From positions 31,585-95,584 of IMG/VR virus record IMGVR_UViG_3300033149_002817: 64,000 nt of DNA. One strand, 5' to 3'. Position 1 is the stretch's first letter, and every line of letters begins with the position of its first letter. The DNA comes from a virus. The position numbers and the translations under genes are program-made. The notes below the pieces were generated by a model that saw only the letters and a list, made by a program, of their open reading frames with translations, made no database searches and was not told the origin of the DNA. This document shows positions 1-64,000 of this stretch, piece by piece.

Positions 1-2
1 TC

Positions 3-1151
3 TCGCAGGATCTCGTCAGCGTCCAGCCGATGGACGGACCTGTCGGGCTCATCTTCTACTTCGACCTGATCTACGGGTCCAACAAGGGCCGCATCCGCGC
101 CGGCACCCCCGTCTTCAGCTCGCTGACGGGACACCCCGGTGACGATTTCTACAGCTCGCCGCGGATCGAGGAGGAGGCCATTGCCACGGGCAACGGCGCC
201 ACCGCGAACTACACCGGCACGCTCGACTACACCCCGTGTGTCCCCGGAACGCTGCAGATCACTGACGGCGCGCTCAGTGCGCAGGACGACGGTCAGGGCA
301 ACCTGATCGGCGACATCGTCGCTGGCGGCGTGAACACCGTCAACTACAGCACGGGCGCCTTCGATGTCACCTTCTCGGCGAACATCGCGGCCAACAACCC
401 GATCGTCGCGAACTACGAGTACGACAACGAAGCGAACAGCCAGGTTCCCGAGATCGACTTCCAGCTGACGTCGGCCCCGGTCGTCGCCAAGATTTTCAAG
501 CTCCGCACCCGCTACAGCCTGGAGGCTGCTCAGAACCTCCGCGCGCTGCACGGGCTCTCCGCGGAGACCGAGCTGGTCGTCGCGCTCGCGCAGGATCTCC
601 GCTTCGAGATCGACCGTACCATCATCAAGGAAGTCAACCAGTTCGCGCAGGCCACCTCGGTCAGCTGGCCCCTCACCCCGTCGGCGGGCGTGTCGTGGAC
701 GGAGCACAAGCTCAGCTTCGTCGACAAGCTCATCGAGGGCTCGAACAACGTGTTCGAGCTGACGCGGCGCGGCAACCCGAACTGGTGCGTGGTCGGGCTC
801 AAGGTCTCCAACGTCATCGAGAGCCTCCCCGGCTTCAAGCCCTCGGGCGCGATGTCGAACCCGGTCGGCGTCATCTACGCGGGTGACCTCAACGGCCGGT
901 GGAGGATCTACAAGGATCCGTACAACATCGACGGCACCGCGACGCAGCGCAACTTCCTCATCGGCTACAAGGGCTCGACGTTCCTGGAGGCCGGCTTCGT
1001 GTACGCGCCCTACATCCCGTTCTACACGACGCCGACCGTCATCCTCGACGACTTCCTCGCGAGGAAGGGCATGGCGACGCAGTGGGCGCGCCGGAAGGTC
1101 AACGGGCGCTTCTACTGCCGCGGCACCGTCTCCGGCAACTTCGCCCCGTAG
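3..1151 (+). CDS. Major capsid protein, gp23-like (5' end outside window)
   Basis: The reading frame is open from base 3, so the gene starts upstream and about 382 C-terminal codons are seen. The first residues, SVQPMDGPVGLIFYFD, match the conserved QPM-GP-GLIF stretch of T4 gp23-type (HK97-fold) major capsid proteins. The rest is rich in beta strands and polar residues and lacks cysteine-rich or membrane segments until the single Cys near the end. It would form the hexamers of the head. The ATG at 30 is internal to the conserved motif and is not the true start. A strong terminator follows 48 nt downstream, as expected for a very highly expressed gene. Assignment is by motif and by the T4-like neck and tail genes downstream. 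Confidence 0.85.
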   Translation, partial: SQDLVSVQPMDGPVGLIFYFDLIYGSNKGRIRAGTPVFSSLTGHPGDDFYSSPRIEEEAIATGNGATANYTGTLDYTPCVPGTLQITDGALSAQDDGQGNLIGDIVAGGVNTVNYSTGAFDVTFSANIAANNPIVANYEYDNEANSQVPEIDFQLTSAPVVAKIFKLRTRYSLEAAQNLRALHGLSAETELVVALAQDLRFEIDRTIIKEVNQFAQATSVSWPLTPSAGVSWTEHKLSFVDKLIEGSNNVFELTRRGNPNWCVVGLKVSNVIESLPGFKPSGAMSNPVGVIYAGDLNGRWRIYKDPYNIDGTATQRNFLIGYKGSTFLEAGFVYAPYIPFYTTPTVILDDFLARKGMATQWARRKVNGRFYCRGTVSGNFAP

Positions 1152-1198
1152 TTCGGGGATCGTAGCCCGACGAGAGGTTGGGCACGCTATGCCGATTG

Positions 1199-1237
1199 AA
1201 GCCCTCCCGCCCTCTCTCGGAGGGTCGGAGGGCTTTT
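1199..1237 (+). terminator. Rho-independent terminator after the capsid gene
   Basis: AAGCCCTCC (1199-1207) pairs perfectly with GGAGGGCTT (1227-1235); an inner CCCT/AGGG stem (1210-1213 with 1221-1224) extends it, and four T follow at 1234-1237. The loop is short and GC content high, giving a stable hairpin. It separates the capsid gene from the downstream accessory genes. Confidence 0.8.
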
Positions 1238-1253
1238 CAGTAGGGGACAGACA

Positions 1254-2408
1254 ATGGCGCGTATACGCCGCGCAGACATTGAAGCGCTGCTTAGCAAACC
1301 GTCGCCGAAGGCAGCGGTTTGGGGCTTTCAAGCGAACGCACTTGGGCAAGGGCTCGACTCAGCGCTCGCCGGAAACCATAGCAAACGTCAGAGATGGGTG
1401 CGGGGTCTTCTGAAGACTTCATCTGCGGACACCTTCACGACCCGGCAGCAGTCCGTATGGTACCGCGGCATACCGCGTAAAACCCACAGGGTAGTGATTA
1501 TCTCCGAGCTGAACGGCGCAGACGTCTACCACTACTTTCCGAAGGGCGGAGAGCACGGACCGATTGCTAAGCTCTGGAAGTCCTACGGCGAGGGCACAAC
1601 GCCTCCGCTTAAGAAGGGGAAGAAGCACGCGAGGACGAACTCACGTCCGACGATGGAAGCGACAATGAGCGAGCGGCGTAGCGCGAAGGAGCTTCTCGGC
1701 GCGACGCACGCTATGACGGGCATTTCGTGGTACCACAAGGAAACCGACAAGAAGCTTGCGCATCTATCCTACGCGACGCTCAAGCTCACGGTCATGCCAC
1801 GCGTGTCCAAGGCGTTCGAGAAACTCATCCGCGCCGACGCGACGCAGTACAAGAAGGGTCAGGTTCACACGAACCCGAGCGGGCAGTCGACCACGTGGGG
1901 CCACGAGCTGAAGGAGGCGACACCCGATCGGCAGGTTCAACTCATAGAGACGCTCGTCTCTCACCTCGACGAAGCACGGATGAGTAAGTCCGAGTTCGCG
2001 AAGGAGTGCCGGCGTCGTCGGGACCACGGGCTCGTGCTGTCGGGCAACACGTACCCCATCAAGGAAAAGATCAAGGCGCAGGGTGGTATCTGGGATTCTC
2101 GTCTGCGGGCGTGGTTGGTTCCGGACGTCACCGTGATGAACAAGCTCGACAGCTTGATGTCTGGCTCGTCTCGCAGCTCGTCCCGTACTTCTTCGTGGGA
2201 TGCCAGCGACGCCGCTGCTACCAGTGTCGCCGCTGGCAGCGGTGCATCTCGCAGCACGATAAAAACTCGTGCTGGAGGTTGCGCAGAATGCGGGGCAAGC
2301 CTTCAAGGTCGCGGTCGCAGCACGTTACGTCACGACTCGTCCGGCCTCCCGGGCTACGTGTGCAGGCGCTGCTCGTCAACTTCAAGCTACGAACTGAGCT
2401 TTGCATAG
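1254..2408 (+). CDS. Hypothetical protein with DUF5710-like and zinc-ribbon modules
   Basis: 384 residues, no recognised full-length family. Residues about 262-287 read GNTYPIKEKIKAQGGIWDSR..AWLVPD, the pattern of a small module (as in DUF5710 and related helicase/primase-associated proteins) with a conserved K-x-x-G-G-x-W-D and a terminal W-x-V-P. A Ser-rich linker follows, then a four-cysteine zinc ribbon (CAECG near residue 342, CRRC near 373). The segment around residues 224-240 (PDRQVQLIETLVSHLDEAR) is nearly repeated in the next gene. It starts 17 nt after the terminator hairpin with ATG at 1254 and a weak GGGGACAG upstream. A nucleic-acid role is possible but only inferred. Confidence 0.7.
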   Translation: MARIRRADIEALLSKPSPKAAVWGFQANALGQGLDSALAGNHSKRQRWVRGLLKTSSADTFTTRQQSVWYRGIPRKTHRVVIISELNGADVYHYFPKGGEHGPIAKLWKSYGEGTTPPLKKGKKHARTNSRPTMEATMSERRSAKELLGATHAMTGISWYHKETDKKLAHLSYATLKLTVMPRVSKAFEKLIRADATQYKKGQVHTNPSGQSTTWGHELKEATPDRQVQLIETLVSHLDEARMSKSEFAKECRRRRDHGLVLSGNTYPIKEKIKAQGGIWDSRLRAWLVPDVTVMNKLDSLMSGSSRSSSRTSSWDASDAAATSVAAGSGASRSTIKTRAGGCAECGASLQGRGRSTLRHDSSGLPGYVCRRCSSTSSYELSFA

Positions 2409-2417
2409 GAGCTTGTG

Positions 2418-2708
2418 ATGAGCGTCGCCAAAGACTACGAAATGTACCTTCAGGGTAAGGATGGCGACCGTCCGATGAAGGAGTCAACATCCGTGGAGAG
2501 CGCGCCCGACCGGCAGGTTCAGCTCGCAGAAGCACTCGTCGAGCATTTCACGCATTTCGACGAGGCGCGCAAGCCGAAGCCGAAGAAGAAGAAGCCGTTC
2601 GCGAAGTGCATGGAGTGCGGTCGCGGCTTTGCGTCTGTGCGGGCGGCGGAGCGGGCGATGTCTGTAGGTTGTCCGGGCTGCGGTGGGTCTGACATCGACA
2701 TGGCGTAG
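2418..2708 (+). CDS. Small zinc-ribbon protein
   Basis: 96 residues. AGGAG at 2407-2411 is well placed for ATG 2418 (GTG 2415 is less likely). The N-terminal half contains PDRQVQLAEALVEH followed by FDEARK, a near-copy of a segment in the preceding gene. A Lys/Pro-rich linker leads to a zinc ribbon CMECGRGF ... CPGCGG. The stop is 9 nt before the next gene, so the three genes probably share a transcript. Function unknown; a small regulator or nucleic-acid binder is conceivable. Confidence 0.65.
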   Translation: MSVAKDYEMYLQGKDGDRPMKESTSVESAPDRQVQLAEALVEHFTHFDEARKPKPKKKKPFAKCMECGRGFASVRAAERAMSVGCPGCGGSDIDMA

Positions 2709-2717
2709 GAGAACACG

Positions 2718-3062
2718 ATGGATCGGCAGAGTCGTCTTGCATCTTACCTCCGCGAGTCGCGGCAGCCGCAGCAGCCGGTCGAGGAGGCGAAAGATCCGAA
2801 CGACGTCGCCGTTCGGATGCTGCAGAACCCGAAGAGGCCGCTCGATCTGATCCGAAAGCGGCTGTCCGCGCTGGAGAAGGCGTTCAAGGCTCGGGCGCAG
2901 GAGTTGGAGGGGCTCAAGAAGCTCGGGTCGGCCAACATCTCAGCTCCTGACCTTTTGGGCCGTATCGAAGCGGAGGAGCTGTACGACCTGGGCGTTGCGG
3001 TGAAGGACATGGAGTACGGCGTGTCGCAAGTGCTCAGCGCTGCGCGGCGCAGTAGAGGATAG
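2718..3062 (+). CDS. Hypothetical coiled-coil protein
   Basis: 114 residues, strongly charged and helical, with a Lys/Arg-rich middle (DLIRKRLSALEKAFKARAQELEG) and no cysteine or membrane segment. The N-terminus MDRQSRLASYLRES resembles the DRQxxLA motif of the two genes upstream. The RBS is AGGAG at 2707-2711. A perfect 13-bp inverted repeat follows its stop, so it is the last gene of the small cluster 1254-3062. Function not recognised. Confidence 0.6.
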   Translation: MDRQSRLASYLRESRQPQQPVEEAKDPNDVAVRMLQNPKRPLDLIRKRLSALEKAFKARAQELEGLKKLGSANISAPDLLGRIEAEELYDLGVAVKDMEYGVSQVLSAARRSRG

Positions 3063-3078
3063 GGGGAGTCCTCTCCCC

Positions 3079-3120
3079 GGGTGGCTCTCCCGCCTGCCCT
3101 TGTCACGGGGAGAGCCACCC
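3079..3120 (+). terminator. Strong hairpin, probable terminator
   Basis: GGGTGGCTCTCCC (3079-3091) and GGGAGAGCCACCC (3108-3120) are a perfect 13-bp inverted repeat with a 16-nt loop. It is followed by ACCTTTC, not a good U-tract, so it could instead be an RNA-processing or stability element. It sits between two genes and is not coding. Confidence 0.6.
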
Positions 3121-3142
3121 ACCTTTCACGGAGGAGCGAGCG

Positions 3143-3511
3143 ATGTCAGGGATCACGCCGGATAAGCCTGTGGCGCGGCCGACGAGCGGGCTTGCGCAGC
3201 GCGTCACTGAGCTGGAGGAGCAGGTCGAGAAGCTGCAGTCTGACGTTGCTCGGCTCGCGAATGCAACCGCGCAGCAGCAGGCGAACATCATCGACCTCGA
3301 CACGCGCGTTGAGAAGCTGGAGGGTGCCCCTCCGACACCGATCCCGCCCATCGAGCTGCCGGGCATGGTGAAGTGCGACCACAAACCCTTCAGCTACCCG
3401 GACGGGCAGCCTTATGTCGTACCCGCTCCGTTGGCAGGAACGCGAGCAGCACCGGTGTCGCACCTCTACATGTGCTCCATGTGTGGGGTACTCTACGGGG
3501 GGAATGCGTGA
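3143..3511 (+). CDS. Hypothetical coiled-coil protein with C-terminal CxxC
   Basis: 122 residues. Residues 17-60 form a clear heptad coiled coil (AQRVTELEEQVEKLQSDVARL and onwards through DTRVEKLEG). A Pro-rich linker follows, then a compact C-terminal domain with C77DHK and C115SMC that may bind zinc. GGAG lies 10 nt upstream of ATG 3143. The stop overlaps the next start by one base (TGATG), so the two are translationally coupled. Role unknown; trimeric coiled coils of this type occur in small virion and whisker-like proteins, which is only an inference. Confidence 0.6.
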   Translation: MSGITPDKPVARPTSGLAQRVTELEEQVEKLQSDVARLANATAQQQANIIDLDTRVEKLEGAPPTPIPPIELPGMVKCDHKPFSYPDGQPYVVPAPLAGTRAAPVSHLYMCSMCGVLYGGNA

Positions 3512-3774
3512 TGCCGTTCGTCCCGGTCGAGAGGCTCGTGGAGAAGAAGGCGAGCTATCGCGCGGTCGTTCGCGGACGCGGGGATGGGTTGCAGTCCGCG
3601 GACGTGTTCAAGGGTGACGTCATTCACGACGGTACGCACGGCTCGCAGGGGGCCGTGCAGGCATGGCTGCTGCGCCACTACCCGAGCGTTGACGTCGAGG
3701 ATCACTCTCGCTTCGCGTCGCCCGAGGTTGACGACGATGACGACGGGGAGATGGTCGAGGAGGGATTGGCGTAG
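3511..3774 (+). CDS. Small acidic-tailed hypothetical protein
   Basis: 87 residues starting at ATG 3511, coupled by a one-base overlap to the upstream gene (the frame is open upstream but that part is antisense to coiled-coil coding sequence). It contains YRAVVRGRGDGLQSADVFKGD and a run of five Asp near the C-terminus. No domain recognised. The following 100-nt gap holds a 6-bp hairpin (GTGCGG...CCGCAC) and the RBS of the next gene. Confidence 0.55.
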   Translation: MPFVPVERLVEKKASYRAVVRGRGDGLQSADVFKGDVIHDGTHGSQGAVQAWLLRHYPSVDVEDHSRFASPEVDDDDDGEMVEEGLA

Positions 3775-3876
3775 ACCCGGATACGATTGAGCGTTATCTT
3801 CAACCAGGACTTGTGACTGTCGAGTAGCAACGTGCGGCCCGTTGGCAGGCAACCGCACACACTCTGAGGAGAGGAC

Positions 3877-4419
3877 ATGGACCAGAAGGAAATCACGCCG
3901 GACCAGGAGACGGACCTGTTCTACTACTGGAACCCGCACACGAACAACATCGACCTCACGCTGCCGCAGCCGATCGGTACCGTTCGCGTCGGGCCGCGCG
4001 GTAGCGGGCATGAGTTCATCCCGACGCCGCACCACAAGGAAGACGGCGTCACGGCGAAGATGCTGCGGGACTTCGAGGGGCCGTCATTCCTCTCGCCGAC
4101 TCCGCCCGAAGTCCGGAGGTCGCTTCTTGAGAAGGCAGGCAAGGGGGTGCCTTCGTGGATGGCTGATCGTACGCGACATCTTCCTCAGTTTCAGGTTGAT
4201 GCTGGCGTGCTGGCGCAAGCGGCGACAGCTGCAGCGGGCGCGCCTCTCACGCCTCGCGCGGGAAGCCTCGACGGCGCAACGCGTGCATCGGTGGATGGAA
4301 GCGCGAAGGTCGGAGCGGTAAAGGGCACGGAAGGACCGAGTTCAGGCCAGTCGATGGCGGAGTCGCTGCAGGTCATCGCTGACGCGCGGTGTAGCGGACG
4401 GTCCGTCAAGAAGGGCTAA
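3877..4419 (+). CDS. Hypothetical protein of the neck region
   Basis: 180 residues, with a strong RBS (GAGGAG) before ATG 3877. The N-terminal 85 residues look globular (FYYWNPHTNNIDLTLPQPIGTVRVGP); the remainder is Ala/Gly/Ser-rich and probably flexible. No known fold recognised. It lies immediately before the gp13/gp14-like genes, in the position of head-completion genes, so a head-vertex or neck role is plausible from context only. Confidence 0.55.
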   Translation: MDQKEITPDQETDLFYYWNPHTNNIDLTLPQPIGTVRVGPRGSGHEFIPTPHHKEDGVTAKMLRDFEGPSFLSPTPPEVRRSLLEKAGKGVPSWMADRTRHLPQFQVDAGVLAQAATAAAGAPLTPRAGSLDGATRASVDGSAKVGAVKGTEGPSSGQSMAESLQVIADARCSGRSVKKG

Positions 4420-4434
4420 CCGCGGGGGAACCTC

Positions 4435-5232
4435 ATGTCAGGCGAGAACGTCAACCGGCATGCCTCCAACTACCGGCGGAACGAGAGCGAAGGCGTTCGT
4501 CGGCGGGGACTGACCGAGGACGAGGTTTACGCGTACGTTCTCACCGCTATGGGGTTCCCCAACGTCGATGTCGAGACCTCACGTGAGCAGCTTCGTATCT
4601 TCTGGCAGAAGACGCTTGATGTCTACAACACGTACCTCCCGCACCAGAAACGCGGCGTCCTGGATATCCAAGCGCAAGCGCACGAGTACGACTTTGAACA
4701 GCTGAACAAGGCGTATGGGCGCGGTGTCGTTGACGTGCGGCTCGCCCCGCGACGTGACTTCTTCTCGCCCATCTCCGGCGTCTTCGCGCTCGGCATCCCG
4801 CATCCGATCTCACCGCTCAGCCCAGACCAGTACGACCTTGCGTTGCGGTACATCGACATGGCGAAGCGGGTCTACAGCGCGGGCTTTGACTGGGAGTGGC
4901 ATGAGCCCGTGCTGTGGGTCTTCGCTCCGCCCGGCTACGGAGGACCATACATCGCAGCGTACACGTACTTTGTCGAGGCGACAGAGGCGAACGACATCCC
5001 GAGTCATGACATCCGCTGGATCAAGGACTACATGCTCAACATCGTGCGCATTGCTGTTGGTGAAGCGCGAGGTAAGTTCGGCATCGTTCCCGGTCCGTCG
5101 CAGGCGAACCTCAACGGCTCTGAGCTGATTCAGCGGGGTGAGGCGCAGATCGAGAAGCTGGAAGAAGAGCTGCGGATGCGGTCGTTCGCTCTCACGCCGC
5201 CTCTCGGACCGGGTGCGAGGGCCAGCGGATGA
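4435..5232 (+). CDS. Putative neck protein, gp13-like
   Basis: 265 residues. After a basic N-terminus the sequence has a helical domain (TEDEVYAYVLTAMGFPNVDVE), then a long mixed domain with many aromatic residues (FDWEWHEPVLWVFAPPGYGGPY) and a C-terminal coiled coil. Size, position after the capsid gene and coupling to the next gene fit the T4 gp13 neck protein that seals the filled head. The stop overlaps the next ATG (ATGA, 5229-5232). Family membership was not verified by search; another head-tail connector is the main alternative. Confidence 0.5.
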   Translation: MSGENVNRHASNYRRNESEGVRRRGLTEDEVYAYVLTAMGFPNVDVETSREQLRIFWQKTLDVYNTYLPHQKRGVLDIQAQAHEYDFEQLNKAYGRGVVDVRLAPRRDFFSPISGVFALGIPHPISPLSPDQYDLALRYIDMAKRVYSAGFDWEWHEPVLWVFAPPGYGGPYIAAYTYFVEATEANDIPSHDIRWIKDYMLNIVRIAVGEARGKFGIVPGPSQANLNGSELIQRGEAQIEKLEEELRMRSFALTPPLGPGARASG

Positions 5233-5849
5233 CGGACGTCCACCAGGACATTCTCATCGAGTTCGAGGCGCGACGGGCGCGCGCAAACCCGCAGCTCTTC
5301 CAGGGCATGCGGGATCAAGACCGTCAGGACGCTTTCGTTAAGGAGTTCGTCCTGCGGCAGGGCGCTGCCGTCATCCTCGCGCCACGCGTGAACCGTTTGC
5401 ATCCCGAGGGCGAGAACATCTTCGCAGGTGTCGATCCGATCGACGTGGATCGCCTCGATATCGAGTACATAGACGGGATGCTGCAGGTCAACGTGCGGGC
5501 GCTCATCGAGCACGAGCCATCGCGGCAGCTGCTGACGAAGTACGGCGTTGAGGAGGAGCGCGACGTTGTCTTTTACGTCCCGTTCTCGGAGCTGAACCGG
5601 CTCGGGCTCGTCAACGACGACCGCTTCCGTGGGCTCATACTCGGCGACCTCTTCGAGTGGGATGGGACGTGGTACATCGTCCGCGAGGCACATCGCACGA
5701 GCTACCACGGGCTCACAGACCGCTATCACCTCACGGCGGGGTTCTGCACACGGTACTACCACACTGCAACACCTCGGGACTGCGATGGGGCGAACTCGGA
5801 TCTCGTACCGATGGCGCCGCCTCCGAGTCCGTCAACGAGCGGAGCGTAG
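5229..5849 (+). CDS. Putative neck protein, gp14-like
   Basis: 206 residues, ATGA-coupled to the gp13-like gene. It has an early segment FEARRARANPQLFQGM and a beta-rich C-terminal half with GLILGDLFEWDGTWYIVREAHRTSYHG, a pattern typical of small phage connector barrels in which a ring protein measures layer thickness. Following a gp13-like gene it most likely corresponds to gp14, the second neck ring. The last 20 residues are Pro/Ser-rich and disordered. Confidence 0.45.
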   Translation: MTDVHQDILIEFEARRARANPQLFQGMRDQDRQDAFVKEFVLRQGAAVILAPRVNRLHPEGENIFAGVDPIDVDRLDIEYIDGMLQVNVRALIEHEPSRQLLTKYGVEEERDVVFYVPFSELNRLGLVNDDRFRGLILGDLFEWDGTWYIVREAHRTSYHGLTDRYHLTAGFCTRYYHTATPRDCDGANSDLVPMAPPPSPSTSGA

Positions 5850-5850
5850 C

Positions 5851-6363
5851 ATGTCACTGCAGCACATGGAGATCGGCGGTCTCAGCTTTGAACGCTACGG
5901 GCAGGGCTTAGCAGCACGGAAGCCGATCCTGCACGGCGAAGTACACGGTCGGGGTCCGATAGAGGATCCCGTACCGCCGACGACGTCGCTGGAGGCGTTG
6001 AAGGAGGGCGCCGGCTCTGCGCTCTCCGCGTGGCGTGACATCGAGGCGTCATACGGCATCGTCGGGAGTCCCTTCCCGAACAAGGGCACGGGTACGCCGG
6101 ACCAGGTCGAGCCGATGATCAGGTCGGCCCCGGCTCCTGTCATGCAGACGGCGGAGAGCTATGTGCCGCCAGCTGCTGGGTTGCGGTACTCGGACGGCTC
6201 GCCGATGCAGGTGGGCGACGTGGTCGTGCTCGACGAGGTTCTCTACGAGGTGAAGGGTCGCGACTTCGCGGGTGGCATCATCGTCGAAGGGCCGGGCGTC
6301 GGTACGCGGACAGTCCCGATGGTAGCGTTGGGGCAGTGCCGGGTTCTCAAGCGGAAGGTTTAG
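5851..6363 (+). CDS. Hypothetical neck/tail-completion-region protein
   Basis: 170 residues from ATG 5851, one base after the preceding stop. The first 110 residues are low in regular structure; the C-terminal 55 residues form a small barrel-like domain (DGSPMQVGDVVVLDEVLYEVKGRDF) of the sort seen in connector and SH3-like folds. It abuts the next gene with no gap (stop 6361-6363, GTG 6364). Role inferred only from the operon of head-tail joining proteins. Confidence 0.5.
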   Translation: MSLQHMEIGGLSFERYGQGLAARKPILHGEVHGRGPIEDPVPPTTSLEALKEGAGSALSAWRDIEASYGIVGSPFPNKGTGTPDQVEPMIRSAPAPVMQTAESYVPPAAGLRYSDGSPMQVGDVVVLDEVLYEVKGRDFAGGIIVEGPGVGTRTVPMVALGQCRVLKRKV

Positions 6364-7053
6364 GTGCAAATCAAGCCTGGCAAACGCTTTTGGCAGGCAC
6401 AGCACTTCATCGAGACACTCCCCGACGAGGTCGCGGAGATCGCGCGAGACGAAGTGTTGGGGGTCTCCGTGTCGATCGCGGCGGAGATCAAGAAGCGCAT
6501 CTCCCTGCAGCAGTATGCCCACCAGCCGCTGAGCCCGCGCTACCTCGCGTGGAAGAAGCGCCGGAAGCTCGACGAACGCATCCTCATCGCCACCGGGCAC
6601 TACATAAACGCCATCGGTATTCAGCCGGTCACGCGGCAGGTGCGGACATATAAGCCGGGCACCCCAGTCGGCATGCCGGAAGAGTTCAAGCGCGAAGCGT
6701 CGATGAGTAGTGCGAAGACGAAGGTCGTCGGCTACCGCGTAGGGCTCCCGGACAAGGTTCACCCGCCTTCGGGTCTTCGCTACCATGTCCTGGCGATGAT
6801 CCACGAGTACGGGTCTCCGCGGGCGCACATACCGGCACGACCTCACTGGTACCCGGCATGGCGGGACTTCCTTCGCGCCGACAAGCGGAAGACTGTTCGT
6901 AATGTGTTCGACCGTATAAAGAAGCGTCAATTGAAGCCGAAGCACAGGCTCTCACCGTCGGGTGGCGTCCCTGCGAGCGCAGTTAGGGCTCCGACGCCTC
7001 AGCCTTCAGCGGTGCGGCGGTTCTTCAAGCGCTTCCTCGGTCTCGGGGGATAG
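6364..7053 (+). CDS. Tail-completion protein, HK97 gp10-like
   Basis: 229 residues, GTG start directly after the previous stop. The core pattern 'VLAMIHEYGSPRAHIPARPHWYPAW' is the signature of HK97-gp10/virion-morphogenesis family tail-completion proteins, where a conserved E-[FY]-G and a following IP-[AP]-RP precede the C-terminal helix. These proteins form the tail-side ring of the head-tail joint. A basic, Pro-rich C-terminal tail of about 40 residues is extra. The assignment is motif-based; gp10-type proteins are commoner in siphoviruses but occur in myoviruses. Confidence 0.6.
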   Translation: MQIKPGKRFWQAQHFIETLPDEVAEIARDEVLGVSVSIAAEIKKRISLQQYAHQPLSPRYLAWKKRRKLDERILIATGHYINAIGIQPVTRQVRTYKPGTPVGMPEEFKREASMSSAKTKVVGYRVGLPDKVHPPSGLRYHVLAMIHEYGSPRAHIPARPHWYPAWRDFLRADKRKTVRNVFDRIKKRQLKPKHRLSPSGGVPASAVRAPTPQPSAVRRFFKRFLGLGG

Positions 7054-7054
7054 G

Positions 7055-8641
7055 ATGAAGCTCTCCGGCGATCTGGAACTGGACTACGGCTCGCTCAAGA
7101 ACGCCATCGTCGATCCTGTGTCGTCGTTGCCGGCGTTCGTTCCCGGGCAGGATGAAGGCCGTCTCATCTACGTCACGACGGGCGTCAACGTCGGGATATG
7201 GATCGGCGCGAACGACGGTACTGCATCCTACACGCGGATCATCATGGGCGCGGTCATCGGCACGTACAGCACCGTCCAGGTCATCAACAACGGGGTCACG
7301 TTCCAGGGCGTGCTCACACCAGCGGCGTCTGCACCTCAGCGGGGCTTCCTTGCGCGTGTCTCTCTGTCCGCCGCTGCGATTGGTGCGGGTAAGGTGGTAG
7401 TCGAGATCCATGAGGACGCAGGACGTTCCAGCCGCGTCTACAAGCGCGTCATCGACCTCGCCGACAACAGCCGCGACGACTATCCCGCGTACTACGAGTC
7501 CGACAGCGGAGCAGGCAACCTCTACATCTCCATCACGAACCTCACCGGGTTCTCCGACACTTTCACCGCCACGCTCAAGTCGATGGCGGTCATTCCCGTC
7601 ACACCGCCGGCACCTCCCGGCGCGGGCACGGGGATCAACGCGGGCGTCGCCGGAGACGGTGTTGCTTACGACGGCATCAACGTGCGGTTGGAGGTGGATC
7701 TGCTCTCGACCGGCGGCTTGCAGACGACAGGCGTGACGCCGGATGCAGAGCTGGGCATCAAGCTCGCCCCCAGCTCGGGGCTTGCAGTCGGTGGTACGGG
7801 CCTCGACGCCACCGGGTGCGTGAAGACGACGACGGCCCAGAGCATTGCGGGCATCAAGCGCTTCACGGGCTACGCCATCGCCATTGACCCGGCAGCGGGG
7901 ACCGGCCCGCCGGCAGCCGGAACGTGGACGAAGGGGGCCATCTACCAGGACTCGGCGCAGAACTTCTGGCTCTGCTCCGTGGCAGGCACGCCGGGCACGT
8001 GGATTCCGTGGTCGTCTCGGAGCGACAAAGCAGGAGGCGGCGCGATCGGGACGTATACCGGCACGGTGACAGCGGGCAACTCCCTTGACGTCCCGTTGAC
8101 GACACCCTTCTCCCGGCGCGGTCGGATCGAGAAGCTCATCGTGTGGGCAGCAGCTCCCACCTTCACGGCGACGCCGATCGACTCACCCTTCCGTGTCGGG
8201 ATCTACCCGAACAGCAACTATGAGGGGCGCGAGCGCATTGGCTACTTCCAGGGTCAGGCTCGCACGGAATTGGTAGTCGCCCCCGGTGCCGCGATCAATG
8301 CGACTGTTATCCCCGTAGCGTCGGTGGACTTCATCAACCTCGACGATCTCGTCAGGCTTCGCGCGCTCGCGGGACCGACGGAGGAGTACGCTGCGGTGAC
8401 GGTGCGCGCGACTGGCCCGCCCACGATCGCCGTGGACGAGAACATCGACAACGCGCTCGCAGTGGACGACCTCGTGATGGCCGCGACGGAGTTCACGGGC
8501 TTGCCGTGGTGGAACGACGACACGACGCCCGCGAACTACTACAAGCTCTACCTGAGGCTCTTCAACGACGACCCCGCACAGGATCTCGTCTTCGGCTATG
8601 AGGTCTGGCTTGAGCAGTCCGGTGGAGGCCAGTCGGTCTAA
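7055..8641 (+). CDS. Virion adhesin / tail-fibre-like protein
   Basis: 528 residues from ATG 7055. The sequence is beta-rich, low in Cys and Lys, with repeated Gly/Ala/Thr segments typical of trimeric fibres. Residues about 285-320 (GTWTKGAIYQDSAQNFWLCSVAGTPGTW) match a recurrent fibre motif in which a 'W-x-x-G-D/A-I' strand precedes 'W-x-C-[ST]-x-x-G-T-P-G-T-W'. The C-terminal 170 residues form a further beta domain. It is the first of eight adhesin-type genes and overlaps the next start by one base (TAATG). Confidence 0.6.
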   Translation: MKLSGDLELDYGSLKNAIVDPVSSLPAFVPGQDEGRLIYVTTGVNVGIWIGANDGTASYTRIIMGAVIGTYSTVQVINNGVTFQGVLTPAASAPQRGFLARVSLSAAAIGAGKVVVEIHEDAGRSSRVYKRVIDLADNSRDDYPAYYESDSGAGNLYISITNLTGFSDTFTATLKSMAVIPVTPPAPPGAGTGINAGVAGDGVAYDGINVRLEVDLLSTGGLQTTGVTPDAELGIKLAPSSGLAVGGTGLDATGCVKTTTAQSIAGIKRFTGYAIAIDPAAGTGPPAAGTWTKGAIYQDSAQNFWLCSVAGTPGTWIPWSSRSDKAGGGAIGTYTGTVTAGNSLDVPLTTPFSRRGRIEKLIVWAAAPTFTATPIDSPFRVGIYPNSNYEGRERIGYFQGQARTELVVAPGAAINATVIPVASVDFINLDDLVRLRALAGPTEEYAAVTVRATGPPTIAVDENIDNALAVDDLVMAATEFTGLPWWNDDTTPANYYKLYLRLFNDDPAQDLVFGYEVWLEQSGGGQSV

Positions 8642-9978
8642 TGCAAGGACCAGCACACGCTTGCGTCAATTTGCTCTCGCGGAACGCTCCGATCTGGACG
8701 AAGGGCGCAGTGCTGTACTGGGACATCAGGGGTGGTGCGAAGGCTTCAGTCCGAGGGGCGTCTGCATATAGCACTGTGCGGGTACAGTTGGGAAGCGGAG
8801 AGTACTGGACGTTCGACAGAGGTAAGGGGCAGTACGTTCAGATCACCGCTGCCTCCGGCTCGTTTCCGCTTGACGGGCACTTCGCGGAAGCACGAGCCAA
8901 CTACTTCAATGACACGACGAACGTCATGCGTGGCCCATTTTCGGTAGAAGCCGGGGCGGTTGGCTCGAATCCCGTGCTCGACGCCACCTACATCGTGGAC
9001 ATCTCGACCATTCCGATGGCGAACGGCTTCCGTGTTACAAACATGACCGGATCGCTGCGCCGCTTCTACCGCTTGGAGTCGACCTCGGGCACTTACCGCC
9101 GCTACTTCTCCCTCCTGGCGAAGCGGACAGATGGCGGGGTCATTGATGGAACGGTGCTGTCTCTCTACACAGCGTCGTCAGCTGATCCGCTCGGCTCGAA
9201 CCTCATGGAGGCTGCGACAAGGTACAAGAAGATTCGTAGCGACGGGTGGTACCAGCTGTGGGCGGTGCATCCCATCGACGGCGCGAGCGTCTACTTCGGT
9301 GGGCTTCTGACCAGTGGCTTCCCGGTCGACATCGAAGCGCCGATGACCGAGGGGGTTGGGTCGAGTCTTGGCGCTCCGGGGCAGTTCACGGAAAGCCCCG
9401 CTGGTGCGCCCACGCCGCCACTGAGCTACATCGAGATGGCGCGGACGAGCGGAATTGCAGAGCCTTACCCCGCGTGCGGATGGTTCGGTGCGGCCTTCAC
9501 GAACCGTTGGGCACACGACGAGCCTCACGATCAACCCGGGCCACGTTGGAAGACTGCTTACATCGCGAACTGGCAAGTAGACGGGAGCAACAAGGTCTCC
9601 ATCTACATGAGCCAGACGTCACAGGTGTGGGTTGGCTGGATGAGGAAGGCGGGCACGTCAGAGTTGTTCCTGACCGGTCCTGCAACGTGGGCAGAGAACG
9701 AAGCGATGGGGATTGTGATGACGTGGGGCTCGCGCAAGGGCTCGCAGTACGGTGTGCTCGCGGTAAACGGGAAGCAGTACGACGTCGAGACCTTGTTCTC
9801 ACTTCCGACCGGTACTCCGAACTTCATCGAGGTCGGGGACATCGGGGGTCTTGGGTACGCGCAGTCGGCGAACTGCCACGTTGAGGCGATGGCGGTCGGA
9901 CGGCAGGCGCTCACGCGCCTCGACGCGCGTCATCTCTCCCTGTGGTTCAAGGATCAGGCAGTGGGGGTCATCCGGTGA
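8641..9978 (+). CDS. Virion adhesin with lectin-like fold
   Basis: 445 residues, ATG 8641 overlapping the previous stop. It reads as two concanavalin/LamG-like beta sandwiches: residues about 100-210 (SLRRFYRLESTSGTYRRYFSLLAKR) and 270-440 (KTAYIANWQVDGSNKVSIYMSQTSQVWVGWMRKAG, ending LDARHLSLWFKD), the pattern of carbohydrate-binding modules attached to fibres. No catalytic motif is evident. Its stop overlaps the GTG of the large peptidase gene by four bases, which suggests coupled synthesis and perhaps one adhesin complex. Confidence 0.55.
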   Translation: MQGPAHACVNLLSRNAPIWTKGAVLYWDIRGGAKASVRGASAYSTVRVQLGSGEYWTFDRGKGQYVQITAASGSFPLDGHFAEARANYFNDTTNVMRGPFSVEAGAVGSNPVLDATYIVDISTIPMANGFRVTNMTGSLRRFYRLESTSGTYRRYFSLLAKRTDGGVIDGTVLSLYTASSADPLGSNLMEAATRYKKIRSDGWYQLWAVHPIDGASVYFGGLLTSGFPVDIEAPMTEGVGSSLGAPGQFTESPAGAPTPPLSYIEMARTSGIAEPYPACGWFGAAFTNRWAHDEPHDQPGPRWKTAYIANWQVDGSNKVSIYMSQTSQVWVGWMRKAGTSELFLTGPATWAENEAMGIVMTWGSRKGSQYGVLAVNGKQYDVETLFSLPTGTPNFIEVGDIGGLGYAQSANCHVEAMAVGRQALTRLDARHLSLWFKDQAVGVIR

Positions 9979-12900
9979 CGACGAGCGGACTCGCAACCGG
10001 TGGAGCGGGCTCCATCCTCGTTCCGTTCGGGGACGGCGCGACATCGCGCAACAGCGCAGCGTGGAACCCCTACGACGGCAAAGCCTATCGCAACAACAAG
10101 CCGCGCCTCACGGATGGTCTCCTCTTCAACTGCTCGGTGAAGCCGAAGCTGTTCGACACCTTCCCCGAGCCGACAGCCTTCATGTACTACCATCCGACGC
10201 AGGGCACGCCGAATCTGATCGACCGGGAAGCGATCTTCGAGGCGAACTACCCCGAGTTTGACAAGGTCGCGCTCGGGCAGTCCTACCAGGGGCGGGACAT
10301 CATCGCGTACCGGCTCGGTCCGGTCACGCGGAAGCACTTCGTCGTGGACATGGTGGTCCACGGGAACGAAGCGGACGGCGCTCAGGGCACCTTCCGGGCG
10401 ATGGAGATCCTCGCGCGCGACCCGATCTTCGCAGCGTTTCGGGCGGAGTGGACGATCTTCTTCATCCCGGCGTTGAACCCCGATGGGTGGTACCTCGACA
10501 CGCGTAATCTCGCGGAGATCGGACCCGGCGGGGTGACGATCAACCTAAACCGCAACTGGGATTGGTTTTGGGATGAGTATGTCTCTTCGTCGTACGAGTC
10601 AAAAGGCTCGGCGCCGGAGAGCACACTGGAAGCACAGGCGTTCCTCAACTACTACCGCGACCCGCAGGTGACGTTTGGCTTCCTGCTCGATCAGCATGCG
10701 GACCGCGGTGTTGGCGCGCGATACATGAGCCGCGACCGCATATGGCGAGGTTTGGCATCGGCCCCGGGCGTCGCTGGAGAGGTACCGAACAACTACCGGT
10801 CACTGTGGCTTGACTGGATCATCTGGCGCTATGTTGGGCAGGTGACTCACATCCGGGCTCGGGACGCGGGCGGCTTCGACAATTACTGCCGGTACTACCG
10901 CAGCCGTTTCCGTCCGCACCTTCACAGCTACTTCAGCTCTCTCGGCATCGTGTCGATGGCGATGGAGGACGAGAAGGTCAGCGACGCGGGCGGTCTGGAG
11001 ACCGTCGCGAGCGCGTGCAACTTCCGTCTTGACGCGACGCTCGCCGCCGCGTTGTGCTGCACCGAGTCGCTGTGGGTGCACCAATACGAAGAGGGCATCC
11101 TCCTCGAAAACGACGCGGTGACACAGCAGCTACAGAACGCGAGCTTCAACAGCTGGCAGGACGACGAGTACCGCCCTGGCTACTACACGATGAGTCGTAT
11201 GACGACAGCGCGCGCGGCGAAGGCGGACAGCTACGTTGAAGACGGCGGCCGGGCGGTCGAGATGACCTCGCAGACGCTTATCGAGCTGTCGCAGGCGGCG
11301 GAGTTCAACGCGGGCGCGATGACGGGCTACACGAGTTTTCTGTTGGTTACCAGCAAGGGGCAGCTGTTCAAGATCCCGACCGCTTCGGCATCTTCGTCAG
11401 GTGACGTCATCGACCCGCTGACGAGCTTCACGAGTTGGGTGGGGGCGGCAGCCTTCCCGGGCAACGTGGATGGCGGCATTCAAGTGTTCGGCGGCGGTTC
11501 CTCGGAGAAGGACGCAGCGCCGACGACGCAATACTACCTGCTCGATGACACGACGGAGACGCCGCTGACGGGCTTCGGTGCGGTCCCGGTCGGGACGCAG
11601 CACGCGGGTTTCTGCGACAACATGCTGTCGGATCCGCCTTCGCCTTTCCTTCCCGGGCGCGAAGGCTACCTCGTCGGCGGATGGACTGGCATCGCTCCGA
11701 CGGCAGCGATGTACACGCTCGACATTCCGAGCTTCATCTGGACGCTTTCCGCGGCGACGATGCCGACTCCGACGTATGGCGCGCTCGCGGTCTACGATCC
11801 GATCAGGGGCTACGTGTGGATCATCGGGGGCTTCAACGCCGCCGGCACACCGCAGAGCACGGTGGGATATTGGAATCTGGTGGCGGACACCTACACGCCA
11901 TCGACTCCGCTCCCGCTCGCTTTGGGTTACGTGGCGGGCGTCTACGCGCGTGTTGACAATCGCATTTACATCTACGGTGGGCAGCTCAACACGGGGAACA
12001 TGGCGCCGACCATCTACCAATTCGACCCGAGCAGCGCGACGTGGGTTCTGCTGGAGGTGACGGCGAACCTCGACGACGACGAGGATCAGCAAGAGCCGGA
12101 AGACCCGGTATGGAACGTCTTGCTCGGGCGGGCGCAGGCCATTCTTCCGGTCGAGAACGCAACGGACGACGGGGTTATCTACCTGCTCGGCGGACGGCAG
12201 ACAAGTACTGTGGGGGCGCTCGCGGACGACTTCTACAAGCACGATCTATTCGACGAAATTATCGGGCGCGTGGCAGATTCCGAATACGGCTACCTTCGCT
12301 ACTCGTCATCGATCCAATCGGGATGGATAGCGTATGTGCTCTCGCAGCAGCCGAGTATCACGGGAGGCGCCTTCGCGGGTACGTGGACGGATACGACACC
12401 CGGAAACTGGACCGCGTACGCGGGCGCTCCGGCAACGGGGACGAAGACGGGCGCGGCACACAGCGCGCTGACGCATAGCGAAACGGCCCCGAACTACGCG
12501 AGCCATCGCATGAAGGTGGACCTCTTCAAGGACGGCGCTGGGACGCTCCTGCTCTTCAGCGCGGTGCTGCGCGGGAGCTACATCGGGGCGAACATTCAGA
12601 CCGGCTACCGGGTGCGGAACAACATCGGCGGAACGACATGGGTGTTGGAGCGCTTCGTCGGTGCAGCGGGTACGACGCTCGACACGACGACTGCGGACAC
12701 CATCGCCGACACGACTGCTCGCGAGCTTGACTTTCGCGTGCTTGGACAGAGTCCGGTGCGCATCGTCGTCTACTACAATGACGTCGAAATCTTCAACTAT
12801 GTTGACGCCTCATCTGCACGACGCCGCAACCCGGGCGTCTCTGGGTTCGAGGGGCAGAGCGGAACGGCGAATCTCGTCGTGTCGAACTACTGGGCCACGG

Positions 12901-14495
12901 AGACGGCGGCAGGAGAAGAGAAGTTCAGCGGTTCGGCGCTCGTGAAATCGAAGCTCGCGTCTTCTACAGGGTATGTGCGCCTCGCCCTTCAACCAGGCGC
13001 GCAAGAGGTAGCTGATAGCGAGTTCGTCACGCGACGCGTGCGCAACTACTACACCATTCCGCCGTCGGGGTACTGGTTCAACTACCGCGTGCGCGCGTTC
13101 CTCCGGCATGGCCCTCGGGCGTATGTTGAGGACCGTGTTCGCTACTATCACCGTGTGTACAAGGACTCGCAGACGGCGGTCATCGACGGCATCGTGCTCA
13201 CGAGGGGTACGTTGCTCGGGCAGACGTTCCTCGACACGGGGCAAGCTCGTGTGGGCGAGAGTCATACCTTCGCGACGCCCGTGCAGATGAATCGCCTTCA
13301 CGCCTCCTTCACATGGATGCCGACCTTCGGCTACCCGGACATAGTTGACGCGGACCTTGAGATCGCGCGCTTCGCGGTCGACGGCAGCAACTACATCCGC
13401 GTCATCCTGCTCGCGGGGAACGACGAAGAGCGCGAGTTCAACCGCGACGACCTCTACGCGCAGCACGACCCGATCATCCGCCTCGACAAGGTGCGCGGCG
13501 GGGTTCAGGTCGCGTATATCGACCTTGTCTGTTACTACAGCTACATAATGCGAGAGCCGGGGTGCGAGCGTGTTGACGAGTCGCTCCGCTTCACGATCGT
13601 TCACATCGAGGACCAGCTGTTCCGCTTCTCCATCGAGCGCTTCGGCTTCGAGGTCCACAAGTCGCAGGCAGTCGACCTCATCGGCTTCGTGACGACCGCG
13701 GGAACGCTGGCGTACAACGGGCAAGGGGTCTACGGTAAACCAACTATCAGCTATGACGGCATGCACGCGAACGGTATGCGCGCCATGCTCGGGCGCCGCG
13801 ACATCGATCAGCGGCTTGTTGAGCTTGAGAGGACCGGGTTGTTCGTTTCGGGTGAGCGCGACCCGACGCAGGGCGCCATCTCGACCTACAACAAGTACCG
13901 TCCCTTCCTCGACGGTGACGACTTCATCCGCCCGGACGACAGCAACCTCGGGAGCGGGTGGGACGTCATCAAGCAGACCGGGAACGGGTGGGATGTCGTA
14001 TCCAGCCAGGCCCGATGCGTTGAGCTTGGCTTTGAGAGTCGGGAGGGCGACCCGCGGCACGCCGACTACATCATGGCGGCCGACGTCACGGTGCAGAACA
14101 ACAACGACGTCGTCGGCCTCATGGGGCGGGTAGATCGCTTCCTGTCGGGGTCATACTCAAGCTACGAACCTCACGGGTACGGGTTTGAGCTGATTCAGAC
14201 CTCGCCGACGGCGGCGACGTTGCGCATCGTCACGTACTGGAACGGCGTACGGGAGATCCTCAACACACAGGCGCTATCATCCTACACTGCGGGTGAGACG
14301 CTGCGGATTCAGGTGACGCTGACGAACACGACGCTCCGAGCCGAAATCTCGGGGCGGGCGGTCGTTACGACGACGGACTACCTCTTCAAGAGGCCGGGCC
14401 GTGCGGGGATCATGGGAGAGACGGGCGGACCGGCGCAGTACGTCACGGTCGACAACTGGTCGATGACCGAAAACTTCGAGTCGAGCACGGTTTAG
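9975..14495 (+). CDS. Giant virion protein: M14 zinc carboxypeptidase + kelch-like propeller + lectin-like domains
   Basis: 1506 residues from GTG 9975 (GTGA overlap). Residues about 75-345 are an M14 carboxypeptidase: H129 and E132 (HGNE) and H241 (DQHAD) are the zinc ligands, with NPDG 168-171, NLNRNW 190-195, and E331 or E333 in SMAMEDE as candidate catalytic Glu. Residues about 490-765 hold at least five kelch-type blades (VFGGGSS, YLVGGWTG, VWIIGGFN, IYIYGGQL, IYLLGGRQ). Two or three beta-sandwich domains follow, one around 800-980 and one at the C-terminus. Its place among adhesins implies a virion enzyme that trims a peptide-containing surface layer, peptidoglycan stem peptide or poly-amino-acid capsule, with the propeller binding glycan. 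Substrate is unknown. No signal peptide. Confidence 0.75.
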   Translation: MTTSGLATGGAGSILVPFGDGATSRNSAAWNPYDGKAYRNNKPRLTDGLLFNCSVKPKLFDTFPEPTAFMYYHPTQGTPNLIDREAIFEANYPEFDKVALGQSYQGRDIIAYRLGPVTRKHFVVDMVVHGNEADGAQGTFRAMEILARDPIFAAFRAEWTIFFIPALNPDGWYLDTRNLAEIGPGGVTINLNRNWDWFWDEYVSSSYESKGSAPESTLEAQAFLNYYRDPQVTFGFLLDQHADRGVGARYMSRDRIWRGLASAPGVAGEVPNNYRSLWLDWIIWRYVGQVTHIRARDAGGFDNYCRYYRSRFRPHLHSYFSSLGIVSMAMEDEKVSDAGGLETVASACNFRLDATLAAALCCTESLWVHQYEEGILLENDAVTQQLQNASFNSWQDDEYRPGYYTMSRMTTARAAKADSYVEDGGRAVEMTSQTLIELSQAAEFNAGAMTGYTSFLLVTSKGQLFKIPTASASSSGDVIDPLTSFTSWVGAAAFPGNVDGGIQVFGGGSSEKDAAPTTQYYLLDDTTETPLTGFGAVPVGTQHAGFCDNMLSDPPSPFLPGREGYLVGGWTGIAPTAAMYTLDIPSFIWTLSAATMPTPTYGALAVYDPIRGYVWIIGGFNAAGTPQSTVGYWNLVADTYTPSTPLPLALGYVAGVYARVDNRIYIYGGQLNTGNMAPTIYQFDPSSATWVLLEVTANLDDDEDQQEPEDPVWNVLLGRAQAILPVENATDDGVIYLLGGRQTSTVGALADDFYKHDLFDEIIGRVADSEYGYLRYSSSIQSGWIAYVLSQQPSITGGAFAGTWTDTTPGNWTAYAGAPATGTKTGAAHSALTHSETAPNYASHRMKVDLFKDGAGTLLLFSAVLRGSYIGANIQTGYRVRNNIGGTTWVLERFVGAAGTTLDTTTADTIADTTARELDFRVLGQSPVRIVVYYNDVEIFNYVDASSARRRNPGVSGFEGQSGTANLVVSNYWATETAAGEEKFSGSALVKSKLASSTGYVRLALQPGAQEVADSEFVTRRVRNYYTIPPSGYWFNYRVRAFLRHGPRAYVEDRVRYYHRVYKDSQTAVIDGIVLTRGTLLGQTFLDTGQARVGESHTFATPVQMNRLHASFTWMPTFGYPDIVDADLEIARFAVDGSNYIRVILLAGNDEEREFNRDDLYAQHDPIIRLDKVRGGVQVAYIDLVCYYSYIMREPGCERVDESLRFTIVHIEDQLFRFSIERFGFEVHKSQAVDLIGFVTTAGTLAYNGQGVYGKPTISYDGMHANGMRAMLGRRDIDQRLVELERTGLFVSGERDPTQGAISTYNKYRPFLDGDDFIRPDDSNLGSGWDVIKQTGNGWDVVSSQARCVELGFESREGDPRHADYIMAADVTVQNNNDVVGLMGRVDRFLSGSYSSYEPHGYGFELIQTSPTAATLRIVTYWNGVREILNTQALSSYTAGETLRIQVTLTNTTLRAEISGRAVVTTTDYLFKRPGRAGIMGETGGPAQYVTVDNWSMTENFESSTV

Positions 14496-14503
14496 GGGGC
14501 GAC

Positions 14504-14980
14504 ATGGCAGAGCCATACGGGTTCGCAGTGCGGACGGACGGTGCGACGGAGCTGCGCAGCGCCCTCGCTCAGCATGAGGCAGAGTTGGTCATCCTCACGC
14601 AGGAGGACCACGGCGTACCGATCGCGTCCTTCGACATCGTGCGCGTGTCAGTCCTGAGCGCGGAAAACCTTGCGTGGGATGTCTACTTCTATGACAGTGC
14701 GCCCGGGGCGCTCACGGCGCACGACGACAACCCGGTCGTGGATTGGATCGAGTTCGACGCCACGCAGGGGAAGCAGATCAACGCGACCGGTCCGTTCATC
14801 TACTCCCTGTCGGCCTTCAAGACGCGCTACATCAACCGTAATGGGGAGCCGACCATCTACGTCCGCCTCTGTCAGCGGGACGCAGCGGGGAAGACGGCGA
14901 ACGATCCGGGGCGGGTGGTCGTCATCGTCGAAGGCACCTCAACGGGTAACGACTACCCGGCGCAGCATCCGGAGACGTAG
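14504..14980 (+). CDS. Small virion-type hypothetical protein
   Basis: 158 residues with a good start context (GGGGGCGAC before ATG 14504). The sequence is an all-beta pattern (VRVSVLSAENLAWDVYFYDSA ... FIYSLSAFKTRYINRNGEPTIYVRLCQRD) without recognised motif. It sits between the giant peptidase and a small membrane protein, in the same operon. Likely an accessory adhesin or chaperone subunit; uncertain. Confidence 0.5.
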   Translation: MAEPYGFAVRTDGATELRSALAQHEAELVILTQEDHGVPIASFDIVRVSVLSAENLAWDVYFYDSAPGALTAHDDNPVVDWIEFDATQGKQINATGPFIYSLSAFKTRYINRNGEPTIYVRLCQRDAAGKTANDPGRVVVIVEGTSTGNDYPAQHPET

Positions 14981-14982
14981 GC

Positions 14983-15120
14983 ATGAGTGGTTGGTGGAAT
15001 TGGTATGACAGGACACCGGGGAAGCAGCTGAGCGACATGGACGTAGGGCTGAAAGTACTCTACGTCTCCGTCGGTCTGATGGTTCTTCTCGTGTTGCTCG
15101 TGACTATCGACGTCTGTTGA
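14983..15120 (+). CDS. 45-residue single-span membrane protein
   Basis: A short ORF starting two bases after the preceding stop. The N-terminal 22 residues are Trp-rich and polar (MSGWWNWYDRTPGKQLSDMD), followed by a hydrophobic span of about 19 residues (VLYVSVGLMVLLVLLVTI) and a terminal Cys. The next gene begins 9 nt later, so the ORF fills the gap neatly. A membrane protein within a virion operon could be a lysis accessory or a superinfection factor; its function cannot be read from sequence. Confidence 0.55.
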   Translation: MSGWWNWYDRTPGKQLSDMDVGLKVLYVSVGLMVLLVLLVTIDVC

Positions 15121-15129
15121 GGGGACAAC

Positions 15130-15630
15130 ATGCCGCCTGCAGGATCAGTAGTCGTTGGTGGTAGTGGTGGTGGTACCACGCCATCGACAGCTGCGGAGGA
15201 CACAAACGTGTGGGTCATCACGGGATCGAAAGCGCTTCAGACCTACGGCACGTCCGGGCAGACGTACACGCCGATGGACGTGGCCGACACGCTTCGCATG
15301 CAGAAGCGCGTGCTGACGGCCGGTGACTACACGGTCAGCATCAACTACGCGATGGCGTCTGCCTCCGCCAACGCGGTCAAGCTGCAGTGCGACTACCTCG
15401 TGACCGACGACGGTGACGACCCGGATGCTGCTCTCGGCGCGGCAACTCCGGCGACGTCCGAGTTCTCGCCCGGCAACGACACCGACATGCACCAGCACGA
15501 GACTTTCGTGGTGACGGTCGCCGCCGACGGTGAGAACCTCGTCATCGTGCTGACCCGGATCGCCCCCGGTGCTGCTGCTCACCCGGGCCTGCTGCGCGTC
15601 ATCGACGTCAACCTCGACCCCGTGCCGTAG
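15130..15630 (+). CDS. Fibre-region hypothetical protein
   Basis: 166 residues. A Gly-rich N-terminus (VVVGGSGGG) precedes an immunoglobulin-like beta region (VLTAGDYTVSINYAMASASANAV) and a C-terminal part with DMHQHETFVVTVAADGENLVIVL. No cysteine pair or membrane segment. The RBS is TGAGGGG upstream of ATG 15130. It begins the stretch of small adhesin genes and shares the 'MPP..Gly-rich' start with the gene at 19151. Function inferred from place only. Confidence 0.5.
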   Translation: MPPAGSVVVGGSGGGTTPSTAAEDTNVWVITGSKALQTYGTSGQTYTPMDVADTLRMQKRVLTAGDYTVSINYAMASASANAVKLQCDYLVTDDGDDPDAALGAATPATSEFSPGNDTDMHQHETFVVTVAADGENLVIVLTRIAPGAAAHPGLLRVIDVNLDPVP

Positions 15631-15638
15631 GAGCTGAC

Positions 15639-16406
15639 GTGGCCTTCAACACTGCTGTCATCGCTGGCGTCGAGGAGTACACCTCGTGGGATGACGTGCT
15701 TGCTCGTCCCGCCTCGGACGGCGACAAGGTCATGTTCATGGGATTGAAGTGGCGGTACGACGGTACCGCTTCAATATGGGTTCCTGCTTGGGTCTACGGG
15801 GAGACCATATTAGACAAGCTGTTGGTTGATGGCGACGAAGCTAACGACGCTGCACTTGTCGCGAAGGGCTGGACTGTCAACAAGGCAGCCGGTGGCACCG
15901 TCACGTATGACGGCGTGCGGGTGAGGTTCAAGGGCGATTCCGCAGATGCCGACATCAGCAACGTAGCATTTACTCATACGGGCGACCAGGACGATAAGTA
16001 CTTCTTCTATGGTCGGGTGCGAGCTGACAACTGGAGGGGTACTCCCTACTGGGCCGGATGTATAGCTGGTCTTGACGATGGCACGCACTCCAGACAATTC
16101 AGTTTTCTCTACACGTCTGCCACCGACTATGCTGGGTTCATTGGCAACATGGCAAAGAAGGGGGAGGCGGACGTATCAATTGATTTCACGACTGAGCGGT
16201 TCGTGCTGATCTTCTGGAGAAAGACGACCGGAGAAAAAGCAAGCTATGCGTGGGTGCAAGGCGGAGCATGGCTGCCTGCTCCAAACTACGCTTACACGGG
16301 AACGACCTTTACGGGCACGGCCTCAAAGCGGCTCGGTATTGGTGTTTTGAGTAGCGGAGCCGGTAGTGACGTTCACGTTCGTGACGTAGTATTCGCGAGG
16401 TATTGA
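15639..16406 (+). CDS. Adhesin family member 1 of tandem array
   Basis: 255 residues, GTG start 15639 with GGAG 8 nt upstream. N-terminal 60 residues carry the array signature: TSWDD, KVMFMGLKWRY, IWVPAWVYGET. The rest is a jelly-roll-like domain with DEANDAALVAKGW, HTGDQDDKYFFYGRV, FTTERFVLIFWRK and a terminal VRDVVFARY, each of which recurs in the following paralogues. This looks like a trimeric receptor-binding tip with a constant attachment head and variable body. Overlap TGATG links it to the next copy. Confidence 0.55.
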   Translation: MAFNTAVIAGVEEYTSWDDVLARPASDGDKVMFMGLKWRYDGTASIWVPAWVYGETILDKLLVDGDEANDAALVAKGWTVNKAAGGTVTYDGVRVRFKGDSADADISNVAFTHTGDQDDKYFFYGRVRADNWRGTPYWAGCIAGLDDGTHSRQFSFLYTSATDYAGFIGNMAKKGEADVSIDFTTERFVLIFWRKTTGEKASYAWVQGGAWLPAPNYAYTGTTFTGTASKRLGIGVLSSGAGSDVHVRDVVFARY

Positions 16407-17176
16407 TGGCCGCCAACACAACGTACCCATCGCTCGGTGTTGAGGAAGTTACTTCCTGGGACGACATGCCCTCCAGCCCCCTGGATGGTCAGGCTGTCAT
16501 GTTCATGGGGATGAAATGGCGGTACAGCACTACAGACGGGCTCTGGCTCCCGGCATGGGTCTACGGAGAGACTCTACTCGACGTCGGACAGATTGTTGGG
16601 GATGAGTCGAACGATGCAGCCCTCGTGGCGAATGGCTGGGGCGTCACCAAGTCCGGGAGTGGCGCTACGTACTATGACGGGACACGGGTCAAGCTCGATG
16701 GTGGCAGTATAAATGCGAACTTCGCGAGTGCAAACTTTGTTCACGGTGGGAATCAAGCAAGTCATTACATCGCCTATGGACGTGTGACTGCTCATAGCTA
16801 CACCAGCGGTGGTGCGCAGGCCGCTTGTGTCCTCACAAATCAGGACGGGACGGAAGACAGAGCCTTCATGTTCCGCTACGATCCCGCGCATACGTACAAC
16901 GCCTTTGGTGGTTTCGGTGGCATCTACGGGCAAGTCAATGACCTTGCTTCTTTCGCTACCGAGAGGTTTTTTCTTGTGTACTGGCACCCTCATGCTGGGA
17001 GCGGTATCGCTCAAAGCGCTTGGGTGGAAGGTGCTGCATGCATCCCATCGCCTACGTCCTTCTACGCCGGAACGGCGATGCCTGCATCTGCTTCGCAACG
17101 CTGGTATATCGGTGACTGGACCGGTAATGCTGGTGGTTCGTTGTCCGTTCGCAATCTCGTCGTCGCGAGGTACTAA
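16406..17176 (+). CDS. Adhesin family member 2 of tandem array
   Basis: 256 residues from ATG 16406 (TTG 16403 is possible but the ATG overlaps the previous stop as TGATG). Begins MAANTTYPSLGVEEVTSWDD, followed by PLDGQAVMFMGMKWRY and PAWVYGETLLDVGQIVGDE. Body strands FVHGGNQASHYIAYGRV, FMFRYDPAHTYNAFGGFGG and the ending RNLVVARY are shared with member 3, to which it is very similar in DNA as well as protein. It therefore arose by recent duplication or is kept similar by recombination. Confidence 0.55.
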   Translation: MAANTTYPSLGVEEVTSWDDMPSSPLDGQAVMFMGMKWRYSTTDGLWLPAWVYGETLLDVGQIVGDESNDAALVANGWGVTKSGSGATYYDGTRVKLDGGSINANFASANFVHGGNQASHYIAYGRVTAHSYTSGGAQAACVLTNQDGTEDRAFMFRYDPAHTYNAFGGFGGIYGQVNDLASFATERFFLVYWHPHAGSGIAQSAWVEGAACIPSPTSFYAGTAMPASASQRWYIGDWTGNAGGSLSVRNLVVARY

Positions 17177-17949
17177 TGGCAGCCAACACGACCTACCCAT
17201 CGCTTGTCGTGGAAGAGGTCACCTCGTGGGACGACATGCCCGTCAGCCCTCTCGATGGGCAGGCTGTCATGTTCATGGGGATGAAATGGCAGTACGACGG
17301 TACCGCTTCAATATGGGTGCCTGCTTGGGTCTACGGAGAGACTCTACTCGACGTCGGACAGATTGTTGGGGATGAGGCGAACGACGCGGCCCTCGTGACG
17401 AATGGTTGGGCCATTACTAAGGCAGGCGCTGGTGCTACGTCCTATGACGGGACGCGAGTCAAGTTCGATAGTAGCGGCGCGAATGCGAACTTTTGCAATG
17501 CGCTCTTCCCTCACGGTGGGAATCAAGCAAGCCATTACATCGCCTACGGTCGTGTAAATTCTCACAGCTACACCGGCAGTGTCAAGCAATCCGCTTGTGT
17601 TCTTGCAAATCAGGACGGGACGGAAGACAGAACCTTCATGTTCCGCTACGATCCCGCGAATGCATACAACTCCTTCGCGGGTTCAGGTAGTACCTTTGGA
17701 CAAGTCAATGCTCTTGCCACCTTCTTCGCTACCGAGCGTTTTTTCCTCGCATATTGGCGCCCTCATGCTGGTAGTGGAATCGCCCAAAGTGCTTGGGTGG
17801 AAGGTGCCGCGTGTCTCCCGTCACCCACGTCCTTCTATGCCGGTACAGGGATGTCTGGAACTGCGGTGCAGCGCTGGTATATCGGTGACTGCACCGGCAA
17901 TGCCGCCGGTTCGCTGTCTGTTCGCAATCTCGTCGTCGCGAGGTACTAA
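17176..17949 (+). CDS. Adhesin family member 3 of tandem array
   Basis: 257 residues, TAATG overlap with member 2. Closest paralogue of member 2: both have the block ETLLDVGQIVGDExNDAALV, HGGNQASHYIAYGRV, NQDGTEDRxFMFRYDP and SGIAQSAWVEGAAC. The stretch 17285-17330, however, matches member 1 (DGTASIWVPAWVYGET, with the same DNA bases) rather than member 2, which has STTDGLWLPAWVYGET. The gene is therefore a mosaic of its neighbours. Confidence 0.55.
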   Translation: MAANTTYPSLVVEEVTSWDDMPVSPLDGQAVMFMGMKWQYDGTASIWVPAWVYGETLLDVGQIVGDEANDAALVTNGWAITKAGAGATSYDGTRVKFDSSGANANFCNALFPHGGNQASHYIAYGRVNSHSYTGSVKQSACVLANQDGTEDRTFMFRYDPANAYNSFAGSGSTFGQVNALATFFATERFFLAYWRPHAGSGIAQSAWVEGAACLPSPTSFYAGTGMSGTAVQRWYIGDCTGNAAGSLSVRNLVVARY

Positions 17950-18746
17950 TGGCCTTCAACACCGCCGTCATTGCTGGGGTTCAGGAGTACCTCTGGGCTG
18001 ACCGTCCTCTTGTGGGGGCGGTGGATGGGGACATGGCTGTTATCAGGGAGTTCGGCACACGTCCCTACCTGCGGATCTACGACGCCTCGCTTGGGGAGTT
18101 CGTACCTGCTGTAGTCCACGGGCGCTTCTCTGATTGGGTGCAGACAGCGCAAGTGGTGGGGACAGAGGTGGACGCTGCCGCTCTGCTTGCAAACGGGACC
18201 AGCGTCAACGCTTACGCTGGTACGCCTACCATTGGCTACAACGATAGCGGCAAGCTGCACCTTACCAATACCGGCGGCTCGGACGGTATTGCTATCGAGG
18301 CAAACACTGCTCCATCCAATGGCTTCTCAGCCTACTTCCGTGGTCTGATTAGAGTCATTCAGATCGGCGGCAAGGAAGACATCTACTTCATTGCGAGCGA
18401 CGGTTCGCATGAGGCGTCGAAGGCGGCCTTCGCATTGCACGGCGGGAACCTCTACCCATTCCCGATGACGGGTACGGCACACGCCGGGACACAGACCGCT
18501 GTCAACAGCGGCATCGCAACGCTGTATGCTGCTGAAGGTCTGTTGGAAATCTTCTACATAGGCAACAACGATGACCGGTCCCTACCTGACGCTGCAATGA
18601 TGTTCTGGCTCAATGGGGTCTTTGCGGGATTCCAGACTAAGAGTGAGATGACGGGTGGTAGCTCGAATTACTGCAACCTCGTCCAGCTCATCAGCAGTAC
18701 GAACGAGATCACGATGCGTAATGTGTCGCTGTGGGTGAGGGACTAA
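17949..18746 (+). CDS. Adhesin family member 4, divergent
   Basis: 265 residues, TAATG overlap with member 3. Its first 14 residues (MAFNTAVIAGVQEY) repeat the start of member 1, but the following body has diverged: WADRPLVGAVDGDMAVIRE, VGTEVDAAALLANG, FSAYFRGLIRVIQIGG and a final MRNVSLWVRD in the place of VRNLVVARY. The overall strand order is the same. It represents a second subtype with a shared attachment head. Confidence 0.5.
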   Translation: MAFNTAVIAGVQEYLWADRPLVGAVDGDMAVIREFGTRPYLRIYDASLGEFVPAVVHGRFSDWVQTAQVVGTEVDAAALLANGTSVNAYAGTPTIGYNDSGKLHLTNTGGSDGIAIEANTAPSNGFSAYFRGLIRVIQIGGKEDIYFIASDGSHEASKAAFALHGGNLYPFPMTGTAHAGTQTAVNSGIATLYAAEGLLEIFYIGNNDDRSLPDAAMMFWLNGVFAGFQTKSEMTGGSSNYCNLVQLISSTNEITMRNVSLWVRD

Positions 18747-18747
18747 C

Positions 18748-19329
18748 ATGGCAGCCAACACGACCTACCCCAGCCTCGGCGTTGAGGAAGTCACCTCGTG
18801 GGATGACATGCCGGCGTCTCCCCTGGATGGGCAGGCTGTCATGTTCATGGGGATGAAGTGGCGGTATCAAACAGCCGATTCTATTTGGCTCCCTGATTGG
18901 ATCTACGGGGAGACGCTGGTCGAGAAGCACACCATCGATGGCGATGAGGCCAACGACGGTGCTCTGACCGGCAAGGGTTGGACGATTCAGGAGGCCGGAT
19001 CCGGGAACATCACATATGATGGTACTCGTGTCGGGTGCACCACGACAGCCAACGCTGACCGCGCCCAGATTGGGTATCTCCACACAGGGGACGAGGACGA
19101 CAGCTACTTCCTATATGGCCGATTCGACTTGGCAGCTCTAAGGAGATCGCATGCCTCCCTTGAAGCAAGTCATCGCAGCCGGCGGTGGTGGCGCTACGCC
19201 CGCGACGTACTCGTGGTCGAAGAACCTCGTCACCGATCAGACCTTCACGGACATCTTCGGTTTGCTCGACATGACGACCGCATGGGCGTTCGACGCGGTG
19301 GAGGGGCTCGGCAACGGTGCGGTCGCTGA
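18748..19329 (+). pseudogene. Adhesin family member 5, truncated copy
   Basis: Opens with an intact MAANTTYPSLGVEEVTSWDDMP head and the MFMGMKWRYQ, IYGETLVEKHTIDGDEANDG and YLHTGDEDDSYFLYGRF segments, then loses homology at about base 19139. From there the frame runs through the start of the next gene (ATG 19151) in a different phase, giving an Arg-rich nonsense tail to 19329. The expected C-terminal half (TERF..., VRNLVVARY) is absent. This is either a remnant of recombination between the array and the downstream adhesin or a deliberately short protein; the former fits better. Its start is well conserved, so it may still be translated. Confidence 0.6.
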
Positions 19330-19783
19330 CTCGGCGGTAGCGGTGTTGCCGACCGTCGCCCCCAACTCGACGCTCAAGGATCAGAAGATCATCGTCGAGC
19401 TGAAGGCTCCGAACGCGACGCTTGAGTGTGGCGTCATCCTTCGTATGACAGGCTTCAGCTCACCCGATGCGAATTACTACTGGGCTCGCATCACCGGCGG
19501 TCGTGCGCGCATCACCAAAACGCTCGCAGGTGTGTCGACGACTATTGCTGGTGGAGCGAACCCTGCTGATCTCTTTCCGCACAACGCAGGAGAGGTCATC
19601 AAGATCACGTTTCAGGTCGTGGGTGGCGACCTCACTGCCGATTTCGAGAACTTGACTACCCCGGACACGCACAACCTGACCGTTACCGACACGGACATCG
19701 CCGGTCCGGGGCAGGTTGGTATGCGCACAGGCTTCACGAACTCGCAGATTTGGTGGCGCAGCGTCAGCATTCAGTCGCTGTAG
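19151..19783 (+). CDS. Lectin-like adhesin
   Basis: 210 residues with AAGGAG 7-12 nt before ATG 19151 (GGAG also precedes). N-terminus MPPLKQVIAAGGGGATPATYSW, then a single beta-sandwich of about 180 residues (LKDQKIIVELKAPNATLECGVILRM, ANYYWARITGGRARITKT, GEVIKITFQVVGGDLTADFENL, ending FTNSQIWWRSVSIQSL) that resembles the 3-keto-disaccharide hydrolase/LamG-like carbohydrate modules. No catalytic residues identified. It overlaps the nonsense tail of the truncated paralogue upstream, confirming a recombination junction near 19140. Confidence 0.6.
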   Translation: MPPLKQVIAAGGGGATPATYSWSKNLVTDQTFTDIFGLLDMTTAWAFDAVEGLGNGAVADSAVAVLPTVAPNSTLKDQKIIVELKAPNATLECGVILRMTGFSSPDANYYWARITGGRARITKTLAGVSTTIAGGANPADLFPHNAGEVIKITFQVVGGDLTADFENLTTPDTHNLTVTDTDIAGPGQVGMRTGFTNSQIWWRSVSIQSL

Positions 19784-19792
19784 GGGCAGAGC

Positions 19793-20617
19793 ATGCCGAA
19801 CATCCCGCAAGGTCCAACGAAGAACGAGAGCTTCGCGGGGCTCTCGGAGCACGCGCCGGCATACTCCGACATCGCACCGGAGACGTGCCTGCGGATCATG
19901 GACAAGGCGATGCTGGAGTGGCTGCAGAGCCTGCGCTTCCGCGGGCAGAAGCCGACCGTAGTCGCGGGGTGGAAATCACGCTACTTCAGCTCCGTGAAGG
20001 AGATGCATGGCGACAAGCGGCTTGGCGACAAGCAGCAGGTGCCGTTGCCGATGATCGCGCTCCTCAACCAGGGACTCGCGGTCGATCCTTCGCGATTCGT
20101 CTTCGGGAACGTGCGGCGTCTCGGACCTGGCGCTGCGAGCGAAACGAACACCATCTACCACGGCACACCACCGAACGAGGATGGCGTGCTCTTCCTCCCG
20201 TGGCCGATGCCGGTCGACATCACGTACCAGATCGAAATGTGGACGAAGGAGATGCAGGATATGCGGTACCTCCGCACTGCCCTCCTCATGCAGTGGTCTA
20301 CGCACCCGACAGAGGCATACCTCCGGGTTGTCTTCCCCGCGCCGTACGGAGAGAAGCTCATCCCGCTGCTCATCGAGCGGGACGACAACATCAGCGACTT
20401 GGAGCCCGGGGATCAGGAGCGACGTCTTCGGCATGCGCTCACGGTGACGATGAAGGGCTGGATCTTCCGCATGCCCATCCTGCAAAAGACGATCAAGAAC
20501 GCTCACGCCGTATTCATTGAAGGCAACTACGACGAGCTGGTGGACTGGTACTGCGACATCGATCACTACCACTTCAACGAGGACTATTCGGTGCTCGAAA
20601 GCATCGACGAGCCGTAA
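19793..20617 (+). CDS. Tail-sheath stabiliser / tail-completion protein, gp15-like
   Basis: 274 residues. The central part PLPMIALLNQGLAVDPSRFVFGNVRRLG ... WPMPVDITYQIEMWTKEMQDMRYLRTALLMQW follows the T4 gp15 pattern (P-x-x-I-x-Y-E-L-S-I-[FW]-T-[RK]-x-x-x-D-M), and the later RRLRHALTVTMKGWIF matches the conserved R-R-x-x-x-x-L-T-x-[TE]-V-x-G-W-[IM]. gp15 forms the ring that caps sheath and tube below the neck. Its location two genes before the sheath gene supports this. The C-terminal 40 residues are acidic. Confidence 0.65.
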   Translation: MPNIPQGPTKNESFAGLSEHAPAYSDIAPETCLRIMDKAMLEWLQSLRFRGQKPTVVAGWKSRYFSSVKEMHGDKRLGDKQQVPLPMIALLNQGLAVDPSRFVFGNVRRLGPGAASETNTIYHGTPPNEDGVLFLPWPMPVDITYQIEMWTKEMQDMRYLRTALLMQWSTHPTEAYLRVVFPAPYGEKLIPLLIERDDNISDLEPGDQERRLRHALTVTMKGWIFRMPILQKTIKNAHAVFIEGNYDELVDWYCDIDHYHFNEDYSVLESIDEP

Positions 20618-20625
20618 GGTGACAC

Positions 20626-21003
20626 ATGGCAGCCCCGACCGTACCCCCGCAGCTGCTCGCTTCGACGCAGGACGAGTCGAGCGTCACGGTGACACACATC
20701 CCGCCCGTCGGAGACGCGGAGTATGTCCTGAGTCGGGTGTACTACGGGCTACCAGGGGAATCGGGTACACTGTGGGGTACGTCGGACGCGCATGAGGCGC
20801 TGGCTATCACAGGTCTTGAGGCGTCCACGACCTACTTCGTGTACGCGGTCCCTGAGGACGTGGCAGGGATCTTAGGGCCTGCAAGCGAGGTCGTCGTCAT
20901 GGAGACGACGGTAGAGACGCCGAGTGTCGTGAGCGACCCGCAGACGCGGATTCTTCTGACGCTGAGCTTTTCAGACGGAGCGCTGACGAGGGTCGGCCCA
21001 TAG
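20626..21003 (+). CDS. Small protein with fibronectin III-like domain
   Basis: 125 residues. Residues 5-95 read as one Fn3/Ig-like domain: PTVPPQLLASTQDESSVTVTH, VYYGLPGESGTLWGTSD, ITGLEASTTYFVYAVPEDVAGILGPASE, the 'L-x-A-x-T-x-Y-x-[FV]-x-V' strand being typical of Fn3. A short C-terminal extension (LLTLSFSDGALTRVGP) follows. Such domains often decorate virions or add weak surface adhesion. It lies between the gp15-like and sheath genes. Confidence 0.55.
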   Translation: MAAPTVPPQLLASTQDESSVTVTHIPPVGDAEYVLSRVYYGLPGESGTLWGTSDAHEALAITGLEASTTYFVYAVPEDVAGILGPASEVVVMETTVETPSVVSDPQTRILLTLSFSDGALTRVGP

Positions 21004-21021
21004 ATAGGGAGGAGCGGGAGC

Positions 21022-23295
21022 GTGGCAGTCTACATCTCTGCTGGTGTCTACATTCAGGAGCGTGATAACTCCCTGTACGCCCCCGCGATTGCTCCGACGG
21101 TCATGGGACTCGTCGGTACCGCGACGAAGGGGCCTCTCAACACTGCGACCCTCGTGACGACCGAGGCGCAGATGACCGACATCTTCGGCGTCCCGCGCAC
21201 GAAGGACATGGGCATGCACACGGCGCTCGAAGCGCTGAAGGAGTGCAGGCTCATGTACTACTGCCGGATCGCCGGTGCGAGCGCCGCGAAGGGTGTCATC
21301 ACTGTCGCGGACGACGGCTCCGGGGCGACCTCGGGATGCACACCACAAGCTGCGAATAACGAATACTACAACTTGGAGCCGAACGCGACGATCGTCTTCA
21401 CGGACAGCGTCACCGGCACCGCGACCTTCACGGCGACGGCAGCGAACATCACGTCGGGTAGCGCGGAGACGTACAACCTGACCGCCATTGCAGCTGCTGC
21501 TCCGGTCACGCTGACCATTAGCGTCGATCAGGGGCCGACGCAGACCTGTACGATCGCGTCCGGTGACGTCTCGAACTTCGCCGCGGTGACAGCGCTGGAG
21601 GTCATAACCCTCCTGAACGCCCAGATTTTCGGTATCCAGGCGACGGTCTCCGCGACCTCGGTGAAGATTGCGAGCGACACACGCGGTACCGGCAGCTACG
21701 TCGAGATCACCGGCGGTACGGCGAACGACGTTGTCAACGGCCTCAACTTCTCGACGACGCCTGTGCAGGGTACCGGCAACGTCGTCAGCATCGACGCGGT
21801 GACGGGCGCAGAGATCAAGACGATCGTCGAGCTTGCCATCGCGACGATTTCGGTCAGCCTCAGCGTCAACGGCGCGCCGACCTTCTGTACCGTTGCCGTC
21901 GGCATAGCGGCGGACATCGGCATCAGCGCGACCTCGACGGCGATCGGAGCAGCTCCTCTCATCTCCGTGCCGACAGGAATCACCTACACGGGCCTCGCGG
22001 CAGCGCTGTCGCAGAACACCATCAGCTTCACGGCGTCGTCGGAAGGCTCTCATTCCAGCGAGATCGACGTCGTCATCTCGACCTCGACGGTTCACGCGAG
22101 CCTCAAGAAGATCGTCGTCATGTACCGGGACGCGGTCGTCGAGACGTACGACGCTCTGTACAAGGGTACGGACCCGGCTCCGTCAGGCGTCACGTACTAC
22201 GAGATGATCACGACGCTCAACGCCGGTTCGACGGACGGCGCCTTTCCCGCGTCGGAGTACATCGTTGCGGCGGACCTCAACGCGGCGGCCGAAGACCCGA
22301 CGGACGGCACGAACACGCTCTCCGCAGGTGACGACGGTGACAACTGGACGACCGGCACCGTCATCGGCACCGTCATCGGCCAGACTCGCACCGGCATGCA
22401 GGTGTTCGGCGACCCCGAGCTGATCTACATCACGCTGCTCGCGACGCCGGGAATCGCCTACCCCGCGGTCATCGCTGAGGGGCTCAGCATGTGCGCAGAG
22501 CGCGCGGACTGCTTCTACATCGCGGACCCGCCGCAGAGCCTCACGCCCGCGGAGGTGGTCGACTGGCACAACGGCAACGCGGGCGGCGCCTACGTGGTCG
22601 ATCAGGAGGGCCGGAGCGAGGCTGGCGCGAACACGACGTACTTCAACAGCTCGTACGGTGGGCTGTGGCACGACTACTTCACCGCGTTCGACGCCTTCAA
22701 CGACGCGAACATCACGCTACCACCGTCGGCGACCGTGCTGCGCACCGTCGGCTACACCGACAACGTCGCGGATCCGTGGTGGGCGCCGGCCGGGCCGAAC
22801 CGCTCACAGACGAGCGCCGTCATCGCGCTGGCTTCCTCGCCGACGCAGGGCGAGCGTGACCTCATGCAGATGCAGGGGAACAACGTCAACCCGATCGCGC
22901 TCATCAGCGGAGCGGGCATCGTCATCATGGGGCAGAAGACGATGCAGAAAGCGCCGACGGCGCTCGACCGCGTCAACGTCCGCCGGCTCATGCTCTACGC
23001 GGAGAAGATCGTCGCGACGACGGTGCTCTTCCTGACGTTCGAGCCGAACGACCCGACGATGTGGCGGCGCTTCATCAACCTCGTGCAGCCCGTCTTCGAT
23101 GACATCGCGGCGAGACGTGGTCTCGAAGACTTCCGCGTGATCGCGGACAGCTCGACGAACACGGATGTGCTCATCAATCAGAACACCTTCCTGGGCAAGA
23201 TATTTCTCACGCCAACCAAAAGCGCAGAGAAGGTAATCGCCGAGTTCAATCTTTTGCCTTCAGGAGCGGATTTCACAGAGTACGCGCAGGCTTAG
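21022..23295 (+). CDS. Contractile tail sheath protein, gp18-like
   Basis: 757 residues, GTG start 21022 after GGAGCGGGAG. The N-terminus MAVYISAGVYIQERD is the conserved sheath start 'PGVYxxExD'; the C-terminal domain (RVNVRRLMLYAEKIVATTVLFLTFEPNDPTMWRRF ... RGLEDFRVIADSSTNTDVLINQN) matches the 'N-x-R-R-L-x-x-[FY]-I-E-x-x-I' and 'F-E-P-N-x-x-x-L-W' strand-swapping core of all contractile sheaths. The middle (residues about 95-360) is a large beta-rich insertion exposed on the tail surface, repetitive and Thr/Ala-rich, making the protein about 100 residues longer than T4 gp18. Confidence 0.92.
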   Translation: MAVYISAGVYIQERDNSLYAPAIAPTVMGLVGTATKGPLNTATLVTTEAQMTDIFGVPRTKDMGMHTALEALKECRLMYYCRIAGASAAKGVITVADDGSGATSGCTPQAANNEYYNLEPNATIVFTDSVTGTATFTATAANITSGSAETYNLTAIAAAAPVTLTISVDQGPTQTCTIASGDVSNFAAVTALEVITLLNAQIFGIQATVSATSVKIASDTRGTGSYVEITGGTANDVVNGLNFSTTPVQGTGNVVSIDAVTGAEIKTIVELAIATISVSLSVNGAPTFCTVAVGIAADIGISATSTAIGAAPLISVPTGITYTGLAAALSQNTISFTASSEGSHSSEIDVVISTSTVHASLKKIVVMYRDAVVETYDALYKGTDPAPSGVTYYEMITTLNAGSTDGAFPASEYIVAADLNAAAEDPTDGTNTLSAGDDGDNWTTGTVIGTVIGQTRTGMQVFGDPELIYITLLATPGIAYPAVIAEGLSMCAERADCFYIADPPQSLTPAEVVDWHNGNAGGAYVVDQEGRSEAGANTTYFNSSYGGLWHDYFTAFDAFNDANITLPPSATVLRTVGYTDNVADPWWAPAGPNRSQTSAVIALASSPTQGERDLMQMQGNNVNPIALISGAGIVIMGQKTMQKAPTALDRVNVRRLMLYAEKIVATTVLFLTFEPNDPTMWRRFINLVQPVFDDIAARRGLEDFRVIADSSTNTDVLINQNTFLGKIFLTPTKSAEKVIAEFNLLPSGADFTEYAQA

Positions 23296-23330
23296 GGTTA
23301 CGCAAGATGTGCGTTATATGACTGTCTCGA

Positions 23331-23339
23331 TGCTATACT
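23331..23339 (+). promoter_or_regulatory. Possible extended -10 promoter for the GIY-YIG gene
   Basis: TGCTATACT (23331-23339) is an extended -10 element (TGn plus TATACT). No convincing -35 box is seen 17 bp upstream. It lies in the 71-nt gap after the sheath gene and 28 nt before the endonuclease ATG, which has its own strong RBS (GGGAGGAAGG). Confidence 0.4.
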
Positions 23340-23366
23340 CTCCCTATTGCTTGAAGGGAGGAAGGT

Positions 23367-24149
23367 ATGATCGAGATGGTCGTAGTGTATGGTCTGTCGG
23401 AGACGCCGGAGCGAGCAGGGATTCACTATGTTGGAGTCACATCCGATCCGCGTCAGCGCCTGTATCAACACCTAAGCGAGGCTCGCTGTACAACACACCG
23501 CGGGTACGACAGCCGAAAAAGTCAATGGCTCAGAGGTCTAACGCAGTCGCCGCACATTTTGTCCTTGGAGCGTGTGTCTGCCGAAGACGGGCGGGATGCG
23601 GAGCAACGTTGGATCATGTTCTTGCATACGAAGGGGAACGCACTCTTCAACAAGCTTTGGTTCGCAGCAACGTGCCCGTGGACGCGCGAAATTCGTGCGA
23701 ATATGTCGTTTGCTGCCAAGAAGCGGTATCAGGATCTTGGGCAGCGGCAAGCGTTGTCTTTGCGCGCGCAAGAACGAGCGAAGACAGACGAAGGGCGCGC
23801 TCATCTCAAGCGCATCAGCGCGCTCGGCGTCGCAACGATGAAGAACGACGAGAGCGCGCGTCAGCGGCAACGGGCGGGGCTCAAACACTCGTGGAACGAG
23901 ATGCCCCCGGAGCAACGCGCCGCCCGCGTCGCGAACGCGACAGCGGGTCTGAACGCTCCGGGCGTTCAGGAGCGGAAGGGAGCAGCCATCTCAGCTGCGA
24001 AGTTCCGACGTTGGGCACGGAAGGGATGGACGAAGGGGCACGTCGAGGTGATTATCAGTGAGAGTCGGAACCTCGACAGCGCTGCGGCGATACTTGGTTG
24101 TACTCGACCAACCCTTCGCCAGCTCCGCAAGCACTACGGTATCGGTTGA
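23367..24149 (+). CDS. GIY-YIG homing endonuclease (free-standing)
   Basis: 260 residues. Residues 5-100 form a GIY-YIG nuclease domain: VVYGL (7-10) and HYVGV (20-24) are the two name motifs, followed by R29/R31 in DPRQRLYQH, KSQWLRGL, an acidic ERVSAEDGRDAEQRWI segment with candidate catalytic Glu, and FNKLW supplying the usual Asn. The middle carries basic NUMOD-like DNA-binding repeats (ISALGVATMKNDESARQRQRAGLKHSW) and the end a helix-turn-helix (NLDSAAAILGCTRPTLRQLRKHYGI). It interrupts the sheath-tube gene pair, a classic site for mobile endonucleases. The competing ORF 23309-24061 in another frame lacks any domain and is a shadow. Confidence 0.8.
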   Translation: MIEMVVVYGLSETPERAGIHYVGVTSDPRQRLYQHLSEARCTTHRGYDSRKSQWLRGLTQSPHILSLERVSAEDGRDAEQRWIMFLHTKGNALFNKLWFAATCPWTREIRANMSFAAKKRYQDLGQRQALSLRAQERAKTDEGRAHLKRISALGVATMKNDESARQRQRAGLKHSWNEMPPEQRAARVANATAGLNAPGVQERKGAAISAAKFRRWARKGWTKGHVEVIISESRNLDSAAAILGCTRPTLRQLRKHYGIG

Positions 24150-24201
24150 CGGGATGATGAAGCGCCTCCTGTCCGGGGGCAGACGATAGAAGGAGGCAGC
24201 A

Positions 24202-24765
24202 ATGACGCTCATCAATGCTCAGCACCTCGCCCCGGCGCTCGGCTTCTTCGAGCCGCAGCGCACGTTCTCGTGGGTGCTGGAGATCGGCCTCGACGATGTT
24301 GGGGATCAGATCCTCATCATGCAGTCGTTGGAGTCGTTCGGCGCCCCGAAGGAGTCGAACGAGACCATCGAGTTGCACCACGGTAACGAGGTGCGGAAGG
24401 TCGCGGGTAAGGTGTCGTTCGAGGACATCACCCTCGTCCTGAAGGACTTTGTCGACTCCAAAACGGCGCAGGCGGTCGCGAAGTGGAGGAGGCTTGTCTA
24501 CAACCCCGAGACGGGCTCCGTCGGTCTCGCACGCGACTACAAGAAGTCCGCCGACCTCATCATGTTTGCACCCGACTTGTCGAGTGCACGTGTCTGGAAG
24601 CTCTTCGGCGTGTGGCCGAAGGATGTCGACTACGGCACGCTTGACATGACGTCATCCGACAAGGTGACGCTCTCGCTCACTCTGAGCATCGACCGGGTTA
24701 TGCCGGGCTTCGCCATCGCCATTCCGGCGGGCATCAATCAGGGGATGTCGCAGCTCCCGATCTGA
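24202..24765 (+). CDS. Tail tube protein, gp19-like
   Basis: 187 residues with a strong RBS (AGAAGGAGG). The pattern F.W.LEIG near residue 25, ESNETIELHHGNEVRKVAGKVSFEDITLVLKDFVDSKTAQAVAKW and the later YNPETGSVGLARDYKKSADLIMF ... WKLFGVWP matches gp19/AFP-type inner tube proteins, in which a conserved 'G-x-x-x-F-x-D-I-x-L' strand and a 'W-x-L-x-G-x-W-P' strand build the stacked hexamer. It normally follows the sheath gene directly; here the homing endonuclease separates them. A perfect terminator lies just downstream, as expected for a high-copy product. Confidence 0.9.
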   Translation: MTLINAQHLAPALGFFEPQRTFSWVLEIGLDDVGDQILIMQSLESFGAPKESNETIELHHGNEVRKVAGKVSFEDITLVLKDFVDSKTAQAVAKWRRLVYNPETGSVGLARDYKKSADLIMFAPDLSSARVWKLFGVWPKDVDYGTLDMTSSDKVTLSLTLSIDRVMPGFAIAIPAGINQGMSQLPI

Positions 24766-24782
24766 TCTACGGTTGGACAATG

Positions 24783-24821
24783 AGCCTACCGCGCCTGTGG
24801 CAGGGGATGCGGTAGGCTTTC
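24783..24821 (+). terminator. Rho-independent terminator after the tube gene
   Basis: AGCCTACCGC (24783-24792) pairs perfectly with GCGGTAGGCT (24809-24818), with TTT at 24818-24820 and a 16-nt loop. It follows the tube stop by 17 nt and precedes the RBS of the next gene. Confidence 0.75.
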
Positions 24822-24839
24822 GCACAGGAGGAGAGGACA

Positions 24840-25673
24840 GTGCTTGAGCAGCTCCAGGCTATGCAAGCGGACGTGCTGCGGGAGTGGATGCCCGTCACGC
24901 TACCGTCTCGTGGGTTCTACTACGGCGACAAGTGTCCGATGGGCGAGGTGCATATCACCCCGTGGACGACTGCGCAGGAGGAGGCCATTGCGCGACACAC
25001 GAGCGGGAAGGCAAGTCTGCTCATCCAGCAGCTCATGACTGGCAACATCAAGCTGGGCGAAGGCGGGTTGGCATACGACGACCTTCTTGTCACGGATCAC
25101 TTCTATCTGCTGTTTCAGCTTCGACGTGTCAGTCTCACGTCGCACTACACCATCGAGCGGAATTGCTCGTCGTGCGGGTTCGCGCACAAGATCAGCGTCG
25201 ACCTCGGCACTGACCTCCCCATCAAGGATCTCTCCGACGAACCGGTGATAGAGCCGTTCGAGGCGTTTCTTCCGCGTGCGAAGCAGACCGTCACGTTGCA
25301 ATTTCTGCGCGTCAGGGACGAAGCGGCCATGAACAACTACGCGGAGCGGAAGCTGCGGGAGGTGACAGAGACAGGTTCTCCGGCGACGCGTTTCCGTCAC
25401 GCGCGCCGCATCGTTGCCATCGACGGGAAGGATGAGCCGTTTCAGGAGCGTATGCAGTTCGTGGCAGGCTTACGGATGCTCGATCTGCAGGTCATGGACA
25501 TGGTGATTGAAGAGCACGAGACGGGACTCGTTCCCGAGATGACCAGCACGTGCCCCCGCTGCAACCATGTGGACGAGTGGGGCGTGCCGATGTCGGCGGA
25601 GTTCTTTCGTCCTTCAGCAGATGACATCAGAGCAGAGATCGCAGCTGCTAAGCTCGCTCATGGCGGAGACTGA
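24840..25673 (+). CDS. Baseplate/tail-assembly protein, gp26-like with zinc ribbon
   Basis: 277 residues, GTG 24840 behind AGGAGGAGAGG. Residues 18-50 (VTLPSRGFYYGDKCPMGEVHITPWTTAQEEAI) carry the 'L-P-S-[RK]-G-x-x-Y' start and 'I-x-[PI]-W/M-T-x-x-[ED]-E' of the T4 gp26 baseplate family. Two CxxC pairs (CSSCG near 110, CPRC near 239) form a split zinc ribbon like that of many gp26 homologues. T4 gp26 acts in hub assembly; in other contractile phages the equivalent position is a tape-measure chaperone. Its 3' end overlaps the next small ORF in another frame. Confidence 0.65.
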   Translation: MLEQLQAMQADVLREWMPVTLPSRGFYYGDKCPMGEVHITPWTTAQEEAIARHTSGKASLLIQQLMTGNIKLGEGGLAYDDLLVTDHFYLLFQLRRVSLTSHYTIERNCSSCGFAHKISVDLGTDLPIKDLSDEPVIEPFEAFLPRAKQTVTLQFLRVRDEAAMNNYAERKLREVTETGSPATRFRHARRIVAIDGKDEPFQERMQFVAGLRMLDLQVMDMVIEEHETGLVPEMTSTCPRCNHVDEWGVPMSAEFFRPSADDIRAEIAAAKLAHGGD

Positions 25674-25812
25674 TTTTCTCGTAGGCGAAGGTTACAGCTT
25701 CACCGAGGTCATGCTCATGTCGTCGTCACGACGACGCCGGATCTGTCAGGCGAAAATTGAGCGCGCTCGTAAGCGTGACGAGCAGATAAAGCACCAGCGA
25801 AAGGGCCGATAA
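25660..25812 (+). CDS. Small ORF between gp26-like and tape measure (possible assembly chaperone, gp51 position)
   Basis: 50 residues from ATG 25660 (an in-frame ATG at 25621 would add 13): MAETDFLVGEGYSFTEVML then a very basic tail (SSRRRRICQAKIERARKRDEQIKHQRKGR). It overlaps the gp26-like gene by 14 nt in the +1 frame and touches the tape-measure ATG (TAATG). T4 has the small hub protein gp51 after gp26, and other tailed phages place a frameshifted tail-assembly chaperone exactly here. No clear RBS or slippery heptamer is evident, so coupling by reinitiation or an unusual frameshift is open. Confidence 0.5.
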   Translation: MAETDFLVGEGYSFTEVMLMSSSRRRRICQAKIERARKRDEQIKHQRKGR

Positions 25813-27605
25813 TGGGTGCTGAAGTCGGCGGCTTCAACTTCGTCATCGGTGCGGACATCGAAGAGTTCCGCAAAGGGATTCAGCAGGTCCAGAAGGCGAT
25901 GAACGGGCTGGCGGGCCTTGCCGCGAAGCTGACCGAGGACTTCGCGAAAGCAGCTGGAGGTGACGCCCCGGCCAAAGGCTCGGGTGGCGGCAAGAAGAAA
26001 AAAGGGAAGTCGACGGGCGGCCTCATCGGGGCGTGGTTTGGTGATATCGGCGCCAAAGCGCTCGCAGAGGAGACGATCCCGGGGCTGGGCAAGGCGCTAA
26101 CTGGCCTTCGTTCACCGATCGTCGGGCTTGGCATGGTAGCCGTCGCGATGACGCGCGAGTGGATGGCGTTCCACAACGAAACCGACAAGTTCCGTCGCTC
26201 CGTTGGCATGACACGCGAGGAGATGTTCGAGACGCAGCAGGACTTGCTCGACGTGTCCATGCGCTATGGCACCAGCGTCAGCAAGCTCGCGAGCATCTTC
26301 ACGTTCGTTGCTACAGGTGCAGCGCGCTCCTCCAAAGAGATGGCAAAGATGGCGGGGCACTTCGCGGAGCTGGAGAAAGCCACCGGATCGTCACAGAAGA
26401 CCATCGTCGACTTCGGCCTTGCGCTGCGGCAGTCGCTGGAGATGTCTGAGGATCAGGCGAGAGCAACTGAGCTTGCGATCATCCGGTACTCGGGCATGTC
26501 GATGATGACTGACGAGGCGGCTCGCCAGTCAGCTACCGAGTTCATCGGCCAGACGAAGCAGTTCGGAGCAGACAAGCGGAGAAAGCTGTTCGAGCAGTAC
26601 ATCGCGCTCACTCACGCGGGTAAGCAACTCGGCGGGAAGGAGGAGAGTGAAGCGCTTGGCGCTGCTGCTATTGCTATGTTGACGAAGTCCGGTGGGCTCA
26701 CTGGCTTGGAGGTTCTTGAAAAACACGCGTTTGACTTGCAGAAGGCTCTTGAGCCGGTGTTCCTGCGGTTGGATGAAGCTGATAAGGCAGGTAAGGAGCT
26801 TGTCTTCGGTGAAATAGCGCGCGGAGCTGGAATGGAGGGCTTTGCGCGTCAGGCGCTGGAGGGTTGGAGGAAGATCAACGCGGGCATCAACGAGGGTACG
26901 AGTGCCCTTCAGAAGTACAAGAAGGCGCTCGTAGACACGCAGGGTATGACACCTGAGCAGGTACAGCAGGCGCTCGAAGGCATGAAAGGCCCGTGGCAGA
27001 AGGTGGACGACTCTATTGGTCGCATCAAGGGCCTCCTGTTCGACATCGTGACTGGACCTCTTCTGCCTGCGATCGAGGGTACGTTCAAGCTCGTTGAGAC
27101 TGCGCTCTCTGGTATTCTCAAGCTTGCGGCCTGGTTCAAGGGATCAGACAAAGCGGACGCTGAGACTACGCGCAAGGCTACGCAGGCGAAGCAGTGGAAA
27201 TCGGGTATCGCTGGTGAGGTTCAGGTGATCGACGCGCTCATGGAACAGATGCAGGGGCGGTGGGGTGGCCCCTCCGACAAGATGGTGACCGACGCGTTCG
27301 CGGACGTGCGACGGGATACGGTGCTTACGGCGGGCGACCCGTTCATGACGGGAACGAACGAAATGACGTCGCAGTTCGCTGGTGGTTTTGAGGAGACACC
27401 TCTCGAAGCTTTCCCTTCGTACAACCCTGCCGCTTACAAGCGGGGTACCGAAAGCACGATGCTTCACGCGTACGAGTCCAAGGCGCGAGCGAAAGAAGTC
27501 ACGAGCGCTATGGATCGGTTGACGGCAGCGCTCAATGAGGCGAATGCGGTCGATCGTGCTCGCGTGCGGCACGACGAAACTACAGCTGTACTCGGGGGAC
27601 CGTAG
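25812..27605 (+). CDS. Tail tape measure protein
   Basis: 597 residues. Starts with a beta-alpha head (GGFNFVIGADIEEFRKGIQQVQKAM, the usual 'I-G-A-D-x-x-x-F' of tape measures), a Gly/Lys linker, a hydrophobic stretch at about 85-120 (GIGKALTGL..IVGLGMVAVAM), then long amphipathic helices to a second hydrophobic region near 410-440 (GLLFDIVTGPLLPAIEGTFKLVETALSGILKLAAWF). The length equals T4 gp29 (590 aa), which at about 1.5 angstrom per residue predicts a tail near 90-100 nm. Position between tube/chaperone and baseplate genes is diagnostic. Confidence 0.85.
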   Translation: MGAEVGGFNFVIGADIEEFRKGIQQVQKAMNGLAGLAAKLTEDFAKAAGGDAPAKGSGGGKKKKGKSTGGLIGAWFGDIGAKALAEETIPGLGKALTGLRSPIVGLGMVAVAMTREWMAFHNETDKFRRSVGMTREEMFETQQDLLDVSMRYGTSVSKLASIFTFVATGAARSSKEMAKMAGHFAELEKATGSSQKTIVDFGLALRQSLEMSEDQARATELAIIRYSGMSMMTDEAARQSATEFIGQTKQFGADKRRKLFEQYIALTHAGKQLGGKEESEALGAAAIAMLTKSGGLTGLEVLEKHAFDLQKALEPVFLRLDEADKAGKELVFGEIARGAGMEGFARQALEGWRKINAGINEGTSALQKYKKALVDTQGMTPEQVQQALEGMKGPWQKVDDSIGRIKGLLFDIVTGPLLPAIEGTFKLVETALSGILKLAAWFKGSDKADAETTRKATQAKQWKSGIAGEVQVIDALMEQMQGRWGGPSDKMVTDAFADVRRDTVLTAGDPFMTGTNEMTSQFAGGFEETPLEAFPSYNPAAYKRGTESTMLHAYESKARAKEVTSAMDRLTAALNEANAVDRARVRHDETTAVLGGP

Positions 27606-27606
27606 C

Positions 27607-28389
27607 GTGAAGCACCTCGACCGTACTCGGTTCCGTATCAGCCTTGAGCCGGAGTCGCTCATCGCGAGGAACAAGTACGACGCGCGTCTGTTTCTCGCGT
27701 TCCCCGAGCTACCGGAGACGATGAGCATCGCCAAGTCGGTGAACTACGCGGACGAGGTCATTCCGGGCTGGTCTGAGCCGCTCGTCGGATGGTCGAGCTG
27801 CGCGGCGACGACCATCGACTTCACGGTCAAGTTCGTCGCTACAGGTGAGAATACACCGAAGAAGAAACAGGTCAGCCCGCCCGGATCGTTTGAGACAACG
27901 GCGGCAGAAGACGTGGGGCAGGGTGTACTCGATGCTCTGCAGAACTTCCCTCTTGCCGTCCCGATGGTGGGGCAGGACGGCTACCCCTACGACAACACGC
28001 AGCCGCTCAGCGATCTGTCTGCAGTCGTTATCGACGAGGTGCTGACGAAGGCAGAGTGGCTGCTGGCGCTCACGCACCCACAGTATGACAACTCTGGAAA
28101 GCCATTCCCGCCGCCGATCGTCTGGCTGGAGTACGGGCAGAACTTCCGGCGTCGTGGCGTCCTCAAGAGTGTAACCCTTACGCTGCAAGGCCCCTGGCAT
28201 CCCGTGACGCTGCTATGTCAGCGCATCGACGCTGCTGTGTCGTTTCAGGAGATCAACCGCGGCCCGGTTGGTTACAGCAACGTCAGGCGGGGCATTCATT
28301 ACCCTGAGTCTAATCTCAACCAGTCCATCTATGCCGCGTCGCGCCCGAACAAGGACATTTTGGCACTGGCACGGTACAGTCAGGGGTAG
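27607..28389 (+). CDS. Baseplate tail-tube initiator, gp48/gp54-like
   Basis: 260 residues, GTG start 27607, one base after the tape-measure stop. A tube-like core is visible: TTIDFTVKFVATGE, then LLALTHPQYDNSGKPFPPPIVWLEYGQNFRRRGVLKSVTLTLQGPWHPVTL and AAVSFQEIN. 'PP-x-V-x-[VL]-x-x-G' followed by 'G-[VY]-[LV]-x-S-[VL]-x-[LVF]' and 'W-x-x-x-x-[PL]-[ML]-x-[CV]-x-V-x-x-S-x-x-E-[IL]' is the pattern of tube-initiator proteins. It links hub to tube. gp48 and gp54 cannot be told apart here. Confidence 0.55.
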   Translation: MKHLDRTRFRISLEPESLIARNKYDARLFLAFPELPETMSIAKSVNYADEVIPGWSEPLVGWSSCAATTIDFTVKFVATGENTPKKKQVSPPGSFETTAAEDVGQGVLDALQNFPLAVPMVGQDGYPYDNTQPLSDLSAVVIDEVLTKAEWLLALTHPQYDNSGKPFPPPIVWLEYGQNFRRRGVLKSVTLTLQGPWHPVTLLCQRIDAAVSFQEINRGPVGYSNVRRGIHYPESNLNQSIYAASRPNKDILALARYSQG

Positions 28390-28392
28390 TGC

Positions 28393-28767
28393 ATGGCAAC
28401 ATCGGACGCTACGACGGTCCGCGTCTCACCGAGGTCGCGGCACCGCTCGACTCCGCTCTTTTTGGAGCGCTACGACGTTTCATCGGGAAGCACTACCGAA
28501 ACACGCTCTCGTACTTTTTACGGTACGTGGGAGCCTCCGACGGTGTTCGAGACGCGACAGCCAACTCTCTGGAAGGTGGAGGCGGACGAGGCGGGGCGAC
28601 CGGACCTGCTCGCGTATCGGCTCTACAAGGACTCCACGCTGTGGTGGGCGATCTGCATCCGCAACAACCTCTTCTTCCCTCTCATCGATCTCCGTGCAGG
28701 CATGACTGTCATCTGTCCGCATGTTGAGGATGTCATTGCGGGGCTCAACTCGGCAAAGCGCACATGA
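28393..28767 (+). CDS. Baseplate wedge protein, gp53-like (LysM-like)
   Basis: 124 residues. Contains a compact LysM-like pattern: DLLAYRLYKDSTLWWAICIRNNLFFPLIDLRAGMTVICP, where 'Y-x-x-x-x-L-W-W-x-I-x-x-x-N' and the terminal 'G-x-x-[IL]-x-[IV]-P' are conserved in T4 gp53 and its relatives. The N-terminal 70 residues include FYGTWEPP. gp53 clamps the wedge around the hub. Its ATG follows the previous stop by three bases and its own stop overlaps the next ATG by four (ATGA). Confidence 0.7.
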   Translation: MATSDATTVRVSPRSRHRSTPLFLERYDVSSGSTTETRSRTFYGTWEPPTVFETRQPTLWKVEADEAGRPDLLAYRLYKDSTLWWAICIRNNLFFPLIDLRAGMTVICPHVEDVIAGLNSAKRT

Positions 28768-30155
28768 CCGATCGTACAATCGACGTTGGAAACCTGCGCT
28801 ATCCCTTCGTGGAGCTGCACGCAGAGACAGGCGACCGGAAGCGTGTACCGATCACGGTCGTGAACACTGCCGAAGAGGCGTTCGCGCAGAACACGCCGAA
28901 CAAGCTCGCCGTGGCGGTAGTGGACTTCTCATACACGACGGTGACGGGCGGCGCTGGCAGCACGATTTCCATGCGTGTTATTGACCCGTCATTCGACGGT
29001 TTGGAAACTCATTTCCTTCAAGCTGCAGGTATGCCTGTAGTGTGGTTCCGCTACGGTTGGCGGTTCAGCGACGGCACAGAGATGGCGTCTGAGCTGGCTC
29101 CGATGCGGGTCACGAACTGGGAAGGCGAGTTCATTGGTAACGCGACCTTTACGGCGGCGGCGCTCACCATCACCGCAATGGACGACTCGGCGCTGCTGGG
29201 TTCGCAAGCGACGCAAATCGGGCTGAAGTCTACCGACAGCATTACTGCTGGCATCTCTGACATCGTGAACGCAGCAAAGGGGGCAACGGCCGGCAAGAAG
29301 CTTGTCGTCGAGGTGCGCGCACCCACGACGACAACGATGACCGACGCTCTCAACAAGGCGCACGGCCGCACGCCGATCCGCTACATCAGGGATCTTCTCG
29401 CATATGCGTCAACAGACGAGCTGTTCTTGACCTACTACATGGAGTACAAGGACGGTGCTTGGCATCTGGTCATAGACGCGGTGAAGCCGACAGCCAAGCC
29501 GCAACGCGTCTACGTGTTCTCTCGTGATCGTCAGGGAGAGATGCTGAACTTCCGCCCGAAATACAGCGGACTCCTCATTCGCGGGATTGGGGGCGGGCAG
29601 GTGGACAGCGTAGCGACGGACTCATCTACGCTGACGGCAACGCCGAAGTCGTCTTCTGCCTCAACTGACGACGATCCGGCACATGGGAACTACTTCCCGC
29701 GCGACGACGAGATCGGCGCTCCGTCACGCATCGTCGCGCTCGCATCCCGGGAGCAGCAGCTCATAGACGCATACATTCGGTCCCGGAGGCGTCGGGCCGA
29801 CTTGGCGACGTACCCGGCGACGGCGGACATCGTCGGCGACCCGTTCATTCGTCCTATACGCAACGTGCTGGTCATCGTCTCCAAGGGGGCGCATGCGCTT
29901 CAGGCGGCGCAGGATCTGTTCCGCGAGGGCGACTACCATCACAGCACCGGGCTCTACACCGTCATGCAGATAACCCATTCGATCACGCCGGGCGTCTACC
30001 GCACGCAGCTGAACCTGCAGAGGGGCTCAACCAACGTCGGCGGGATCAAGGCTAAGGTGACGTCAGGAGATGGACCGAAGGGCTGGGTGCGAGAGAGAAC
30101 AGCGAAGACGGAGAGCGAAGTGGAACGCGGTGTGAAGTCTGTGGGGGCGGACTGA
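28764..30155 (+). CDS. Baseplate hub protein, gp27/gpD-like
   Basis: 463 residues, ATGA coupling. Features of the hub barrel family: AVAVVDFSYTTVTGGAGSTISMRVIDPS, an early strand block GMPVVWFRYGWRFSDGTEMASELAPM, then RTPIRYIRDLLAYASTDELFLTYYMEYKDGAWHLVID in the place of the gpD/gp27 second barrel, FRPKYSGLLIRG and the C-terminal EGDYHHSTGLYTVMQITHSITPGVYRTQLNLQRG, the last being the typical return strands. The hub trimer receives the gp5 spike encoded next and closes the tube end. Confidence 0.7.
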   Translation: MTDRTIDVGNLRYPFVELHAETGDRKRVPITVVNTAEEAFAQNTPNKLAVAVVDFSYTTVTGGAGSTISMRVIDPSFDGLETHFLQAAGMPVVWFRYGWRFSDGTEMASELAPMRVTNWEGEFIGNATFTAAALTITAMDDSALLGSQATQIGLKSTDSITAGISDIVNAAKGATAGKKLVVEVRAPTTTTMTDALNKAHGRTPIRYIRDLLAYASTDELFLTYYMEYKDGAWHLVIDAVKPTAKPQRVYVFSRDRQGEMLNFRPKYSGLLIRGIGGGQVDSVATDSSTLTATPKSSSASTDDDPAHGNYFPRDDEIGAPSRIVALASREQQLIDAYIRSRRRRADLATYPATADIVGDPFIRPIRNVLVIVSKGAHALQAAQDLFREGDYHHSTGLYTVMQITHSITPGVYRTQLNLQRGSTNVGGIKAKVTSGDGPKGWVRERTAKTESEVERGVKSVGAD

Positions 30156-31198
30156 TGGAACCTCTCATGAAGCGGCTGCTGGAAGACGGCCCGGGGAGTC
30201 AGACGAGCTTCGGACTCTTCCGCGGCGACGTCATACGCAACGACGACCCGGAGAAGCGTGCTCGTGTGCAGGTGCGTATCGTCCAGGTTCACGGTGACGG
30301 GCTCGACCCGAGTCAGACGGTGGCGTCTGACCGCCTGCCGTGGGCGGAGCCATGCTTCCCGATGTCAGGGTTCGCCGACGGCGGGGTCTACTTCGTGCCT
30401 CCGGTGCCGTCGACGTTGTGGTGTGCCTTCGAGAACGGAGACCCGCATCGCCCGGTCTACCTCGGTGGGTGGTGGAAGAACGACGAACCTCCGGCAGAGG
30501 TGACGGACCCGGACGAGCAGCGCGTCATCAAGACTCCGGCCGGGCATGTCCTGCTCTTCGACGACGCGCCTGACGGGATCATCCGCCTCTCGCACGAGGA
30601 CGGGGACCGTGAGATCATCCTCGACGGGAACACCGGCACGACGACGATCAAGAACAAGTCGGGACAGACAATCGTCCTGAACGAAACAGCACAGTCCGTC
30701 ACCGTTACGAACGGAACACAGGTCATCACGCTTGACGGCGCGTCAGGTACGATCAACATTCAGAACGGCGCGACGCAATCCGCGACGATGAACGAGACGG
30801 CGCAGACGATCAACATCCAGAACGGACCGTTGCAGACCGTGCTCATGAACGCGCTGCTCTCGCAGGTCGTACTGACGAACGGTGTGCTTCAGGTGCTCAC
30901 GCTCGACGGGCTCCTGCAGACGACGCTGCTCATCAATGGTCTCGTGCAGGTGCTCACGAACGGTATCCTCGGCAAGGTGCAGATTAACACGCTGACGGTG
31001 GACGGGATCGAGCTTGGAACCGGGGCGGCGGCGGAGACATACGGAATCGTCGTTGGGGCGTTCAAGACGCTGTTCGATGGGCATACGCACGCGAAACCTG
31101 CGGGGTGTGCTGGTGGTGCGGCTACAGGTCCACCAGCTGCTGGAATGGTTGTAGGCACGGACATTTCGACCATCGTCAAGGCGAAGGCGATGCCGTAG
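30155..31198 (+). CDS. Central spike, gp5/gpV-like (OB fold + beta-helix, no lysozyme domain)
   Basis: 347 residues, ATG overlapping the hub stop. Residues 18-120 are an OB-fold (FGLFRGDVIRNDDPEKRARVQVRIVQVHGDG, LPWAEPCFPMSG, GVYFVPPVPSTLWCAFENGDPHRPVYLGGWW), the typical gp5/VgrG core. Residues 150-285 are a regular triple-stranded beta-helix with repeats of the type 'TINIQNG', 'QVVLTNG', 'TLDG'. A C-terminal region with HTHAKP may bind metal at the tip. T4's inserted lysozyme domain is absent, so cell-wall digestion must come from another protein, possibly the M14 protein. Confidence 0.85.
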   Translation: MEPLMKRLLEDGPGSQTSFGLFRGDVIRNDDPEKRARVQVRIVQVHGDGLDPSQTVASDRLPWAEPCFPMSGFADGGVYFVPPVPSTLWCAFENGDPHRPVYLGGWWKNDEPPAEVTDPDEQRVIKTPAGHVLLFDDAPDGIIRLSHEDGDREIILDGNTGTTTIKNKSGQTIVLNETAQSVTVTNGTQVITLDGASGTINIQNGATQSATMNETAQTINIQNGPLQTVLMNALLSQVVLTNGVLQVLTLDGLLQTTLLINGLVQVLTNGILGKVQINTLTVDGIELGTGAAAETYGIVVGAFKTLFDGHTHAKPAGCAGGAATGPPAAGMVVGTDISTIVKAKAMP

Positions 31199-31207
31199 GG
31201 GGCAGAC

Positions 31208-31594
31208 ATGCCGTTCGTACGGGGTTCGCAGTCGCGCGGGTGCGCTTTCCCTATCATCAAGGGGCGGGAGGGCTACTGGCCGCGTCGGAACAGCGCGGCG
31301 CTCCGGCGGTCGAGCATCATGATGATCCTCGGCACGTACCCCGGCGAGCGGGTCGGAGAGCCCGAGTTTGGTTCGCGCCTGCCTGAGCTTCTGTTCGAGC
31401 AGAATGATGCCCGCGCGATGGAGCTGGCTCGGCGGTACACTGTAGAGGCTATACAGCGGTGGGATCCGCTCGTCGGCATCGTCGGGGTGGTTGCGGAGCG
31501 TAGAGATTACGCCTTGCGCATCTACATCGACTACATCGACCGGGCTGACGAGAACACGAACGTCCGCCGTGCGACGTTCACTGTGCGGAAGTAG
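31208..31594 (+). CDS. Baseplate wedge protein, gp25-like
   Basis: 128 residues. The motif block SSIMMILGTYPGERVGEPEFGSRLPELLFEQND is the highly conserved gp25/lysozyme-like wedge signature ('I-x-x-[IL]-[LF]-x-[ST]-x-[PK]-G-[EQ]-R-x-x-x-P-x-[FY]-G-x-x-L'), including the Glu-Pro-Arg-type EPR-like core shared with T6SS TssE. gp25 holds sheath to wedge. It is followed by an antisense HNH gene whose 3' end overlaps its last 17 nt. Confidence 0.85.
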   Translation: MPFVRGSQSRGCAFPIIKGREGYWPRRNSAALRRSSIMMILGTYPGERVGEPEFGSRLPELLFEQNDARAMELARRYTVEAIQRWDPLVGIVGVVAERRDYALRIYIDYIDRADENTNVRRATFTVRK

Positions 31595-32294
31595 GGGCAG
31601 GGACATGCTTCCAGGTGCGACCTGTGACGGCCGCGTAGACCGTGCCGGTGGAGACACCGTAGCGCTCGGAGAGCTGCCGTACGGGTACACCGTCAGCATG
31701 GCAGGCGCGCATCTCTGCGACGAGGAAGTCGGTGAGCTTGGCGACGGCGGAGCGGGTGCCGGCGGGACCGCCCGGCATCGGGACCGGGCCGGGCAGATGC
31801 TTCCAGGTCTTGCCGACGATGGCACAGTGGATGGCATCCTTGGAGACGTCGTAGCGCTTGGCGAGTTCGGGGAGCTGAGCGCCGGAGCGGAAGGCGTCGC
31901 GGGCAGCGAGAACGTCGGTAGCGGTGAGCTTCGCGCTCCCGTTGTGGGAGCCGACGTTGCGATGTGGACTCATCCTCGCAGCATGCTCCGCGTTCTCTTT
32001 GCGCGTGCAGTATTCGAGATTGTCGAGATGGTTGTTGAACGGCCGTCCGTCCCGATGGTTCACTTCGCGCCCGTCCGGTCGTGGACCGACGAACGCCTCC
32101 ATCACGAGATGGTGGACGAGCGCCTTGCGCTTCTTTCCTTGGTAGCACAGTGTGACCCTTCGGTACCCGCTGATATCCTCCAGCTTCAGGAGATCACGTC
32201 GCGTGCCGTTGGCGCGCGCGTCGCGGCGTACGCGACCGTGATCGGAAATAGAGTAGGCACCTTCCCATCCAGGGACGTTCTTCCAATTCTCCAC
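31578..32294 (-). CDS. HNH homing endonuclease with NUMOD4 domain (antisense)
   Basis: 238 residues, GTG start at 32294 with GGAGG six bases upstream on the minus strand. N-terminus WKNVPGWEGAYSISDHGRVRR is NUMOD4. The HNH nuclease follows: RALVHHLVMEAFVG with His61/62, EVNHRDGRPFNNHLDNLEYCTRKEN as the H-N-N core. The C-terminal half has two copies of a helix-turn-helix repeat, each ending 'KTWKHLP' or 'RTWKHVP' (SGAQLPELAKRYDVSKDAIHCAIVG and DGVPVRQLSERYGVSTGTVYAAVTG). It separates the gp25 and gp6 genes, the sole gene antisense to the structural block. Its stop overlaps the gp25 stop region by 17 nt. Confidence 0.85.
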   Translation of the reverse strand: MENWKNVPGWEGAYSISDHGRVRRDARANGTRRDLLKLEDISGYRRVTLCYQGKKRKALVHHLVMEAFVGPRPDGREVNHRDGRPFNNHLDNLEYCTRKENAEHAARMSPHRNVGSHNGSAKLTATDVLAARDAFRSGAQLPELAKRYDVSKDAIHCAIVGKTWKHLPGPVPMPGGPAGTRSAVAKLTDFLVAEMRACHADGVPVRQLSERYGVSTGTVYAAVTGRTWKHVPAPTSAQ

Positions 32295-32342
32295 GAGTAC
32301 CTCCGTTTCTGGTATACTCCATTCTGCGTGAAGGTGTAGCTC

Positions 32343-35300
32343 ATGTCAAGCACGCTGCCGCCAATAGATTACACAGCCAGAAGTTACGCTGAGATCAAGG
32401 CAGCCCTCGAACGCCATGTTCAACTCTACTTTCCCGGATCATGGTCCGACTTCCTCAACTCGAACCTCGGCGAGGCGATACTACAGCTGACGGCTTACGT
32501 AGGGGATCAGCTCGGCTTCTACCTCGACCGGCAGGCGAACGAATGCTACCTCTCGACCGCGGTGCAGCGCGCGAACATCGTGCGGCTCGCGGAGCAGCTT
32601 GGGTACACGCCCAGCACGGCGTCACCAGCTCTCGTACCGGCACGCTGCACGCTGGAGCTGGCACAGATTGACCCGGTCGTCATCGCGGCCTACAGCGTTC
32701 TCAGCGACAAGAACGGGACCGAGTACGAGTTTCTGGAGAACGTGAGCGTCGCGGCCGGCGTCACGAACACCGTCGATCAGCCCGTCACCGGCGAGGTGCT
32801 CACGACGGCGAACGGGAGCGACCGCGTCTTCTCTCTCAAGACGACGAACGACAACCTGACGCTTGGTAGCGTTACGGTCTACTTCACCATCGCGGCGCAG
32901 AACTACGTCATCAATGTTGGCTCCGACGGGAGCATCACGCTTCCCTTCGGCGGCTCTGGCACGCTCGACTACGACACTGGTGAGTTCGACCTCGTCTTCG
33001 CTGTCGGCGGAGAGCCAGACATCGCGACGACGATCACGGTGGACTACCAGTGGTCGCAGCGCATCACCGCGTACGAGGGGCGGACGTACGTCAACGTCGT
33101 CAGCTCGGACGGTACTCCGTCGCAGCGCTTCCAGTTGCCGCGTTCACCGGTGCTGCTCGACCCGCTCGTGCGAGACGAAGATGTCGATCCGAACCCGCTT
33201 CGGTTGGAGGTCTGGGAAGGCGACCCGGCGGCGCCCTTTGGAACCGCTGCCGGCACGCAGTGGACCCGCGTCGATTCGCTCGTGACGGCCGCAGTAACGG
33301 ACGAGGTCTTCCAGGTCATTCTCAATGAGAACGACGAAGTCACCATCCTGTTCGGGGACGGCGCCAACGGGAAGATCCCACCTTCCGGCACCGACAACCT
33401 CAGCGTCATCTACCGCGTCGGCGGCGGCCTGAAGGGCAACATCGCCATCGGCTTCATCGACACGACGCTGACCGGCACTGCGGGCCTCGCGACCGTCACC
33501 GTCAAGGTCTACAACTACCAGACCGGCACGGGCGGCGCAGAGCGGGAGACGGCGGACGAGATCCGCATCAACGCGCCGCGCTGGCTCAAGACGAACGACA
33601 CGGTGACGACGGAAGAGGACTACGACACTCTCAGCGCGGGGTACGTCCTCCCGGGCGGCGGGACCATCGCACGCGCGAAGTCGCGGTTGACACCCGCGAG
33701 GTCGTTCGCCGCGCTGACCATTCACACGGGCGTCCTGCTCGGGACGTTCGGGGCGGCGCCTGCGCTGGCGACGTTCTTCCGCCTCCCCGCCTCCCCGCTC
33801 GATGCCAGCAGCATCCGCGTCTACTACCGCGTCGCGAGCGTCTCACAGGTGGCGACGGCAATCGACCTCGGGTTGGGTTCCGCGCAGCTCAGCGGTGTGA
33901 GCCTCGACATCGCGAATCGGCTCCGCATCGATCAGATCAACTTCAGCGGCATCTCCCCGGCGGGGTTCAGCGGCGACGGCACGACCATCATCTTCCTGAC
34001 GGCGACACCGCTCGACGCACCGATCTTCCCGGGCTCGCTCATCCTGTCCTACACCATCGGCGGCACGGACTACGTCGCCTACGACGACGGTGCGGGGGAG
34101 CTGATCGGGGCCAACATCTACGGTCCGTCGGCGCTGGGGAACGGCACCGTCGACTATGTCACCGGGGTGGTGTCGCTTCGCTTCGGCTCGCAGGCGACGA
34201 AGCTCAGCGGCAACGCGGAGACATACGATTTCAACGCGATCAACGGCGGCGCCAACGTCTTCCTGAGCGTGGATGTAGACGGCGCAGGCGCGGCGACCAT
34301 CACCTTCACGTCAGGCGCCTTCGTGAGCTTTGCGGCAGCGACGGCGGCGGAGGTGCGGACCGTCATCAACGGCATCATCGCGGGACTCGCGTCGGTCGAG
34401 TCGGGCAAGGTACGGCTGACCTCTCCGACCTACGGTGTGACGTCGAGCTTGGAGGTCGGGGCACCGGCGAACGATGCGAACGACGTGCTCGCTTTCGCGC
34501 TGCCGGTCGTGAACGGTGCGGACTACCCACCGGACAGCTCTACGCTGCTGGCCTTCTCGTATGAAGCGGCGCTCTACTTCCTCTTCACCGCGCTGCCTGA
34601 CGCGCTCTCTGACGTCACGATGGACGCACAGAGCGGGCCGACGGTCGAGCAGCTTCCGACGAACAACATCGAGGTCTACACGTGGAGCTTCGACTCCGTG
34701 GGGCTGCTCGTTCCGCCGTCGGACGCGCTGAAGGACTCGCTGAAGACGTACCTCGACCTCCGCCGTGTGCTTGGTACGTCAATTGAGGTGCTGTCGGGGT
34801 TCAACGTCTCTATAACGCTTTACCTGACCGTTACTTATGATGTGAAGGTGCCTGTTGCGGAGACGAACGCTCTCATCATTTCGACGCTGGAGGCGTTCTT
34901 TCTCTCGCAGGTGAATGTCGAGGCAGGCTCTGACGTTCCGCTCGCGAGCGTCTACGCGGCGCTCTACCCGCTTTTCGGCGTGGAGACGCTTGTCATTCAG
35001 GACGTTGCGCTCGACGTGCCTGTAGCGACCGGGGACGGCGCGACGGTGCTCTTCCGCGACGACGGCGAAGCGCCCGGTCAGCATGTGTCTTCCGGCAAGC
35101 TGCCGATGGTTGGAGGTGCGGACGAGATCAAGGCTTACCGCGGCTTGACGGAGGTCGGGACGAGCGACGCAGGCACGCCGGTCGCGAACCTTGCTTCGGG
35201 TGGTGGGCATCTCACGAGCAGCTGGGTGAACCTGCAGACGGGTGATTTCGAGCTGCGCTTCACGGTTCCGCCCGCGCGCGATGAAGTCGCGTCGCTACGA

Positions 35301-35417
35301 TTCAAGCTTGACGAGGTCTCATCCTCGTCCGGTGTCGCGCTGTGGAACATCGCGATTGAGGAATGGGAGATCGCGGCGCTCGGGTCCGTGTACGTCAACG
35401 GTACGCTCATCAGCTGA
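32343..35417 (+). CDS. Baseplate wedge protein, gp6/baseplate-J-like
   Basis: 1024 residues. The N-terminus PPIDYTARSYAEIKAALERHVQLYFPGSWSDF then GEAILQLTAYVGDQLGFYLDRQANECYLSTAVQRANIVRLAEQLGYTP is the well-known gp6/J start. EAILQLTAYVGDQL...Y-D-R-x-x-N-E is diagnostic. Residues about 320-470 (VTILFGDGANGKIPPSG, VIYRVGGGLKGNI, APRWLKTNDTVTTEEDYDTL) give the J-core strands 'F-G-[DN]-G-x-x-G' and 'V-T-x-x-D-[YF]'. A further beta domain sits between and before the C-terminal dimer region. The gene directly follows the antisense endonuclease. Confidence 0.88.
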   Translation: MSSTLPPIDYTARSYAEIKAALERHVQLYFPGSWSDFLNSNLGEAILQLTAYVGDQLGFYLDRQANECYLSTAVQRANIVRLAEQLGYTPSTASPALVPARCTLELAQIDPVVIAAYSVLSDKNGTEYEFLENVSVAAGVTNTVDQPVTGEVLTTANGSDRVFSLKTTNDNLTLGSVTVYFTIAAQNYVINVGSDGSITLPFGGSGTLDYDTGEFDLVFAVGGEPDIATTITVDYQWSQRITAYEGRTYVNVVSSDGTPSQRFQLPRSPVLLDPLVRDEDVDPNPLRLEVWEGDPAAPFGTAAGTQWTRVDSLVTAAVTDEVFQVILNENDEVTILFGDGANGKIPPSGTDNLSVIYRVGGGLKGNIAIGFIDTTLTGTAGLATVTVKVYNYQTGTGGAERETADEIRINAPRWLKTNDTVTTEEDYDTLSAGYVLPGGGTIARAKSRLTPARSFAALTIHTGVLLGTFGAAPALATFFRLPASPLDASSIRVYYRVASVSQVATAIDLGLGSAQLSGVSLDIANRLRIDQINFSGISPAGFSGDGTTIIFLTATPLDAPIFPGSLILSYTIGGTDYVAYDDGAGELIGANIYGPSALGNGTVDYVTGVVSLRFGSQATKLSGNAETYDFNAINGGANVFLSVDVDGAGAATITFTSGAFVSFAAATAAEVRTVINGIIAGLASVESGKVRLTSPTYGVTSSLEVGAPANDANDVLAFALPVVNGADYPPDSSTLLAFSYEAALYFLFTALPDALSDVTMDAQSGPTVEQLPTNNIEVYTWSFDSVGLLVPPSDALKDSLKTYLDLRRVLGTSIEVLSGFNVSITLYLTVTYDVKVPVAETNALIISTLEAFFLSQVNVEAGSDVPLASVYAALYPLFGVETLVIQDVALDVPVATGDGATVLFRDDGEAPGQHVSSGKLPMVGGADEIKAYRGLTEVGTSDAGTPVANLASGGGHLTSSWVNLQTGDFELRFTVPPARDEVASLRFKLDEVSSSSGVALWNIAIEEWEIAALGSVYVNGTLIS

Positions 35418-35425
35418 GGTATGAC

Positions 35426-36373
35426 ATGCAGTCCGTACCAGGTAGCTCAAGCCCCTCGGGAAAGCTTCCCTACGATATCCCCGAGGGCTCGACGCCGTCG
35501 GGAGCTGCGAACCTCGCGAAGGTTCGGGCGAGGGACGACGGCACAGGCGCGACCGAGCTGGTGACTGTCTTTCAGAACTCTGAGCAGGTTCTCGCGCGTG
35601 ACGGTGGTGGTACCTTCCTGCACGAGAAGAGCTTCAGTCTTGCGCCGCCGTCAGGCACGGGATCGTACTACATCGCGGGGTTCTACGAGGCGCCTGCTAC
35701 CGATGCGAACCTGAACCAAGGTTCGACGACACAAGCATATGGCTCGGCGAATCACTTCTACGCTGCTCATGCTTTTCTCGTCGCTGGTGGTGCTGGTACG
35801 GCGACAGGTGGCGCGGGGGCCGTCACTGTCACCGTCACCGGAACGTCGTTCACCGACGCGGGTGTGCGTATTCCTGGTGACTCGGAGACCATCGTCGCCG
35901 ACATCACCGGTGCGGCGCTGAACCAGTATTTCGAGACGGCGAAGAAGTGGCTCGGCTTAGTTACCTTCACTCTCGACGTTGGTGCGACAGGTCATACAGC
36001 CTACGCCTTCGATTTCAACTATGGTTGGTGCAAGTACGACGACCGTATCAACACGAACTTCATCCTTCAGTCCATCGAGTGCGTAGGTCTCGCAGGCGCG
36101 AACGACAGCGGCTTCAACATCGAGCTGCTGCATCACAAGGCGGCAGGCTGGTTGTACTCCGCTGCGGCTTTCGCTCCCGGAGTCGTCATCTACGACATGA
36201 ACACCGACCATGTGACGGAAAAGAACCTCGTCAGTGGCGAGTATTTCGCATGGAAGAGAGGGAACCTGGCGACAGCTATAGCAGGCTCTGCCAGCGAAGG
36301 CTTCATCGTGCGGATAACCATCGGCGCGAACAACTCCGTGAACTATATGGACGTCCACATAGGTACCGAGTAG
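35426..36373 (+). CDS. Baseplate-region structural protein
   Basis: 315 residues from ATG 35426 (GAGGTATGAC precedes). A Ser/Pro-rich N-terminal arm (SSSPSGKLPYDIPEGSTPSG) is followed by one or two beta domains: SFSLAPPSGTGSYYIAGFYEAP, SANHFYAAHAFLVAGGAG, then YGWCKYDDRINTNFILQSIECVG and KKNLVSGEYFAWKRG-like strands. No clear family. It lies between gp6-like and a 1009-residue fibre-like gene, so likely a wedge-periphery or fibre-attachment subunit. Confidence 0.5.
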   Translation: MQSVPGSSSPSGKLPYDIPEGSTPSGAANLAKVRARDDGTGATELVTVFQNSEQVLARDGGGTFLHEKSFSLAPPSGTGSYYIAGFYEAPATDANLNQGSTTQAYGSANHFYAAHAFLVAGGAGTATGGAGAVTVTVTGTSFTDAGVRIPGDSETIVADITGAALNQYFETAKKWLGLVTFTLDVGATGHTAYAFDFNYGWCKYDDRINTNFILQSIECVGLAGANDSGFNIELLHHKAAGWLYSAAAFAPGVVIYDMNTDHVTEKNLVSGEYFAWKRGNLATAIAGSASEGFIVRITIGANNSVNYMDVHIGTE

Positions 36374-36384
36374 GAGCGTAGACA

Positions 36385-39300
36385 ATGGCCGAGTCGAGAG
36401 GTATGGCGATCGTCCGCTCGGGCGATACATCCATCCTGTTTCGCGCTGCGCTCTACGATGTCGCGGATGCGAAGATCGTTGCAGGTACGACGAGCCTGCG
36501 GTTGTGGCACGTCGTGCCGACGACTGGCGCCGTCGAGACCTACGATTTCAACGATGACACTTTCAAAGCCGGCGCGGTGACGACTGCGACCTCGGCGATG
36601 GTGCATCGTCAGGCGGAGAACAGCACGTACGACACCGGCGTGTGGACGCTTCGCCATGCGACGCTGACCGCGTTCACGACGGGAGACAAGTACGTCGCTG
36701 AGGTCTCGCACGCGAGTCTCACCCGCGAGATTCACATCGAGTTCCAGTACGGCGCGACCGAAGGCGATGTGCAGTTCGACGTGTGGGAGGAGATTCTCAC
36801 CGCTGGTACGCACGACGTCGCGACTTCGGCCGGTCGTCGCCTCCGCGAGATCGGCACCTCGGTCATCCGTGAGAACACGGCGCAGGGGCCGGGCACAGGC
36901 AACAACCAAATCCAGCTCGACGCTGGCGCGTCGGCGGTGAACGGACAGTACGATCCTTCTCTCGTCGTGCTCACGGGCGGCACAGGCGCCGGACAGAGCC
37001 GGATGGTGCTGGAGTACGCCGGAGCGACGAAGACGGCGACCGTGGATCGCAACTGGCGGACGAATCCCGACGCGACGACGGTCTTCCAAGTTCTCGCTTT
37101 CCCCGGTCGTGAGCACGTCAACGAGGGACTCTTCACGGCAGCTACTGCGATCACGGCGCAGCTCAACACGGCAGCCTCGGCGCTGGATAACGCCTACCTC
37201 GGACAGACGCTCTTCATCCGCTCGGGGACAGGTGAGGATCAGGCTCGCGTCGTCGTCGCTTACGAAGGAGCGACTCGCACCTGCATCATAAACCGGCCTT
37301 GGGGCGTCACGCCCGACACGACGTCGGCCTATGTCATGCTTCCGCAGAGCACACCGGCGGAAGTACCGCACAACCCGACGGGCTCCAGCCTTGTCACCGG
37401 GTCGACCATCTCCGGTACCGTCACGAACATCGGGCTCAACGATGCTTCGTATTGGGTCATGGCACCTGTTGGTGTTGCGGTTGGTGGGTTCGGTCTGAAC
37501 CTTGAGCTGACCTTCTTGCTCACGCAGTACAACGCGGCCTCTGCGGTCGTCGTCGATGCGAAGTGGACAGGCTCGGGGCCTGTCGACATGTGGATATGGA
37601 ACTACGCCACATCCGCGTGGGATCGCCACAGCCATGTCGGCAAAGAGATCGATGGTGCGGCCGATCAGACCTTCACGTACGCCGTCCTGAGCGAGTACCA
37701 GCAGGACACCGACGGTGAGGTGAAGCTGCGGTTCACCTCACCGAGCACGACTGTCGGCGATCGGTTCAGCCTCGACCAGTCTGTCGTGCAGTCGGTGCCG
37801 GTAGGTAAGCTGACGGCTGCTGACACATCGGACTCGGCCTTCCGTCGCTTCGTGCCTCTTGCGTACGACGGTGCCGTCCATATCGACACGGTTAGCGGTG
37901 TTGCTGGCCGGGATCTTGGTTTTCATGGTACGACGACGAACCCGGTTGACAACGTCTCTGACGCACGAGCGTTAGCTGATCTGCTCGGAGTCAGGGCTTA
38001 CCACCTCGAACCTGGCACGTCGATCACACTCGTGAGTGAGCACAAGAACTGGGAGTTCATGGGGCCTAACGCAACGGTGGACCTCGGCAGTCAGGATGTC
38101 GACCGGGCGTTCTTCCAGTATTGCCGGGTCACCGGCACGTGTACGATCTCTGCTCCATTTGCCTTCCCGACTTGCTACGACTGCAATCTGAACTCGCTCA
38201 TCACCCCGCTTATCGTTGCAATCCGGTGCTCGTGTCGTGACGTGACGATGTCGACAGCGTCGCAGTTCCACACATTCGCCGACTGCAACGGTGGTGAGAC
38301 GGGTGCGGCCGTCCATGACCATACCTTTGCGGCAACTTGTGAGGCGCAGTTCCTCCGTTGGTCGGGGCAGCTCTCCCTCAAGTCGATGGCGGCCGGATGC
38401 ATCGCACACGTCGAGGGTACGTCGGTCGAGCTGACCATTGACGCGACCTGCTCGGGCGGTGTCGTCAACATCGCCGGCAACGTCCACCTCACGGACAACT
38501 CCGGCGGCGCGGTGACGATCAACCAGGAGGCGCGGGTCACAGAGCTGTCGCTTGCGGCGGGTGTGTGGGATGAGAACATCGTCACCTCGCACGGCACGCT
38601 GCAGTCGGCCGGCTACCTGGTCCGTCAGCTCGCCGCCGGTATCGCCGCCCGCACGAACAACAGCAACCTCAACGCGCTGCTCGCGGTCGCCGACGTTCCG
38701 GGGCACACGCTCCCGAGCACAGACGCCGACGCGGTGTGGGATGAGAACATCGTCACCGCACACGGCACCGGGTCGACTGCGGGCCTCCTCCTGCGTGCTC
38801 TCGGCGCGAACATCTCTGCGCGCGCCAACTTCCCGACGCTGAACGACCTGCTCGCGGTGCCGGACGTCGTGAACAACACCATTGCGCACAGCATCTGGGA
38901 TCGTGCGCTTACCGCGGTGCTGCACAACGTCGTGGACTCGGCAGGACAGCGGCTTCGCGCGATCGACGACCTCTTGCAGGGTGGTGGCTCCGGTGACGCG
39001 GCGGCCATTCTCTTGGAGGTGTCGAAGCTCGACGCGGCGACGCTCACGTCTCCGCCGATCGCCGGCAGCGTCGCAGCGAAGCTTGACGCGATCATCGCGG
39101 GCATCAGCGGTGGCGTGGAGTTCGTCGTCATCGTCTCGATTCGTGGCACGGAGCTGCACATCGAGGTCGGGCTTGAGGAGCTTGGCATCGTCCTGACGAC
39201 GCCGACGACGTGTCAGGTCGAGTTCTTCGCTGAAGGGGGCGGGCTTGTTCACACCCTTTCGGCCGGCGACTTCGGGGCGATCGGCACGCGCGGCTTCTTC

Positions 39301-39414
39301 CAGTACGACTGGGATCCGCATCTCTTGACGGTCGGCAACGCGTACCAGCTGAAGATCAACATCGACGCCGGTACGTACATTTCGACGAAGCTCATCAAGC
39401 TCATCAGCGTGTAG
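36385..39414 (+). CDS. Large baseplate-attached fibre or tail-spike-like protein
   Basis: 1009 residues. The first 100 residues resemble BppU-type baseplate upper domains (AIVRSGDTSILFRAALYDVADAKIVAGTTSLRLW, VETYDFNDDTFKAG). Two duplicated modules around residues 155-320 share GTGNNQIQLDAGA/TAASALDNAYLGQTLFI, 'GAGQSRMVLEYAGATKTATVDRNW' and 'GEDQARVVVAYEGATRTCIINRPW'. Residues about 520-710 form a right-handed beta-helix-like stretch with regular short strands. Then three repeats of about 60 residues ('VWDENIVTSHGT', 'VWDENIVTAHGT', 'IWDRALTAVLHN') and a C-terminal Ig-like domain. Fits a fibre foot; receptor function is not shown. Confidence 0.55.
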   Translation: MAESRGMAIVRSGDTSILFRAALYDVADAKIVAGTTSLRLWHVVPTTGAVETYDFNDDTFKAGAVTTATSAMVHRQAENSTYDTGVWTLRHATLTAFTTGDKYVAEVSHASLTREIHIEFQYGATEGDVQFDVWEEILTAGTHDVATSAGRRLREIGTSVIRENTAQGPGTGNNQIQLDAGASAVNGQYDPSLVVLTGGTGAGQSRMVLEYAGATKTATVDRNWRTNPDATTVFQVLAFPGREHVNEGLFTAATAITAQLNTAASALDNAYLGQTLFIRSGTGEDQARVVVAYEGATRTCIINRPWGVTPDTTSAYVMLPQSTPAEVPHNPTGSSLVTGSTISGTVTNIGLNDASYWVMAPVGVAVGGFGLNLELTFLLTQYNAASAVVVDAKWTGSGPVDMWIWNYATSAWDRHSHVGKEIDGAADQTFTYAVLSEYQQDTDGEVKLRFTSPSTTVGDRFSLDQSVVQSVPVGKLTAADTSDSAFRRFVPLAYDGAVHIDTVSGVAGRDLGFHGTTTNPVDNVSDARALADLLGVRAYHLEPGTSITLVSEHKNWEFMGPNATVDLGSQDVDRAFFQYCRVTGTCTISAPFAFPTCYDCNLNSLITPLIVAIRCSCRDVTMSTASQFHTFADCNGGETGAAVHDHTFAATCEAQFLRWSGQLSLKSMAAGCIAHVEGTSVELTIDATCSGGVVNIAGNVHLTDNSGGAVTINQEARVTELSLAAGVWDENIVTSHGTLQSAGYLVRQLAAGIAARTNNSNLNALLAVADVPGHTLPSTDADAVWDENIVTAHGTGSTAGLLLRALGANISARANFPTLNDLLAVPDVVNNTIAHSIWDRALTAVLHNVVDSAGQRLRAIDDLLQGGGSGDAAAILLEVSKLDAATLTSPPIAGSVAAKLDAIIAGISGGVEFVVIVSIRGTELHIEVGLEELGIVLTTPTTCQVEFFAEGGGLVHTLSAGDFGAIGTRGFFQYDWDPHLLTVGNAYQLKINIDAGTYISTKLIKLISV

Positions 39415-39421
39415 GCACCGC

Positions 39422-41491
39422 ATGACGATCATCGTTGATGACAGTGGGCATCCCGTACTGCCGGGGGTACTCCCCGGTGTCGCGATCGGTCCCGCTTCTG
39501 TTCCGCCTACGTCCTTCTGGGCGACGATGGCGGCGGTTCCGCCTGTCGTCGCTCCGCCTGTCGTCTCCGATCCTGACGCGGATGTGCGCTTCGTCCTGCC
39601 GGATCTCTACTATTTCTACCCGCAGGTCATCCGCAACGAGGACGTGTATCTCGTTCCGCGCGGTGACGTTCCGGTGTACTTCTGGGACACCGTGCTGACG
39701 TGGGACACCGAACCTTACTCGTGGGATCAGCTGATCGGCCCGGAGCCGATTCTGCACACGACGACTCGCTGCCAGCAGATTGAATGGGAGCGCTCAGCGC
39801 TGGAGATCAACCGGCTGACGCGGCTGATCGACATCTTTGAGGTGCCCGCTGCCTACCTCGTGTACATCGCGGCGCAGCTCGGGACGGTGCTACCCGGCAC
39901 GAACGTCAGCGAGCAGCGGCTCTTCCTCTTCAACCTCGTGAAGTTCTACAAGGGGAAGGGCACACCGCTCACCTTCGTGCGCATGTTCGAGACGATGGGT
40001 TTTCATGTCTTCCTCACCGAGCAGTACCAGCGGGTGACGGACGCGAACTTCGTTCCCGGACCGCAGATAGCGCTTGTCGAGAGCACGTATGTCCTGGACG
40101 AAGCGGCCGGTACGACCATCGCCTCTCCGGGACCGTACCGGCTACGCCTTGCCAGCAACCCCGTCATGCGTGGCTCCATCAAGGTCACGGTCTACGATCA
40201 GGATGCCAACGCCCCGCGCGTCTTCATCGACAACAACGGCAGCTGGTCGGGCAACGTCACTGGCACCATCGACTACGAGACGGGAGCAGGCTTCTTTGTG
40301 CTGCCAGACACGCCGACGCTCGTGGGGCAGCCGATCACCGTCACGTACCGCTACCTCGCCGATCCGTTTCCGGACCCGTACGGAAGCCGGTGGGTGGACA
40401 GAGTGCGCAGCTCGTACGTCGCGGCGGCGTTTCAGGCGATCGATGACACGGTCGTCGTCACCGAAGAGCTGGCTGAGCGGCTGGAGGCGATGCTGGAGTT
40501 GCTTCGCCCCGCACACGTCCTGTTCGACGACGTTAGCCTCCGCAGCGCGTGGATCGAGGACGCGGCACCGACCGAAGAGATGAACATCTTCGGCATCCTG
40601 TTCTATGAACCGGTGTTCGAGGTGCCTTATCGCGGCTACGGCTACGACGTTACTGAGAACATGTCGACCATCCCGGACCAGCCGTTCGCGGGTCGGCACC
40701 GGGACGAAGAAGAGTGGATCATCACGTACGAGCAGGACGCCTTGCCGACTCCGCAGGCGCCCTACGTGTACCCGTGGTCGCGCACGGGGACGTTTTACAA
40801 CCCGCTCGACGTTACCTCTCCGACGAAGGACTACCTCGGCTACAGCCCCTACGACAGCTATGAGAGCGCGGTTACGGCGGACCTCGTAGCCTCGACGACC
40901 ATCTTCTCCATCACGGACGTGGGCACTCTCCCGGCGACGATCGGTAGCGGCAATTGCAAGCTCGTCTTCAAGACGGCGTCCGCGAAGCTCTCGGGGGAGT
41001 GGAGCGGCGTCGTGACCATCGTCGATAGCGGCGCCTACTTCACGGTCACGGTGAGCCCCGCGCTTCCGCTCGTGCCAGAGACGGGCGACGAGGTCATCCT
41101 GCTCCCGAACCGCGCGGTTCGGCGGGATTGCCTCGACGTGCGGCCGATCGACGCCCTTGATATCTACTACGTCGAGGACGCGTACCCGGGCAACGGCATC
41201 GCGACAACCTTCACGGGTTTCTACATCGCGAGCCAGCCGTGCCTTCCGAATGCGGTGCTGCTACGCTTCACCGTCGCCGGGACGACGTACGAGGAGTCTG
41301 ACGACGGTGTCGGAGGCTTCTCGAACAACAGCGGGCTCGTCGTCGGCGGAGGCACGTCCATCGACTACACGGGACCGGGCGCACCTCCCGCGGGTGAGTT
41401 CAAGTTTCAATCGACGATCGCACCGGACGGCGCAACGAATGTGCAGGTGCTCTACGGCACGGCGGGCACGACAGGACTGGGGGATTTCTGA
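39422..41491 (+). CDS. Baseplate wedge protein of the tail protein I family, extended
   Basis: 689 residues. Residues 125-210 (ERSALEINRLTRLIDIFEVPAAYLVYIAAQLGTVLPG, RLFLFNLVKFYKGKGTPLTFVRMFETMGFHVFLTE) give the tail-protein-I core ('L-P-x-L-A-x-x-[LF]-G', 'R-x-x-[IL]-x-x-x-x-x-x-Y-[KR]-x-K-G-T-P'). The large C-terminal extension contains three beta domains (e.g. GSIKVTVYDQDANAPRVFIDNNGSWSGNVTGTIDYETG). It takes the place of T4 gp7/P2 gpI and links wedge to fibre. It ends with a one-base overlap with the next gene (TGATG). Confidence 0.65.
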   Translation: MTIIVDDSGHPVLPGVLPGVAIGPASVPPTSFWATMAAVPPVVAPPVVSDPDADVRFVLPDLYYFYPQVIRNEDVYLVPRGDVPVYFWDTVLTWDTEPYSWDQLIGPEPILHTTTRCQQIEWERSALEINRLTRLIDIFEVPAAYLVYIAAQLGTVLPGTNVSEQRLFLFNLVKFYKGKGTPLTFVRMFETMGFHVFLTEQYQRVTDANFVPGPQIALVESTYVLDEAAGTTIASPGPYRLRLASNPVMRGSIKVTVYDQDANAPRVFIDNNGSWSGNVTGTIDYETGAGFFVLPDTPTLVGQPITVTYRYLADPFPDPYGSRWVDRVRSSYVAAAFQAIDDTVVVTEELAERLEAMLELLRPAHVLFDDVSLRSAWIEDAAPTEEMNIFGILFYEPVFEVPYRGYGYDVTENMSTIPDQPFAGRHRDEEEWIITYEQDALPTPQAPYVYPWSRTGTFYNPLDVTSPTKDYLGYSPYDSYESAVTADLVASTTIFSITDVGTLPATIGSGNCKLVFKTASAKLSGEWSGVVTIVDSGAYFTVTVSPALPLVPETGDEVILLPNRAVRRDCLDVRPIDALDIYYVEDAYPGNGIATTFTGFYIASQPCLPNAVLLRFTVAGTTYEESDDGVGGFSNNSGLVVGGGTSIDYTGPGAPPAGEFKFQSTIAPDGATNVQVLYGTAGTTGLGDF

Positions 41492-41940
41492 TGACGCAAG
41501 GCTTCGACTCCGCGGAACCGGTTGCTGGGTCAGCGGTTGTCTCACAGCCGGTGCGCTGGAACTTCAATGCAGTCGCGACGACGCACTACGGAGACTCCGC
41601 GCCGTCAGACCCGCAGAGCGGATGGCCGTGGGTCGACAGCAGCGACCCGCTCAACGTCAAGCTCAAGTTCTACATCGAGGGCATCTGGTACGTCATAATC
41701 TCGGACCTGACGGCGGGGGCAATCACCCCAAGCGGGCTCGGGAAGTACATCCACAACGAGAGCGCGCCCGCCCTGACGTGGACCATCACGCATGGGCTCA
41801 ACACGGCGAGTCCGCTCGTCGGGGTGTGGGATAGCTCGAACCAGCTGATCCTCCCGGACACTGTCACGGTCATCGACACGAACCACGTGACGCTCACATT
41901 CCTCGTCGCGCAGTCAGGTCAAGCCATTATCGTGGGGTAA
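41491..41940 (+). CDS. Small fibre-associated protein
   Basis: 149 residues, TGATG-coupled to the tail-I-like gene. All-beta pattern with FYIEGIWYVIISDLTAGAITPSG, LTWTITHGLNTASPLVGVWDSSNQLILPDTVTVIDTNHVTLTF. 'W-x-I-x-H-x-L-[NG]-T-x-x-x-[VL]-x-[VL]-[YW]-D' is a known motif of fibre shaft/collagen-like attachment domains in phage tail fibres. It may join the fibre to the baseplate. Function by motif and context only. Confidence 0.5.
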   Translation: MTQGFDSAEPVAGSAVVSQPVRWNFNAVATTHYGDSAPSDPQSGWPWVDSSDPLNVKLKFYIEGIWYVIISDLTAGAITPSGLGKYIHNESAPALTWTITHGLNTASPLVGVWDSSNQLILPDTVTVIDTNHVTLTFLVAQSGQAIIVG

Positions 41941-41942
41941 GC

Positions 41943-42488
41943 ATGGGCATCTTCTTCCCTGAAGAGCTGGAGATCATCGAGAAGCAGCGTCGGGCGGCTG
42001 AAGGGCGCATCCTCGTCCAGGGGTGTTTGTCCTTCGTCGCGCGCGAGCCGGGCAAGCCGGGGCGGCTCCTCAGCGTCGGGGAGAACCTCGTCGTCAACGA
42101 GGGGAAGCAGTCGCTCGCGAAGCTGTTTGGGCTCACCGCGCTCGCCGGCACCTACCCGGCGGTCGCGGGCGTCTCCGACATCGGCTACTTCGCCGTCGGT
42201 GATGGGGGCCTGTCGCCGCTGCCGACGACGAACGCGCTCATCAACGAGCTGACGGGCGGGGCCGTTCCGCGGCCGACGTTCATCGTGAGCCTACCACCCC
42301 CAGGCCCCCCGCATGTTACCATGCTTGCTGTAGCACAGATCGGTACGTCAGATTTGAACGGCTCGAATATCGATGAGGCCGCGATTTTTTCGCAGGACAA
42401 TACAACCATGTTCGCCGCCCGCGGATTCGGTGCCATCGCGAAGACCGCGGCGTACGCCTTAGAGGGTCGGTGGACGATTACGTTCTGA
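41943..42488 (+). CDS. Tail-fibre-region hypothetical protein
   Basis: 181 residues, three bases after the previous stop. It starts with a helical arm (MGIFFPEELEIIEKQRRAAEG), then a domain with SVGENLVVNEGKQSLAKLFGL, IGYFAVGDGGLSPLPTTNALINEL, and TSDLNGSNIDEAAIFSQDNTTMFAARGFGAIAK. 'N-x-[IV]-x-x-x-G-x-x-x-[LI]-A-x-L-x-G' with 'a-x-G-x-G-x-x-x-x-x-x-x-x-x-x-L' and 'EaaiFs....mfaR..F..I.K' is widespread in phage tail-fibre accessory proteins. Its CDS contains a short C-rich tract near 42296. Confidence 0.5.
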   Translation: MGIFFPEELEIIEKQRRAAEGRILVQGCLSFVAREPGKPGRLLSVGENLVVNEGKQSLAKLFGLTALAGTYPAVAGVSDIGYFAVGDGGLSPLPTTNALINELTGGAVPRPTFIVSLPPPGPPHVTMLAVAQIGTSDLNGSNIDEAAIFSQDNTTMFAARGFGAIAKTAAYALEGRWTITF

Positions 42489-42501
42489 TGTCGATTGACG
42501 C

Positions 42502-42530
42502 TTGACCTTTGACTACCGCGTGGCTATCCT
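42502..42530 (+). promoter_or_regulatory. Sigma-70-type promoter for the HNH gene
   Basis: TTGACC (42502-42507) and TATCCT (42525-42530) separated by exactly 17 bp, with GGAGG at 42538-42542 and the ATG at 42548. The endonuclease thus has its own promoter, separate from the late structural transcript. Confidence 0.6.
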
Positions 42531-42547
42531 TCCTCACGGAGGTAGCC

Positions 42548-43237
42548 ATGAAGAGATCAAGGGAACGTGTCGAGAAGGTCTGTGAGCACTGCGGGGAGCA
42601 CTTCACCATCCTGGCAACGCGAGCGCGTAGAGGGAAGGGACGGTTCTGTTCTCGCCCGTGCGCAAACCTCGGCCGGCGGAAGGTCGGCGAGCGTACATGC
42701 GCGCAGTGTAAGGAGCTGTTCCATCGGCCACCGTCAGAGATGGGAGCGTTCTGCTCAAAGCAGTGTGCGGACGCATCGCGCAGGGTTCCAGCGGAGGAGC
42801 GCTTCTGGAAGCACGTGCAGAAGGGCAAGCCGGACGAGTGCTGGGAGTGGACGGGAGGTCGCTTCAATAACGGCTACGGTCTGCTGTCTATCGACCGGGT
42901 GCCGACCGGAGCCCATCGGTTCTCGTACCAGCTCGTGTACGGTGAGATTCCAGAAGGACGTTACGTCTGCCACACGTGCGACAACAAGGGCTGCGTCAAC
43001 CCTGCGCACCTCTTCGTCGGTACCGCCGCCGACAACATGCGAGACGCACAACAGAAGGGTCGTATGCAGCGTGGTGCGGACCGACCCGCAGCGAAGCTCT
43101 GTGAGGTCGACGTGCGCGTGATACGTTCTCGCGCTTCAGCGGATGAGCTTCATCGGGTCATTGCAAGCGATTACGACGTCTCGTCGGTAACTATCGGGCG
43201 CATAGTTCGACGCATCGCGTGGGCACACGTAAAGTGA
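42548..43237 (+). CDS. HNH homing endonuclease with two zinc fingers
   Basis: 229 residues from ATG 42548, chosen because the promoter -10 box and GGAGG lie just upstream; longer starts overlap the promoter. Two zinc modules come first (CEHCGEHF ... FCSRPC; CAQCKELF ... FCSKQC). The nuclease is of HNH_3 type: CWEWTGGRFNNGYGLLSID, AHRFSYQLVYGEIPEGRYVCHTCDNKGCVNPAHLFVGTAADNMRDA, with H of 'AHR', the CDN..CxNPxH core and the following N of DN. A C-terminal helix-turn-helix (ELHRVIASDYDVSSVTIGRIVRR) resembles that of the antisense HNH. It lies between two fibre genes. Confidence 0.85.
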   Translation: MKRSRERVEKVCEHCGEHFTILATRARRGKGRFCSRPCANLGRRKVGERTCAQCKELFHRPPSEMGAFCSKQCADASRRVPAEERFWKHVQKGKPDECWEWTGGRFNNGYGLLSIDRVPTGAHRFSYQLVYGEIPEGRYVCHTCDNKGCVNPAHLFVGTAADNMRDAQQKGRMQRGADRPAAKLCEVDVRVIRSRASADELHRVIASDYDVSSVTIGRIVRRIAWAHVK

Positions 43238-43245
43238 GGTAGGTT

Positions 43246-44532
43246 ATGGTTTTAGGGATAAAAGGCGCCGACGGGTTGGAGGTAGTCCGCGCTTACGTGG
43301 CGCAAGACCTTGTCTACGCGTCGATTGACAATAGGCCGATCGATGACCTCGGCGCGAGAGATGAGGATCTTCTCCGCCTCCACAAGCCTGCTCACGGTAT
43401 GCACATCGATCAGACGGCCTCGCCCTCCACGCAGGTCGTTGCTGCGCCTGGTACGTGGTACGCCGATGGCACGTCCATAATGCAGTACGCGGGAGCAACG
43501 CTTGCAGCGATCACGCCTACTGCAGCCGGGCGGATCAGACTCGACGTCATCTGGTTCTCCCTCGCGACCTCCCTCGTCACCGTCACGGCGGGTACGGGCG
43601 CAAGTGAGGGTGCTGTTGGGGCCGGTTTCGCTGCCCTAACGCGACCCGATCTTCCCGCGAACACCGGGGCGGTGCCGATCGCGTACCTCTACGTGGGAGA
43701 AGTCACGGGCTCTACGGTCCCCTTCGATCGGACCATTGCGATCAACACCGCGGGGCACATGGAAGACATCCGGCCGATGCCGGGGTTTGGTACCCCGCTC
43801 GGGGCACTGGAGTCGTCAGCTCCTAACCTTGCGGTCGATGGTGTGGCCGCTCTCGGCACGCAGGACGCGCTCGTGCGCTCCGACCATGTTCACCCCGCCA
43901 ACGTCAGCGCGGTGCTTCCCGCGTCGCTCTCCGTGGGCGCGGCAGGTGTGGCAGGCGCAGCATCGGTCTACGCGCGCGTGGATCACAACCATGCGGTTCC
44001 GCCGGCTACGTCGGGCGCGACCTTCCAGAGCGATGTCAGCGGCGGCTCGGCGGGCGCTTCGGCGCTTTTCGCGCGTGCCGACCATCGTCACGTGACGAAC
44101 GTCGGTGCCTCGACGCCTGCGCAGATCACACCAACTTCAGGCAGCGCGTCGGCCGGTAGCGGTACGGTCTACGCCCGGACCGATCACGTTCACTACGATC
44201 CGAACGTCGTCGAGCTGTACACCGTCACGTGGCAGTCAGGTGTGATCGCGCACGGAACCGACATCTTCAACACCTTCATCAATGGCGTCATGAGGTTTGC
44301 GGACAACGGGCTCGTCACGTCGAAGTCGACCGTGCGGTGCGTCGGCTTCGGGATGGTTGGCGCGCCGGACTTCACCGAGTCGAACGAGCGGCACCATGCC
44401 TCTCTCAGCTCGTCCTACATCATCACATACAACCATTTCGGCGTATGGGGGAACATCTCGTACTTCGCGACGTTCGCAGCGAAGCGTGGTACGTGGCGGA
44501 ACGCCCAGAACTTCATCGGCTACTTGAGCTAA
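43246..44532 (+). CDS. Distal tail fibre / receptor-binding protein with DHxH metal motifs
   Basis: 428 residues, RBS GAGG before ATG 43246. The N-terminal 175 residues start with VVRAYVAQDLVYASIDNRPIDDLGARDEDLLRL, the 'R-P-x-x-D-L-x-x-R-D' attachment motif seen in fibre and appendage proteins. Residues 205-320 contain four evenly spaced motifs: RSDHVH (H214/H216), RVDHNH (H247/H249), RADHRH (H280/H282), RTDHVH (H314/H316). In T4 gp37 similar HxH motifs coordinate a line of iron ions in a trimeric needle. The last 110 residues form a globular tip. As the final fibre gene it is the most likely receptor-binding protein. Confidence 0.65.
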   Translation: MVLGIKGADGLEVVRAYVAQDLVYASIDNRPIDDLGARDEDLLRLHKPAHGMHIDQTASPSTQVVAAPGTWYADGTSIMQYAGATLAAITPTAAGRIRLDVIWFSLATSLVTVTAGTGASEGAVGAGFAALTRPDLPANTGAVPIAYLYVGEVTGSTVPFDRTIAINTAGHMEDIRPMPGFGTPLGALESSAPNLAVDGVAALGTQDALVRSDHVHPANVSAVLPASLSVGAAGVAGAASVYARVDHNHAVPPATSGATFQSDVSGGSAGASALFARADHRHVTNVGASTPAQITPTSGSASAGSGTVYARTDHVHYDPNVVELYTVTWQSGVIAHGTDIFNTFINGVMRFADNGLVTSKSTVRCVGFGMVGAPDFTESNERHHASLSSSYIITYNHFGVWGNISYFATFAAKRGTWRNAQNFIGYLS

Positions 44533-44543
44533 CGGAGGCGATT

Positions 44544-44810
44544 GTGCGTAACTTGGGGATGACGTTACTGCTTCTGCTTGCGGTGCTTGTGCTTAGCGCG
44601 TGCCCCGTCACCGTGCAGCAGTACGACGAGCAGACGGTAGCGAACGTGCGGAAGACCATTGACCACGAGCGGAAGACGATGGCGCGAATCGAGGCGACAT
44701 TCCCAGCGGACAAGCTCGCACCGTTCCGAGTGCTGCATGACGCGGAGATCGACCGCCTCGATGCGTGGCTCCTAATGGAAGAGGCCAAGTCGGAGAAACC
44801 CCCGCAATGA
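44544..44810 (+). CDS. Phage lipoprotein
   Basis: 88 residues, GTG 44544 with GGAGG 5 nt upstream. MRNLG then a hydrophobic span (MTLLLLLAVLVLSA) and Cys20 in the lipobox LSAC: signal peptidase II substrate. The mature 69 residues are mostly helical and charged (DEQTVANVRKTIDHERKTMARIEATF). It begins 11 nt after the receptor-binding fibre gene and overlaps the next start (ATGA). T5 Llp, encoded next to its receptor-binding gene, is a lipoprotein that blocks superinfection; o-spanins are also short lipoproteins. Either role is possible; neither is shown. Confidence 0.65.
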   Translation: MRNLGMTLLLLLAVLVLSACPVTVQQYDEQTVANVRKTIDHERKTMARIEATFPADKLAPFRVLHDAEIDRLDAWLLMEEAKSEKPPQ

Positions 44811-45388
44811 CAGCTTTCCACGAGGACGCAGCCCCCTCCGAAGACCTTGAGATGCGCTCTCTCCCCGTCGAGGACTGCAGCATCGCACCGGGCGAGGGCG
44901 ACACGACCGCTGGACCGAATGTCGTCATCCCGCCGCGTGCGCCGCTCGACGAGATCATCGAGGTAGTAAAGTTTGAGGACGCCGTCGAGGCGGCGAAACT
45001 CAAAGCGGAGGTAGTGGCCGACGCGATTGCCGAGATCATCAAGACGCAAGCGCAGGTAGCGCTGACGCAGCTTGCGCAGGCGACCGAGACCGGGCTCGAC
45101 CTCGGCAAGCGCATCGTCCAGGGGATAGCGAACGTCGCGGAGCTGCTCGCCAAGGGTGAGATCGACACCGAGACGGCGAACGAGGCGCTCTCTCAGCGCA
45201 TGATGGCGTTGGAAAACCTCGCGTTCGCAGAGCGGAACGAGGCCGCTCAGATCGCCGCAGCGAGCGCGCGTGCTACCTTCACTGCTGTGTCGAGCGTGCT
45301 CTTCGGGCTCGTGTCGACCGGCATGACGATCATCTCGCCAGCCATCGGCGTTGGTCTGTCAAAGGCTTTGGGATCGCTTGGCGAGTGA
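44807..45388 (+). CDS. Helical protein with C-terminal membrane segment
   Basis: 193 residues from ATG 44807, overlapping the lipoprotein stop. An acidic, low-complexity N-terminus (about 45 residues) leads to a long amphipathic helical region (EAAKLKAEVVADAIAEIIKTQAQVALTQLAQATETGLDLGKRIV ... MALENLAFAERNEAAQIAAAS) and a C-terminal hydrophobic segment FTAVSSVLFGLVSTGMTIISPAIGVGLSKAL that can span or insert in a membrane. This tail-anchored layout is unlike soluble virion proteins. Its stop overlaps GTG 45385 of the next ORF. It may be a membrane partner of the lipoprotein. Confidence 0.55.
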   Translation: MTAFHEDAAPSEDLEMRSLPVEDCSIAPGEGDTTAGPNVVIPPRAPLDEIIEVVKFEDAVEAAKLKAEVVADAIAEIIKTQAQVALTQLAQATETGLDLGKRIVQGIANVAELLAKGEIDTETANEALSQRMMALENLAFAERNEAAQIAAASARATFTAVSSVLFGLVSTGMTIISPAIGVGLSKALGSLGE

Positions 45389-45408
45389 AGATCCGCACGT
45401 TACCGGGT

Positions 45409-45561
45409 ATGAGCAAGAAGACGACGACCCGCGCCTGCGAGCATTGCGGTCGCCGGGTCATCGCTGAGCTGTGGATCGCTGTCAAAGACTGCGTGTGCTT
45501 GCACGGTGTGTGGAGAGAGCGCTACTTCTACCACTGCCCCTACTGTGACGGATTGCGATGA
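45409..45561 (+). CDS. Small zinc-ribbon protein before the kinase
   Basis: 50 residues from ATG 45409 (or 58 from GTG 45385, which overlaps the previous stop as GTGA). Sequence ends in two Cys pairs: CEHCGRR near residue 10 and CPYCDG near 45, with a third CVC pair between, the layout of a zinc ribbon. It is followed after 7 nt by the histidine kinase ATG. Too small for an enzyme; it could be a regulator of the neighbours or bind nucleic acid. Confidence 0.5.
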   Translation: MSKKTTTRACEHCGRRVIAELWIAVKDCVCLHGVWRERYFYHCPYCDGLR

Positions 45562-45568
45562 GGCGCTC

Positions 45569-46660
45569 ATGCCGCCCGACGAGTACGCGCTCCTGTTTGC
45601 GCACATGCTTGATGGCTTCGCGCTGCACGAGATCATCCTCGATAGTTCTGGCAAGCCCGTCGATTACAGATTCCTCGCGATCAACCCCGCGTTCGAGAAG
45701 CAGACCGGACTCCGTGCGGCCGACCTCATAGGGCGTACGGTTCTCGACGCCCTCCCCGACACAGAGCCCCGATGGATCGCGACCTACGGAAAGGTCGCGC
45801 TCACCGGTGAGCCGGTCGAGCTGGAGGAGTACGCTCAGGGGCTCGACCGCTACTTTCGCGTCGTGGCGTTCCGCCCGCGACCGATGCAGTTCGCGGTCAC
45901 CTTTCAGGACGTGACGGAGATCACGCGGGCGGCAGAGCTTCTTGAGCTTCGTGTTAAGGAGCGCACGGCAGAGCTGCAGTCGGCAAATGAAGAACTTGCA
46001 TCGTTCAGCTACGCGATCTCGCACGACCTCTGCTCTCCGCTCAGGGCCATCAACGGATTCGCGACGATCCTGAAGGAAAAATGCGCTCAGACGGCGACAG
46101 CGGACCCGCAGGCGAAGGTGTTCTTGCAGCGTATCTGCAAAGCAACGCTGCATATGGAGGCGCTTATCCGGGGTCTTCTGACGCTGTCGAAGACGACGCA
46201 GGCCGCGATTCGCTGCGTTGAGGTAGACGTGACGGACATGGCGAAGCGGATCGTAGAGACGCTACACTCCGAGGACACGAGCCGAAAGGCGGCCGTCACC
46301 ATCCATCCGGGCATGACGGCGATGGGCGATTCGTCTCTGATCCGTGTGCTCCTCACGAACCTCATCAACAACGCGTGGAAGTTCACCTCAGAGCGGAAGA
46401 CGACCGAGATTCGCATCGGGTACTCGGACGCCGTGTTCTTCGTTGAGGACAACGGTGCCGGGTTCGACGATACGGAGATGGATGGTCTGTTCAAACCCTT
46501 CCACCGGCTGCACGGCATTACCGAGTTCCCCGGCACGGGCATCGGGCTCGCGACGGTGCAGCGCATCGTCCACCGTCACGGTGGTGAGGTGTGGGCTCGT
46601 GCTCAGGTGGACAAAGGTGCGACCTTCTACTTCACACTTCCCCGTGTACCCCCGAAGTAA
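45569..46660 (+). CDS. Soluble PAS-domain sensor histidine kinase
   Basis: 363 residues from ATG 45569 (GAGG 5-8 nt upstream; the GTG at 45506 overlaps the upstream zinc-ribbon gene). Residues about 5-120 are a PAS domain (MLDGFALHEIILDSSGKPVDYRFLAINPAFEKQTGLRAADLIG ... FQDVTE), then a coiled linker, a HisKA dimer with phospho-acceptor H152 in SYAISHDLCSPLRAINGF, and a HATPase_c with N-box NLINNAWKF (264-272), G1 DNGAGF (294-299) and G2 GTGIGLATV (322-330). All key residues for autokinase activity are present. No membrane span and no receiver domain; no response regulator is in the window, so its partner would be host-encoded or elsewhere. Base use is like its neighbours. Confidence 0.85.
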   Translation: MPPDEYALLFAHMLDGFALHEIILDSSGKPVDYRFLAINPAFEKQTGLRAADLIGRTVLDALPDTEPRWIATYGKVALTGEPVELEEYAQGLDRYFRVVAFRPRPMQFAVTFQDVTEITRAAELLELRVKERTAELQSANEELASFSYAISHDLCSPLRAINGFATILKEKCAQTATADPQAKVFLQRICKATLHMEALIRGLLTLSKTTQAAIRCVEVDVTDMAKRIVETLHSEDTSRKAAVTIHPGMTAMGDSSLIRVLLTNLINNAWKFTSERKTTEIRIGYSDAVFFVEDNGAGFDDTEMDGLFKPFHRLHGITEFPGTGIGLATVQRIVHRHGGEVWARAQVDKGATFYFTLPRVPPK

Positions 46661-46682
46661 CAGCATTTCTCTCAATTCTGTC

Positions 46683-46720
46683 TTGACTTCGTGTCCCCGC
46701 CATCGTACTATACTTGTGGA
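46683..46720 (+). promoter_or_regulatory. Promoter module P1
   Basis: TTGACT (46683-46688), 17-bp spacer, TACTAT (46706-46711), then TTGTGGAGCG. The 29 bases from 'catcgtactatac' on are identical to P2 and P3 downstream. The left arm of the inverted repeat (CTCCACA in P2/P3) is altered here. The first of the accessory cassettes begins at ATG 46748. Confidence 0.75.
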
Positions 46721-46747
46721 GCGAGTGAGCTGAGACACGGAGCGCAC

Positions 46748-47089
46748 ATGGGCGACTTTGACAGATACTGGGCGATCGACGAGTGGGGTTCCCACCCGGA
46801 CGAGGGCAATGACGACCTGTGGACCGGAACCGAGCCGTTCCGGGCGGACGAGACGGACGCGAGGGCGTTCTTCAAGGGGTTCTCGCCCACCGAGGGGAGC
46901 AGCACGATGTATCTCGTACTCGTGAAGCTCGACGCCGAAAAGAGCAACGTGGGTGATCCGGTCGCTTACCGCCGGAACCCGGGATACCGGAAGACGAAGG
47001 ACGACCTGTCCGACTGGAACCGCGAGATCGCCATGCAGGCGGGCATGGGCGGCGGCTGCGACGCCTACAACGACGCAATGGGGTACTGA
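46748..47089 (+). CDS. Small hypothetical accessory protein
   Basis: 113 residues. ATG 46748 is used because the promoter lies just upstream and CGGAGCG precedes it; the longer ORF starts inside the promoter. Acidic N-terminal half (MGDFDRYWAIDEWGSHPDEGNDDLW), Trp-rich, then VAYRRNPGYRKTKDDLSDWNREI and a Gly/Met end (MQAGMGGGCDAYNDAMGY). No motif recognised. The stop overlaps the next ATG by one base (TGATGA). Typical of early host-takeover genes in length, promoter and acidic charge. Confidence 0.6.
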   Translation: MGDFDRYWAIDEWGSHPDEGNDDLWTGTEPFRADETDARAFFKGFSPTEGSSTMYLVLVKLDAEKSNVGDPVAYRRNPGYRKTKDDLSDWNREIAMQAGMGGGCDAYNDAMGY

Positions 47090-47496
47090 TGACACGGCTC
47101 TGGAAATGCCCGGAGTGCGGGAAGGGGCTGCGCGCCCCGGGCCGGCTCCGCAAGAACGACACGCGGCGTTACTGCCTCCCCTGCTCCGCGAAGACAGGGA
47201 AGTTGGTAGAGCGCGTCTGCCCGGCAGCAGAGAAGAAGCGCGGCGTCGCCGCTGACAAGGCGAAGAAGCGCGGCGTGAGGCGTAAGTGCCATCCCGACAA
47301 CGAGACCGGCGTCAAGAGTCTTGACGTGGTGGCGGCCGACCCGCGTGTCGTGAAGGTGTGGAGCGAAGGCGAAGACGGCTATTGGGCGGAGCTGAAGCCG
47401 GGGCACAACTTCGAGGGCTGCTCGACGGTGCATGAGTGGACGGTCGAGTACATGAAGGTGGCGCTTGACCTCGTCGAGGAGGGCGACCCGTATTGA
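47089..47496 (+). CDS. Zinc-ribbon protein, early accessory gene
   Basis: 135 residues, one-base overlap with the preceding gene. N-terminal four-cysteine zinc module: CPECGKGLRAPGRLRKNDTRRYCLPCSAKTGKLVERVC, a pattern (x-R-[RY]-Y-C-L-x-C-S-x-K-T-G-x-L-V-E-R) also found in zinc ribbons of SprT-like and other phage proteins. A Lys/Arg-rich linker and a C-terminal domain (GYWAELKPGHNFEGCSTVHEWTVEYMK) follow. No metallopeptidase HExxH is present. Probably nucleic-acid or protein binding. Confidence 0.6.
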   Translation: MTRLWKCPECGKGLRAPGRLRKNDTRRYCLPCSAKTGKLVERVCPAAEKKRGVAADKAKKRGVRRKCHPDNETGVKSLDVVAADPRVVKVWSEGEDGYWAELKPGHNFEGCSTVHEWTVEYMKVALDLVEEGDPY

Positions 47497-47514
47497 CGGG
47501 TTTCGTCGATTTTA
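47486..47514 (+). terminator. Probable terminator before P2
   Basis: ACCCGT (47486-47491), loop ATTG, ACGGGT (47496-47501), then TTCGTCGATTTTAG. The stem overlaps the stop codon of the gene upstream. The stem is short (6 bp), so confidence is moderate. Confidence 0.4.
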
Positions 47515-47517
47515 GAC

Positions 47518-47556
47518 TTGATTTCGTGGCCTCCACATCGTACTATACTTGTGGAG
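47518..47556 (+). promoter_or_regulatory. Promoter module P2 with inverted-repeat operator
   Basis: TTGATT (47518-47523), 17-bp spacer, TACTAT (47541-47546). CTCCACA (47531-47537) and TGTGGAG (47550-47556) form a perfect 7-bp inverted repeat straddling the -10 box. The 60 bases 47505-47564 match 48385-48444 at 56 positions. The repeat is well placed for a dimeric regulator or as a 5' hairpin start. Confidence 0.8.
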
Positions 47557-47587
47557 CGAGTGAGTCAAGCGAAGCGGAGAAGACACC

Positions 47588-48022
47588 ATGTGGCCTGAGT
47601 TCAAGAAGCCTGAGCCGAAGCCGGTCGGCACTTTCCATCTGGCTGAGGACGTGGAGTACACACAGCACTACGAGACCGCCTCGTGGTGGAAGAAGCACGC
47701 CGTCAAGGCGGGCAGCTACCCGATCGTCAAATCGACCGATCACGGTACGAACTACTGGTACCTCGTGCGGCTGCCGTCGGTTGTCGGGAACAGCGCCTTC
47801 GGCCGGAACCGGTACGAAGCCAACAGGGACAAGGGTCAGAGCGGCACGTACCATCTCCAGTTCGACGCCTACCAGGTTGCCAACTTCGTCGGCGAGGGCA
47901 AGGTGACGCTGAACGAGGACTGGGAAGTCGAGACGGTTGGTAAGTACGGCCCGGAGTGCGGGAAGCTGGCCGAGAAGCCGATAGTTCGGGTGAAGCCGGC
48001 TGGCTCGCCCTTCCAGGGGTAG
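47588..48022 (+). CDS. Hypothetical early accessory protein
   Basis: 144 residues, ATG 47588 with AGCGGAG upstream. Pattern FKKPEPKPVGTFHLAEDVEYTQHYETASWWKKHAVKAGSYPIVKSTDHG then YWYLVRLPSVVGN and TYHLQFDAYQVANF, a small beta barrel of the kind used in phage SH3-like host-binding proteins. No catalytic motif. Separated from the next ATG by 8 nt. It is the first gene of cassette P2. Confidence 0.6.
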   Translation: MWPEFKKPEPKPVGTFHLAEDVEYTQHYETASWWKKHAVKAGSYPIVKSTDHGTNYWYLVRLPSVVGNSAFGRNRYEANRDKGQSGTYHLQFDAYQVANFVGEGKVTLNEDWEVETVGKYGPECGKLAEKPIVRVKPAGSPFQG

Positions 48023-48030
48023 GAACGGAC

Positions 48031-48378
48031 ATGGCAAAGAGCAAGCGCGACATCTCGGTGCTCTACGAAAGCATCGACCGCTTCTGTCAGCGGCGGAAGT
48101 TCAAGACTGTGAAGGGCGCAAGCAAGTTCGCCCGGAAGTGGGTCGGCGATCATCCCGAGCAGGGCTCCTACTACGCGGTCAGCTTCGACGGTGTCGGCAA
48201 GGTGAGCTGGTCAGGAGCGACGTTCGACGAGCTGTTTCCGCGCCCGGAGCCCGCCAAGAGCGACGACTACGGCTTCGGTGATTACCCCTACTGCCCCGAG
48301 CCGCCCGAGGTTGATTTCCCGTCGGATCTGCCGCAGTGGGTCGGACCTCCGATCGACGAATACCCCCTCCCGTTCTAA
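48031..48378 (+). CDS. Hypothetical early accessory protein
   Basis: 115 residues from ATG 48031 (the upstream part of the frame overlaps the preceding gene and is not needed; AGGAACGG lies in front). Basic N-terminal half (MAKSKRDISVLYESIDRFCQRRKFKTVKGASKFARKWVGDHP), then YYAVSFDGVGKVSWSGATFDELFP and a Pro/acidic tail (FPSDLPQWVGPPIDEYPLPF). The charge split and disordered end are common in small phage takeover proteins. No domain recognised. Confidence 0.6.
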   Translation: MAKSKRDISVLYESIDRFCQRRKFKTVKGASKFARKWVGDHPEQGSYYAVSFDGVGKVSWSGATFDELFPRPEPAKSDDYGFGDYPYCPEPPEVDFPSDLPQWVGPPIDEYPLPF

Positions 48379-48394
48379 GCGGGAGTCGATTTTC
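48367..48394 (+). terminator. Probable terminator before P3
   Basis: CTCCCG (48367-48372), loop TTCTAAG, CGGGAG (48380-48385), followed by TCGATTTTCC. The stop codon TAA lies in the loop. Same terminator-then-promoter layout as before P2. Confidence 0.45.
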
Positions 48395-48397
48395 CTC

Positions 48398-48436
48398 TTG
48401 ATTTCGTGGTCTCCACATCGTACTATACTTGTGGAG
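48398..48436 (+). promoter_or_regulatory. Promoter module P3 with inverted-repeat operator
   Basis: TTGATT (48398-48403), 17-bp spacer, TACTAT (48421-48426); CTCCACA (48411-48417) and TGTGGAG (48430-48436) repeat the P2 inverted repeat exactly. It drives the three overlapping small genes that follow. Confidence 0.8.
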
Positions 48437-48464
48437 CGAGTGAGTGAGACGCGGAGACACGAGA

Positions 48465-48611
48465 ATGACGACGACTGAGCAGAGGGCCGACGCGGTGTTG
48501 GCTGAGGCAACTCGGGCAGCACGGGCAGGTGGGTTCCGGAAGGCGGGACAGCTCGCAAGGCGGGCAGCTGGCCTGTACGCCGACGCGCGGCGGGAGAAGG
48601 CGCTGATATGA
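48465..48611 (+). CDS. 48-residue Ala/Arg-rich helical protein
   Basis: Starts at ATG 48465, 39 nt after the P3 -10 box, with CGGAGACAC upstream. Sequence is a single amphipathic helix with many Ala and Arg (RADAVLAEATRAARAGGFRKAGQLARRAAG). The stop overlaps the next ATG as ATGA (48608-48611). Too short for the ORF threshold used in many annotations, but promoter, RBS and coupling support it. Function unknown. Confidence 0.55.
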   Translation: MTTTEQRADAVLAEATRAARAGGFRKAGQLARRAAGLYADARREKALI

Positions 48612-48883
48612 ATTGGGGTGAAGCGGCAGCTAAGAGATACGACTACGAAGCGCAGCTGTTCGGGTTGTCGCCGGAAGATCAGCGCTCTGAAGACGACGCG
48701 CTACTGTCCGCCGCTGCTGACGATAGCGAGCAGGGCGCAGCCGTCGCTGACGCGCTCGCCGTCGAGGCGGAGGCAGAAGGGGATCACGAGCGCGCCGCGG
48801 ACCTTCGGGCGTCCGCTGACGAGCAGCGTGAGGACGCGAAGCGCTACCGCGCCGAGGTCGATAAGCTCTACGAGGTGAGGTGA
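48608..48883 (+). CDS. Acidic helical hypothetical protein
   Basis: 91 residues, ATGA overlap with the 48-residue ORF. Highly acidic, Ala-rich and helical (LSPEDQRSEDDALLSAAADDSEQGAAVADALAVEAEAEGDHERAADLRASADEQRED), with TPR-like A-D-L periodicity but no recognised domain. The high negative charge suggests a DNA mimic or host-protein binder, which is an inference. Overlaps the next gene by one base. Confidence 0.55.
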   Translation: MNWGEAAAKRYDYEAQLFGLSPEDQRSEDDALLSAAADDSEQGAAVADALAVEAEAEGDHERAADLRASADEQREDAKRYRAEVDKLYEVR

Positions 48884-49104
48884 TGAAACTACTACCGCTG
48901 GACCGAAGGCTCCGGGAACAAAGCCCCCGGTGGAGCATCGAAGACGGTATTGACGACCTTCAGACCGCGCTCAACATGGCGCGGGCGAACAACGACCGGC
49001 AGCTCGCGCTGATCGCGCGGCTCGCTCACTCGGGCGCGAGGATGGTCGAGTCGGGGCGGAAGCGCCTCGCGGAGAGCGCGGAGATCGAGGCGCTGTTCTC
49101 CTAA
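48883..49104 (+). CDS. Small hypothetical protein
   Basis: 73 residues from ATG 48883 (TGATG overlap; GAGGTGAGG precedes). Helical, with LLPLDRRLREQSPRW, DDLQTALNMARANNDRQLALIARLAHSGARMVESGRKRLAESAEIEALFS. It ends tail-to-tail with the minus-strand gene 49101-49460, overlapping by 4 nt. Function not recognised. Confidence 0.5.
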   Translation: MKLLPLDRRLREQSPRWSIEDGIDDLQTALNMARANNDRQLALIARLAHSGARMVESGRKRLAESAEIEALFS

Positions 49105-49460
49105 TCGTCTTCCGGCTCGATCTCATCGGGGGCCAGCGTGATGCTGTTGCCCTCGCCGCTTTGTACAGGGGGAGCCGGCGGGTGGTCGTCCGGTACCGGG
49201 GGAGGCTCGATCACGACCTCCTTCGGCAGCGACGGCGGGGCAGCCTCGAAGGTCGCGCTCGACTTCAGAAACTCGCTGCGCTCGACGCTGTCTTCGGCGA
49301 TGCGAGCGAAGACGTCGGCGACCTCGCGCACCGGATCGTCGGGTGCCCAGTTTCCCTTCTCCAACGCCCACGTCAGACCCCGATGCACGGCATACACCGC
49401 CCGGATGTCCATCTCGACGTTGTAAGTGACGTGAGGCTGAGCTTTTATGAACGTGGACAT
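49101..49460 (-). CDS. Hypothetical protein, end of minus-strand operon
   Basis: 119 residues from the minus-strand ATG at 49460, chosen because GGAGGG lies 7-12 nt upstream; the longer open frame upstream is Arg/Gly-rich shadow. MSTFIKAQPHVTYNVEMDIRAVYAVHRGLTWALEKGNWAPDDPVREVADVFARIAEDSVERSEFL forms a helical domain, followed by a Pro/Glu-rich disordered tail (EPPPVPDDHPPAPP). Its start overlaps the preceding gene's end by 16 nt. Function unknown. Confidence 0.55.
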   Translation of the reverse strand: MSTFIKAQPHVTYNVEMDIRAVYAVHRGLTWALEKGNWAPDDPVREVADVFARIAEDSVERSEFLKSSATFEAAPPSLPKEVVIEPPPVPDDHPPAPPVQSGEGNSITLAPDEIEPEDD

Positions 49461-49789
49461 TCTGTTCCCTCCGGTTTTCTCTGCTCCAACTCTACCACGG
49501 TGTGGGCGTCGATCAGGGGCGACACGAGAAGCTCGTCCACCGTCTCGAAGAACAGTCGTGGGGCGCCGCTCATCAGCTGGCCTACGATAGGGGCGATGTC
49601 GTCCACCTGGTACGAAGAGAGGCCCCCTGAGAGGGTTGTGAGGTGGACTACCCCCGGGCCGCTGTTCTCTCCTACCCCAGTCGCGTCCTTCCATCCCGCC
49701 TCGCGCAGCGCCTCGCAGAACGTCGCGACCGTCTCCCGAGCCTGCTCGGGGTCGAGACCGAAGGAGCAGCGAACCAAGGCGACCAGCAT
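49445..49789 (-). CDS. Hypothetical protein, possibly continuous with the upstream ORF through TGA
   Basis: 114 residues from ATG 49789 (GTG 49798 would add 3). MLVALVRCSFGLDPEQARETVATFCEALREAGWKDATGVGENSG has a helix pair, then PGVVHLTTLSGGL and IVGQLMSGAPRLFFETVDELLV. Neither start has a good RBS. The frame remains coding-like upstream (residues VDTVSLQLAEGIAVRGPVTE) to an in-frame TGA at 49850-49852, which is the stop of the preceding gene in the same frame. So this may be the C-terminal part of one readthrough or recently split gene. Confidence 0.45.
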   Translation of the reverse strand: MLVALVRCSFGLDPEQARETVATFCEALREAGWKDATGVGENSGPGVVHLTTLSGGLSSYQVDDIAPIVGQLMSGAPRLFFETVDELLVSPLIDAHTVVELEQRKPEGTECPRS

Positions 49790-49849
49790 CTCCGTCACCG
49801 GACCCCGGACCGCGATCCCCTCTGCGAGCTGCAGAGAGACGGTGTCGAC

Positions 49850-50005
49850 TCACTCCTCTCCTTCTGCCGGGACGATGGGGTCGAAGGCCCGGCCACCCCA
49901 CCGGTAGAGCCACCCCTCATGAGCGACGAGGTTCCCGGGGCGTGGCGGGTGCTTGTGTACCCTGACGAACTCGGCGGCGGTCGGTGCGTGCTCAGGTGGG
50001 GTCAT
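49850..50005 (-). CDS. Small hypothetical protein (in frame with the following gene)
   Basis: 51 residues from minus-strand ATG 50005, with AGAGG about 12 nt upstream; overlaps the end of the helix-turn-helix gene by 14 nt. MTPPEHAPTAAEFVRVHKHPPRPGNLVAHEGWLYRWGGRAFDP has the look of a short compact barrel. The stop is a TGA followed by a coding-like stretch in the same frame (see the next gene). Confidence 0.45.
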   Translation of the reverse strand: MTPPEHAPTAAEFVRVHKHPPRPGNLVAHEGWLYRWGGRAFDPIVPAEGEE

Positions 50006-50423
50006 CGTTCGCTGACCTCTGCTTTCTCTGGTGTCTGTGGTCGATCGCGTCCCCGAGGGCGTCGCTGAGCCCGAGGTTACTGACGACCCAACCGTCGAGC
50101 CAGCCCCCATCCGCTGTGCGCTCTGCGAGCTTGCCCCGCTCGTCTACCACGACGAGCTTCGGTTCCTCTCGTTGTACCATTCGCTTCGCACCCACCGCGA
50201 GGAAGCCGAAGATGCCGTGCTCGTGGACCAGCTCCCGAGTGCGGACATGGTCAGCGACGAAGGCGACAGATAGCGCTTTGAAGACCGCGCGAACGTGCTG
50301 AGGTAGCGCGTCGAGTCGTAGCCAACGTCTCATCCTCTGAGGTTTGACTCCGAGCTGCGCCGCAACCTCTTTGTAGCTCAGCTTTAGCGACCGGAGCATC
50401 AGCCTGATAGAGTCTCCGTCCAT
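49992..50423 (-). CDS. Helix-turn-helix DNA-binding protein, first gene of the minus-strand operon
   Basis: 143 residues from ATG 50423. The N-terminal 40 residues (IRLMLRSLKLSYKEVAAQLGVKPQRMRRWLRLDALPQHV) are a helix-turn-helix of the Cro/C1 type with the usual A-x-x-L-G-V-x-x-x-x-x-x-R-W. The rest, including EEPKLVVVDERGKL, is unrecognised, and the C-terminus is polar. As the leading gene of an operon facing the P1-P3 cassettes it is the obvious candidate to bind the inverted repeats there or its own upstream region. A TATACG box lies about 20 nt before the start, without a clear -35. Confidence 0.6.
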   Translation of the reverse strand: MDGDSIRLMLRSLKLSYKEVAAQLGVKPQRMRRWLRLDALPQHVRAVFKALSVAFVADHVRTRELVHEHGIFGFLAVGAKRMVQREEPKLVVVDERGKLAERTADGGWLDGWVVSNLGLSDALGDAIDHRHQRKQRSANDDPT

Positions 50424-51304
50424 GCTCTCACACTTTCGTATACGGCAAAACGACTACCGATGATTCGCTACAACCCCCGTGGTTGAGGGAATCTATAACC
50501 ACCACAAACCCCGTTTTTGAACACCACTGGACGTGTGCAAAGCTCCGTAGAGTCGACCTGTGGGGACATGTAAGCTGAGAGGCAGCAAAGACTTGTGTGC
50601 TGTTTTCGGGCATCCTATGAACACCCTATAAAATCGGATTTTTATATCGAGCATCTAAACACTGAGCACTGAAGGGTTTGCAAAGACGAATGAGCACCGC
50701 TAACGCTACCAATGTTTATTGCTATCATTTTCTTTGAAACTGATTGTTTCGCCCCATCTCTGACACCCGAATATGGCCCATCAATATCCGGGGTTACGAG
50801 GCCGGTTTTCACTGGTACAGAAAAACGATGTCAATAAACTGAGCGCCGGGTTGCCCTCTTCCGCCTTCGACGTGGGGTGAATCCTACTCAACCTGACGGA
50901 TAATCTCCGCAACTCCTGACGGAAACTCAACTTACACACTTGGGAGATTCCCTTAGCGCGGCGGTCGGATTTTTCCTCGCGCGTAAGAAGCTTCTTCTCT
51001 TCGTTCAGAACAGTAAGAAGAACATCAAGATGGAAAACCAATACGGGATGTACCTTTTTGTACAAGTTGAGTAAGCTTAAGCTGTTAGCGAGCGGCGTGC
51101 CAAAAACTCGGCGGAGGAAAAAATTATTTTCGACTGCGGGCATTTGGCTCTCTGGCCGATCAGACAGATGTGACGACACCGCGAGGCTACCATCCGCACA
51201 AGCGTACCCCGCTCAGACTCCCGAGGCGGATTCCAGCCCCGTGTTCCGACATGATCCCGCGTCAGGAGCCCCGGAAGCCCGTCCAGCCCAGCATTCGAGA
51301 GCGG
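50424..51304. other. AT-richer gene-poor region (possible control or origin region)
   Basis: About 0.9 kb without a convincing gene, visibly richer in A+T than the rest (runs such as ccctataaaatcggattttt near 50625 and ggaaaaaattattttc near 51117). Contains an inverted repeat GTGGTT/AACCAC (around 50479-50502), an imperfect 8-bp repeat CCGAATAT/ATATCCGG (50767-50791), and two copies of cctgacgga near 50891 and 50916. ORFs in it on both strands lack ribosome-binding sites and domain-like sequence. It separates oppositely directed operons, so an origin or divergent control region is plausible; no diagnostic iterons were found. Confidence 0.45.
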
Positions 51305-51334
51305 GTAGACGAGGGGTAGGGCGACGAGTATACT
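51305..51334 (+). promoter_or_regulatory. Weak promoter candidate
   Basis: GTAGAC (51305-51310), 18-bp spacer, TATACT (51329-51334) inside the palindrome GAGTATACTC. It lies 27 nt before the GTG of the signal-peptide ORF. Confidence 0.35.
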
Positions 51335-51360
51335 CGGCTCGGTTGTGGCGAGGCGAAAGC

Positions 51361-51675
51361 GTGCGATACTGGATCACTCTCATCCTGCTTGGGTTATGGC
51401 TTCTGGCGTTCCCCGCCACGGCTGGGGACGACCCAGCGTACGGTCTGTTCTCCCGCCCCTACTGCCATTGCGACGCCTGCTGTCGGGTCCGTGACGAGAC
51501 GCTCACGAGCTACCAGGTCCGTCTCGCGGGTCGTTCAGGTGGCTTCGTCTTCAGGTTTGTAGTCTTCATTGTTGAGAGTATGAGGTCTGGGAGTTTTCTT
51601 GATAGTGAAGAGGTTGATTTTGTGTCCTTCTCATCGTATCCTGTAGGTGAGGAGGTTCAAACACATGACAAGTGA
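51361..51675 (+). CDS. Possible small exported protein
   Basis: 104 residues from GTG 51361 with GAGGCG about 9 nt upstream. MRYWITLILLGLWLLAFPATAGDDP is a good signal peptide with A-x-A cleavage. The mature part begins with AYGLFSRPYCHCDACCRVRDE, five Cys in a short stretch. The last 30 codons overlap the P4 promoter and the RBS of the next gene, so the C-terminus is doubtful and the real product may be shorter by frameshift or the ORF may be spurious. The upstream extension to 51058 is Arg/Ser-rich and non-coding in character. Confidence 0.35.
   Translation: MRYWITLILLGLWLLAFPATAGDDPAYGLFSRPYCHCDACCRVRDETLTSYQVRLAGRSGGFVFRFVVFIVESMRSGSFLDSEEVDFVSFSSYPVGEEVQTHDK
51614..51642 (+). promoter_or_regulatory. 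Promoter P4 for the replication block
   Basis: TTGATT (51614-51619), 17-bp spacer (TTGTGTCCTTCTCATCG) and TATCCT (51637-51642). Same -35 and spacer style as P1-P3 (GTGTCC..CATCG), but without the inverted repeat. GAGGAGG at 51649-51655 follows. It probably drives the replication genes from 51665 on. Confidence 0.65.
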
Positions 51676-52030
51676 CACGGGATGGGGCGGCAGGCGTGAA
51701 GGTGCGGGAGCTAAGCAACGGGAGCCTGAAGGCCCTGGGGTGCCGGTGAAGGTGCGCATCACGGGGCATATGATCGAGCGGCTGGCGGAGGTGAAGCTCA
51801 GGAGCTTCGTAGGCAACCGGCTGATGGAGATCGCGGCCCCGGCGACCCGCAGCGACTGCATGCGGCACGCGATGCACCTTGGGCTGAGCATTCACACCGC
51901 GCTGATCGAGCGGAAGCCCGAGAAGCTGCTCGGCCCGCTGCAGACCGCGCTTGAGGCGTCGAACGATATCGGACGGAAGGGCGTCCGCGAGGCGCTCCAG
52001 ACGCTGAAGGACGCCCTTCGGCAGCGGTAG
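51665..52030 (+). CDS. Putative DNA-binding protein at the head of the replication block
   Basis: 121 residues from ATG 51665 (strong GAGGAGG 10 nt upstream, downstream of the P4 -10 box). Starts with GWGGRREGAGAKQREPEGPGVPVKVRITGHMIERLAEV, where G-G-x-R-x-G-A-G is a common start of phage regulatory and small-terminase proteins and 'VPVKVRITGHMIERLAEV' resembles a ribbon-helix-helix strand-helix. A helical C-terminus follows (LLGPLQTALEASNDIGRKGVREALQTLKDAL). A transcription or replication regulator is likely but unproven. Confidence 0.5.
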   Translation: MTSDTGWGGRREGAGAKQREPEGPGVPVKVRITGHMIERLAEVKLRSFVGNRLMEIAAPATRSDCMRHAMHLGLSIHTALIERKPEKLLGPLQTALEASNDIGRKGVREALQTLKDALRQR

Positions 52031-52037
52031 GATCGGC

Positions 52038-53912
52038 ATGCGCGTAGAGCTACGCTATGGACCGGTATGGACGGGGTTCTTCGCTTCAGGTGCAGACGCG
52101 AGCTTCGCCATCCACAAGCACATGGGGCAGGTGCCCAACCCGCGGTTTCGCGCCGGAGGGGATGAGCCGCGGTTCTACAACTTCCTCAAGGGCGGACAAT
52201 TTCTCACGGGTCTGACGGATTGGGTGGAGCCGAAGCTCGTCGCCGACGGCGTTGAGGTGGTCCGCACGGACTTCCCCGAGTGGCCCGCGGTCAACGGCTG
52301 GAAGCCGGACCTGCTCGGCTCTGACCTCACGCTTCGCCCCTACCAGGTCGAGGCGGTCAAGGCTTGCATAGTCGGCGGCAGGGGCGTCGTGGAGATCGCT
52401 ACCGGTGGTGGGAAAACCCTCGTGTCTAAGGCGCTCACGAGAGCCCTGGGCACGCCGCGCACGCTCTTCCTGTGCCCGGACACGGCGGCGCTTCGCGACA
52501 TGTACCGGCGGTTCTCATGGGTCTTCGGTCGTGAGCTTGTCGGGCGCTACGGTGAGGGCTACTCGGACTCCGATCGGCAGATTGTCATCGCGACCGTCCA
52601 GGGGCTTATGAACGGGCTCAAGCGCGGTCGCAGCATCGTGACGGAGCTGCTTGAAGACATTGAGCTGCTCTTCGTTGACGAGGTCCACCGGTACGCGACG
52701 GCAGACGCTTGGCGGGAGGTGATCCTCTACTGCCGGGCTGCGCGCCGCATTGCGCTCAGCGGCACACCGTTCAACGCCGGCAGCGGTCCCTACGATCCTG
52801 AAGACATGGTGGTGCGGGGCCTCGCTGGCCGCACGCTGGTGAAGCTCTCGGTGAGCAAGCTCACGGAGATGGGCTATCTCACGCCGTGCTCGTTCATTCG
52901 GTTCCCGGCCGGCGGAGAGGACAACTACGTTCGGAGCTGGAACTGGGCTACGGTCTACAAGGAAGGCATCGTCCGCAACATGGAGCGCAACGAGCGCATC
53001 GTCACCTTGGCGACGAACCTCGCGGACGCTGGAGCACGCCCCCTTGTCACCATCGACCATCTCGATCACGGTCGGGCGCTGCAGTACATGCTGCTCGCGA
53101 ACGGCATCCTGTCGGTGTGTGCGTACGGGTCCGGGGCGCTCTTCGTTCCTCGCGAGCTGCTCGACGCTTTTGGGCCGGTCAAGTACACCGCTCCCGGCGT
53201 CAAGAGGGGGCAGCGGTGGATACCCTACATTGACCTCGTTCGGCACACGGAGAGTCGTTTCGTCCGCATTGAGGCGGACAAGCATCCGGAGGCGGAGGTG
53301 CGGGTACGGGAGCTATTTGAGGAGGGCGCGGTCGCAGTTCTCATCGGCTCCCGGATCTTCGACGAGGTGCAGAACATACCCTTCCTGACCGATCTCATCA
53401 CGGCGGCAGGCTACAAGCGGGGTAAGCGTGTTCGTCAGCGCATCGGGCGCGTGCTGCGGCTGTACCCGGGGAAGACGGCGGTACGTGTTTGGGATCCTCA
53501 GGATACGGTCCACAAGTTCCTCTCCAAGCATTCGGAGGAGCGGGAGTCGGTTGCGCGAGACGAGGGTCATCGGGTAGCTGATGGTCGGGTCGCTCCTGCA
53601 GAATGCCTCCTTCGGTTTCGAGACGTGCTTCCGAGGTACCTCAGGAGGGCTGACGTGCAGCTCACGAGCGTGAGTGTGAAGGTCGGGATGAGCTTGCCGT
53701 TGCAGAACGGTGCGATGGCTCACCCCGAGGTGGAGCTTACCGCGGCGCTTGACGAGGGCGAGGACGGTAAGGCAGTGGTTCAGCAGCTGGGCGTCAAGGC
53801 GCTCGGTGCTTGGTTTCAGGAAGCGCACAGACAGTCCTACTGGCTGTCGCAGGTTGCGACCGCGGGCGTGCAGGCTTCGCTGGCACAATTCATCGAGCAT
53901 CGCAAAGGGTAG
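52038..53912 (+). CDS. SF2 helicase, UvsW-like
   Basis: 624 residues. A unique N-terminal domain (1-95) precedes two RecA-like lobes: Q-type LRPYQVEA (99-106), Walker A ATGGGKT (121-127), motif Ia LCPDTAALRDMY, VATVQGL, DEVH (213-216), motif III SGTPF (240-244), and the C-lobe VTIDHLDHGRALQ, SRIFDEVQNIP and motif VI RQRIGRVLR. DEVH with these motifs and a final accessory domain fits T4 UvsW, an ATP-dependent RNA:DNA and branched-DNA helicase used to switch from origin- to recombination-dependent replication. Gene order with DnaB and primase supports this. Confidence 0.8.
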   Translation: MRVELRYGPVWTGFFASGADASFAIHKHMGQVPNPRFRAGGDEPRFYNFLKGGQFLTGLTDWVEPKLVADGVEVVRTDFPEWPAVNGWKPDLLGSDLTLRPYQVEAVKACIVGGRGVVEIATGGGKTLVSKALTRALGTPRTLFLCPDTAALRDMYRRFSWVFGRELVGRYGEGYSDSDRQIVIATVQGLMNGLKRGRSIVTELLEDIELLFVDEVHRYATADAWREVILYCRAARRIALSGTPFNAGSGPYDPEDMVVRGLAGRTLVKLSVSKLTEMGYLTPCSFIRFPAGGEDNYVRSWNWATVYKEGIVRNMERNERIVTLATNLADAGARPLVTIDHLDHGRALQYMLLANGILSVCAYGSGALFVPRELLDAFGPVKYTAPGVKRGQRWIPYIDLVRHTESRFVRIEADKHPEAEVRVRELFEEGAVAVLIGSRIFDEVQNIPFLTDLITAAGYKRGKRVRQRIGRVLRLYPGKTAVRVWDPQDTVHKFLSKHSEERESVARDEGHRVADGRVAPAECLLRFRDVLPRYLRRADVQLTSVSVKVGMSLPLQNGAMAHPEVELTAALDEGEDGKAVVQQLGVKALGAWFQEAHRQSYWLSQVATAGVQASLAQFIEHRKG

Positions 53913-53923
53913 GCGGCGCACCC

Positions 53924-55387
53924 GTGATCGAGGAGACAGCCGCAAATTACGATTTTGGTACTACTTTTCAGTTCTCCGCAGTCGCGATGGCACTGCGAGA
54001 TCCGGATTTCCTGAAGCTGTACGGGGATGTCTTCAATCCCAGCTACTTCACGCATGTCAACCTCAGCACAATTGCTGATTTACTGAAGCGACACTTCGAG
54101 CGCTTTCAGCATACGCCGAACATCGATGCCCTGGAGGCTTCGTGTAGTGAGCACGCGCGGAAGTACGGTGGTGAAGCTGACAAGGCGGCTACGCTACGCG
54201 CTGAACTACACCAGCTGATAATCAACCTCTGCGATCTGTCACTCAACGATGCTCAGTATATTCGAGAGCGGATGGTTGCCTTCGCGCAGGAGCAGGCGTT
54301 GAAGCATGCGATCCACGAGGGCATCCGGCTGATCGAGAAGAAGGAAGAAGGCGACTACACGCAGTACCGGGAGGTCGTCGAGAGGGCGCTGCAGGTCGGT
54401 GTGGCTCGCGAGGCGGGTATCACCTACGAGGACGTCGCGCCCGACCTGACGGCATACATTCGCACGTCAGGCGTATATGACCCCGCACGTAAAGTGCCCT
54501 TCGGTCTGGCGCAGCTCGACCGCGAGATCAAGGGTGGCATCGGTGCTGGGGAGTTAGCGGTTGTCGGAGGCCGGGCCGGGCTCGGCAAATCAACGCTACT
54601 CGTGAATCTCGGCAAGTCGGCGATGTTCACCTTTGGCAACCAGAGCAAGAGCAACGGCCGCCGCCCGCGTGCTGTCGTTCACGTGACGCTTGAGCTGAAG
54701 GAGCCGGACGTCGCGGTCATGTACTCGGCGCTGCTCGCGGGCGTCACACGTGACGATCTTGTCATGGGTACGGACGCGTACAAACCTCGGATACAATCGG
54801 TGCTCGACGACGTTGCGCCGCTCTTCATACGCTACTTCTCTTCTGCGTCAATCGGAACGAATGAGTTGGAGTGGTACGTCAGTAGCCTGACATTGCAGAA
54901 GGACGTAGACATCGGGTTGCTGATCGTCGACTACGCGGACCTCCTGAATGACATAGGCGGCAAGCGCGGTGACGACACGTACCGCGGTGCAGGGGCCGTC
55001 TACAGCCGACTCATCAACATCGGCGACAAGTTCGGCTGTGCCGTTGCGACGGCGACGCAGATCAATCGTGAGTGGGCGTACGAGAGCGTCGTCGACCTGC
55101 GTGGCGTTGCGGATTCCTTCTTGAAGGGTGCGCACGCGGACATCTTCGTGCTGATGGGACAGTCGCACGTGGACGCGAAGCTTGGTGTCGTCAAGCTCTT
55201 CCTGGGCAAGAACCGACGCGGTGCGTCCAACAAGACAATCCTCTGTGGGCACAACGGTGCTCTCGCGTACATCCGAGAGTTGGGGCCGGAGGAGATCGAG
55301 GTCTTCAAGAAGCACGTCGCCGATCACGCTGACGACGAGGTCCGCAGTCCGAGGGACCGGGGAGGGGGCTGGCGTGGGCGGCGTTGA
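53924..55387 (+). CDS. Replicative DNA helicase, DnaB/gp41-like
   Basis: 487 residues, GTG 53924 (11 nt after the helicase stop; the longer frame upstream is a shadow). N-terminal helical domain (LRDPDFLKLYGDVFNPSYFTHVNLSTIADLLKRHF) as in DnaB-family proteins; RecA core with GGIGAGELAVVGGRAGLGKS, Walker A Lys222, Walker B LLIVDYADLL with D336, ATATQINREW and ADIFVLMGQS for motif H3/H4, and a basic finger FLGKNRRGASNKT. It unwinds DNA as a 5'-3' ring with the primase encoded next. Overlaps the primase start by 14 nt. Confidence 0.88.
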   Translation: MIEETAANYDFGTTFQFSAVAMALRDPDFLKLYGDVFNPSYFTHVNLSTIADLLKRHFERFQHTPNIDALEASCSEHARKYGGEADKAATLRAELHQLIINLCDLSLNDAQYIRERMVAFAQEQALKHAIHEGIRLIEKKEEGDYTQYREVVERALQVGVAREAGITYEDVAPDLTAYIRTSGVYDPARKVPFGLAQLDREIKGGIGAGELAVVGGRAGLGKSTLLVNLGKSAMFTFGNQSKSNGRRPRAVVHVTLELKEPDVAVMYSALLAGVTRDDLVMGTDAYKPRIQSVLDDVAPLFIRYFSSASIGTNELEWYVSSLTLQKDVDIGLLIVDYADLLNDIGGKRGDDTYRGAGAVYSRLINIGDKFGCAVATATQINREWAYESVVDLRGVADSFLKGAHADIFVLMGQSHVDAKLGVVKLFLGKNRRGASNKTILCGHNGALAYIRELGPEEIEVFKKHVADHADDEVRSPRDRGGGWRGRR

Positions 55388-56342
55388 CAAGATCGTGCAT
55401 CGGCTGCGCGGTAAGCTCGGCGCGCCTATGCAAGCTCCCGGCGACGAGTGGCGCTTCAATAGCCCCTTCCGTCAGCACTTCCACAACCCGGGCAAGGATG
55501 ACACGGGCGGGCATCTCTACGTCAACCCTGACCGTGGCAAGTTTATCTGCTACAAGAGCGGCCTGTCGGGCGGTATGGAGCATCTGTTCAGGTTGCTCGG
55601 GCTCGACTACGAGGGAGCCGAAGACGAGGTCACGCCGGTACCGACGGCGGAGCTGCGTGAGCGTCTGACGGCTCTCGACGCGCCGGTCGACACTTCTGTG
55701 CCGACGAACGACCTCCCCGACTTCTATGAGCCGGTGCGTTACGGCGGGTGCGTGTACGACTACCTCCATCACGAGCGTAACGTGTCCGACGAGGACATCG
55801 TTCGGTACCGCTTGGGGCAGGGCACGGTCAGCTCTGGACAGGATCACATCCTTGTCATCCCAAGCTTCGATGAGGAAGGTCAGTGTGAGTTTTGGCAGAC
55901 CCGTCGGACGGACGGGGTAGAGTCGAAGGTGAAGTACCGCAACCCGCCTGGGTCGAAGCGTCGGTTTCACGTTGGTTTCATCGAGGTCGCGCGCGCGGTC
56001 GGCACGACTGTCGTCATAACCGAAGGCGGCTTCAGCGCTATAACTACTGGGCCTGACGCGGTTTGTATGTACGGAAAGTTCATATCGGACTACCAGCTTT
56101 TGAGGCTACGGAATCGAGGCTTTCATCGTATAATCATCGCACTGGACGGCGATGTCCCCACGAAGACCGTTGTCAGCGTAGCGACACGGGCACTGGGGTT
56201 TGGGTTGGACGTTGGTTATGTGGCGATGGCGTACAAGGACGACCCGGACGACATAGGGCGAGACGTGATGCGAAGACGGATCAATGAGGCGCAGCCGCTT
56301 ACTCGGACTGGCCTTCTTCGTCTTCGCCTCGCACGTCTATGA
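55374..56342 (+). CDS. DNA primase (Toprim family)
   Basis: 322 residues from GTG 55374 with GGAGGGGG upstream. The N-terminal 75 residues (FNSPFRQHFHNPGKDDTGGHLYVNPDRGKFICYKSGLSGGMEHLFRLLG) match the primase zinc-binding fold, with the G-G-H-L-x-V/I and F-x-C-Y-x-x-x-L-x-G pattern, but only one Cys remains, so zinc is probably lost. The Toprim core is complete: E217 in VVITEGGFSA, and D258/D260 in IIIALDGD. It makes RNA primers with the helicase. Stop overlaps the next ATG (ATGA). Sequence is shorter than bacterial DnaG and lacks its C-terminal helicase-binding domain. Confidence 0.8.
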   Translation: MGGVDKIVHRLRGKLGAPMQAPGDEWRFNSPFRQHFHNPGKDDTGGHLYVNPDRGKFICYKSGLSGGMEHLFRLLGLDYEGAEDEVTPVPTAELRERLTALDAPVDTSVPTNDLPDFYEPVRYGGCVYDYLHHERNVSDEDIVRYRLGQGTVSSGQDHILVIPSFDEEGQCEFWQTRRTDGVESKVKYRNPPGSKRRFHVGFIEVARAVGTTVVITEGGFSAITTGPDAVCMYGKFISDYQLLRLRNRGFHRIIIALDGDVPTKTVVSVATRALGFGLDVGYVAMAYKDDPDDIGRDVMRRRINEAQPLTRTGLLRLRLARL

Positions 56343-56914
56343 CGGGGGACGGTGTGGACGACATGCGCGAACGGTTGGAGGCTCTCGCGAAGAACTTGCG
56401 GGGTCTCGTGGATACGGCGCGTCGGAAGTTTAGCTGCCCGAGCTTCATTGATACAGACGACGTGCTCTACACGTCGCTTATTCCTGTCGAGGAGGCGACA
56501 AGACCGTTCCCGATCGGTAGCAGCGACTGGCGGAACATCAGCACTGCGATCGTCAGGCGCACGTGCATCAACGTCATGCGGAGCTGGATCGGCCGGAGGG
56601 TCGTGCGTAAGTCTGTGCATATGGACGACGACTTCTTCAATTCGCTGCTGGCACCGTCGGAATGGGATCCCGTGACGGTTGCGGTGATCTCCGACGAGGT
56701 CGACTACCTGCAGCAGCTCGTTGGGTTCAGCGAATCCTTTACTGCCCTCCTTCGTACCTGCGCACACACGGGTCAGCGGATCACGCCGACACTCGTCGCG
56801 CAGTCCCTCGGTTGTGGAGACGGAAGCGCACGGTACCAGCTGCGTAGGCTGCACGATGAGGCGCGGCGCATCTACCCGAATGCACCATTGAAGAGGGGAT
56901 GCGCGTGCAGCTGA
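56339..56914 (+). CDS. Sigma-factor-like protein (possible late sigma, gp55-like)
   Basis: 191 residues, ATGA overlap. The middle segment CPSFIDTDDVLYTSLIP ... IGSSDWRNISTAIVRRTCINVMRSWIGRRVVRKSVHMDDDF resembles sigma region 2 (D-x-D-D-[VL]-x-Q and R-x-x-[CI]-x-x-x-x-R) and 'VDYLQQLVGFSESFTALLRT ... LVAQSLGCGDGSARYQLRRLHDEARR' resembles region 4, where 'L-G-x-x-x-G-[ST]-[VA]-x-x-x-[LI]-x-R-[AL]' is typical. Divergent and short like T4 gp55, and placed in the replication block as there. A SAM-like or other helical protein cannot be excluded. Overlaps the polymerase start by 16 nt. Confidence 0.4.
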   Translation: MTGDGVDDMRERLEALAKNLRGLVDTARRKFSCPSFIDTDDVLYTSLIPVEEATRPFPIGSSDWRNISTAIVRRTCINVMRSWIGRRVVRKSVHMDDDFFNSLLAPSEWDPVTVAVISDEVDYLQQLVGFSESFTALLRTCAHTGQRITPTLVAQSLGCGDGSARYQLRRLHDEARRIYPNAPLKRGCACS

Positions 56915-59900
56915 GTCCGTTGTGCGAGAAGTGCCCGCTGAACGCGGCGCAGGGATGTGCTCCCGTTCTACCGAAGATGCACGCGCCGGAGCATGAGCCG
57001 CGTTACCTCGTGCTTGGGGAGGCGCCCGGACCGACGGAGGTGCAGCGCGGTATCCCCTTCGTCGGCGACGCGGGAGGGATGCTGCGCGAAACGCTTGTCG
57101 AAGCGAAGATCGACATCAACGACTGCATCTTCGCGAACGCGACGTGGTGTATGCCGCACAAGGACGGCATGGCGACGAAGTTCCGCAAGCCGACACCTGA
57201 GGAGACGAGCGCCTGCCTTCCGCACACGCTGCGACTCATAGAAAAGCACTCCCCTCCGGTCATCATACTCGCCGGCAACGCGGCTCTCGAAGCCTTCACG
57301 GGCCTGAAGAAGATCACCGCGGAGCGGGGCAACGTCTACCGTCTCGGCGACTTCTACCAGCGCCTCCCCCGGTCGCTGCGCTACCTCGACTACCACAAAT
57401 GGGCGGGCGACAACGCGCCGGATGCGCTGGACGGATTCTGGCGCTACCGCTTCAAGGCCGCAGACGGGACGGTTGCGCAGCTGCAGATGGACGGCGCGCA
57501 AGAGCACGGCTACCGCCCGTTCCTTGAGGATAAGACGACGGTCGTCCCGGTCTTTCACCCGAGCTACGTCCTGCGTGAGGGAAAGGGCACGAAGACGCAC
57601 AGCCTCTTCCGTTCTGATCTCCTCTCTGCAACGACGATCGGCAAGCTTGCGAGCGTCGAGAAGAAGTACAGCGTCATCAACGATTTCGACGCTCTCGAAC
57701 GCTACGCTGATGAGACCATCGAGATGCACCGTTCCGGCACGTGCGACTTCATCGCGGTCGACGTCGAGGGTTCAGAGGAGCTGGGCGAGAAGTACATCTG
57801 GATGAGCCCCTTCCACCCGCGCACACGCATTTTCACGGTGCAGGTGTCGCGCGAGGACCACGAGGGTGTGCTCATCCTCGTGAACCACGTCGATAGCGTC
57901 TTCAACACGCCCTTCATGCTCCGCAAGTTCATCGCGGTCTTCTCTCGGCTGCTGCATGCGGTGCCGGTCGTCGGCCACAACTACGAGTTCGACTACAAGT
58001 TCCTCCGCTGCAAGCTGGGCATCAAAGACTACAAGGTCGTCGGCGACACGTTGCTCGCGGATCACTGGCTGACGATGGGTCAGGACGTCATGCGGAACCT
58101 GCCGGCGATCGGTCGGCGCTACCTTGGCGCGCCGAACCACAAGGTGGAGATGCGGGCCTGGCGTCTCACGAACCCCGGGAAGACGTTCGAGGACGCACCA
58201 CGCGACATAGAGACGCGCTACGGATGCCTTAGTGGTAACAGTCTTGTACAGCTCGGAGACGGCTCGTGGAGGCAGATTCGTGCTCTCGTGCAAGATCGCT
58301 ATGACGGGACCGTGAAGGCTGTTGTGGATGGTTGTGTGGTAGATGCGACCGTGACGGGGTGGCATCGTGCTGACGTTCGTCAACGCGAGTGGTACAGGCT
58401 TGTCACCTCGACGACGCCGGACGGGTCCGGCCCGCTGTTTACACCAGAACACGAGATATACACGGACCGTGGTCGTGTTCGTGTGGATGAGTTGCAAGCT
58501 GGCGTTGATTCCATTCTCACAGACGAGAACACGTTCTCTTCGGATCAGATGTCGGTCTTTCTCGGTACGGTTCTCGGGGATGGCGGACTGGGGGGCCGTA
58601 ACGGTAAGTCTGTTGGGCTGCGCTTCGGTCAGCGTAGCAGCTGCGTTGGTTATGCGGAGTGGAAGGCGGCGGTGTTTGCCCCGTTCTCTCCTAAGCACAT
58701 ACAAGCACCCGACAAATTTGTTCGCTACGCTCTTCCCTACTCTCGGTACCTCGCGTCCCTCTTGCGATTGTTCCCAAAACGCAAGCGGGAGGATCACGGT
58801 CACTGCAAGACGAAGATCACGGGCAACGTCCTATCCCTACTTGGTGTTCTCGGGCTTGCGGTGTGGTATCAGGACGACGGCACACTCGTGAAGAACCGAG
58901 ACGCTTCCAGAATCTATGCGAAGCTGCCTGACGAAGAAGCGCAGCTACTTGTCTCCTGGCTTCAGCGGTTGTTCGGTTCGGAGGTCGCGTACAACGAGAG
59001 GCAGGGGTTCGTCAGAATTCGCGGTGGCGCTTTTCAAGAGTTTCACAAAGTAATAGCTCCGTTTGTGCATCCGTCGATGGCGTACAAGAGCCCGTTGACG
59101 ATAGTCGGAAGCGAGGTTATTTCTCCAGAGGCAGGCCCGTTGTTCTACGAGCTGTTAGAGCGCGTTGAACCGGCACACCCGGATGTACTTGCGGCGCGTG
59201 GATGGGGTGTACGCTTCTGCCTGACAGTTCCGGAGGCTGGTAACTTCGTAACGCATGTTGGCGTTGTAGCGAACTGCGGCGACACGGACGTGACGCGGCT
59301 GGTCTACAAAGAGCAGGTTGAGCAGCTTCGCGACGAGGAGCGCTACGACGACTACTACAGGCTCTACTTCGGCCAGCATGAGTCATGGCAGGCTATCGTA
59401 GACATGATGTACCACGGCATGCTCTACGATCCCGTCGAGTGGGGCAAGCTGAACGAGCGCTTCCCCGAGCGTATCACTACCGTACGGCAGAAGCTCAATG
59501 CGAATCCGCACGTGCTCAACTTGATTGAGCACAGCCGCAAGCAGCACAACATGCGGGCTGAGGAGTACAACTACGAGCTGAAGGAGTCCGGTAACAAGCG
59601 CAAGAAGCCGCGGACGCTTTACGACGCCTCGACGTGGTACCACGAGGTGGAGACCGACAAGAAGACGGGCGAGACGAAGCATACCCGCTGGTGGAACCCG
59701 AGTAGTGACAAGGCGTATGATGCTCTCGTGCTGCATGGGCTCGGCATCATGGATCACAAGCACTTCTTCAACGACTTGGAGACCCGCGAGAGGGGCGACA
59801 CACCGAAGCGGTCCGAGCACAATCGGGCCATCTTCACGTCGGCTTTTGCACGTATGGCGAGAATGGCGCGGGAGGCGCTGGCGGAGGTCGAGGGGAAGAA

Positions 59901-62097
59901 CGACCAGCGCGCGGCCATTCAGATGCACACGCACAACGCTACGGTGTACTCCTCTGCGTCTGAGCTGTTTGCCCTGACGAACCAGCTCGCGTCGCTGACG
60001 AAGACGAACAGCACGTACGTGCGCGGCGTACCGAAGCTCACGGCCGACTACCCGGTCGACGACAAGAACCCCGCGGACGTGCGCAGCCGCATGCTTCCCA
60101 TCTACCGCCCCTTCGCGGACCAGCCCCTCGCCTATTGCCTGCACTCCGAGCTGAAGATGCACGGCACGGTGAGCGGCCGGCTGTCCAGCGCGAACCCGAA
60201 CGGGCAGAACTGGCCGAAGCGTAAGGCTGACAAAGAGACGGACGTCACGAGGATCTACATCTCTCGGTGGTGTGGTCGCGGTGGCCTCCTGCTCGGCGCA
60301 GACTACTGTCTCGTAGCTGGTACGCCGGTCGTTACCGCGGATGGTGTGATGCCCATCGAGGAGGTCGTAGAGAAGCTGCCTCCTGTGCTCTCGTCTCCCG
60401 ACGGTCGCACGGTCGAGTTCCAACGTACGACTCGGGGTGCTTTGGTGGGGACGCTTCCCATCGTTGAGATGATGTTGGAAGACGGAAGCGTCGTCCGGTG
60501 TACGGAAGACCACAAGTGGATGCGGTTCGACGGGTCGATGGCAAAGACCTCGGAGCTACGTCCGGGTGACCGGCTTGCGCACGTACGTTCAGGGCTCTCG
60601 GGGCACTATCCGACGTGGTATATGCGGAGCAACCGTGATTACGCTTACCAGCACCACGCCCTTGCGGACTTCCTCTTTCCGAGTTCTCGCGAAGGGCGAC
60701 ACAGACGTGAGCTTGAAGTCGATCACATAGATGGGGACATCGACAATAACACGCGCGAGAACCTACGTGTCATTTCTCGGGTGGAGAACAGAGGGCAGGG
60801 CGGTAAGCGTTGGTGGACCGAAGCATCCGATGAGGAGCGCAAGGAACGATCTCGCAAGCTTGTGGCGGGGCAGGCGAAGCGTCGGTCCTACACAGGTTCC
60901 GGGAATCCGAACTTCGGAAAGACGAAGAAGGTGGAGGCGGTGTGCCCGACGTGCGGTGTGACCTTCCATGCCGCGCCGTCCGCGCGTAAGAAGTTTTGCT
61001 CTAAGTCGTGCTACACGCCGGAACGACGTAGCGCTGCGCGTAAGCGTGGGAGCGGGAACCATCGCGTCAGGTCGATCAAACCTGTCGGTGTGGCACCGGT
61101 TTATCAGATTACCGTTGAGGGTACACACAACTATGTGCTTGGGAACGGGCTCGTCAGTGGCAACTCACAAATCGAGGTGAGGGTTATGGTTATGCTCGCT
61201 GTCGCGCGAGACATAGCTGTTGCGATTGACAAGGGTCTCGACATCCACAAGGTCATGGCGTCGCGCGTGTACCGCTGCGCCTATGAGGAGGTCACGAAGG
61301 CGCAGCGCACGCCGACGAAGAGCATCACCTTCGGCATCCTCTACGGTCAGGGTGTCAACGCGCTCGCGACGAAGCTGCAGATAGCGAAGGAAGAAGCAGA
61401 AGCACTGGTTAAGGTGTTCTTCGATCAGATTCCCGAGGTCAAGCTGCTCATCGACCGCTACCACGCGTTCGCTGAGGAGAACGGCTACATCGACACTCTC
61501 TTCAATCGGCTTCGTTACATCCCGACGGCGCAGAGCAAGAAGCAGTATGAGGTCGCGGGCGCAAAGCGGCGTGCGGTCAACACCCCGATTCAGTCGGCCG
61601 CGAGCGACATGACGCTGTCGGCGATCGGAAGGTGCTGGAAGACGGCGAAGGCGCTGGGGATCCCGAACGGCATTCCGTGGCTTACCATTCACGACGCGCA
61701 GTATTGGGATACGCTCGACTGCACCTTTGACCTCATGGAGCTGATCTACTATCAGATGGCGCTTGCCCCCTACGAGTTGTGGGATTGGGTCATGTGCCGG
61801 CCCGAAGCGGAGTTTGACCTCGGGACGACTTGGGGCACGATGGTCGAAGCGAGCTTCCTCTGGGAGGACCGGGAGACGTACGTGTTCGATAAGGAACACC
61901 TCAACCTCACTGGCTCGCCGGGGAAGCTTGACCTCGTGTGTGACGAGTGGCGTGGGCTCAAGGTCATCGGGGAGAAGGAACATGCGCACGAGCCGGGGAA
62001 GCTCGTGCGCACGGTCCGGGTCAAGCGTGATCGAGTTTACTGCACGATTGAGAAGAAGCGGTTAGTGGACGGCAGCGGCTCTATCGTGAAAATCTGA
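56899..62097 (+). CDS. Family A DNA polymerase with N-terminal UDG domain and two inteins
   Basis: 1732 residues; mature 1096 after removal of inteins of 350 and 286. Residues 1-235: family-4 UDG-type domain with GEAPG (40-44), four Fe-S-type cysteines C9, C12, C84, C106 and HPSYVLR (H220). Exonuclease: D288-V-E290, VVGHNYEFDYKFL, and ExoIII Y-G-CGDTD split by intein 1. Polymerase: motif A ADY|SQIEVRV split by intein 2, motif B RTPTKSITFGILYGQG (K1474), motif C IHDAQ (H1598-D1599) in which the usual Glu after Asp is Ala1600. DNA polymerase of the replisome in place of T4's family B enzyme. SPO1-type phages also carry a UDG-like domain on PolA. Confidence 0.9.
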   Translation: MRVQLSPLCEKCPLNAAQGCAPVLPKMHAPEHEPRYLVLGEAPGPTEVQRGIPFVGDAGGMLRETLVEAKIDINDCIFANATWCMPHKDGMATKFRKPTPEETSACLPHTLRLIEKHSPPVIILAGNAALEAFTGLKKITAERGNVYRLGDFYQRLPRSLRYLDYHKWAGDNAPDALDGFWRYRFKAADGTVAQLQMDGAQEHGYRPFLEDKTTVVPVFHPSYVLREGKGTKTHSLFRSDLLSATTIGKLASVEKKYSVINDFDALERYADETIEMHRSGTCDFIAVDVEGSEELGEKYIWMSPFHPRTRIFTVQVSREDHEGVLILVNHVDSVFNTPFMLRKFIAVFSRLLHAVPVVGHNYEFDYKFLRCKLGIKDYKVVGDTLLADHWLTMGQDVMRNLPAIGRRYLGAPNHKVEMRAWRLTNPGKTFEDAPRDIETRYGCLSGNSLVQLGDGSWRQIRALVQDRYDGTVKAVVDGCVVDATVTGWHRADVRQREWYRLVTSTTPDGSGPLFTPEHEIYTDRGRVRVDELQAGVDSILTDENTFSSDQMSVFLGTVLGDGGLGGRNGKSVGLRFGQRSSCVGYAEWKAAVFAPFSPKHIQAPDKFVRYALPYSRYLASLLRLFPKRKREDHGHCKTKITGNVLSLLGVLGLAVWYQDDGTLVKNRDASRIYAKLPDEEAQLLVSWLQRLFGSEVAYNERQGFVRIRGGAFQEFHKVIAPFVHPSMAYKSPLTIVGSEVISPEAGPLFYELLERVEPAHPDVLAARGWGVRFCLTVPEAGNFVTHVGVVANCGDTDVTRLVYKEQVEQLRDEERYDDYYRLYFGQHESWQAIVDMMYHGMLYDPVEWGKLNERFPERITTVRQKLNANPHVLNLIEHSRKQHNMRAEEYNYELKESGNKRKKPRTLYDASTWYHEVETDKKTGETKHTRWWNPSSDKAYDALVLHGLGIMDHKHFFNDLETRERGDTPKRSEHNRAIFTSAFARMARMAREALAEVEGKNDQRAAIQMHTHNATVYSSASELFALTNQLASLTKTNSTYVRGVPKLTADYPVDDKNPADVRSRMLPIYRPFADQPLAYCLHSELKMHGTVSGRLSSANPNGQNWPKRKADKETDVTRIYISRWCGRGGLLLGADYCLVAGTPVVTADGVMPIEEVVEKLPPVLSSPDGRTVEFQRTTRGALVGTLPIVEMMLEDGSVVRCTEDHKWMRFDGSMAKTSELRPGDRLAHVRSGLSGHYPTWYMRSNRDYAYQHHALADFLFPSSREGRHRRELEVDHIDGDIDNNTRENLRVISRVENRGQGGKRWWTEASDEERKERSRKLVAGQAKRRSYTGSGNPNFGKTKKVEAVCPTCGVTFHAAPSARKKFCSKSCYTPERRSAARKRGSGNHRVRSIKPVGVAPVYQITVEGTHNYVLGNGLVSGNSQIEVRVMVMLAVARDIAVAIDKGLDIHKVMASRVYRCAYEEVTKAQRTPTKSITFGILYGQGVNALATKLQIAKEEAEALVKVFFDQIPEVKLLIDRYHAFAEENGYIDTLFNRLRYIPTAQSKKQYEVAGAKRRAVNTPIQSAASDMTLSAIGRCWKTAKALGIPNGIPWLTIHDAQYWDTLDCTFDLMELIYYQMALAPYELWDWVMCRPEAEFDLGTTWGTMVEASFLWEDRETYVFDKEHLNLTGSPGKLDLVCDEWRGLKVIGEKEHAHEPGKLVRTVRVKRDRVYCTIEKKRLVDGSGSIVKI
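58225..59274 (+). other. Intein 1 (LAGLIDADG type) in the ExoIII motif
   Basis: 350 codons, from Cys443 after ...IETRYG to Asn before CGDTDVTRL. Block A CLSGNSLVQLGDGSW, block B TPEHEIYT, LAGLIDADG halves FLGTVLGDGGL and GLAVWYQDDGTL, block F FCLTVPEAGNFVTHVGVVAN. The penultimate residue is Ala rather than the usual His; the His lies six residues earlier. Splicing would restore Y-G-C-G-D-T-D. Confidence 0.9.
60307..61164 (+). other. Intein 2 (HNH type) in polymerase motif A
   Basis: 286 codons, from Cys1137 after ...LLGADY to Asn1422 before SQIEVRV. Block A CLVAGTPVVTADG, block B TEDHKWMRFDG, HNH nuclease ELEVDHIDGDIDNNTRENL, NUMOD3-like GSGNPNFGK, zinc finger CPTCGVTFHAAPSARKKFCSKSC, and block F/G VYQITVEGTHNYVLGNGLVSGN. 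Penultimate residue is Gly, C-extein residue Ser. An HNH endonuclease in an intein is less common than LAGLIDADG. Confidence 0.9.
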
Positions 62098-62150
62098 CGA
62101 CGTAGTGCGGGAAATCACGCTTGGGGCCGATTAGATAGATGGAGGTTGGC

Positions 62151-62798
62151 ATGGACGGCAAGCGGATCGTTCTCTGCGGCGCAGCGAGTGAGCGTGGCGG
62201 TTACGTCGCGGAGGTGCTCAGGCAGCGCGGACATAGGGTCTTCGGTGTTGGGCTTCACGGGCCGGACTACGCGGTCGACTTTGCGCTTGCGGGCGACGAC
62301 GTCGCGGAGGCGGTCTTCTCGCGCGCGTTCGCGGCCTTCGACGGTTTCCCTGACACGCTCGTCATCCTGTCGTCGAGGCACTTCACCGGAGAGATGGCGG
62401 ATCATACGCCGACGATCATCAACCAGGGCATGAGCATCAACTTCGTTGTGCCGTTCCTGCTCCTGCAGCGCTTCTGCGACAACGTCGACAAGCACCGTGT
62501 TGACAACGCGTCAGCGGTGTTCGTGCTCGGGGCGGGCAACACGCCGCACGCCTACACCTACAACGCATCGAAGGCGGCGCTACGCTCGGTGCTGAAGACG
62601 CTTTCGCTTGACCTTGTCGAGGGGGAGTCGGTACCCGTGCGCCTGTTCGGAATCGCGCGGACGTGTCCGCACTGCTCGCCACACAATCGGCCTGACGCGC
62701 CGTCAGACATGGCGAACGTGGTTGTCTACATGATTGAGGACGCGCCCGCCTTCATGAGCGGGACCGTCCTCACACTGGGGGGAGGTGTTGGTGGCTGA
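62151..62798 (+). CDS. SDR-family oxidoreductase-like protein
   Basis: 215 residues from ATG 62151 (GGAGG 62141-62145; ATG 62139 would overlap the RBS). Rossmann fold: GKRIVLCGAASERGGYVAEVLRQRGHRVFG with a changed GxxxGxG (GAASERGG), FALAGDDVAEAV, LVILSSRHFTGE, INFVVPFLLLQ, then Y137-NAS-K141 in AYTYNASKAALR and SGTVLTLGGG, the usual SDR C-terminal end. The catalytic Ser expected about 13 residues before Tyr is not evident (VFVLGAG), so the reaction may be altered or lost. Possible role in nucleotide-sugar or cofactor metabolism; substrate unknown. Confidence 0.7.
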   Translation: MDGKRIVLCGAASERGGYVAEVLRQRGHRVFGVGLHGPDYAVDFALAGDDVAEAVFSRAFAAFDGFPDTLVILSSRHFTGEMADHTPTIINQGMSINFVVPFLLLQRFCDNVDKHRVDNASAVFVLGAGNTPHAYTYNASKAALRSVLKTLSLDLVEGESVPVRLFGIARTCPHCSPHNRPDAPSDMANVVVYMIEDAPAFMSGTVLTLGGGVGG

Positions 62799-63297
62799 CC
62801 TGACCATATGGCGGAGGCTGTTCGTGGAGTTGTGTGAGACCCTTGACGGCTCGGAGGTTCCGCTACTCGACGAGGAAGGAGCGCGGAACCTCAACGCGGT
62901 CATCGACATTCTGGAGTCCAAGTTCAAGCTCGAACAGCTTGGGCCTGCGATGTGGGATGCTCCCGGGGTCGCGGCGATTACGGCCTTCTACGCGCGTACG
63001 TTCCGCCACCGCACGAACCAGCAGAAGGACATCCTTGACGAGACGGCTGCGGTCTTCTACGTCGGCGAGAAGAAGGTTCTCAACGTGACGGGTAAGGTGC
63101 CGTCTGACCGTTCCATTGACGAGCAGGTCAAGACACACGGACCGTACGTGCAGCACAAGCGCTGGCACGTCCGGCTGACGCACTACGCGTCGAAATTAGG
63201 TGAACTGCACGAACTCATGACTGTACGTTGTCGGCTGCTCGAACAGCTCAGCAACAACTACAGGCAGGAGCGGCGCATAGAGGAGGAGATGGCGTAG
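62791..63297 (+). CDS. Hypothetical helical protein, possible recombination mediator (UvsY-like)
   Basis: 168 residues from GTG 62791 (GGGGGGAGG upstream; overlaps the SDR stop by 8 nt). Helical throughout: NLNAVIDILESKFKLEQLG, ITAFYARTFRHRTNQQKDILDETAAVFYVGEKK, then VTGKVPSDRSIDEQVKTHGPYVQHKRWHVRLTHYASKLGELHELMTVRCRLLEQLSNNYRQ. The layout of charged helix, FY-G turn, basic loop and long coiled helix recalls T4 UvsY, which loads recombinase on gp32-coated DNA, and the next gene is gp32-like. Sequence similarity is too weak to be sure. Confidence 0.4.
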   Translation: MADLTIWRRLFVELCETLDGSEVPLLDEEGARNLNAVIDILESKFKLEQLGPAMWDAPGVAAITAFYARTFRHRTNQQKDILDETAAVFYVGEKKVLNVTGKVPSDRSIDEQVKTHGPYVQHKRWHVRLTHYASKLGELHELMTVRCRLLEQLSNNYRQERRIEEEMA

Positions 63298-64000
63298 TGG
63301 TCGACATCAATGCACTTGGTGTGCAGACGGTTGAGGGCATTCGCGCCGCGAAGGCGCAACTTGACGCGGACAGCCAGCCAGACAAGCGGTTCTTCAAGGT
63401 GCCGAAGTCGACGAAGGTCTACTTCTACATCCTGCCGCCGTGGTCGGTGAAGGCGAACGGGTTCTTCGGCAAGGTCGTCTTCAAGTGGTGGTTCCCGAAG
63501 GCGTGGAAGACGAACCCCGTCATCGGGCTGAAGACGTGGAACATGGGGGAAAAGGATCCTATCGAGATCGCCGTTGAGGAGGTCCAGAAGCTCAGCAGGG
63601 ACGTGCGCAAGTCCGTTTCGCTGAACAAGCGGGCGCACATGAACATCCTGCTCATGGGCCGCGAGAAGTACGACGAATCCGGTAACATGATCCAGGCGTT
63701 CACGCCGTACGAGGACAAGGCGCAGCGCGAGCACCTTGCGCAGATCGCGGACTTTCCCACGAGCATCTACAACGAGATTATGACCCTCGTGATGGGTCTC
63801 GGTGAGGACAGCCTCATCACTGCCATGCACGCTGCGACTCCGGTGTGGGTCAAACGCGATCACGGCGAGCGGCTCGACACGAAGTACAGCGTCGGCATGC
63901 TCATGAAGGACGTCACCGCTGGTGGTCCCGGTGGTCGTATCACGCGTAACGTGTTCGCCGAAAGCGAGGCCCGCCGCGTCGAGATCATCTCGTCGATGTA
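63297..64000 (+). CDS. Single-stranded DNA-binding protein, gp32-like (3' end outside window)
   Basis: At least 234 codons from GTG 63297 (TAGTG overlap). After a basic N-terminus (IRAAKAQLDADSQPDKRFFKVPKSTKVYFYILPPW) there is the gp32-type OB-fold strand pattern 'V-x-[FV]-x-[IV]-L-P-[PA]' followed by FFGKVVFKWWFPKAW in the position of the gp32 H-x-W segment, then RAHMNILLMGREKYDESGNM and QAFTPYEDKAQREHL. T4 gp32's zinc ligands are not obvious. Together with the helicase, primase and polymerase it completes the replisome genes. No stop occurs before the window end. Confidence 0.55.
   Translation, partial: MVDINALGVQTVEGIRAAKAQLDADSQPDKRFFKVPKSTKVYFYILPPWSVKANGFFGKVVFKWWFPKAWKTNPVIGLKTWNMGEKDPIEIAVEEVQKLSRDVRKSVSLNKRAHMNILLMGREKYDESGNMIQAFTPYEDKAQREHLAQIADFPTSIYNEIMTLVMGLGEDSLITAMHAATPVWVKRDHGERLDTKYSVGMLMKDVTAGGPGGRITRNVFAESEARRVEIISSM

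Follow-up and report, generated by a model that had tools for sequence, protein, structure and literature searches.

A histidine kinase gene lies on the genome of a tailed phage directly behind three small genes, which raises the question of how a phage might use a bacterial-type sensor and whether its neighbors take part. The locus spans positions 44544-46660 of the window, i.e., the whole 64,000-nt stretch analyzed here (positions 31585-95584 of IMG/VR virus record IMGVR_UViG_3300033149_002817, a 95.6-kb contig of 95,584 bases). The initial annotation had proposed that four translationally coupled genes form one membrane-linked signaling unit, perhaps a new host-control or superinfection system. 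Its four open reading frames (ORFs) were all recovered, joined by ATGA and GTGA overlaps and a 7-nt gap as described. The features of the region are:

43246..44532, + strand: probable tail fiber or appendage, 428 aa (placed by position after baseplate genes; no confident family match)
44544-44810, + strand: small lipoprotein, 88 aa, with the lipobox LSAC reported earlier (from sequence; coding z 5.2)
44807-45388, + strand: helical acidic protein, 193 aa (coding z 9.7; five helices in a low-confidence model, pLDDT 59)
45385-45561, + strand: Cys-rich ORF, 58 aa (50 aa from the ATG at 45409), two CxxC pairs (coding z 2.6)
45569..46660, + strand: soluble PAS histidine kinase, 363 aa (Pfam HATPase_c, HisKA, and PAS_4 above cut-off)
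46670-46730, 47505-47565, and 48385-48445, + strand: three 61-nt promoter-like repeats (an exact 23-nt core in each, 0 expected)

Phage Genome and Setting of the Locus

Gene calls and family scans of the phage contig indicated a T4/SPO1-like build with a contractile tail. The families found include prohead protease, sheath, gp19-like tube, gp25, baseplate wedge proteins, thymidine kinase, and DnaB-like helicase, as well as a family A DNA polymerase and a uracil-DNA glycosylase (UDG) domain. No integrase family was detected in scans of the phage contigs. A sister contig, IMGVR_UViG_3300033143_008746 (G007, L042), is 99.9% identical, overlaps the window at 47089-63909, and adds ~31 kb with portal, RecA, and ribonucleotide reductase genes; joined to it, the readable phage genome reaches ~126.6 kb, with completeness not certified. 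The kinase gene is flanked by sheath, tube, baseplate, and gp25 genes on one side and by helicase, DnaB-like, and PolA genes on the other, and both GC content and codon usage are uniform.

The gene ahead of the lipoprotein gene had been called a receptor-binding fiber. A 428-aa gene is indeed present 11 nt upstream; its label as a probable fiber or appendage is positional, with no fiber family matched in Pfam or PHROG, and the protein was not found in other IMG/VR contigs. So short a distance makes the 5' border of any four-gene cassette arbitrary. Free-standing HNH/NUMOD endonuclease genes were also observed between structural genes, at 42548-43237, just upstream of the fiber-kinase region, and at 31578-32294.

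Relatives of the phage were sought in IMG/VR with the kinase, the helical protein, a 689-aa baseplate-region protein, the sheath, a 1024-aa wedge protein, a 624-aa helicase, and the fiber-like protein. The near-identical sister contigs found either end at 41175 or start at 47089 or 50757, and partial relatives are 89% and 53% identical in the sheath; in both groups the kinase is uncovered. Single-protein scans of IMG/VR revealed no close relatives of the kinase, and no other contig covering the fiber-to-kinase region was found in the collections searched, IMG/VR included. Two near-identical contigs, L004 (window 29436-41175) and L042, end on either side of this region, which may reflect strain variation there or assembly breaks only. 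Sister contigs do not match the final ~90 bases of the window.

Some other features of the genome were recorded. A family A DNA polymerase of 1730 aa is encoded at 56905-62097, where UDG, intein splicing, and LAGLIDADG families occur in the same gene set, probably representing a single polymerase that contains both a UDG domain and an intein. At 15639-18746, four consecutive genes (255-265 aa) begin almost alike (MAANTTYPSL.VEEVTSWDDMP...), forming a tandem duplication within the tail region. No endolysin, holin, or spanin was recognizable in the scanned parts of the genome (G000 and G007; Pfam for endolysin and holin), where a zinc carboxypeptidase (M14) match is the sole peptidoglycan-type candidate.

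Domains, Conserved Residues, and Structure of the Kinase

All three Pfam matches of the kinase passed their cut-offs (E-values of 5.4e-22 for HATPase_c, 2.4e-9 for HisKA, and 4e-6 for PAS_4). They define a PAS domain at residues ~6-120, a HisKA/DHp region at ~120-211 with H152 as the phospho-acceptor, and a HATPase_c domain at 253-359. The protein has no transmembrane segment. Alignment with bacterial relatives revealed that the protein retains H152, D153 (the acidic H+1 residue), and the N, G1, F, and G2 boxes, which bears out the motifs listed by the initial annotation. Of the 34 columns invariant in 14 bacterial relatives, the phage kinase keeps 33, the exception being a V to I change at residue 150. 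Such retention at only 31-50% identity argues for selection on activity. Coding statistics of the ORF are strong (z 12.8), and its codon usage and GC3 match those of the phage, indicating that the gene is not obviously a recent foreign insert.

An AlphaFold model built from a 15-row alignment (mean pLDDT 81, with blocks of the CA domain mostly >85) displays a PAS fold, a long signaling helix, a DHp hairpin, and an ATP domain. Foldseek searches with this model matched the kinase domain of RpBphP2 (8f71; TMt 0.83, rmsd 2.2, 33% identity), and other matches included LOV-FixL chimeras and HK853. The earlier description of an intact soluble PAS sensor kinase on a phage genome was thus upheld by three domains, 33 of 34 invariant residues, and the lack of a membrane segment, and the predicted protein is probably functional.

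Kinase Class and Bacterial Relatives

Searches of the 363-residue protein against viral and bacterial databases, as the initial annotation had suggested, yielded bacterial kinases and few apparently real phage matches. The closest bacterial kinases in the genome collection are 31-50% identical, with 40-50% identity to most relatives of the Cph1/bacteriophytochrome class. By sequence and by its structural match to 8f71, the phage kinase core belongs to the bacteriophytochrome (Cph1/Agp1) class. It shares with the Agp1, RpBphP2, and Cph1 cores the motifs SHDL..PLR, NLINNAWKFT, GFD..LF..FxRLH, and GTGIGLA; its H+1 Asp is that of Agp1, and its +7 Arg that of both Agp1 and DrBphP. Unlike these proteins, it has one short PAS domain (a single PAS_4 ahead of the DHp region), a Cys at H+3, a Ser at H+4, and no regulator gene alongside. 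Since the GAF-PHY chromophore-binding photosensor is absent, the phage protein is not a phytochrome, and the kinase core alone is shared.

We then considered the partners of 22 bacterial relatives. An Rcp1-type single-domain response regulator lies directly downstream in seven (L023, L026, L030, L032, L033, L039, and L040), and the L023 regulator matches RcpA, RcpB, and Rcp1 in PDB. A receiver is fused at the N-terminus in eight (mostly near-copies from Chloroflexi), and another receiver is adjacent in three. The remaining four have no receiver nearby, one of them on a contig that ends ~1 kb downstream; the Rcp1-type partner class is therefore a tendency, not a rule. In the kinase tree most forks are unsupported, and the phage kinase is not grouped with the Rcp1-linked kinases.

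Missing Receiver and Direction of the Reaction

The initial annotation had noted that the window lacks a receiver domain. This proved true of the whole 95.6-kb contig, and a search for a response regulator elsewhere in the genome, extended to the near-identical sister contigs (~126.6 kb in all), found none either. A host response regulator is therefore the likely target of the kinase, as had been suggested.

The residues that follow the phospho-acceptor (H152-D-L-C-S-P-L-R159) bear on the direction of phosphate flow. Work on Agp1 and DrBphP showed that kinase activity requires an acidic residue directly behind the phospho-histidine and that phosphatase activity is controlled at the fourth position past it (usually Thr/Asn, but Glu/Gln in DrBphP); in DrBphP, the +7 arginine also matters for binding of the single-domain regulator (PMC8292422). 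The phage kinase has Asp at +1, Cys at +3, Ser at +4 (neither the Thr/Asn of HisKA phosphatases nor the Glu/Gln of DrBphP), and Arg at +7. The Asp, Ser, and Arg fit a kinase rather than a phosphatase, and from these residues we infer that the protein may be a net kinase with weak phosphatase activity.

Three Small Upstream Genes

None of the three upstream genes could be assigned to a known family. For the lipoprotein, Pfam, PHROG, and NCBIfam gave one weak match, to an Rz-like spanin in PHROG (E 0.02) confined to the 21-residue signal peptide; homology to known exclusion lipoproteins was not found in these collections, and tblastn gave no match in phages at E<=1. A lysis role for the first two genes is possible at most; the lipoprotein would then be a spanin, as the signal-peptide match hints.

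The second protein had been described as helical and of tail-anchored type. Its coding score and predicted helices agree with the first part; the anchor depends on one moderately hydrophobic C-terminal stretch (residues 158-182, KD 1.8) and a low-confidence model too poor for a structure search. No relatives were detected in the IMG/VR single-protein scan or in the other collections searched. For the third, the presence of a Cys-rich ORF with two CxxC pairs makes a zinc ribbon possible; its coding score is weak, yet the best of six frames, a PHROG match is likewise weak (0.006), and tblastn found nothing. Judged on these sequence features, its status as a real gene is doubtful.

We also examined gene spacing across the phage. 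Same-strand neighbors lie <=10 nt apart in 48 of 88 pairs, 26 overlap, and 19 have -4 or -1 overlaps; runs of at least four such close-packed genes occur seven times. Gaps of this size being the majority state, the spacing of the four genes is not unusual and gives a cassette no support. The lipoprotein, helical, and Cys-rich ORFs are close-packed neighbors of the kinase, possibly with unrelated functions.

Promoter-Like Repeats and Expression

The three 61-nt direct repeats are 77-100% identical over 61 nt, follow the pattern TTGA[CT]T ... TACTATAC, and each precede a set of small genes without assigned function. A sigma70-like site is found at 46683-46711, inside the first repeat, and no RNA element was detected by Rfam. 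These repeats likely represent a phage promoter family. The first begins 9 nt past the kinase stop, implying that the upstream gene run ends there with the kinase as its last gene. The kinase would then probably be made with the late genes, as the final member of a long same-strand structural run.

Histidine Kinases in Other Phages

Among 50,697 phage records, 130 matched the kinase at 1e-5. Going by their names and annotations as a group, most of the 130-152 "phage" kinase records seem to be host sequence filed under a phage name and were not accepted as phage genes; many entries labeled as Listeria, Acinetobacter, Salmonella, or Escherichia phages carry sensor kinases of apparently chromosomal type and may themselves come from the host. 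These results bear out the claim that histidine kinases are rare in phages. Apparently real phage kinases were found in a Microcoleus phage, a 735-kb uncultured phage, a Microcystis phage, and a mycobacterial prophage. Among predicted viral structures, giant eukaryotic viruses account for many kinases and uncultured tailed phages for several. When IMG/VR was scanned with a profile of this class, relying on two peptide patterns and hence giving a lower bound, one provirus-like locus was detected.

The kinase of Microcoleus phage My-WqHQDG (88856-90493 of its record) is also a tailed-phage HisKA-HATPase_c protein; it differs in having its own receiver gene directly alongside and in belonging to another subfamily (long branch). 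In this phage (L016, 5044-8134), a hypothetical gene that weakly resembles a second receiver comes after the adjacent kinase and receiver genes, and a complete phage-encoded relay is possible. The hybrid kinase of the 735-kb phage (LR756501) resembles ours in PAS subtype (35% identity over 113 aa) and in having a HisKA-HATPase_c core, whereas it contains several PAS domains and a fused receiver. Two PHROG families, phrog_10912 ("kinase") and phrog_857, match the kinase half at 7e-33 and 4e-31, respectively, but are longer (970 and 468 positions) and align only from residue ~116 on. The provirus-like IMGVR_UViG_2509276065_000002 encodes a kinase of the same class (39% identity), although with multi-PAS/GAF sensor parts and a receiver protein just downstream. 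In the provirus-like record of 114 kb (L041, 1885-7833), two receiver proteins accompany two histidine kinases, and in one of these kinases the H-box is changed to VARDL.

In the literature searched, neither "phage(-encoded) histidine kinase" nor "viral histidine kinase" occurred as a phrase. "New", as the initial annotation had it, is too strong, since one phage kinase that lacks a regulator is already in the literature: AgrC of Clostridioides difficile phage phiCDHM1, for which a host regulator was proposed as the target (PMC3901668). Like the present kinase, AgrC is carried by a phage whose genome has no response regulator. In contrast, it is a quorum-sensing kinase next to agrB and agrD, with a proposed transfer from the host, whereas ours is of a different class, soluble and PAS-bearing, and no integrase was found in its phage. 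An orphan phage histidine kinase is thus rare yet precedented, and does not represent a new class.

Possible Roles of the Phage Kinase

The best explanation, to which we give about an even chance, is an orphan cytoplasmic kinase of the bacteriophytochrome class and of bacterial origin that phosphorylates a protein of the host, an Rcp1-type single-domain regulator being the likeliest target. The gene would have been acquired from a bacterium, kept by a large contractile-tailed phage, and expressed with the late genes. Its PAS domain would sense an intracellular cue, the kinase dimer would autophosphorylate H152, and the phosphate would pass to a host protein, the phage having no receiver domain of its own. 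Partners of the bacterial relatives suggest that the recipient would most likely be an Rcp1-type regulator.

The missing receiver would also suit a decoy or drain, in which the phage protein binds host regulators, forms mixed dimers with host kinases, or strips phosphate, silencing a two-component pathway. Precedents are the related DrBphP, which acts on its single-domain regulator purely as a phosphatase (PMC8292422), and the phage protein PIT4, which attaches to kinase domains of the host and changes several two-component systems, so that phages do act on such pathways (PMC10714779). The kinase residues of our protein, however, are all intact, including the H+1 Asp and N-box Asn that DrBphP has lost; its H+4 residue is Ser, not Thr, Asn, Glu, or Gln, and an intact ATP site would be superfluous for a decoy. 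We therefore regard this role as unlikely, while worth serious attention.

Fiber-flanking regions are common cargo sites. A host gene caught in this variable region might be expressed and yet useless to the phage, as its location, the HNH endonuclease gene just upstream of the fiber-like gene, and the sister contigs that stop on either side (41175 and 47089) would allow; strains may differ here, and no other contig carries the region. Such a neutral passenger is decidedly improbable, as nearly all invariant residues are kept despite deep divergence and codon usage is phage-like, which argue for long residence under selection. As to the membrane-linked signaling or superinfection-exclusion cassette, the four genes overlap or nearly abut, and an envelope link for the kinase could be provided by the lipoprotein and the hydrophobic protein; but close packing is the norm in this phage, the kinase has no membrane segment, the other genes have no relatives anywhere searched, and the third ORF is doubtful. 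Neither the single unit nor the superinfection system was supported, and we consider the cassette very unlikely. Bacteria commonly carry kinases, and mislabeled host contigs do occur in phage collections; nevertheless, with phage structural genes on one side, replication genes on the other, and uniform composition, host DNA or a chimeric assembly is hardly credible.

A more far-reaching version of the preferred host-directed kinase is a long shot. It supposes that in a non-temperate T4-like phage the late PAS kinase might sense the state of the infected cell and phosphorylate a host Rcp1-type regulator, timing lysis or reshaping host behavior, with the adjoining lipoprotein and helical membrane protein relaying an envelope signal.

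Phage control of host signaling is known mostly through inhibitors or quorum-sensing parts. If the preferred reading is true, this phage would plug directly into a host phosphorelay by supplying an intact soluble sensor kinase but no regulator. Both the residue pattern and the bacterial relatives point to a concrete class of target, which makes the proposal testable in vitro.
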